Program-made: the position numbers and the translations under genes
Virus record (IMG/VR): IMGVR_UViG_3300029922_000252
Span: 1-28,636 of that record
Source of the DNA: a virus
Reading direction: 5' to 3' (one strand)
Length of the DNA: 28,636 bases
Shown here: positions 1 to 28,636 of the stretch, one piece after another
How the letters are laid out: each line of letters begins with the position of its first letter
Numbering within the stretch: position 1 is the first letter of the stretch
The notes under the pieces: model-generated
What the model was told of the DNA's origin: nothing
The model's database searches: none
Seen by the model: the letters and a program-made list of their open reading frames with translations, nothing else

Positions 1-342
1 CTAGAGTCTGCTAAACGTGATGTAGAAACACGCACTGCGCTATACAGGTCTAAGACCGAGGCGGTAGCGGCAGCTTATGGGAAGAAAGACCCTGAGGGTT
101 TCAAGCGGTCATTTGGGAAGGACAGCGATCTTGTACCAGCTGACTGCGAAGCAAACATTCATTATTACAAAGAGCAAATCAAGGTGGCAGAGAAGCAACG
201 CGCTAAACGCGGTGACGAGGAAACTGACGCCGATATTCACTTCTACCGTGCGCAGCTGAAGATGGAGGAGCAAAACTTGGCACGAGTTAAGAAGGGCGAG
301 AAAGTTCAAGCTCGTGACTCACGACTCCCGAGGCCCGTATGA
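1..342 (+). CDS. C-terminal fragment of a charged protein, possibly portal
   Basis: An open frame runs from the first base to TGA at 340-342, giving 113 residues of a gene that begins outside the window. The visible part is rich in Lys, Glu and Arg and looks helical or coiled-coil, with a two-fold pattern around HYYKEQIKVAEKQ and HFYRAQLKMEEQN. Its stop overlaps the next start (ATGA at 339-342), so the two genes are probably translationally coupled. In phages with the DUF2213, cement, DUF2184 order the gene just upstream is usually the portal protein (DUF1073 type), so this may be a portal C-terminus. The fragment itself has no diagnostic motif, so the function rests on position only. The reading frame is well supported; the identity is a guess. 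Confidence 0.7.
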   Translation, partial: LESAKRDVETRTALYRSKTEAVAAAYGKKDPEGFKRSFGKDSDLVPADCEANIHYYKEQIKVAEKQRAKRGDEETDADIHFYRAQLKMEEQNLARVKKGEKVQARDSRLPRPV

Positions 343-1916
343 GCACAGAACTTCAGGACGAGCCTGAGATAGTACGGGCGACCAAGACGGCACACGGCTA
401 CCTGGCCAGTCCTCTGTCCGAGCATATCAGCGAGATGCCAGACGGCAGCCTGTTAATTGTCGGCTGCCCCATCGCCAGAACTGGCTGGCAAGAATATTCT
501 GTGCGCGACCTTCCACAAGAGCTAGCTAAAGAGTTGGGCATTGACATTACCAATCCATCGGCGATGATCGACCTTTATCGACCTGCGAGCGAAGTGTTTA
601 AGCCGGAGTTCCTGGCCAGTTTGAACGGACGGCCAGTTACAGACAACCATCCGCCTGGTTTTGTCGACCCATCGAACTTCAGCCAATATTCTAAGGGTCA
701 CATCCAGAATCCACGCCGCGGTCCTGAACCATTGGAAGACGGCGAGTGGCCGGTAATTGCCGACATCGTCATTTCTGGTGAGCCGCTAGTTGGTAAAGTT
801 CGTACTAAGCAGGCACGTGACATCAGCCTGGGCTATAACTTTACCATCGACCGTGATGGCGACCGTATTATCCAATGTGACTACATCGCCAACCACACGG
901 CGGTAGTTCCCAAGGGACGCGCCGGCGACCTCGTATCAATCGGCGACGCCCAATCCGAAGATCTTACAGCACAGTGCGTTACTCCGCCTGAGCCTGCGGC
1001 ATCGCCGCCTGAGCCCAGCGCCGGGCACGTGACGTCAACCACTAACGCACTACCAACCAAGAAGGAGAAAAAACCCGTGATGAATTTGCGTAAACACATC
1101 TGGGGCCTTGGGCTGAGGGCGGCGGCACAAGACGCTGACATCGAGCCTGAGAAGCTGGCAGAACTCACGCCGCCTGAGGCTGAGGACAAGAAGAAGGCAC
1201 GTGATGAGGACTTCGAGATCGAGGAGACCGGGCAGGTCAAGGACACGCGCAAGCGCAAGGCTAAGGACCTGGACCCTGAGATCGAAGAGACTCATACCAA
1301 TGACAAGCGTGGGCGCATGCACGACGCGCTAGACAAGATGCTCGACGCGCGCGGCAAGGACGCCGATATCGAGGCCCTGAAGGATTTGCTCAATGACTTC
1401 CTGTCTGAAGAGGAGACCGAGCCTCAGCACGAGGCTAAGGACGCCGAAGAAGAGGAAGAAGTAGAGGACGCCGATCCAGCCGAGCTTGAAGAACTGCTTG
1501 GTGAGGGTGAGGAGCCTGACGAGGAGGAGGCTGACGACGCCGAGGAAGAGGTTGGTCCTGGCGGCGAAGAGAACTTCGAAGAGGAAGAAGAGGCTGACGA
1601 CCGCAAGAAACGAGCCAAGGACCGTGCTACCGCCCATGATGGCGCTGTAGCGACGCTGCGCATGCTGCGTCCGGTCGTGGCTAGGTGCAATGACGCTTCT
1701 GTCAAGGCGGCCTTCAACACCGCACTGAGCAGTGTCAGCCGCACCAGCCGTGCTCGTACTGGCGACTCTGGCTACGGACGCTTCGCGGCTGGCTCGCGAG
1801 CACGCACCGCTGACCTGCCTCGACAGAATAACATCGCACGCGCGGCTGACGCCACTGCGGACGCTAACGCGAAGCTTCAGAAGTACTACGACGAGCGTCG
1901 TAAGGGAGGCAAATAA
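339..1916 (+). CDS. DUF2213 prohead protease fused to acidic scaffold
   Basis: This 525-residue protein probably combines the maturation protease and the internal scaffold that guide capsid assembly. Residues 1 to about 205 resemble DUF2213, with LNGRPVTDNHPPGFVD, DISLGYNF and the family-typical NHTAVVPKGRAGDL stretch. Residues 206-247 form a Pro/Ser-rich linker. Residues 248-525 are extremely charged and probably helical, with Glu/Asp runs at about 370-430 and an Arg-rich end, as expected of a scaffold removed after assembly. The start ATG overlaps the upstream stop (ATGA). A strong internal ribosome site at 1062-1067 suggests the scaffold half is also made on its own. The stop TAA overlaps the next ATG (TAATG). 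The family call is fairly secure. The protease role is established for related head proteins, but the catalytic residues were not assigned here. Confidence 0.85.
   Translation: MSTELQDEPEIVRATKTAHGYLASPLSEHISEMPDGSLLIVGCPIARTGWQEYSVRDLPQELAKELGIDITNPSAMIDLYRPASEVFKPEFLASLNGRPVTDNHPPGFVDPSNFSQYSKGHIQNPRRGPEPLEDGEWPVIADIVISGEPLVGKVRTKQARDISLGYNFTIDRDGDRIIQCDYIANHTAVVPKGRAGDLVSIGDAQSEDLTAQCVTPPEPAASPPEPSAGHVTSTTNALPTKKEKKPVMNLRKHIWGLGLRAAAQDADIEPEKLAELTPPEAEDKKKARDEDFEIEETGQVKDTRKRKAKDLDPEIEETHTNDKRGRMHDALDKMLDARGKDADIEALKDLLNDFLSEEETEPQHEAKDAEEEEEVEDADPAELEELLGEGEEPDEEEADDAEEEVGPGGEENFEEEEEADDRKKRAKDRATAHDGAVATLRMLRPVVARCNDASVKAAFNTALSSVSRTSRARTGDSGYGRFAAGSRARTADLPRQNNIARAADATADANAKLQKYYDERRKGGK
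1080..1916 (+). CDS. Predicted nested scaffold protein, internal in-frame start
   Basis: Inside the DUF2213 gene a perfect AAGGAG (1062-1067) precedes two in-frame starts, GTG at 1077 (9-base spacer) and ATG at 1080 (12-base spacer). Initiation at ATG would give a 278-residue protein beginning MNLRKHIWGLGLRAAAQDAD. It consists almost entirely of the acidic, helix-rich scaffold half and lacks the protease domain. The arrangement matches the lambda C/Nu3 pattern, where the scaffold is translated from within the protease gene in the same frame. What is seen is the ribosome site, the start codons and the domain boundary; use of this start is an inference. The GTG could be the real start, adding one residue. 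Confidence 0.5.
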   Translation: MNLRKHIWGLGLRAAAQDADIEPEKLAELTPPEAEDKKKARDEDFEIEETGQVKDTRKRKAKDLDPEIEETHTNDKRGRMHDALDKMLDARGKDADIEALKDLLNDFLSEEETEPQHEAKDAEEEEEVEDADPAELEELLGEGEEPDEEEADDAEEEVGPGGEENFEEEEEADDRKKRAKDRATAHDGAVATLRMLRPVVARCNDASVKAAFNTALSSVSRTSRARTGDSGYGRFAAGSRARTADLPRQNNIARAADATADANAKLQKYYDERRKGGK

Positions 1917-2743
1917 TGGCGGTCATCTCGTTTGGTCAAGTGATCCCGGTAACCGGGCCGAATCTCGGATTCCCGGGCACCATCAGCCGGCAGGGTGAGC
2001 GCGTCGCGCCTTCCCGCCAGTTCTCACCCACTACCAGTACCAACAACCTCAACTTCGGTGATCCGGCCGTAGTTATTCAGAACGCGCAGGGCGGCTACTA
2101 CGACTCCGTAGCCGACTTTATTGCGGCTGCAACGGCCAACATCGGGCTGGTTGCTTCGCAGTTTGCAGGCGTGGCCGTTCGTGAAGTGCAGACCCAGCTG
2201 GCTTACCCGTTCGGCTTCAACGTCGCGCCGGGTGCTCAGCAGGTCGGTTACTACGCGGCCAGCCAGATGGCGACTGTGCTGGAGCGTGGTAGCGCTACGG
2301 TCAACGTGGCCGTAGCTAACACACCTGTTTCCGGCTCGCAGGTATACACGCGCGCTGTGGCCAATGCGGCTGTTTCGGCTGGTACGGTGGGCGACTGGGA
2401 GATTGGCGCTCCTGCGGCTTCCGACTTGTTCACGCTGAACGGCATTACGGCTGCTGCAGCTGCCGCCACTTCGCTGACTGGCATCACCTTTACTGGTGTG
2501 TACGTTGGGCAGGTGGTCTCGGGTCCTGGCATCGCGCCGGGCACTTACGTCGTCAGCGGTACTGGCACAGCTGGTGCTTACACCACCATTGTGCTCAGCA
2601 ACGGCCTGACCACAGCAGTCACGGCTACCAGCGTACTCACTTTCAGCAACCTCATTGCGCTGTCCAACACGGTCGCGCGCACCGGTTTCCTGGACGCCAA
2701 CAGCGTCATGGAAATCACTCTCAAGATCCGCAACGCGGCCTAA
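1916..2743 (+). CDS. Capsid cement (Gp24-like) protein with inserted beta module
   Basis: This 275-residue protein sits between the protease/scaffold and major capsid genes, the usual place of the structural cement protein (Gp24-like) in DUF2213/DUF2184 phages. The N-terminal half has features I associate with that family: a Gly/Pro-rich start (GFPGTISRQGE), FGDPAVVIQNAQGGYY, and an Ala/Val-rich beta region with AYPFGFNVAPGAQQVGYYA. The end, VARTGFLDANSVMEITLKIR, is also typical. Residues about 176-243 hold an extra Gly/Thr-rich beta module (VGQVVSGPGIAPGTYVV) that is also found in other proteins of this window. It probably protrudes from the capsid surface. GGGAGG-like sequence within the upstream gene precedes the ATG, which overlaps the previous stop. 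Family assignment relies on position and general character and is moderately sure. Confidence 0.7.
   Translation: MAVISFGQVIPVTGPNLGFPGTISRQGERVAPSRQFSPTTSTNNLNFGDPAVVIQNAQGGYYDSVADFIAAATANIGLVASQFAGVAVREVQTQLAYPFGFNVAPGAQQVGYYAASQMATVLERGSATVNVAVANTPVSGSQVYTRAVANAAVSAGTVGDWEIGAPAASDLFTLNGITAAAAAATSLTGITFTGVYVGQVVSGPGIAPGTYVVSGTGTAGAYTTIVLSNGLTTAVTATSVLTFSNLIALSNTVARTGFLDANSVMEITLKIRNAA
2441..2644 (+). repeat. Module A copy in cement protein
   Basis: Protein-level repeat, residues 176-243 of the cement protein. The core is GQVVSGPGIAPGTYVV followed by a Gly/Thr-rich strand pair ending in VLTF. The same pattern (GQ..sGpGIP.GT.V...) recurs in the connector and two exported proteins. It resembles a very widespread phage beta module of the ISG..lTVt..GtG.GG.GTYtvs kind. 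Confidence 0.65.
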
Positions 2744-2769
2744 CCCAGACACGAGGAGACGACAGAACC

Positions 2770-3840
2770 ATGAAACAGATGCGACAGAGCACTCGTGGCT
2801 ATGACGGATACTCGAGCGGAAGGGCCCAGGCATTTGATGCTGCGGGCGCTTCCGGTCTGGCATTCCTGAATAGCCAATTGGAACTTATTGACACCGACCT
2901 GGTAGAGCCTCTTCAGGCCGTTACCCATCCGCGCGACATTACCGTTGAGACCGGCGGCGGTTGGCCGCAGTTCCTCAGCGCGTGGAGCGCCAACTACGCC
3001 ACGACCGGAACTCAGTACTTCGGCCTGCAGGGCACCAATAACACCGAGCTGCCCGAGGCTCAGGCTGACGTGCAGAAGGGCGTCTGGGCGACTTACATCT
3101 GGGCCATGGGCATGACTGTTACGTTCGTCGACCTCCAGCGCATGGAGTTCGCCCTGCGTACCGGTCAGGCTCCGCCGTTCAGTCTGCAGGAGCTTTATGA
3201 AAACAGCGTCGAGACCAACTGGGTCAAGGCTCTGGACTTCGTTACTTACGCTGGGTTCCTGGGTGGTGCGGCACTGATCAACAACCCCGCCGTGTATGAG
3301 TACGTCGTGCCGGCTGGTACTTCGGGCTCTACCACTTGGGCCAAGAAGACTCCGGGCGAGATTCTGAATGACGTCAACTCTGGGCTCACCCAGACGTTGA
3401 CCAATTCTGGTTTCGCAGCGACTGAGGGCATGGCCGATCGGTTGCTCGTGCCTTACACGCAGTTCAACGTGCTGACGCAGCCGCAGGCAATCGCGGGTGT
3501 GCCGGTCGCGATGAGCGTGATCGAGTATATCGAGAAGTACTGCATCGCGGCGCATCATGGCGTGGCCTTTAAGATCAACCCTCTCCCAAATCCCTGGATC
3601 AGCGGCCAAGGCACTGGTAACACGGCGGCTGTCGGCACGCAGGGCAATGGTCTGGACCGCGCGGTGTACTACAAAAATTCAAAACGTAGTTTGTACTTGA
3701 AGATCCCGCAGGTGATGACTAAGGTCATGACCGTCCCCACTACACGCGCAGGAGTTGCATACGAAACCGCGTTCATGGGATGCATCGGCGAAGTCGTGTT
3801 CAAACGGACTACGACCCAGGTGTACCAAGACGGAGTCTAA
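2770..3840 (+). CDS. Major capsid protein, DUF2184 family
   Basis: This 356-residue protein is the probable major capsid protein that forms the icosahedral shell. It fits the DUF2184 family in length, position after protease and cement genes, and characteristic segments: LAFLNSQLELIDTDLVEPL near the start, a central ELPEAQADVQKG followed by a Trp-rich stretch, MSVIEYIEKYC, and the end segment AVYYKNSKRSLYLKIPQ (about 298-314). A good ribosome site (GAGGAG, about 2752-2757) precedes the ATG. A hairpin (3846-3863) and a structured element (3874-3944) follow the stop, the only sizeable gap in the head genes. This fits a need for separate, higher expression of capsid protein. Confidence in the family is high, although it is based on recognition without a search. 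Confidence 0.88.
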   Translation: MKQMRQSTRGYDGYSSGRAQAFDAAGASGLAFLNSQLELIDTDLVEPLQAVTHPRDITVETGGGWPQFLSAWSANYATTGTQYFGLQGTNNTELPEAQADVQKGVWATYIWAMGMTVTFVDLQRMEFALRTGQAPPFSLQELYENSVETNWVKALDFVTYAGFLGGAALINNPAVYEYVVPAGTSGSTTWAKKTPGEILNDVNSGLTQTLTNSGFAATEGMADRLLVPYTQFNVLTQPQAIAGVPVAMSVIEYIEKYCIAAHHGVAFKINPLPNPWISGQGTGNTAAVGTQGNGLDRAVYYKNSKRSLYLKIPQVMTKVMTVPTTRAGVAYETAFMGCIGEVVFKRTTTQVYQDGV

Positions 3841-3845
3841 ACTTT

Positions 3846-3863
3846 GAGGCTTTGTTAAGCCTC
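3846..3863 (+). terminator. Perfect hairpin after the major capsid gene
   Basis: A 7-bp perfect stem, GAGGCTT / AAGCCTC, with a TGTT loop starts six bases after the capsid stop codon. No T-run follows (TAACCAAG), so it is not a canonical intrinsic terminator. It could protect the 3' end of capsid mRNA from exonucleases, cause partial termination, or mark an RNA processing site. Confidence 0.5.
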
Positions 3864-3873
3864 TAACCAAGTT

Positions 3874-3944
3874 GCGCGGGTGGTTGGATGCCGCTAGTAC
3901 GGCGAATCCTTGCCGCCTTACAGGCGGTGACCAACCTCCCGCGC
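3874..3944 (+). ncRNA. Predicted three-way-junction RNA element upstream of 3978 gene
   Basis: Three stems fit together. P1 pairs 3874-3887 (GCGCGGGTGGTTGG) with 3931-3944 (CCAACCTCCCGCGC), 14 positions with one mismatch. P2 pairs 3890-3893 with 3900-3903 (GCCG/CGGC, 6-base loop). P3 pairs 3910-3917 with 3923-3930 (core CCGCC/GGCGG, loop TTACA, two wobble pairs) and abuts P1 directly. The element lies 23 bases upstream of the AAGGAG of the next gene. Its job is unknown; a leader regulating translation or a processing/stability element between capsid and connector genes is possible. It is about tRNA-sized but lacks T-arm and anticodon-arm features. Confidence 0.5.
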
Positions 3945-3977
3945 GACAACAATCAAACCAAGCAGCAAGGAGAATAC

Positions 3978-4361
3978 ATGGTACAGCTTTACTTCACACG
4001 AGCAAAGATCTTTCTGATTCCCGGCGACGATGAGAATGGTGAGCGGCGATTCACTGCGCAGCCCAGTGCCGGAAAGCCCGTCCCCGCGCCCGACTGGGTG
4101 CGTGAGACCGCGACATATAAGTTTGGCATCAAGGACAAGTCCATCGTCGACTTGACGCCGCCCAAGCGTAGCCGCAAAGTTGAGCCTGAAGAGGTGCCTA
4201 TCAGCGACCCGCCTGTCGAGCCGGGTGACGCCGCTGACGACGCCGACTCTGATGACGATGACGATGACGATGATACAAAGGTGGCCAAAGCCGCCGGCAA
4301 GTCGGCAAAGCGCGCTAAGAGCGCTAAGGACGCCGGCAGGGCCATCGGACTAGGGCGTTAG
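3978..4361 (+). CDS. Acidic hypothetical head-region protein
   Basis: This 127-residue protein has no family I recognise. The chosen ATG at 3978 follows AAGGAG (3967-3972) at a good distance; upstream in-frame ATG at 3888 lies inside the structured RNA element and has no ribosome site. Residues 1-60 look folded (MVQLYFTRAKIFLIPGDDEN, then PAPDWVRETATYKFG). The rest is low-complexity: Pro/Glu-rich, then a run of eight Asp at 92-99, then a Lys/Ala-rich tail. Such a polyampholyte tail could bind other virion proteins or ions, but this is speculation. Small proteins between capsid and connector genes often act in head completion or decoration. The gene itself is convincing, with function unknown. 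Confidence 0.8.
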   Translation: MVQLYFTRAKIFLIPGDDENGERRFTAQPSAGKPVPAPDWVRETATYKFGIKDKSIVDLTPPKRSRKVEPEEVPISDPPVEPGDAADDADSDDDDDDDDTKVAKAAGKSAKRAKSAKDAGRAIGLGR

Positions 4362-4396
4362 TACAAAGAGCGAAGTAGTGCAGATGGAGTAATGGG

Positions 4397-5848
4397 ATGG
4401 GCAGTCAAGCATACACAGGTAATGGATGGCCCGACTTCAATGGCTGGGTTCAGAATGCGTGGGGCTCAGGCGAAGAAGGTGGCTGGTGGGGCGGAGTGCC
4501 GAATGCTACGAACCTCGTGTTCGGCCAAAATCCAGCTTACTACCTGGATGACTTCTTGGCTGTCTATCCCAAGTTCTTTGGCCTACCTACTATGATCGCC
4601 AATTGTGCGACCGTGGCCGGCAGTAACCAGATTCAAGTACCGTCATTGGCAGGGCTGAACTTCGGGCAGTTTCTCACTTCGCCCGGCACATTTACAAAAG
4701 GCACAGTAGTTACTGGCATAAGCAGTACACTAGGTACCGCTCAGGCCACCACACATGGTGAACAGCCGCAGGGTGCCTTGCCGGGCAATACACTTACACT
4801 GAGCACAGTTCCGCCGAATGGCGTGCTTCAGTTGCTAACCCTAAATGGGGTCTACCAAACACCCGGCATTGACTACACTCTGACAGGCAGCACGATCAGC
4901 ACGACTGCTGAGGTGCCTCCAGATGGAGAACTCTGGGCTACGTGGTTGGTCCAAAATCAGACTTATCCGGTACACGGCGAATCACCACTGGGCGCGCTGC
5001 CCGGCAGCATATTCACGCTCAGTAGCGCGCCGCCTGATGGCTCACTGCAGACGCTGACTGTTAACGGTGTGTTTTTGACTGCCGGCACCGACTACGTACT
5101 TACTGGCCGGACTATAGTGTTGGCATCACCGTTGACTAGCGGCACTCTGTACGCCACTTGGTTGGTAGCGACCGTGGGCTATGTGGTAACTCTGAGTTCA
5201 GCCGCATTGGTTACGTCAAGCGGAGCCGTTCTGAACGTGTACCAGCAGCCACCTGTCCCGATCTCCGTTATACAGATGTATCTGAACTTGGCTTGGTCAT
5301 CATTAGTGCAGTTACGCTGGCAAGAGCAGTGGCCAGTAGCCATGGCATGGATGATCGCCCACTACTGTACTCTCTTTGCAAAGAGCGATGCTTCTGAGGT
5401 TATGGAAACGCTGCAGTCCGCTATGCATGGCGAAGCCCCTGTAGGCGCATTTCCTGGAACTGTGTACACGCTGAGTCAAGCACCTCCAGGTGGCATGCTG
5501 CAATCGCTGACGCAGAACGGTCTATTTCTTACGCCTGGTGGCATGGACTACACATTGAATGGGGCCACTGTCACGCTGACAGTACCTACCAGTGATGGTG
5601 ATACGCTCTGGGCTACATGGCCGATACAGATGCAGGCATTCACCAGCGGCCAGCCTAATGGTGCACAGATTGCAGCGCAGGGCTTAGCTGGTGGTATCCA
5701 AGCTAGTAAGAGTGTAGGCGATGTATCAGTGAGCTACCAAGTTCTGACGTCACTAGAAGAATGGGGCTCGTGGCAACTTACTTCGTATGGCCAACAACTC
5801 GCAACTGCTGCTAAAGTCATGGGTGCTGGTCCAATGGTCGTATACTAG
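4397..5848 (+). CDS. DUF4054 head-tail connector with inserted beta modules
   Basis: This 483-residue protein looks like a DUF4054 head-tail connector (normally about 130-160 residues) enlarged threefold by insertions. The core is visible in pieces: YLDDFLAVYPKFFGL (about 49-63), PISVIQMYLNLAWSSLVQLR and MAWMIAHYCTLFA (about 286-328), and a C-terminal part with SKSVGDVSVSYQ and LTSYGQQLATAAK. Between these lie a split module A (69-113 and 261-282), two module B copies (120-185, 193-257) nested within it, and a third module B (344-410) before the C-terminal core. The modules probably decorate the neck surface. GGAG at 4386-4389 lies 7 bases before the ATG at 4397; an out-of-frame ATG at 4392 is too close. 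The core family call is moderately strong and the repeats are plain to see. Confidence 0.8.
   Translation: MGSQAYTGNGWPDFNGWVQNAWGSGEEGGWWGGVPNATNLVFGQNPAYYLDDFLAVYPKFFGLPTMIANCATVAGSNQIQVPSLAGLNFGQFLTSPGTFTKGTVVTGISSTLGTAQATTHGEQPQGALPGNTLTLSTVPPNGVLQLLTLNGVYQTPGIDYTLTGSTISTTAEVPPDGELWATWLVQNQTYPVHGESPLGALPGSIFTLSSAPPDGSLQTLTVNGVFLTAGTDYVLTGRTIVLASPLTSGTLYATWLVATVGYVVTLSSAALVTSSGAVLNVYQQPPVPISVIQMYLNLAWSSLVQLRWQEQWPVAMAWMIAHYCTLFAKSDASEVMETLQSAMHGEAPVGAFPGTVYTLSQAPPGGMLQSLTQNGLFLTPGGMDYTLNGATVTLTVPTSDGDTLWATWPIQMQAFTSGQPNGAQIAAQGLAGGIQASKSVGDVSVSYQVLTSLEEWGSWQLTSYGQQLATAAKVMGAGPMVVY
4754..4951 (+). repeat. Module B copy 1 in connector
   Basis: Residues 120-185 of the connector. It begins HGEQPQGALPGNTLTLS, carries the core LTLNGVYQTPGIDYTLTG and ends WATWLV. 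About 66 residues, strongly beta-like. Confidence 0.75.
4973..5167 (+). repeat. Module B copy 2 in connector
   Basis: Residues 193-257. It begins HGESPLGALPGSIFTLS, carries the core LTVNGVFLTAGTDYVLTG and ends YATWLV. It follows copy 1 after a seven-residue linker. Confidence 0.75.
5426..5626 (+). repeat. Module B copy 3 in connector
   Basis: Residues 344-410. It begins HGEAPVGAFPGTVYTLS, carries the core LTQNGLFLTPGGMDYTLNG and ends WATWPI. It sits in a different loop of the DUF4054 core from copies 1 and 2. Confidence 0.75.
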
Positions 5849-5858
5849 GAGTTTAATC

Positions 5859-5984
5859 ATGGTGCTCGCCTGCCCCTCTATTCTGCTACTGAAGTGCTAT
5901 CCTTGGCGCTACACCTGTGGCCAGCCTTACACAGCAGGCCAACTAATCTGTAAGAAATGTGGCCAGAAGCTGCCGACAGTATGA
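5859..5984 (+). CDS. Small Cys-rich, possible zinc-ribbon peptide
   Basis: This 41-residue peptide starts at ATG 5859, ten bases after the connector stop, with AGGAG overlapping that stop region. Its cysteines are at 5, 13, 20, 31 and 34. The ending ICKKCGQKLP is a typical zinc-knuckle half, and C13/C20 might supply the other half. The stop TGA (5982-5984) overlaps the next start in an ATGA junction, which argues that it is translated. Very small zinc-ribbon proteins are often encoded among phage head-tail genes, usually without known function. A Mu Com-like translational regulator is conceivable, but nothing here shows it. The ribosome site and overlap make the gene likely, while the zinc-binding idea is an inference from spacing. 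Confidence 0.6.
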   Translation: MVLACPSILLLKCYPWRYTCGQPYTAGQLICKKCGQKLPTV

Positions 5985-6538
5985 CCGGGCCCAATATCAC
6001 AGTAGCGCGTAAGTCTGGTGCGGCTGCCGCTTTGAAGCGTATTGTAGGTCTTGGTAAGTTAGCTGCATACGTCGGCATTCCATCATCTACTAGTCGTGAT
6101 CGCTCAGCGCAGTTACTTAGCATGGCCGATAATGTGAAATCTAAGCGCAAGAAAGCTAGGCTGAAGAAGGCTGCCGATGCGGATGCAACCAATGCTGAAC
6201 TATTGTTCATTTTTAGCAAGGGCAGTCCACTGCGCAAACAAAAAGCACGTCCAGTATTGGAGCCTGCTGTTGAGGCCGATGGTAATCGGCAAGCGATTGG
6301 GCGTGAATTGGCTGGCGCGGCTAAGGCATCCATTATCGGTGACCGAGCTAAGGCGCTTAAGCAGACAAAGCGTGCGGCATTAGCCGGGCAGAACGCGGCT
6401 CGGCGCTGGTTCACCGACCCAAGAAATAACTGGGCGCCAAATACGCCATCTACTATTAAGGCCAAGGGTAGCGCTCGACCGGGAATTGATACCGGCGCCA
6501 TGCGTGCTGCGATCATAGGAGTAGTAAATGAAGAGTAA
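5981..6538 (+). CDS. Tail completion / neck protein (gp10/gpS-like)
   Basis: This 185-residue basic protein probably caps or joins the tail to the connector. The C-terminal part carries the pattern typical of tail-completion and virion-morphogenesis proteins: NNWAPNTPSTIKAKGS followed by RPGIDTGAMRAAI, equivalent to the family's W.pN...T...K.....LidtG.mr.si. The first two thirds are Lys/Ala/Arg-rich and helical. ATG 5981 overlaps the upstream stop (ATGA) and is preferred over ATG 5957, which lies within the Cys-rich peptide gene. The 3' end overlaps the start of the first exported protein by 11 bases, so the cassette that follows is tightly joined to the morphogenesis operon. The exact subfamily is uncertain. 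Confidence 0.7.
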   Translation: MTGPNITVARKSGAAAALKRIVGLGKLAAYVGIPSSTSRDRSAQLLSMADNVKSKRKKARLKKAADADATNAELLFIFSKGSPLRKQKARPVLEPAVEADGNRQAIGRELAGAAKASIIGDRAKALKQTKRAALAGQNAARRWFTDPRNNWAPNTPSTIKAKGSARPGIDTGAMRAAIIGVVNEE

Positions 6539-9500
6539 GTTTCTTTCAGTACTCATATTTCTAGCGGTCACGGCGGCATCGGTCAAGGCGCAGACACAGG
6601 TCAATCCCGCGTCGCAGATCAACTGGCCAGTGTTGACGGGAACTACCGCGCCAACACAGTATTGCCCTACGGCAACTACCGGATCCATAGTATCGGGATC
6701 TGCGAGTGTGACGCTGGCTTCGACTAGCGGTGTATTTACCAACCAAGTAGCCGTCGGCGCAGGCATCCCAACGGCAACGTCCGTCGTGTCTATCAATTCT
6801 ACGACACGCGTGGTTACGCTGAGCCAAGCAGCTACGGTGACCGCCAGCGGCGTAAACCTGTACTTTAGCAGCTATGGAATGCCATATACAAACTTAGCTA
6901 GTGGCAGAGCATACACCTGCACTACGGCCGGCTGGACTGCAGCAACTGACACTGTATACCCTGGTGTTACATCTGACGGATCGAATGGCCTCAATGTCGC
7001 AGGCACCATCGTGACTGGCACTCCAATAGCCACTTCGTCAGGCGGGACAGGATCAAACAATGCTGTAGGCGCTCTACAAAATCTTGGAGGAGTTGCTCTC
7101 TCTCCTGCTTTAAGCGGTGCACCTTCAGTCCTGGCATCTCCCGCAGCACCGCCGACGATTGCCGGCATGACAACCCTCCCTGATGGCGCGCTCATGGCCA
7201 CTTATAGTGTGTCCAGTGTGTTTTATCAGCAGCTCAGCTTTGACAACGGGGTTACCTGGCAACCCGCTACAGCTATGCCTACGCCGACCGGCGGCTACAG
7301 CCTCGGGTACGTATCTTTGAATACGCTTTCCAATGGGACGGTATTTGAATCTGGCAGCATGGGGAATGGATCTCAGTCGGTGAGTCAGTACAATGTGGGA
7401 ACGATCCAAAATCCTATCACCAGTTATGCGGCAGGAGCTTATGCTGCCGCGATCAATACTGATCCATCCGGCAATCTATGGGTGTCGAACCTCTCGGGAA
7501 ACAGCGTGCAGAAATTCAGTTACTCGGCTGGATCATGGTCGCTTACGTGGACTTACTCAACCTCCCTCTCCAGCCCCAATGGAGTAGCGTTCGATACAAG
7601 CGGCAATGGATACGTTCTTAACACTGGCAGCTCAACAATCACTGAGCTTTCCACTTCTGGAGCGTTGGTTAAAACAATCACGATTGCTACCTTGGCATCG
7701 GGATGCCTCTCGCCGGCTTCTATTGCGGTAGACGGGGGAAGTAACATCGTAGTGGCGTGCAGCGGCACCTTGTCAGGCGTAAATGTCTATGCGTGGACAA
7801 ATGCTGGGACGGCCATTGCTTATTCACTTACAGCCAGCACACAACCGAACGTTTTGGTCGTTGTACCTTCGGGTGTAGCAACCTATGCGGGATACTTATA
7901 CGTCGCCAGTTCATCGGCAGCAACGGTGACCGTCGTAAATGTGGCTCATTCTGTAGTCGGAACGTTCCCTGGAGTGAAAGGCGCTCAGGCTATCACGACA
8001 GATAGTAGTGGAAATGCGTGGATTGCTGGAGCGCTCGTTGCAGCGATTAGCCCTGTGGGGGCCACGGTGAATGCCGTCTATACAGGTGGCTCCATTTACG
8101 GATTGACGTTCGACGCTGATGGCTATCTCTGGACCTCGGCGTACAACTCAGGCTATGTGAAGAAATGGAATACCACGACCGGAGCGTATCTTGGCGGCTT
8201 CCCGGTAGGCGCAGGTCCACAGGGAATGGCCACAGACACTCACGGGAATGTCTGGTCCGCGAACAGTGCGGCAAACAGCATCTCGAAGATCCCCGCAACA
8301 TCACTTCCTGATACGATTTCATGGGCTGGGTACACGCAAATTCCAATTAGCGGACAAAGCTGGTGCTATCCGTCGGCAGGCATGGTACAGGTTTCTTCTT
8401 TGATTTACATTCTGCCGGTCTGGTGTGCCGCTAATGGTACGGGAAGTAATACACCATTTTCTAGCGGTATTCTACGGTCGACCAACAGCGGGTCCACCTG
8501 GGCCTATACACAACTGACGGCAGCGGTTACAAGTGGCTACGTCATCACGGATGACTACGACGAAACTACCGGACAACTTATGCTCAATGGTGACGTGGTA
8601 CTGATTGCACGCCATGAGGGACTTCCGTCCGGTGATCCTTACGGCACGTATGCCCGCTTTGTCTCGCACGATAGCGGCGTAACATGGTCTGGCCCCGTTG
8701 ATGTTCTCAGTGTGGCCAATCCTGGCGTATGCGCAGGAGCAGTTGTTACCGGATGCCCGATAGCTGGTAAACCTAGTCTGGCTTTGGACACAACGGGCAA
8801 TTTGTACTTTGTCGGGCGTGGTGCGATTGCGGGTAGCTATAGCGAGCACGTCGCCTCAATTTCGCACGATGAAGGAAGCACATGGACAGCGCCTGTAGAC
8901 CTTACCTTGGCAGGCAATCGAGATAACTATGACGCACTGACCCTTATGGCAAATGGCGCGGTAAGCATGTTGCAGACTGCGGCTAATCCCAGTCAAGTTT
9001 CATTTTCACAGTTGCTCCCAAACGGAATACCCATTCCAGTAAACACCAATTTCGGCACGGGAATTGTATTCTCGAATCCGACGCTAACAGGTGTCACTGT
9101 GAAGGGTTTCGGTTCGGTATCAACAGCAGCCGGGACAACTGGAGATATCTGGGACTTCTTGCAAGCCACTCCTAGTGCGACCACTGCCTTAGCTGGCTAT
9201 ATTGTTCCTGGGACTTCAACTTCAGTGCAGTTTGGAGCTTACAAGTCGACAATCAACACCGCCGGGTTTGTCTGGAATTGCACTTCTAACTTTTTCACTC
9301 GCGTGCAATGCGGAATACTTGACCCATTCGGCAATTTAACCGTTCCTGGAGTCGTAAAGAGCGCTGGTGCTCAAAATACGCTCCTGACGGTGGCCGGCAT
9401 TGAGACGAATGATGCATCAGGGAACCAGGGAACTGTGCCACTAGCAGGATCGGGGCCGTCAGTGCTCAGCGGATCGGTAATGTCTGGCCCTGCTACTGTA

Positions 9501-9848
9501 ACCCCTAGCTGTACCGGCGGCACATGGAGTGGAAGTACTGCGAGCATCATGTACTCACGAACCGGTTCACTCATCCACCTCAACATCGACATGACTACCG
9601 GCACAAGTTTCTGCACGTCAACAACAGGATGGACGAATATAGCTTTACCATGGGTCACATCAGCAAGTAATCCGGTTGTGCAGGTGATCACGTGCGCTAA
9701 CACTAACATTTCGGGATCTATGGCGATGGGTTGGGGACAGATTATGGCAAGCTCAACCAACCTTGCTATTTTTAACGGCAACTCACAGAATATCGCGACA
9801 GCAAGCGGTCAAGCGATTCACTGCACAGGTGACATTTTTACGCAATGA
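6528..9848 (+). CDS. Exported fibre-like protein with sialidase-type and NHL propellers
   Basis: This 1106-residue protein begins with a clear Sec signal peptide (MKSKFLSVLIFLAVTAASVKA, cut before Gln). Next come an N-terminal module shared with the 12995 gene (QINWPVLTG, module A at 52-113, YGMPYTN...YTC..AGW) and a tail-fibre type SGGTG at 171-175. Four Asp-boxes, S.D.G.TW-like, are at 237-244, 651-658, 713-720 and 779-786, as in sialidase/BNR propellers. Between the first and second lie five or so NHL/Vgb-like blades (about 305-590; TDPSGNLWVSN, FDADGYLWTSA, TDTHGNVWSAN). A C-terminal domain of about 300 residues with paired Cys follows. AGGAG at 6517-6521 supports the start. A receptor-binding or glycan-binding fibre, or a secreted carbohydrate-active protein, fits. 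Catalytic sialidase residues were not identified. Confidence 0.85.
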   Translation: MKSKFLSVLIFLAVTAASVKAQTQVNPASQINWPVLTGTTAPTQYCPTATTGSIVSGSASVTLASTSGVFTNQVAVGAGIPTATSVVSINSTTRVVTLSQAATVTASGVNLYFSSYGMPYTNLASGRAYTCTTAGWTAATDTVYPGVTSDGSNGLNVAGTIVTGTPIATSSGGTGSNNAVGALQNLGGVALSPALSGAPSVLASPAAPPTIAGMTTLPDGALMATYSVSSVFYQQLSFDNGVTWQPATAMPTPTGGYSLGYVSLNTLSNGTVFESGSMGNGSQSVSQYNVGTIQNPITSYAAGAYAAAINTDPSGNLWVSNLSGNSVQKFSYSAGSWSLTWTYSTSLSSPNGVAFDTSGNGYVLNTGSSTITELSTSGALVKTITIATLASGCLSPASIAVDGGSNIVVACSGTLSGVNVYAWTNAGTAIAYSLTASTQPNVLVVVPSGVATYAGYLYVASSSAATVTVVNVAHSVVGTFPGVKGAQAITTDSSGNAWIAGALVAAISPVGATVNAVYTGGSIYGLTFDADGYLWTSAYNSGYVKKWNTTTGAYLGGFPVGAGPQGMATDTHGNVWSANSAANSISKIPATSLPDTISWAGYTQIPISGQSWCYPSAGMVQVSSLIYILPVWCAANGTGSNTPFSSGILRSTNSGSTWAYTQLTAAVTSGYVITDDYDETTGQLMLNGDVVLIARHEGLPSGDPYGTYARFVSHDSGVTWSGPVDVLSVANPGVCAGAVVTGCPIAGKPSLALDTTGNLYFVGRGAIAGSYSEHVASISHDEGSTWTAPVDLTLAGNRDNYDALTLMANGAVSMLQTAANPSQVSFSQLLPNGIPIPVNTNFGTGIVFSNPTLTGVTVKGFGSVSTAAGTTGDIWDFLQATPSATTALAGYIVPGTSTSVQFGAYKSTINTAGFVWNCTSNFFTRVQCGILDPFGNLTVPGVVKSAGAQNTLLTVAGIETNDASGNQGTVPLAGSGPSVLSGSVMSGPATVTPSCTGGTWSGSTASIMYSRTGSLIHLNIDMTTGTSFCTSTTGWTNIALPWVTSASNPVVQVITCANTNISGSMAMGWGQIMASSTNLAIFNGNSQNIATASGQAIHCTGDIFTQ
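6681..6866 (+). repeat. Module A copy in the 6528 protein
   Basis: Residues 52-113: GSIVSGSASVTLASTSG, then VAVGAGIPTATSVVSI and a closing strand ending in NLYF. It is closely matched in position and sequence by residues 51-112 of the 12995 protein, so the two N-termini are paralogous. Confidence 0.65.
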
Positions 9849-9852
9849 TTTC

Positions 9853-9880
9853 TCTGCGCGCACCGCAGTGTCTGCGCAGA
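9853..9880 (+). other. Inverted repeat between two exported-protein genes
   Basis: TCTGCGC (9853-9859) and GCGCAGA (9874-9880) form a 7-bp stem with a 14-base loop in the 58-base gap before the 9907 gene. No T-run follows, so it is at most a weak terminator or an mRNA processing/stability hairpin. Confidence 0.35.
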
Positions 9881-9906
9881 ACAATAATCAACAAGGAGAC
9901 TTCAGC

Positions 9907-12840
9907 GTGAAACGCTTTGCTGTATTGCTTTTCTTGATCTTGTCAATTATCACATGCTTTGCTCAGACGCAGATTGACCCGACTTACCAGATTAAATGGA
10001 ATTTGCTTTCCAGTTCTGGTGCGCCATCGATCACTTGCACGCAGAATGGCAACTACACTGTCTACCCCTATGGGGCGGAGTGGGGCCAGTCTTATCAAGA
10101 CACGACGAACAATGTCGAGTACAAATGCACAACCTCTGGATGGGTGAAGAATCTACCCGCAACGGGAGGCACGCTGACCGGACCGCTGTCTCAGACCGTC
10201 ACAAATCCTCCCGCGAACCCAGTAGGGTCGCTCTCGTTTTATGGGATGTATCATGCGCTCACGTTCAATGGGCCTGAATTCGTGCAAAGTGTATGCACAT
10301 CAACGTGGTGCTCAGAAGGTAAGGGAATATCGACATCTAGCGTGGTGGTAACTTCACCCGGTTGGAATCGAGGATCTTTCTCCGGATTCACTACGCCACC
10401 CCAAGGTGGCTGGAGTGAGCGAGGAATCCACTATTCTAGCATCACAAATTATGGAACAGGGCAACTCATCGACTATGCCTTCAAAACTCAGGCTGGCATT
10501 GGAGATTTTCAAGGCACCTACGATGTAATGTGGGATTATGGCGAAGGCTTGGCTCCAACAGATGAAGGATTTTCTTATTTTGGCTCTCAAGGCGGGGAAT
10601 CGCCCACTGCCAATGCTGCCTCTGTAGCTCTCGGTGGTTTTGGAACAGTGTCACTGTCGGTGACGTGCCCGAGCACAAATGATTGCAACTTTGGCGGCAG
10701 CCGCTATCTCCTCGACCTCTCTCAACCTGTTGCGGCGGGATATGCTACAGGGTATGCAAGCTCCCAGCATTTCTTTGGAAGTTCGACGGCTATTCTTCCT
10801 GGGGCAACCGCTGAAACTCCAGAACAGTACACGGCGGTCATCACGAGTGGCACAGTCACACCTTCGGTAGCGTGGGGTACGCTAGTCAGCGATCTACTCA
10901 CCCCAATTAGCGACCCTGTAGGTACAGGGACAACCGCTGAGGTCGCAACCGTTACCATGGCGGGAGGCAGCGGTAGCGCAGTCACGACATCGACTCTCGC
11001 GTGCTTTGCTGGAACATTTCACGAGCAAGCGTACCCCGCGAGTGTTTCGTGGAACAGCGGGACTAGTACACTTACTGCCACGTTTAACCTTCGCCAACCG
11101 CACGAGCACGGAAGTTATGTCTACTTCGGGGGAATGTGCGGCGATTACGTGGTGTTCACTGCGAACATCTCCGATGGCTTGCGGTACCCTGTGGACGTGT
11201 TAGGCGCTATCGACGCAACGCATCTAGTGACGCGCGCCTTTGCATTTGGACAAAACCCGTCGTTAGTACCGTCTAGTTATGGTAATACCCTGTTCATGGC
11301 CACGGGGGCCACGGGGCTAAGTCGCTCGGGCTCAACGGTTGCCATGCATATTGGCTTGTGGTCAGGAAATCTACCCTACTACAACGGTGCATCAAAACTG
11401 TTCATTTCTGGTGACGCCACGGGAAAGTTCAATGGTCTGTGCACGGCTGCGACTTACGCTACAGCAACCAGCACTCTTACCTGCACGCAGGCAGGCACGA
11501 GTGGTGACACATCCACTGCGGCCACGATTGCAGTGGGTGACAATGCCTATGGTAACGTCGATTTCACGATTTACCCCGGCGCAGAAGTCCTCAGTTCCGA
11601 CAATTTGCAACAGAACATTCTCGCAAGTCCGAGTGTGCGAACTGGTAATTTGAATGTTGAACCTAACAACACGACTTGGGGCATAGGCGACTCTGTCGAG
11701 GAAGAGCACGCAACCGTCAGAGCGTACCATACGCAAAACCTTAGCTTGAGCGTACATAATCCCGGTCAAGTTGGCACCGCAAACGCACTGCTTGAGGGGA
11801 TCAAGCTTAATTGGGGCGGGTCTGGCATAACTGGAAACGGCTATGGACCCAACCATGGATCTGGCAATAACGCCATGAACATCTCTAACGGTGCACCAGT
11901 TACGAATTATCAATACTATGGTGGCGTTCAACCGCCTCCAAATGGATTTTCATTCACTGGACCTGTTGGCCAGCTTATTGGTAATAGTCCTGCGTACGGT
12001 TCTTATGGTCTGTATTACTCCGCTCCCTTCACGGCTACCGTTGGTGGAGTAACTGTCGGCGGGGTCAATGATCCTAACTTCTTCTATTCTCCCCTTGTCA
12101 TGACCGGGGCGGCAGGACTCGACACTTTTACGTATACGCCATTTAATGACACCTTAAAATTGGTGATGAATAGTGCAAGTGGCGGCTGCACATTCACGTT
12201 CGCTCCAACCGGATACTCCAATTCTGGTAGTGGATGTATCTCTAGTCCCTATATTACTGATCAGTCGTCACCACAATCTATTGCTGGTGGTTCAAACGCA
12301 AATGGCACTGTATATACTTCGTGGAGTGCTTATGCACCACTCCCTGAATGGGATCAGTGGGTTCCTACGTCAACAGGGTACTGGTGGGAAACTGGATGGG
12401 CTGCTGATACTGGCGGTGGATTTTCAATCATGCAAAATGCTGCTCCAACTTCAAATAAAGCACCGTATCAGGTTGTTAGTCGTAGGACATGGAGCTTTTA
12501 CAATAACGTAACCAACACTGCGAATAACTATGATGTTACGTTGAAAGCTCAAAACGAAAGTAGCTCAAGTACTAAGACGTTTTGTTTGGGCAACTGCACA
12601 CTTGCAGCGACAAGCCAACTGCCTCTCGTCGGGACCGCGACCACAACTGCAAGCGCCTCTGATTCTGTTGCAGTGCCTGGACTCACTTCAAGCGGGCACT
12701 GTGGAGCGCCAGCGGCTACCAATGCAACTGCGGCAGGGCTAACCGGCGTCTACATTGGCATGGCTGGCAGCGGCACAGTGGCCCTTTACCATAGCGCGAC
12801 GGCGGGTGGAACGTTCAATGTGATTTGCACGCCGAACTAA
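9907..12840 (+). CDS. Exported fibre-like protein of unknown fold
   Basis: This 977-residue protein is read from GTG 9907, placed 8 bases after AAGGAG (9893-9898); longer in-frame starts upstream overlap the previous gene and would bury the signal peptide. VKRFAVLLFLILSIITCFA is a Sec signal peptide, followed by QTQIDPTYQIKW, kin to the mature starts of the 6528 and 12995 proteins. An EYKCTTSGW motif closes the N-terminal module. LPATGGTLTGPLSQT follows, a motif typical of phage tail fibres. The large middle is beta-rich with many Gly, Thr and paired Cys (VQSVCTSTWCSEG) and matches no family I know. The end, SSGHCGAPAATNATAAGLTG to FNVICTPN, looks like a compact disulfide-stabilised terminal domain. 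A virion or secreted adhesin is a reasonable inference; enzymatic activity cannot be judged. Confidence 0.85.
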   Translation: MKRFAVLLFLILSIITCFAQTQIDPTYQIKWNLLSSSGAPSITCTQNGNYTVYPYGAEWGQSYQDTTNNVEYKCTTSGWVKNLPATGGTLTGPLSQTVTNPPANPVGSLSFYGMYHALTFNGPEFVQSVCTSTWCSEGKGISTSSVVVTSPGWNRGSFSGFTTPPQGGWSERGIHYSSITNYGTGQLIDYAFKTQAGIGDFQGTYDVMWDYGEGLAPTDEGFSYFGSQGGESPTANAASVALGGFGTVSLSVTCPSTNDCNFGGSRYLLDLSQPVAAGYATGYASSQHFFGSSTAILPGATAETPEQYTAVITSGTVTPSVAWGTLVSDLLTPISDPVGTGTTAEVATVTMAGGSGSAVTTSTLACFAGTFHEQAYPASVSWNSGTSTLTATFNLRQPHEHGSYVYFGGMCGDYVVFTANISDGLRYPVDVLGAIDATHLVTRAFAFGQNPSLVPSSYGNTLFMATGATGLSRSGSTVAMHIGLWSGNLPYYNGASKLFISGDATGKFNGLCTAATYATATSTLTCTQAGTSGDTSTAATIAVGDNAYGNVDFTIYPGAEVLSSDNLQQNILASPSVRTGNLNVEPNNTTWGIGDSVEEEHATVRAYHTQNLSLSVHNPGQVGTANALLEGIKLNWGGSGITGNGYGPNHGSGNNAMNISNGAPVTNYQYYGGVQPPPNGFSFTGPVGQLIGNSPAYGSYGLYYSAPFTATVGGVTVGGVNDPNFFYSPLVMTGAAGLDTFTYTPFNDTLKLVMNSASGGCTFTFAPTGYSNSGSGCISSPYITDQSSPQSIAGGSNANGTVYTSWSAYAPLPEWDQWVPTSTGYWWETGWAADTGGGFSIMQNAAPTSNKAPYQVVSRRTWSFYNNVTNTANNYDVTLKAQNESSSSTKTFCLGNCTLAATSQLPLVGTATTTASASDSVAVPGLTSSGHCGAPAATNATAAGLTGVYIGMAGSGTVALYHSATAGGTFNVICTPN

Positions 12841-12994
12841 GTTGTTGGCACTGCGGCGTCTGGGTGGCAAACAAGCAAGAGAGGACGAAATAGTTGATTG
12901 GCGCAAGATCGAAATGCCGCTGCTAGAATTCAAAGTGTAGTGCACGAATGCTGCCTGAGTAAACAACCATATTACAGGCATCAATAGGAGCACC

Positions 12995-15900
12995 ATGATT
13001 AACAAGTTGGCCACACTTCTTCTCATCTTTGTCGGTGCAGCCACTGTTGCCGCTCAGACACAGGTGAACGCCGCTACACAAATCAACTGGTCTAATGTGT
13101 CAGGTGTTGGCGTGCCAACTCAGTACTGCCCTACGGTGGTGTCTGGTAGCACTATTCTTGGCTCTATGGTCGTAGCACTGGCATCTGTCAACGGTGTTCT
13201 TGCGAATCAGGCAGTTACCGGCATTGGTATACCAACAGGGGCAACGGTGGCTAAACTCAACATTGGCGGCACCGCTGTAATATTGTCTGCTCCGGCCACA
13301 TCCACGGCTAGCAATGTCAGCCTGTCGTTCAGCAGCTACGGAATGCCGTATACCAACACAACCACTGGCCAGCAATACACCTGCGGAGCAGCGGGCTGGG
13401 CACTTGGTGCCGGTGGCAGTGGGCTTACCTCATTCACATCCGGAAATCTCGCACCGTTATTCACGGCCACACTCGGCGCGAACCCCACAATCGCTCCGGC
13501 ACTGACGTTTGCACTTAGCAATGCCGCACAGAATTACCTACTCGCTGGCCCTGCATCAGGTAGTGCTGGTGTGCCTGCTTATCGGACATTAGTAAACGCA
13601 GATTTTCCAAGCACACTTGCGCCCACTATCAGTGCAGCCAACATGACCGCGTTCCCAGTTCCAAGTCTGGCTGGTAATATTACAGCTACCACCAACTCTA
13701 CTCTGACTACGCTGCCTTCACTTGCACTTCCATATGCACAGCTCAGTGGTACTGTTCCTACGTGGAATCAGAGTACTACGGGCAATGCTGCTACGGCGTC
13801 AGCGCTTAGTACAACCGGTACAGCAGGTACGTTCTGGGGATCGTTCGGCGGGACACAGCAATATGCCGCAGTTCCTACACCGCACTTTTTTGACGTGACG
13901 AGTCCAGTGTATGGTGCGGTTTGCAATGGGGTGGCTGATGACACGGCAGCTTTGGCAATTGCGTCATCTGCAGCCAATGGTGTGGGTGGGACAGTCTACA
14001 TTCCTCCTGTAGTCGGCGCGGCGGGTATTGGGACAATTTCTGGCTCGACTATGTCAGTCACCAACTTTACAGCCGGAACTACATACCATGTCGGACAAGT
14101 GATTTTTGGCCCAGGGATTCCGACTTCTCCGCCAACAACCGTTACAGCCATTCCTTCTGGAGGAGGCGTCGGAAACTACACGATCAGTCTGTCCACATTG
14201 TCAATCAGTTCACCGATCACGATAACAGGTTATGCCGCTTGTATGACGGCCTCCCCTCTTGTGGTGACAAACGCTAATCTTTGGGTAGACGGATCAATTA
14301 TGGCATCAGCGTCTATACCCTCTGTGGTGCAGTGGGGAAGCTCAACAACTCGCAACAACAATCACAAAATCTATGGAACTGGCAACATAGACACCAACAA
14401 TTTAGCTGCACGAGCGATCGACCTAAGCAATTACTCTATAGTGGAAATATCTGGAATTATGGTCTATCATGCAGCGTCGGTCGCGGGCATCGATATAGGC
14501 GACACGAGTAACCAGTCTGGTGGTGCACTTATACACAACATAACGGTTATGAATCCAGCTGGCAGTTCCTACACAACTGGTGTCCCTGGAATTTGGGCAC
14601 ATCTTGGTACCGACTCGCATATGGATGACATTACGGTTATCGGATACTATTATGGAGTCCAGAACTCAGTTCACAACAATCTTCCATTCAGCAACATTCA
14701 TGTATGGGGCTTCGGAACAAATGGCGGTTGGACAGGCAGTAACCTGCCTTATACCTGCTTTCTTGATTCTTTCGGGCAGCAAACCTGGGCTCATGATGAG
14801 TGTGATACCGCAATTAAGTACGGACTTGAGGCTGCATCCTACGAAACGGTGGTAGAGGACTTTCTTTACTATAACAACGCTACTTGGGGATCTAATGGCT
14901 TCGTAACTGGAATCGAGTTCGATCAAACAGCCGGACTTGGAGTAGTAAATGGAGCAAGGTTCATTGGGCAATCTGGGCACGCTCTTGCCGCTGATGTGAC
15001 TGTGAATGGTGGAAATAACGTATCTAGTCTCCAGATCTTTGGGGTCAACGAAAGCTCTTATGTCAACCAAGAGAGCGCCAACATACTTAGCACAGGAGGC
15101 CAGGCTGCACTCGTTGGCAACCTTACCGGAAGCGGAATGCTAAAATTGCCGGCACTTAGTTCAGCAAGTGCAACGAACTGCTTACAGGTCGATACAGCGG
15201 GAAATATCACGAACACTGGCACAGTTTGCGCAACTCCTGGCGCAATTACCGGGATGCTTGCCGGCTACATTCCTATTGCGGCAACAGGTACTACTATTGT
15301 GGGCAATGCGCATCTGAATGATGGTGTAACTACTACAAACACACTTACGGCCACTGAGGCATTTGCAGCGCCCACCATCAATGGTGTAGCACTGACGGCA
15401 GCTGGTTCATCTTCGACGTACTTAAATGGTGCTGGCAGTTACACTACGCCAACCGGCAGCGGCACCGTGAATAGTGGCACCGCCTACTCGCCTGCTTATT
15501 ACCCAGTTGGAGGCGGTTCACAGGTAAGCGGTGTAACGCCATTCACCGGAATTGCTTACTACACACCTAGTACGCCTCCAGCGGCAGCAGTGGCTGCAAA
15601 TGTCTACGGATTGTGGTCTGGTACCTGCAGCGCATCCACGTTCCTGCGCGGCGATGGTACTTGCGCCAGCGCTACTGGAAGCACTGGACTGTCTGGAATG
15701 ACGTCAGGCCAAGTGCCTATAGCCGCGTCGGCCAGCACTGTAGCTGGCAGCGAGCCACTAGCAGGATCGGGTGCCGCGATAACTACTGGCCCAGCGAGCG
15801 GAGTAACCAGTCTTGATGTAACGGAGTTTACCGGCACTGGGGGCCAAGTGGCGGATAGCGGCGTCGCGGTTGGTTCACTAGCCACATTGACTGGCGTGCA

Positions 15901-17089
15901 GTCACTTACCAATAAGACTGTAGACGGCGTCACACCCACAACGATGGGCTACTTAGACGCCACTAGCAGTATTCAGACACAGCTTAACGGAAAGCAAGCA
16001 TCAGGCGCAGTGACCACAGTTTCAGTGGTTACAGCTAACGGTCTTCAGGGAACTTCTTCTGGTGGTGCGACGCCTACTCTGACACTTAATGTCGATTCTA
16101 CGCATGTGCTTCCTGTGAACACCGGCTCAGCTACGAGCTTCTTGAACCAGGCGGGCGGCTACACCACTCCTGCTGGAACGTATAGCCTGCCTGCAGCTAC
16201 CGCTTCTGTACTAGGCGGCGTCAAACCTGACGGCACAACACTTACAAACAGCAGCGGGGCCATCAGTGTAACTAATCCATACAATGCGGCAGCTGTCGCC
16301 ATTACGGGTGGTTCTATTGATGGTACTGTGGTTGGAGGAACAACGCCAGCAGCAGGGCATTTTACCAGCGTATCCACTGGAGGAACCACTACAGCGATCA
16401 CGGGCGGAACGGCTGGCACAGAAGCTACTGCAGAAGGCACGGCACCAACCACGATAACGGGTTCTGGGACCTTCGATATTTTCTATGGTGACTCAACTCT
16501 GCACGCCATTAAGGAGTGCGCAAATTCTACTTCCTCTGCGATTGGAACGTGCTTGCCCGTAGCGGAGATGCCAGCATCGGTGACGACAAATGATCTTCTT
16601 GCTTCAGCTTCCAACGGCTATGGAACCGTGGATACAGGCATCCTCTACACGAATGTGACGCAGACAACAATCACTCCAGCCGCTAATCAGATTTGCGTTT
16701 ACGGATCGACCGCGAAGACCTGTACGCCGACTACTACGCTGCCATCAGTCGCGCTACCAGTGGTAACTACAACTGTATCCAGCGGATCGATCTCTGCAGT
16801 CACGACGAACAACACCTACATCATCTGCACTACAACTTGCAACGTGACACCCCTTCAAGCCGCAGCGGGCGTGCAACTTTGTGTTCGCAATGCACCAGGG
16901 TCGGCGACGGTCATTACATTGAACGCTCTCGGGGCCAGCAACTACTATGAGTTAACCACGCACGCCGGATGGGGAACGGTGAACCACGCTGTAGTTTCAG
17001 GAGGGGCGGCAACAGACTCAATCTGTTTGGTGGGATATGACACGACGCACTATGCCGTAATGAGCTACACGGGGACTTGGGCAGACTGA
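12995..17089 (+). CDS. Exported tailspike/tail-fibre hybrid with beta-helix
   Basis: This 1364-residue protein has a signal peptide (MINKLATLLLIFVGAATVAA, cut before QTQVN). Module A at 51-112 and YGMPYTN...YTC follow as in the 6528 protein. From about 298 a pectate-lyase-3 type right-handed beta-helix begins (YGAVCNGVADDTAALAIA, GGTVYIPP at 331-338). It is interrupted by a second module A (346-412) before resuming with SPLVVTNANLWVDGS, and continues to about 745. The C-terminal half is a long fibre with LTNKTVDG (971), IQTQLNGK (993), VLGGVKPDGTTL (about 1072) and IDGTVVGGTTPAAGHFTS (1108), all classic tail-fibre signatures. It ends in a Cys-containing head. AGGAG at 12986-12990 precedes the ATG. 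The preceding 154-base gap holds no gene and no clear promoter. Polysaccharide binding or depolymerisation is likely by family; active residues were not assigned. Confidence 0.88.
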   Translation: MINKLATLLLIFVGAATVAAQTQVNAATQINWSNVSGVGVPTQYCPTVVSGSTILGSMVVALASVNGVLANQAVTGIGIPTGATVAKLNIGGTAVILSAPATSTASNVSLSFSSYGMPYTNTTTGQQYTCGAAGWALGAGGSGLTSFTSGNLAPLFTATLGANPTIAPALTFALSNAAQNYLLAGPASGSAGVPAYRTLVNADFPSTLAPTISAANMTAFPVPSLAGNITATTNSTLTTLPSLALPYAQLSGTVPTWNQSTTGNAATASALSTTGTAGTFWGSFGGTQQYAAVPTPHFFDVTSPVYGAVCNGVADDTAALAIASSAANGVGGTVYIPPVVGAAGIGTISGSTMSVTNFTAGTTYHVGQVIFGPGIPTSPPTTVTAIPSGGGVGNYTISLSTLSISSPITITGYAACMTASPLVVTNANLWVDGSIMASASIPSVVQWGSSTTRNNNHKIYGTGNIDTNNLAARAIDLSNYSIVEISGIMVYHAASVAGIDIGDTSNQSGGALIHNITVMNPAGSSYTTGVPGIWAHLGTDSHMDDITVIGYYYGVQNSVHNNLPFSNIHVWGFGTNGGWTGSNLPYTCFLDSFGQQTWAHDECDTAIKYGLEAASYETVVEDFLYYNNATWGSNGFVTGIEFDQTAGLGVVNGARFIGQSGHALAADVTVNGGNNVSSLQIFGVNESSYVNQESANILSTGGQAALVGNLTGSGMLKLPALSSASATNCLQVDTAGNITNTGTVCATPGAITGMLAGYIPIAATGTTIVGNAHLNDGVTTTNTLTATEAFAAPTINGVALTAAGSSSTYLNGAGSYTTPTGSGTVNSGTAYSPAYYPVGGGSQVSGVTPFTGIAYYTPSTPPAAAVAANVYGLWSGTCSASTFLRGDGTCASATGSTGLSGMTSGQVPIAASASTVAGSEPLAGSGAAITTGPASGVTSLDVTEFTGTGGQVADSGVAVGSLATLTGVQSLTNKTVDGVTPTTMGYLDATSSIQTQLNGKQASGAVTTVSVVTANGLQGTSSGGATPTLTLNVDSTHVLPVNTGSATSFLNQAGGYTTPAGTYSLPAATASVLGGVKPDGTTLTNSSGAISVTNPYNAAAVAITGGSIDGTVVGGTTPAAGHFTSVSTGGTTTAITGGTAGTEATAEGTAPTTITGSGTFDIFYGDSTLHAIKECANSTSSAIGTCLPVAEMPASVTTNDLLASASNGYGTVDTGILYTNVTQTTITPAANQICVYGSTAKTCTPTTTLPSVALPVVTTTVSSGSISAVTTNNTYIICTTTCNVTPLQAAAGVQLCVRNAPGSATVITLNALGASNYYELTTHAGWGTVNHAVVSGGAATDSICLVGYDTTHYAVMSYTGTWAD
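13145..13330 (+). repeat. Module A copy 1 in the 12995 protein
   Basis: Residues 51-112: GSTILGSMVVALASVNG, then TGIGIPTGATVAKL, ending in VSLSF. It is followed by SSYGMPYTN, identical in arrangement to the 6528 protein; the flanking DNA (AGCAGCTA.GGAATGCC.TA) is also similar between the two genes. Confidence 0.65.
14030..14230 (+). repeat. Module A copy 2 inserted in the beta-helix
   Basis: Residues 346-412: GTISGSTMSVTNF, then GQVIFGPGIPTSPPTTVTAI and GVGNYTISL. It splits the pectate-lyase-3 type fold directly after GGTVYIPP, where family members normally continue straight to the next beta strand. Confidence 0.65.
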
Positions 17090-18600
17090 TGAAAAAGATA
17101 ATCATTCTCACGCTTTTCCTTCTTCCGGTGTCGATCAACGCTCAGATACTCAGCGCGATCGCATGGCAGCAGGCGGTCGTAAGTGGCACAGTGGTGACCT
17201 CCCATCTCGGAGGCACCGCAGCGTCCCTCTCGACCACGCCTGACACAGGGAATGCGCTGAACCTGTACTACGATGGCTTTGTCACTCCTGCTGTTATGAG
17301 TTCTCCATCGTGGGGATCGATGCATGTTTACTGGGGAAGCCCCGACGCATCAGCTCCCAACTGGGGGGCGGCACTTTATGCCGATACGCAGATTACTGGT
17401 ACCGTGAACACCTTAGGCACGACGGTAACGTGGGTATCCGGTACTCAGTTTCCAACTTCAGCCCAGTTTTCCGGGAGTTGGAAAGGCGCGATCATGGTTA
17501 TCAACGGAGCACCATGCCGGATAACTGCAATCGGAAGCGCCACTTCTCTTACGTGCATATCGAGCCAAGGTACACACACAGGTGTGGTCTATGCGCTTCA
17601 CATTCCCGGCGCGCTCGTCTGTTCGGCCTTTAGCAGTACTGTGGCGACGAACGGGTGGAACACTATTACGCCGACTGGCTGCGGAACGCCATCCGCTAAT
17701 ACGCAATACTGGACCAGCATGATCACGGCGTCTAGCACCCAGGCCGTTGGGTTTAACGGATCATATGGACAAGGGTGTCCTGATAATCAGAACAATTTCA
17801 TCGGTTCTGGAGGAACATGGTACCAGACTCTTGGAAGTTTCACCAGTAATGCCAGTTTTCCGGGCACGGCGAATATCTCTTCTACGGGATATGATCCAGG
17901 TGATGGATGCCCGGCATCCTATATTGATGTTACCTACCAAACCTCGGTCCAGTATCCTCTTGTAGCCTATGTGCATGGAACCTGTGATTCCTCCACCGCG
18001 GCCTGCGCGATCGCCATGCCGCCCGTCGTGGCTGGTCAATCGATAGTAGTTTTCGAAGAGTCCACATCTACGGTATCGACGCCTACCGACAGTGCATCCG
18101 ACACCTTCACTCAGATCGGATCGGGGGCAACAGTAACTGGAGGATCTGCAACCTACTACGAGTCCGCTTACTACATCGACAGACCCACAGCAGGAGCCAA
18201 TCAAGTTACATGCAACTTTGCCGCGCTTAACAAGGACGTATGCCACGTGATCGTGTTTCAAGGCAACCTAGCTTCGGGGTCCTTGGATAAAAACTGCTAC
18301 GATACCGCAGTCCTGACGACCGCTTCATTTACCGGATGCGCGACGGCCTCGACCACGCAGGCTACGGAGCTAGTTCTTTCCTTCTTGTTCAACGACAATA
18401 TTGCCAGTGCAAGCAACGCGAATTTCTTCACGACGCCAGGTCCGTGGACTTTGCTCGGATCAAGCATCGGATCGGGGATATCACCTATTCAAATTGGCGT
18501 GGCAATGCAAACTTCTTCTTCCACGGGGACGTTTGCTGGAACCGGAACCGCATATGGGGGATCGCCGCAAATATCGACAACTACCGCAACATTTAAGTGA
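17089..18600 (+). CDS. Exported beta-rich protein, unknown function
   Basis: This 503-residue protein starts at ATG 17089, overlapping the upstream stop (TGATG), so it is probably coupled to the beta-helix gene; an upstream GTG at 17077 adds four residues and is less likely. MKKIIILTLFLLPVSINA is a short, textbook signal peptide followed by Gln. The mature chain is Ser/Thr/Gly-rich and beta-like with many spaced Cys (APCRITAIGSATSLTC, CDSSTAACAI, NKDVCHVIVFQG, KNCYD). The last part, from about 290, with AGQSIVVFEESTS and VFQGNLASGSLDK, resembles lectin-like or cell-surface beta-sandwich repeats in a general way. I do not recognise a family. Position within the exported cassette suggests a fibre partner or a secreted binding protein. 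Confidence 0.8.
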   Translation: MKKIIILTLFLLPVSINAQILSAIAWQQAVVSGTVVTSHLGGTAASLSTTPDTGNALNLYYDGFVTPAVMSSPSWGSMHVYWGSPDASAPNWGAALYADTQITGTVNTLGTTVTWVSGTQFPTSAQFSGSWKGAIMVINGAPCRITAIGSATSLTCISSQGTHTGVVYALHIPGALVCSAFSSTVATNGWNTITPTGCGTPSANTQYWTSMITASSTQAVGFNGSYGQGCPDNQNNFIGSGGTWYQTLGSFTSNASFPGTANISSTGYDPGDGCPASYIDVTYQTSVQYPLVAYVHGTCDSSTAACAIAMPPVVAGQSIVVFEESTSTVSTPTDSASDTFTQIGSGATVTGGSATYYESAYYIDRPTAGANQVTCNFAALNKDVCHVIVFQGNLASGSLDKNCYDTAVLTTASFTGCATASTTQATELVLSFLFNDNIASASNANFFTTPGPWTLLGSSIGSGISPIQIGVAMQTSSSTGTFAGTGTAYGGSPQISTTTATFK

Positions 18601-18605
18601 GGCGT

Positions 18606-20402
18606 ATGAATCGAATACTTGCCATATTCACATGTCTGCTCATGATACCGCTGGCTTACGGTCAGGGGGCGTGTCCATCGGGCCTTCCGGCAACAGGAAC
18701 CCACTGTTACTTCGTCTCGGCAGCCGGGGCGGACACAAACAACGGAACCAGCGAATCAACGCCGTGGCTTCACGCTCCTGGAATGCCGAACTGCTCCAAC
18801 ATGTGCACCAGCACGACATTGACGGCTGGAAACGGTGTGGTCTTTCGTGGGGGCGATACATGGCACTTCGGCAACTCATCGGCTGCGCCTTATACTGGCG
18901 GAACGCTTGATCTCCACACACTTCTTTTTAGTTCGGGAAACGATACGACGTGTGTGGGTTCACCGCTTGTCACCACCGGGTGTATCTACTATGGCGTGGA
19001 TCAGGCGTGGTATACGGGAGGTTCTTGGGCGCGGCCAATCTTCACTGGAGACAACTCCACATCAACCTCAAACGTGGCAAGTTGCACGTATCAGGTCCCA
19101 AACACGCCACCCGATGTAACCAACACATTAGTTAGCTTGGCGAGAAATGTGTATTTTGACAATTTCGAACTTACAGGCTTGTGCGTAAATGCTTCAAGTC
19201 CGACAAGTGGCACCACTGGAACTTATGTTGCGTATCTGGGTACAGGAATAAGTGGCTTTGGCACGGTATTTGAAACCAACCTATATATCCACGGATGGAC
19301 GGCAACATCCACGGCGGGAACTGGGAACAACACTATTCCAGTTACTGTGATTGGTGGCGGAAATGGCGGATTGCAGAACATATTCTCGATTGTCGTAGAC
19401 GGAAGTGATTCGCTACCTGGAGTCGCGGGGTGGGGGACTTTTCCATCCTTTTATCATTTCAAGGATTCAATCATTCGTTATGTGACGCAAGGCGTAGGGC
19501 AGTTTTGCCACGATATTCACGACAATATTTTCGAGCACTTTTTCAACCCGTCTGTTCCTACACACGGCAACACTTTGGAGTGCAACGACGACAATCCAGG
19601 AACAGCCACAAATCAGCCACAGAATACCCCGAATGTTTTTTACAACAATATTGTTAGGCACGACGACGCTGGATTCTCTACCGGTAATCCTAGATTGTGG
19701 TTTTGCCCGGAAGGAGTGCCTGAGTACTGGTTCAATAACCTTCAATATGATTTAACTGCAGGCGCAGGGCAAAACTGGGACTATGCGGGTCCGACCGGCT
19801 ATAGTTGTTCAAATACTGGCGGTCAATTCATGTTCAACAACACCATCGTCGGCGGATCGCAGCCTTGTTACATCTCAACCGTCAGTCATGGTGGGCAGTA
19901 CCTGACAGTACTAAATGAGCACCTGATTGCCACACCATTCGACACCGGAAGTACGGCCTGCACAGGAGGTGCGAGCGCTAGCAATGTGGCGCAGACCGAT
20001 GTGACGGCGGTCAGCCAAGGATACCTCATGACCGGAGGAACAGGTGGAACAGGGTACACGTGTTCCAATGAGAGCACGACTCCATGCTCCCCAACGACGG
20101 GAAGCACCTCCACTGTGTCCGCAGGTGCTAACCATCAAGCCTACTGTACTGCTCTGGCAGGATACACGTCTGAACCCGCCATTGGTACGGACGCAGCCAA
20201 CGCCTGCAAGTACGGGACTACGGACGGATGCGCTTACAACACCACAGCACACACTATGAGGTGCCCGGCGCAGTTTGCAGTTGCACGGCCAGTAAGCACG
20301 GCTTGGGACGCCGGGGCCTACGAGTTCAGCACGGGGGCTGTTTCAGGCTGGTTGGTCAGGAGTGGAACGACGATTTCAAGCGGGGCAACAATCATACAGT
20401 GA
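18606..20402 (+). CDS. Exported parallel beta-helix protein
   Basis: This 598-residue protein has a signal peptide (MNRILAIFTCLLMIPLAYG, cut before Gln). The mature start GACPSGLPATGTHCYFVSAA and then GADTNNGTSESTPWLHA are typical of secreted right-handed beta-helix proteins with a DxNxGTxxxPW entry. FRGGDTWHFG and many Asn-rich turns follow (FNNTIVGG, FYNNIVRHDDAG, DIHDNIFEHF), each probably a coil of the helix. The end RPVSTAWDAGAYEFS is the usual last coil of this fold. ATG 18606 follows the previous stop by five bases with GAGG just upstream; GTG 18597 is an alternative. Proteins of this fold bind or cleave polysaccharides. It lacks tail-fibre repeats, so it could be a secreted accessory factor and not a virion part. 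Confidence 0.85.
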   Translation: MNRILAIFTCLLMIPLAYGQGACPSGLPATGTHCYFVSAAGADTNNGTSESTPWLHAPGMPNCSNMCTSTTLTAGNGVVFRGGDTWHFGNSSAAPYTGGTLDLHTLLFSSGNDTTCVGSPLVTTGCIYYGVDQAWYTGGSWARPIFTGDNSTSTSNVASCTYQVPNTPPDVTNTLVSLARNVYFDNFELTGLCVNASSPTSGTTGTYVAYLGTGISGFGTVFETNLYIHGWTATSTAGTGNNTIPVTVIGGGNGGLQNIFSIVVDGSDSLPGVAGWGTFPSFYHFKDSIIRYVTQGVGQFCHDIHDNIFEHFFNPSVPTHGNTLECNDDNPGTATNQPQNTPNVFYNNIVRHDDAGFSTGNPRLWFCPEGVPEYWFNNLQYDLTAGAGQNWDYAGPTGYSCSNTGGQFMFNNTIVGGSQPCYISTVSHGGQYLTVLNEHLIATPFDTGSTACTGGASASNVAQTDVTAVSQGYLMTGGTGGTGYTCSNESTTPCSPTTGSTSTVSAGANHQAYCTALAGYTSEPAIGTDAANACKYGTTDGCAYNTTAHTMRCPAQFAVARPVSTAWDAGAYEFSTGAVSGWLVRSGTTISSGATIIQ

Positions 20403-20403
20403 A

Positions 20404-20475
20404 TAGGCACTCGAAGAATCGTGTGTACTCCGGCAGACCACTAAGAAGCACGCTGATCCACTCAAGAGGTGCCTA
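20404..20475 (+). promoter_or_regulatory. Inverted repeat enclosing start of the 20475 gene
   Basis: TAGGCAC (20404-20410), directly after the stop of the last exported-protein gene, is the exact complement of GTGCCTA (20469-20475), which covers the end of the ribosome site and the A of the start codon. If folded, it would hide the start of the first gene after the cassette unless ribosomes translating the upstream gene open it. The stem is only 7 bp with a 58-base loop, so this is tentative. Confidence 0.3.
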
Positions 20476-21062
20476 TGATCTCAGTACAAGAAGTCATTAC
20501 CGACCCAGACATGACGGCCCCCCAGCCATACCAGATACTGCGGTCTACGGGCTCTTATATAGCCGGTGGTTTTCAAAGCATCACTACGACTATACAGTGC
20601 TTTGGCCCGGTGCAGCAGGCCAGCAATCACGAAATACAGATGCTACCTGAAGCTGACCGTGTAGGCAGCATCAGTGCGTTCTGGAGCACGCAGCCTATCT
20701 ACACTACACGTGGTACAGCAGCAGTACCATCTGTACAAGGTGCAGTTCCTGCGGGTGATGTTCCTGGTACAGTTTACTCACTGCCTACTGTGCCTTCAGG
20801 CGGTGTGGTAGACCTATACCTAAACGGTCTGCGGCTAACGCCGAGAACTGATTACGTGTTGAACGGTCTGACCATTGCACTTGTAAGTCCGACTGCATCG
20901 GGCGCGAAGTTGTGGGCGCAGTGGAATATCACGGCTAATGTGCAAGCCGCAGCCAGTGACCTTCTAGTGTATGAAGATACTCAGTTCAGAGTTCTACAAG
21001 TGTATCATGACGTTGGATGTGGCTACTGGAAGGCTCTTGGAACAAGAATGGCGGCGGCCTGA
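20475..21062 (+). CDS. Neck/tail structural protein with one module B insertion
   Basis: This 195-residue protein is the first tail-side structural gene after the exported cassette. ATG 20475 is preferred because AGAGG sits five bases upstream; GTG 20469 would add two residues. The flanking parts, DPDMTAPQPYQILRSTGSYI, PEADRVGSISAFWS and VYEDTQFRVLQVYHDVGCGY, look like one small beta-rich domain of a neck or adaptor protein found just before the neck terminator in related phages; I cannot name the family. Residues 91-152 are a module B copy (VPGTVYSL, LYLNGLRLTPRTDYVLNG, WAQWNI), so the native protein would be about 130 residues. The stop is two bases before the next ATG. Confidence 0.75.
   Translation: MISVQEVITDPDMTAPQPYQILRSTGSYIAGGFQSITTTIQCFGPVQQASNHEIQMLPEADRVGSISAFWSTQPIYTTRGTAAVPSVQGAVPAGDVPGTVYSLPTVPSGGVVDLYLNGLRLTPRTDYVLNGLTIALVSPTASGAKLWAQWNITANVQAAASDLLVYEDTQFRVLQVYHDVGCGYWKALGTRMAAA
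20745..20930 (+). repeat. Module B copy 4, in the 20475 protein
   Basis: Residues 91-152 of the 20475 protein. PGTVYSLPTVPSGG, LNGLRLTPRTDYVLNG and the closing WAQW match the three copies in the connector gene 15 kb upstream. Confidence 0.75.
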
Positions 21063-21063
21063 T

Positions 21064-21663
21064 ATGACCACAGTTACTTACCCCAATGGGCAGAGTCTGA
21101 CGTCTACAGCCATTACACAGTCTGCTATGCAGATTCTCATGCAGAACGTGACATGCGGCGCACTCGGAATTGTGCCTCCTGACTTCAGTCAAGTGAAGAT
21201 TGACTGGCCACAAGAGGGGCAGCCATTTACGCCGCTACCATCTATCGCTGGGTGCTTCCTGGCATGTAGCACTAAAGATGAAGCATACAGCAAGGTGCGC
21301 GATCAAGTATTTAGCGGTACCGGCCCCGTAACTGAGACCTGGACATATACACGCGGATGGCACATTGCTTGGACGCTGTACGGACCTAATTGCGTAGATC
21401 GTGCGCGTCAGATTCATAGTGCTACATTTCTAGATTGGTTCAATGATTTACTGTCAGTAACCGGGCTATATCCTCTTAATGATCCGCCCAACCCCACCTA
21501 TATCCCTGAAACTTGGAACGCACAGTGGTGGCCACGTAGCGACTTTTACATCGACCTGTACGAGGCCGTTACTGAGACTATTCAGGACAGTGTGGTAAAG
21601 AGTGTGGAAATCAAAGTCAATGCCGATGACCTCGGTCAGGTCGTGGACTTCACAGTATCCTAA
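21064..21663 (+). CDS. Neck/tail terminator protein, LIC_12616 (gp12-like) family
   Basis: This 199-residue protein probably terminates the tail tube and docks it to the neck. Recognisable features are QVKIDWPQEGQPFTPLPSIA with a following CF, a TWTYTRGWHIAWTLYGPNC segment close to the family's y.R.w.v.w.lYGpns, and DRARQIHSATFLD. The length and the place just before the sheath fit the LIC_12616 / neck terminator group. ATG 21064 lies directly after the previous stop and is preferred over ATG 20971, which lies deep within the upstream gene; the ribosome site is weak, so coupling is likely. The stop overlaps TAAGGAG, which serves the sheath gene. Family assignment is by eye and fairly sure. 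Confidence 0.75.
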   Translation: MTTVTYPNGQSLTSTAITQSAMQILMQNVTCGALGIVPPDFSQVKIDWPQEGQPFTPLPSIAGCFLACSTKDEAYSKVRDQVFSGTGPVTETWTYTRGWHIAWTLYGPNCVDRARQIHSATFLDWFNDLLSVTGLYPLNDPPNPTYIPETWNAQWWPRSDFYIDLYEAVTETIQDSVVKSVEIKVNADDLGQVVDFTVS

Positions 21664-21677
21664 GGAGAACGAATATC

Positions 21678-23072
21678 ATGGCCAATGTGCCTCCTCTGTC
21701 CCTAAGTGACATCGTGGACATTTCCGTTACGGTGGCACCATCGGCCGTGACGGCCAACAGCTTTAACCAAGGATTGATTGTAGGGCCTAGCACGGTAATT
21801 CCATCTTACGGCGCCAATCCACGGCTACGCCAGTATGGCGCAGGTTCTACGGCAGCTTTGAATGGTATGCTGGCTGATGGATTCACGCTTAGCAGCCCTG
21901 AATACATCGCCGCTCAGATACAATTCAGCCAGACGCCGCCGCCTTCGTATACATGGGTCGGGTGTCAGGACCTTACTGCGCTACAGACCATCACAATCAA
22001 CGTAGCTGGCACGGGTTGGGCTGTAGGCGACACATTCAGCGTTGTCGCTTCAGGCGGTAGCTACGGCGTGGGCACCATTCTCGCCGCGACTGGCGGAGTA
22101 CCTAGTTCTATCGGCATCTCCGTTCAGGGCACCGGTTACTCGGTCGAAGTAGCCACTACGACGGCCATAGCGCCCTCTGTTGGCGCTGGGTTGACCGTTC
22201 ACATCACGGCGGTCGGCGAGACTCTCTTGCAGGCCTCTGAGGCGTGCCGCGCGGCCAACTCGACATGGTATGGGCTGATGGTCTGTGGCCCAACAGATGC
22301 CGACAACCTGGCCATCAGCACCTGGGCTGATCCGTTGTGGGCTACCACGCGCTACTACCCTTGGTCAAGCACGGCTACGATTCCGGCCGGAACGGCGGGA
22401 AATCTGGCTCTAGAGCTGCAGACGCTGAAGCTCCGTGTGATTGGCACATACGCCACCACGCAAAGCGGCCTGTATCCCAACAACATCTACGCAGCTGCGG
22501 CTGCCATGGGCGTTGAGATGGGCCTGAATACTGGGCTGGCTAACAGCTTCTTCACCATCGCGCACAAGCAACTGGCCGGTATCGCGCCTGAGCCGCTCAG
22601 CCAGACGCAGTACAACAACATTATTGCAGCAGGCTTCAACGCTTACTGCAACTTTGCGCCCTACCAGCTGTACGAGCCTGGCTTCATGTCCAACGGCGCA
22701 CCCAGCTATCTGTGGCTGAACTTAGCCATGCTGGTAGCCAACTTGCAGATTAACGAGCTGAATGTGCTGCAGAGCAACGTGGCCGTACGACAGACTAATG
22801 CGGGTGAGCACTTGCTGATTCAGGCGGCTAACTCGGCCTGCGACACTATGGCAAGCATCGGCTTCTTGTCTGGTGCTGTGTGGACCGGCTCTCCAGTGTT
22901 GAACTTAGCGACTGGGCAAGCTCTTCCATCCGGCTACTTGAACCAGGCTGCTCCTTACGCACAACAGTCAGCAGGTGATCGCGCGGCTGGTAAGGCAATG
23001 CCTATTTATTGTGCTGTCACAACAGCCGGAGCGGTCCAAAGTCTGCTCATCGGCGTCTACACTCAACTGTAA
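21678..23072 (+). CDS. Tail sheath protein, DUF3383 family
   Basis: This 464-residue protein is the probable contractile sheath subunit. Typical DUF3383 features are the start LSDIVDISVTVAPSA, FNQGLIVGPSTVIP, GFTLSSPEYIAAQIQFSQ, and the C-terminal half with FTIAHKQLAGIAPEPLSQTQ and QTNAGEHLLIQAANSACD. Residues about 104-180 form an extra Gly-rich beta segment (VAGTGWAVGDTF, VQGTGYSVE, APSVGAGLTVHIT) of a kind widespread as repeats in phage virion proteins, probably exposed on the outside of the sheath. A good AAGGAG site precedes the ATG. The gene is followed by the tube gene after 12 bases, the standard sheath-tube pair of myoviruses. Confidence 0.85.
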   Translation: MANVPPLSLSDIVDISVTVAPSAVTANSFNQGLIVGPSTVIPSYGANPRLRQYGAGSTAALNGMLADGFTLSSPEYIAAQIQFSQTPPPSYTWVGCQDLTALQTITINVAGTGWAVGDTFSVVASGGSYGVGTILAATGGVPSSIGISVQGTGYSVEVATTTAIAPSVGAGLTVHITAVGETLLQASEACRAANSTWYGLMVCGPTDADNLAISTWADPLWATTRYYPWSSTATIPAGTAGNLALELQTLKLRVIGTYATTQSGLYPNNIYAAAAAMGVEMGLNTGLANSFFTIAHKQLAGIAPEPLSQTQYNNIIAAGFNAYCNFAPYQLYEPGFMSNGAPSYLWLNLAMLVANLQINELNVLQSNVAVRQTNAGEHLLIQAANSACDTMASIGFLSGAVWTGSPVLNLATGQALPSGYLNQAAPYAQQSAGDRAAGKAMPIYCAVTTAGAVQSLLIGVYTQL

Positions 23073-23084
23073 AGGAGAACGACG

Positions 23085-23540
23085 ATGGGGCTGGGCAATA
23101 CATATTCATTCAAGTCTCTTGTGGGCGTGCTGACTAATTCGGCCTTTGGTGTCAGCATCCCACTTACCGGCGGCAACGTAGGCTTCGGCCAAATGACAGT
23201 CACCATGACTACTGAAAGGACTGCGCATGATGTTGCGTCAGACGGCACGGTGATGGTATCCTATCTTGCCGGCGACAACGGCGATTGCGCTATCGAGGTG
23301 CAAGAGTCATCTGTGCTGCATTCTGCGTTGCTGAGTCTGTACAACCAAGCCATTACGGCAGCCAACAATGATGACGTTAGTGGCTGGGCAGCTACCACCA
23401 TCAGTTTTCGAATGTTGACTGATGGCACGAGCCACGTGTTGTCTGGTGTTAGTTTCGGCAAAATTCCTGACAAGCCATATCAAGCAAGCGGCCAGAAAGT
23501 TACGTGGCGCCTCATGGCTGCTAATGTTGTGAACCAGTAA
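23085..23540 (+). CDS. Tail tube protein, DUF3277 family
   Basis: This 151-residue protein is the probable inner tail tube subunit, through which DNA passes. Length, position directly after the sheath gene, and segments such as MTVTMTTERTAHDVASDGTV, LAGDNGDCAIEVQESSVLH and the C-terminal WRLMAANV agree with the DUF3277 tube family. AAAGGAG precedes the ATG. It has no insertion, unlike the neighbouring neck and sheath proteins, which is sensible because both tube faces are packed in the virion. Confidence 0.82.
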   Translation: MGLGNTYSFKSLVGVLTNSAFGVSIPLTGGNVGFGQMTVTMTTERTAHDVASDGTVMVSYLAGDNGDCAIEVQESSVLHSALLSLYNQAITAANNDDVSGWAATTISFRMLTDGTSHVLSGVSFGKIPDKPYQASGQKVTWRLMAANVVNQ

Positions 23541-23566
23541 TACTGTCCTGCAAGGAGGACACTTCA

Positions 23567-23986
23567 ATGCACGAAGATACAGTCATAGTGCCTGTCGATA
23601 ATGTCAACTACCAAGTAAGACGTATGACGCCCGCCGTGGGGAGCTACATTTGGCAGCGCCTCATGGCGGCGGTGTACAAAGCTAGCGAGGGACAAAAAGA
23701 CACTGTCGCGGAGGAACCTACGTCCGATGCTCTGAAGCCTAGCAGCGCTGAGCGGCTACGCGCCATGTGCGGCGTAGCCTTCATGTTCCTAGGCTTTGAT
23801 GACTTTGAGTTCTTACAGAAGAACTGCCTGCGCGTAGTGTCGCGCGAGGAGCCTACACTAGGCTACATTCCTATTGTGTCTGACGATGGACGATGGGCCG
23901 CCAAGGATCTGGAGAAAAATCCGTTCATGGTTACCAGACTGATGGTGGAGGTCTTGGTAGTCAACCTCGCAGATTTTTTGGCCTAA
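23567..23986 (+). CDS. Tail assembly chaperone, short form
   Basis: This 139-residue protein lies between tube and tape measure genes, the position of the tail assembly chaperone (lambda gpG equivalent) that coats the tape measure during tail assembly. It is compact, partly acidic and helical (SSAERLRAMCGVAFMFLGFD, TRLMVEVLVVNLADFLA). AAGGAGG precedes the ATG. The stop TAA at 23984-23986 comes one codon after a slippery TTTTTTG, and the next frame stays open for another 75 codons, so a longer form is expected. Sequence similarity to known chaperones was not established; position and frameshift architecture carry the call. Confidence 0.78.
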   Translation: MHEDTVIVPVDNVNYQVRRMTPAVGSYIWQRLMAAVYKASEGQKDTVAEEPTSDALKPSSAERLRAMCGVAFMFLGFDDFEFLQKNCLRVVSREEPTLGYIPIVSDDGRWAAKDLEKNPFMVTRLMVEVLVVNLADFLA

Positions 23987-24207
23987 AGCACGGCTCCCAA
24001 GAAGACGTAAGTTGGGACCCCGTGCCATTTCCCACCCTAGATGCACTAGTGTGGACTCCAGTTGCCGCAGGACTTTGGCGCCAGCACGAGATCAGCGATG
24101 GAACTTACACCATACGCGACTTGCTAGATGTGCTAGAGTTCTTAGACGTGAAGGCTGAAAATGAGCGACGCTATCGTGCATGGCGAGAGGGGCAGGCGGC
24201 ACAATGA
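23567..24207 (+). CDS. Tail assembly chaperone, -1 frameshift fusion (long form)
   Basis: Slippage by one base at TTTTTTG (23974-23980) would join 138 residues of the short form to 75 residues from the -1 frame, giving a protein of 213 residues (GT-type fusion). The added part reads GLKHGSQEDVSWDPVPFPTL and later VAAGLWRQHEISDGTYTIRD, ending at TGA 24205-24207. It has no plausible ribosome site and no independent start near its beginning, yet it looks like real protein. In lambda-type systems the extra part recruits tape measure protein, while the common part contacts tube protein. The stop overlaps the tape measure start (ATGA). Confidence 0.75.
23974..24025 (+). promoter_or_regulatory. Programmed -1 ribosomal frameshift signal
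   Basis: The heptamer T TTT TTG fits X XXY YYZ in the chaperone frame (GAT TTT TTG GCC TAA). After a 7-base spacer a stem-loop can form: GCACGG (23988-23993) with CCGTGC (24020-24025), then TCCCA (23995-23999) with TGGGA (24013-24017), a small internal loop and a 13-base apical loop. The stop codon sits in the spacer. This is textbook geometry for -1 frameshifting. Confidence 0.75.
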
Positions 24208-25820
24208 ATGTTCTAGACGAGTATCTCATCAAACTTGGAACTTCAGTTGATGCTGCTGGCTTTTCGCACTTTCACAATGCACTGCACGAGGCACGTCAAG
24301 CTGTTGACTCTAACATGCAGTCAATGGCTAGGGCAATGCTAAAAACTTCGGCAGAGCTTGTTAGCGGTTTTGCAGCCATCGGTAGTGCTGCTGTGGGACT
24401 GGCTGATAAAGTCGGCATGGCTGATCAGGAGTACAGACTCTTCGCGTTGCACATGTACATGTCTAAGGATGCAGCGCGCAGCCTGAAGGTTACCATGGAC
24501 GCTCTAGGGCAGCCCATGGAGAATCTGATGTGGGACCCAGAGCTGCGTGAAAGGTCCAAACAGCTTATTGCAGACCAGAAAGCCATGGCCACTGACATGG
24601 ACTTTGACACTCAGATGCGTAAGATTCGTGATGTGCGGTTTGAGTTCACGCGTATGGAGGTAGAGGTAAAGTATCTTGGTATGCATGTGGTAACCGACTT
24701 CATGCGTGCGCTAGGCATGGGTCCTGATGATCTGCTGAAGAAGTTGCGGCAGGTCAATGATTGGATCATAAAAAACATGCCGCAGATCTCCGCCACTATT
24801 GTCAAGTACTTCAAACCTATTTGGAAGGATATTGTTACTATCATGAAAGACGTAGGTCACGTCTTTCAAGATTTTGCTACTCTGTTTGATAATGTGGTTG
24901 GCATGCTATCGGGTGATAAGGCGCTGCAGGGTGTGGCTACATTCGATAAGTTTGCGCATTCTATATCTGTGGTTGTCGACTTCTTGACCAAGGTCACAGA
25001 CTTTTTAGTGAAGATTACCGGGCTGCTTACGGGCACTCTTATTGGTGGTACAGTGGGCGGACTGCTTGGCTCCATCATCGGCGGTGTAGCGGGTATAGCT
25101 GGCGGTCCTGTAGGTATAAGCGTTGGTATACTCGCAGGCGGCGCGGCTGGTACAGCCATCGGAGGCGGCGCAGGCGCGGTCGTCGGTGGGGTGTTCGATC
25201 TGTACAGACACTATGCACTAGATCAATCCGACCTTACAGGTACGCTACATATGACCAGCGTACCAGGAATCACTGAGCAGTCATGGCGAAATCTGTCCGG
25301 TGCCACGGGTGGCACTGTTAGCCCGGAGTTGCTATCGGCGTTGGCGAGGTCAGAGTCTGGCTCACTCGGCATGGCCGCCACTAGTTCGAAGGGCGCTGTT
25401 GGCTACATGCAGCTCATGCCGGACACGGCCAAGCAGTATGGCGTCGACCCGCATGACGCATTAGGGAACTTGCGTGGTGGCACAGCCTACATGCGTGATT
25501 TGATGAAGCGCTACGGAGGCAACGAGGCTTTAGCACTGGGTGCTTATAATGCAGGCCCCGGTAGAATTGACGCAGTTCTTGCTGGCAAGGCTACGCTGCC
25601 AGAAGAGACTAAGAACTACATTGCTTCGACGCTGTCTCGTGAAGGAAAGTCTGGTAGTGTGCAGATCGGCACGGTCAGTATTCAGATAGTTCAAAAGCCA
25701 GGCGAGAGTCAGCAGGAACTGGCTAATCGTACTGTGGCGGCTCTGCGGTCCACACAAGATAAACGAGCGCAACGCAATATGGCGGAATTCAACACTCTGA
25801 GTTGGAGCTACGGAGCATGA
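24204..25820 (+). CDS. Tape measure protein with lytic transglycosylase domain
   Basis: This 538-residue protein probably sets tail length and helps DNA cross the cell envelope. ATG 24204 overlaps the chaperone stop (ATGA). Residues 1-265 are largely helical with repeated Phe/Met/Lys patterns. About 273-334 is a Gly/Ala/Ile-rich hydrophobic stretch (GGTVGGLLGSIIGGVAG), as in tape measures that insert into membranes. From about 375 there is an SLT (lytic transglycosylase) domain: catalytic Glu384 in LARSESG, GYMQLMPDTA at 400-409, and AYNAGPGRI from 447. The enzyme would open peptidoglycan locally during infection. The last 60 residues (VSIQIVQKPGESQQ) are a short tail. It is short for the role, suggesting a tail well under 100 nm. 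Confidence 0.85.
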   Translation: MNVLDEYLIKLGTSVDAAGFSHFHNALHEARQAVDSNMQSMARAMLKTSAELVSGFAAIGSAAVGLADKVGMADQEYRLFALHMYMSKDAARSLKVTMDALGQPMENLMWDPELRERSKQLIADQKAMATDMDFDTQMRKIRDVRFEFTRMEVEVKYLGMHVVTDFMRALGMGPDDLLKKLRQVNDWIIKNMPQISATIVKYFKPIWKDIVTIMKDVGHVFQDFATLFDNVVGMLSGDKALQGVATFDKFAHSISVVVDFLTKVTDFLVKITGLLTGTLIGGTVGGLLGSIIGGVAGIAGGPVGISVGILAGGAAGTAIGGGAGAVVGGVFDLYRHYALDQSDLTGTLHMTSVPGITEQSWRNLSGATGGTVSPELLSALARSESGSLGMAATSSKGAVGYMQLMPDTAKQYGVDPHDALGNLRGGTAYMRDLMKRYGGNEALALGAYNAGPGRIDAVLAGKATLPEETKNYIASTLSREGKSGSVQIGTVSIQIVQKPGESQQELANRTVAALRSTQDKRAQRNMAEFNTLSWSYGA

Positions 25821-26644
25821 CGGTCGTCGCAGCCACACAAACTTACGGAGCATACAGGCCACCGCAGTGGACTAGGCCAGCGATGGTCTCCATAACCGTC
25901 ACTCCAACTACACTGGCCAGCACTACAACTACTGATGCAGCTGGTAATGTCAGCGCAACGATTAATGCCACGGCTACTACTACCTATGTTTTCGACGCTG
26001 TGCTAGGGCTTGAGCATGATCAGCGTTTGGAGAAGACTCACCACCCAGTGCAGACTGGTGCTGACATATCAAGCCATGCCTATCTGATGCCTGCGCGACT
26101 CAGTTTGGACGTAGGCATGTCCGATGTAATGGACAGCTACGCGCATAGCTTCGCTAATGCTTCAGCCACCGGAGCTAGCATCATCACGCCGTGGGTCGGA
26201 CGCGCGTCCAAGAGTGTGTCGGCCTACCAAACCATTCTTAGCCTGCAGCAATCCCGGCAGCCTCTGACGGTGACTACACGGCTGCGCACTTACACCAACA
26301 TGGTTATCTTAGCTGTGTCGCCCCGTGAAGATTTCAGGACTATCACGGGGCTGCGGATGCGCGTTGATTTTGAGCAAATATTTACTGCTTCCACGACTAC
26401 CACACCAGTCAGTGCACGCAGTAATGATACACAAACATCTGGCCTAGGTGTTGTCAGTCCATCACCAGTGCCGACATCAACACAACAACAGTTTCAGCAG
26501 CCGCAGGCGCCACCCAGTACTCCGTATAAACTGCCGGCCACATTGCCAGGCACGCTTGGCGGCCTGTCCGGCACTAATTACTTAACTGATGTACCGGGGG
26601 CTGGCAGTTACTCCAGCGTCGCCGGGCAGCAAGGATTGCCATGA
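25817..26644 (+). CDS. Dit-like baseplate protein
   Basis: This 275-residue protein starts at ATG 25817, overlapping the tape measure stop (ATGA). Its central part matches the N-terminal domain of Dit-like tail proteins: KTHHPVQTGADISSHAYLMP, LSLDVGMSDVMDSY, and later TTRLRTYTNMVILAVSPRED and TGLRMRVDFEQI. Such proteins connect the tail tube to the baseplate hub and often carry receptor-binding parts. Before this domain is a Thr-rich stretch (residues about 25-55), and after it a long Pro/Gln/Ser-rich low-complexity tail (about 200-275) that is probably disordered. The stop overlaps the next start (ATGA). Confidence 0.75.
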   Translation: MTVVAATQTYGAYRPPQWTRPAMVSITVTPTTLASTTTTDAAGNVSATINATATTTYVFDAVLGLEHDQRLEKTHHPVQTGADISSHAYLMPARLSLDVGMSDVMDSYAHSFANASATGASIITPWVGRASKSVSAYQTILSLQQSRQPLTVTTRLRTYTNMVILAVSPREDFRTITGLRMRVDFEQIFTASTTTTPVSARSNDTQTSGLGVVSPSPVPTSTQQQFQQPQAPPSTPYKLPATLPGTLGGLSGTNYLTDVPGAGSYSSVAGQQGLP

Positions 26645-26976
26645 GTGCACAGTTGGTTCCACTTGTAACTGCCCCTAATCAGACATTCACTGTGGAACTA
26701 ACCGTAAACATGCAATCGCTGACCTTGGTCCTCAGTCTGGGCTACTCAGAAATGGCTGGCTACTGGCAGATGTCGATATCCAATACGAATGGTACACTGC
26801 TAGTTGCCAGTGTACCACTTGTGACGGGGCTGTACCCAGCGGCTAACGTTCTGGCGCAGTATCAGTACCTGCAGATCGGTAGCGCCTATCTGCTGAATAC
26901 TGGCAATGCACCCGTTGATTACCCAGGACCAAATGATCTAGCACAGTTTAGTCTTCTGTGGGGCGATAATGTCTAG
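26641..26976 (+). CDS. Baseplate plug protein, Pam3 gp18-like
   Basis: This 111-residue beta-rich protein lies between the Dit-like and hub genes. QTFTVELTVNMQSLTLVLSL, GYWQMSISNTNGTLL and GSAYLLNTGNAPVDYPGPND agree with the small plug family known from the cyanophage Pam3 baseplate (DUF6983 type). It would close the tube inside the baseplate before contraction. Start and end both overlap neighbours (ATGA at 26641; eight bases with the hub gene), so translation is tightly coupled. Confidence 0.75.
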   Translation: MSAQLVPLVTAPNQTFTVELTVNMQSLTLVLSLGYSEMAGYWQMSISNTNGTLLVASVPLVTGLYPAANVLAQYQYLQIGSAYLLNTGNAPVDYPGPNDLAQFSLLWGDNV

Positions 26977-28015
26977 CGTACCGAGCGCCACCAGTAATAT
27001 TCCGTTGTGGGGCCAGGCCTGGAAGCTGGTGGTTAAATACGCCACGAAAACTGGCGCGGAGACCCTTACACTTGGTTCTGAGTCCTGGGTGCCTGACTCG
27101 CTACGTGTGACGTTCGAAGTCGTGCAGTCCATGAACTCGTCTCCGATCTGGTACGCCGACATTTCCATCTATAACATGGATGCTGCTATCATACAGAACC
27201 TTCTGGTAAATGCCACCTGGGCCACTCTGTATGCCGGTTTTCAGAGTAAGCCCAGCCCTAACTACATGGGCCGAATCTGGGATGGACCGGTGTTTCAGCG
27301 TATCTACACACGCGAGAATGTAGTAGATCAGAAAATTACACTACACTGCGTGGCGCTGTTGACACCGGACGACAGCAACTTGGTAAACTTTTCAATGGGC
27401 GGCCCGCTTAACACGCAAGAGAAGCTGATGCAGCTTATGGTGGCCAATAATAACGTTCAAATCAAAGCTGGAAGTGTCGCTACACAGCGCATGGCGGCTA
27501 CGCAATATCCGCGCGGTAATACGTGCTTTGGCAGTGTGAGTAAGTTTTTGGCTCAGCTAGCGGACAGTAACTTCGTACAGACTTGGAATGACGGCAAGCA
27601 GGCCTACATCAGCGAAGTGGCTAGCGGCGCACTTACGCCCAAGTATGTATACAGTCCTGCGTTTCCACCTGGTGGCGTGGGTAGCGCGAATGACCTACCA
27701 GCCGGCACCAGTCAAAGCATAATTGGCACGCCACAGCAGATACAACAGGGCATAGTATTCACAGTATTACTCGACCCAAGGCTGAGTGTAAGTCTGCCGC
27801 CACTGGTAGTGCAGCTAGTGCGTACCGACATCACCTTCCTGCTGCGTACACCGTCAGTTAATGATGAACTACCGACCATCGCCAATAGCAACCTCATCTT
27901 CTACGTCACGCAGGTTCGACACAGCGGCGACACGCGTGGCAATGAGTGGTCAACCGAAGTGACTGGCTTCGGCACCGACTATGGCCAGGTACTGCTAAAT
28001 CTTTACACGAGGTGA
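26969..28015 (+). CDS. Baseplate hub protein (gp27/gp44-like)
   Basis: This 348-residue protein is probably the baseplate hub that joins tube and spike. It starts within the plug gene (ATG 26969, eight-base overlap). The N-terminal part, LRVTFEVVQSMNSSPIWYAD then ISIYNMD and YAGFQSKPSPNYMGRIWDG, fits the first tube-like hub domain: a strand-rich description of tension between axes and a measured field. The second half (YPRGNTCFGSVSKFLAQLAD, FTVLLDPRLSVSLPPLVVQL, FYVTQVRHSGDTRGNEWSTE) matches the later domains of the same family. The stop is followed after three bases by the GTG of the spike gene. Confidence 0.75.
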   Translation: MSSVPSATSNIPLWGQAWKLVVKYATKTGAETLTLGSESWVPDSLRVTFEVVQSMNSSPIWYADISIYNMDAAIIQNLLVNATWATLYAGFQSKPSPNYMGRIWDGPVFQRIYTRENVVDQKITLHCVALLTPDDSNLVNFSMGGPLNTQEKLMQLMVANNNVQIKAGSVATQRMAATQYPRGNTCFGSVSKFLAQLADSNFVQTWNDGKQAYISEVASGALTPKYVYSPAFPPGGVGSANDLPAGTSQSIIGTPQQIQQGIVFTVLLDPRLSVSLPPLVVQLVRTDITFLLRTPSVNDELPTIANSNLIFYVTQVRHSGDTRGNEWSTEVTGFGTDYGQVLLNLYTR

Positions 28016-28018
28016 TTT

Positions 28019-28636
28019 GTGGCGTCTAACTCTCCTGGTTTGAATCCGCTTTATAACTTGTCACCAAGCCAGGTAATACACTCTGACTCCGCGCAATGGC
28101 GCCAGATAGTTCGGCAAGCATTGGACGATACACGCTGCGCTACGCCAGCGTTTCTCACTGAAGACCTAGATGTAAGTTCGCAGACGGTCACTGTGCAGAT
28201 CGCCATTCAAGAGCGTGTTCGCACCAATGCTGGCCCAGCCTGGACTGATTTGCCGATAATCATCAAAGTGCCCATAGTTCTACCTCGTGGTGGTGGGTAC
28301 AGCCTAACTATGCCGTTAAAGAAAGGCGATGAAGGTCTTCTGATATTCTGTGACACATGCTTTGATTTCTGGTGGGCTAATGGCCAGAGTAGCAGCCCAG
28401 TAGCCGCCAACAAGACAGCGCCTAGCGGCACGCAGCGGCAGAACGAAGTTCGCAGGCACTACATTCATGACTGTGGATTCATTCCCGGCATGTGGAGCCA
28501 ACCGAATGTGCTGACCGCCTACTCCGGCACCAGTACGCAGCTACGTAGTGATGACGGATCGTCTATCGTAGATGTGGCGGGTGCTGCAGGCACCACATCC
28601 GTGTCAGCGGCACTTTCTAGCGTAGCTTTGGATGGC
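28019..28636 (+). CDS. Spike protein, Gp138-type N-terminal domain (3' truncated)
   Basis: An open frame from GTG 28019 runs to the end of the window (206 codons, no stop), so the gene continues beyond it. ACGAGG lies six bases before the GTG, and the previous gene stops three bases earlier. The product matches the N-terminal domain of Gp138-type membrane-piercing spikes: VTVQIAIQERV, PIIIKVPIVLPRGGGYSL, PLKKGDEGLLIFCDTCFD followed by FWWANGQ, and RRHYIHDCGFIPGM. The last visible part (residues about 180-206) becomes Ser/Val/Ala-rich, as expected at the start of the spike beta-helix. It would sit at the centre of the baseplate and puncture the outer membrane. Confidence 0.8.
   Translation, partial: MASNSPGLNPLYNLSPSQVIHSDSAQWRQIVRQALDDTRCATPAFLTEDLDVSSQTVTVQIAIQERVRTNAGPAWTDLPIIIKVPIVLPRGGGYSLTMPLKKGDEGLLIFCDTCFDFWWANGQSSSPVAANKTAPSGTQRQNEVRRHYIHDCGFIPGMWSQPNVLTAYSGTSTQLRSDDGSSIVDVAGAAGTTSVSAALSSVALDG

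Follow-up and report, generated by a model that had tools for sequence, protein, structure and literature searches.

Accessory domains are a familiar feature of phage tail fibres and of major tail or capsid proteins, and Fraser and colleagues are said to have described Ig-like accessory domains on phage structural proteins. In the lactococcal 936 phages, BppA-type carbohydrate-binding modules (CBMs) are found in the neck passage structure (NPS), Dit, and the tail protein MTP-TpeX, and some of them bind host cells (PMC6669499). Domain shuffling has been reported in neck passage proteins (PMC10684548). Staphylococcus phage 812 shows outer beta-sandwich domains on its adaptor and stopper, and its stopper decoration proteins touch putative whiskers; the external beta-sandwich of the stopper is absent from the E217 and Pa193 homologues (PMC12886913). 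The domains XD2 and XD3 mediate the binding of tailspikes to each other (PMC8825819; PMC11414711).

The window described here is the whole 28,636-nucleotide stretch of the IMG/VR virus record IMGVR_UViG_3300029922_000252. It encodes a tail sheath and thus belongs to a contractile-tailed phage. Its adaptor and its stopper carry four copies of the same module, termed module B.

Adaptor, stopper, and the four module copies

The product of 20475..21062 (+ strand, 195 aa) is a phage stopper, or head-completion protein, of the SPP1 gp16 type, since fold, profile, and PHROG agree outside the insert. The sequence-only reading had rightly called it a neck protein. phrog_939 is matched in two stretches flanking module B (E 4e-12), and the stopper-family profile matches the Pam3 connector (E 0.025). 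In Foldseek comparisons with the PDB, the predicted model (pLDDT 86) resembles Pam3 8hdr_A (TMt 0.63), XM1 7kjk (0.59), and SPP1 gp16 7z4w (0.55), with none of the PDB matches reaching E 0.001; the fold also resembles those of the Pa193 and E217 stoppers. The gene starts with ATG, preceded by AAGAGGTG. The product of 4397..5848 (+ strand, 483 aa) is the phage adaptor (head-tail connector, DUF4054/phrog_302), which matches PF13262 with 53.3 bits against a cut-off of 23.9 and phrog_302 with E 1e-18. The adaptor-family profile further matches E217 gp27 (E 0.02) and XM1 gp1 (E 0.007). The predicted model of this connector is of moderate confidence (pLDDT 70), lower in its first two module copies.

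Three copies of module B are located in the connector. Copies 1 (X1, 4748..4957) and 2 (X2, 4970..5179), both on the + strand, form a tandem pair nested in another accessory module, module A, whose first (4589..4747) and last (5180..5239) parts, also on the + strand, were delimited by alignment and with a module A profile. Copy 3 (5420..5638, + strand) occupies a site common to the connectors of related phages. Copy 4 (20727..20939, + strand) comprises residues 85-155 of the stopper, is inserted between residues ~84 and ~156, and is predicted to be all-beta (pLDDT about 95); an earlier placement at 20745-20930 had the position right and the limits slightly too narrow.

A tblastn search of the window with the stopper protein retrieves the three copies in the connector and nothing else (E 1.2e-15, 4.5e-12, and 7.5e-12), with 41, 44, and 49% identity to the neck copy, in agreement with the match first noticed by eye in the letters. 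The alignment of the four copies contains 20 invariant columns, and local alignments of the neck copy with the connector copies score 128-158, whereas shuffled sequences average 28 (sd 5-6; z 17-23). The neck and connector copies are thereby confirmed as homologous. The closing motif, described as WxxW, takes that exact form in three copies (LWATW, LWATW, and LWAQW) and is YxxW in X2 (LYATW). There is no fifth clear copy in the window: the next-best profile match, within 17077-18600, is weak (E 0.005 over the window's ORF set, ~26 columns) and perhaps due to chance.

Some neighbouring genes deserve mention. Module A (GQFV..GIPxGTxV..I) occurs in the connector (4589-5239) and also, with E 7e-8 and 2e-5, in two fibre-like proteins, where it lies at residues 41-115 (gene 6528-9848) and in the N-terminal part (gene 12995-17089). 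A 14-kb cassette of fibre-like genes (6528-20402) separates the adaptor/neck1 gene from the stopper gene; in most relatives the two are merely 1-2 kb apart. In the related contig 3300029922_000078, fibre-like genes also lie just upstream of the stopper, with sequences unrelated to those of the window. By eye, the long fibre-like ORFs of the cassette begin with apparent Sec signal peptides, an unusual trait for virion components synthesised in the cytoplasm, and several share the motif AQTQ.NPA.QINW after this segment. Similar genes are present in related phages (loci L005 3054-8734; L088 1664-3501; L094 3-1574, - strand; L090 2-1261, - strand). The ORF at 24180-25820, of ordinary appearance, probably encodes a tape measure protein whose residues 380-494 form a transglycosylase-like domain (phrog_2013).

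Insertion into two unrelated scaffolds

Searches of IMG/VR with both protein families yielded about 40 contigs. Among these, module-less relatives of both the stopper and the adaptor close up at exactly the same junction. Stoppers without the module measure 116-122 aa, compared to 190-198 aa with it; phrog_939 or phrog_302 gives one uninterrupted match to the bare forms, and in module-bearing forms the profiles match on either side of the insert. The module-less relatives and the shared junction therefore indicate that module B is native to neither family and represents a true insertion in both, as had been proposed for two unrelated scaffolds. A segment native to phrog_939 that resembles the connector repeats by convergence or chance is practically inconceivable, as the z-scores of 17-23, the skipping of the segment by the phrog_939 profile, and the module-less relatives rule it out and no point in its favour was found.

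Connectors occur bare, with module A only, with module B only (one case), or with both. A tandem B pair nested in module A, together with a further B copy, is seen only in the window's connector among those found; the X1-X2 tandem is an extra addition in this lineage. Near relatives of X1 or X2 do not form a supported set on the module tree, and the pair may derive from copy 3 or from the connector of another phage. The closest relative by neck gene, 3300029922_000078, cannot date the tandem pair because its contig lacks connector and head genes.

Fold and nearest known domains

Module B is best read as an accessory beta-sandwich of ~70 residues (jellyroll/Ig-like) of the XD2/XD3 and CBM_X2 type, as judged from the predicted structure. 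The predicted module aligns with residues 1-250 of CBA120 TSP4 (7rfv) over 66 columns at 2.5 A (prob 1.00), as expected for a jellyroll. In BFVD, the matches include a predicted "neck protein" besides several tailspikes of the Kuttervirus type. The module profile matches TSP4 205-248 and TSP2 34-80 and 116-153, which are the XD2/XD3 regions; these matches are weak (10-12 bits), with E-values computed over three targets only, and hhalign gives a probability of 36% for TSP4 209-244. A tailspike K1 capsule depolymerase is matched in sequence with E 6e-9. Sequence likeness to XD2/XD3 is weak, and T4 gp10 shows no sequence match to the module.

CBM_X2 (PF03442) scores 26.0 bits against the whole connector (E 1e-5), which lies under the Pfam cut-off of 28.9 bits. 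It is weakly matched by 12 of 47 module copies (best E 1.5e-4), most copies having no match. Weak profile matches extend to DUF4183 of Pfam, and the motif NG..DY..sG..i is common to module B and these families. A fold match to trimodular cellulases with CBM46 was also obtained. Neither the connector nor the module copies match the Ig-like families of Pfam, and BppA is absent among the sequence matches of the module.

The weak matches to CBM_X2 and the CBM46-containing cellulases raise the possibility that the modules bind carbohydrate and provide neck and tail with additional adhesion, weak and multivalent, to the host envelope or to extracellular polysaccharide, comparable to the BppA-type CBMs of the 936 phages. 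The closing motif opens with a conserved aromatic residue (Y/W) that may face the solvent, in line with such a role. The nearest solved relatives, however, sit in tailspike assembly regions, and the related X2 module of the CBM_X2 kind bound neither cellulose nor the cell surface in vitro, showing a weak interaction with CBM3a (PMC9022034). The neck ring, moreover, is far from the host surface unless multivalency extends its reach. Glycan binding is accordingly kept as a secondary possibility, with perhaps one chance in four.

Distribution and history in related phages

Joint presence was counted in 26 distinct related phages with both genes, two rows of which use the connector of an identical or near-identical contig. 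The module is present in both proteins in 19 phages, in neither in 6, and in the adaptor only in one (3300046697_000008, which has a module-less stopper). On the scaffold tree, its presence in the adaptor corresponds to one gain or loss and that in the stopper to two; with so few changes, joint presence may reflect common descent and does not require functional coupling.

The concordant state of adaptor and stopper in 25 of the 26 phages bears on a structural explanation, in which the modules of these neighbouring rings touch and clamp the rings together. Decoration proteins of phage 812 span the same adaptor-stopper junction, which they are believed to strengthen (PMC12886913), and the connector and neck copies of one genome are slightly more similar to each other than those of different genomes (0.371 versus 0.335; permutation p 1e-4). 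This small excess could stem from old conversion, co-evolution, or shared composition. Clamping is nevertheless hard to reconcile with the adaptor-only phage and with 3300050026_000067, which combines a module-less stopper with a module-bearing third protein, and it leaves the tail-fibre-adaptor and stand-alone copies described below unexplained. It is considered unlikely.

In most of these phages, whole-contig searches reveal a third module copy, which lies 11-13 kb downstream of the stopper gene and past the end of the window. It forms the C-terminal part of a protein of 127-145 aa (271 aa in one phage) that starts TPNIGLQ.P...NWQVPTNYNWNLLD. The gene follows a putative gpI-type tail protein and directly precedes long fibre-like genes, and its product is tail-fibre-adaptor-like. 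The third site was found in 12 related phages (loci L087-L095, L097, L099, and L100). Three phages contain near stand-alone module B ORFs of 79-103 aa (L091 1124-1432, - strand; L096 761-997; L098 1093-1344). Such extra copies in other virion proteins fit a re-use of the domain on neck and tail. Two module-less phages (contigs of 70 and 39 kb) have no copy anywhere on the contig.

In a tree of 66 module copies, the copies are grouped by host site, with 8 label changes compared to 33.7 in shuffles. The fibre-adaptor copies form one group (94/96 support), those of the window's connector are placed among other connector copies, and the window's neck copy pairs with that of 3300029922_000078 (100/95 support). 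Tests for one clade per site do not reject a single origin of the connector or neck copies (p 0.28-0.29), a result that is no proof of it. The fibre-adaptor copies show no excess of within-genome similarity to neck or connector copies.

The sequence-only reading had suggested a domain that spreads within the genome, perhaps by recombination, and had proposed to count copies per phage and see whether they cluster by genome. Multiplicity is indeed the rule, with at least two copies in 16 of 18 module-bearing contigs examined; the clustering is by site and not by genome. An actively mobile domain, spreading now between genes of the phage, would account for the four or more copies in two genes, for the X1-X2 tandem found in the window only, and for the several copies per phage in relatives. 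Against it stand the clustering by site across phages, the fixed insertion sites, and the divergence of the window's four copies, which share 47-59% DNA identity. Where neck and connector copies have the same residue, the codons agree at just 7-12 of 28-34 positions, and with so few shared synonymous codons recent copying or conversion between the two can be dismissed. Present-day mobility of the neck/connector pair is thus largely refuted and highly improbable as an explanation. The jump of the module between genes is old and was followed by vertical inheritance at each site. Joint presence, clustering by host protein, and the few shared synonymous codons show the adaptor-stopper pairing to be ancient: the domain is fixed in the lineage and is not moving about the genome at present.

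Outside IMG/VR, the phages of INPHARED contain no relative of either whole protein, save a fragment covering 9% of the connector. Bacterial genomes yielded no relative of the connector and a single one of the stopper, in a Brevibacillus prophage that lacks the module. Bare, module-less versions of both proteins are encoded on a Brevibacillus centrosporus contig (locus L103 8887-10348), which hints at the hosts that the family at large may use.

A possible docking role on the neck

Docking or decoration on the exterior of the neck is favoured over glycan binding and ring clamping and has about an even chance of being the right reading. According to this proposal, an old insertion placed module B in a loop of each of two neighbouring neck rings, adaptor and stopper, where it would stand out from the neck surface. 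There, the modules would dock other proteins or decoration, such as neck whiskers, fibres, or partner modules, in the manner of XD2/XD3 in branched tailspike complexes. In solved myophages, the neck holds 12 adaptors and 6 stoppers, numbers that would place ~42 copies on the neck of this phage. Surface display, part of the original suggestion, is plausible. The symmetry counts against docking of the tailspike kind: XD domains are trimeric on trimeric spikes, in contrast to the 12- and 6-fold adaptor and stopper rings.

A bolder extension of the docking reading, put forward with considerable doubt, holds that the modules of adaptor, stopper, and tail-fibre adaptor constitute one self-recognising system, pairing like XD2 of TSP2 with XD2 of TSP4. 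Additional fibres would then attach at the neck besides the end of the tail, and the adaptor ring of this phage would gain further docking points through its nested tandem pair.

Comparison with known systems

As far as found in the literature searched, the presence of the same module in both adaptor and stopper, paired across a lineage, is undescribed. It points to a decorated neck that serves for attachment in these soil phages, and it connects the jellyrolls of tailspike docking to neck proteins, namely the DNA-gating rings of adaptor and stopper. Related phages with both modules, neither, or one provide a clean natural comparison.

The closest domains, XD2/XD3 of Kuttervirus CBA120 TSP4 and TSP2 (T4 gp10-like), share with module B a length of ~60-70 aa, a beta-sandwich (predicted for module B), and adjacent N- and C-strands. 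They lie near the N-terminus of trimeric tailspikes, whereas module B is inserted within the adaptor and stopper. The Ig-like accessory domains are likewise small beta-sandwiches on unrelated virion proteins; module B differs from them in lacking a Pfam Ig match and a programmed frameshift and in being inserted into loops instead of appended. In the phage 812 neck, the adaptor beta-sandwich on the outer surface and the external one of the stopper occupy comparable places (PMC12886913), but they are not presented there as one duplicated module and are set beside module B by description only. The 936 phages offer the nearest parallel for the re-use of one domain type across several virion proteins, the neck included. 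Their host proteins are the NPS fibre and tail proteins, which carry another type of CBM, partly through a frameshift; in the phages described here, the adaptor and the stopper carry module B in frame.
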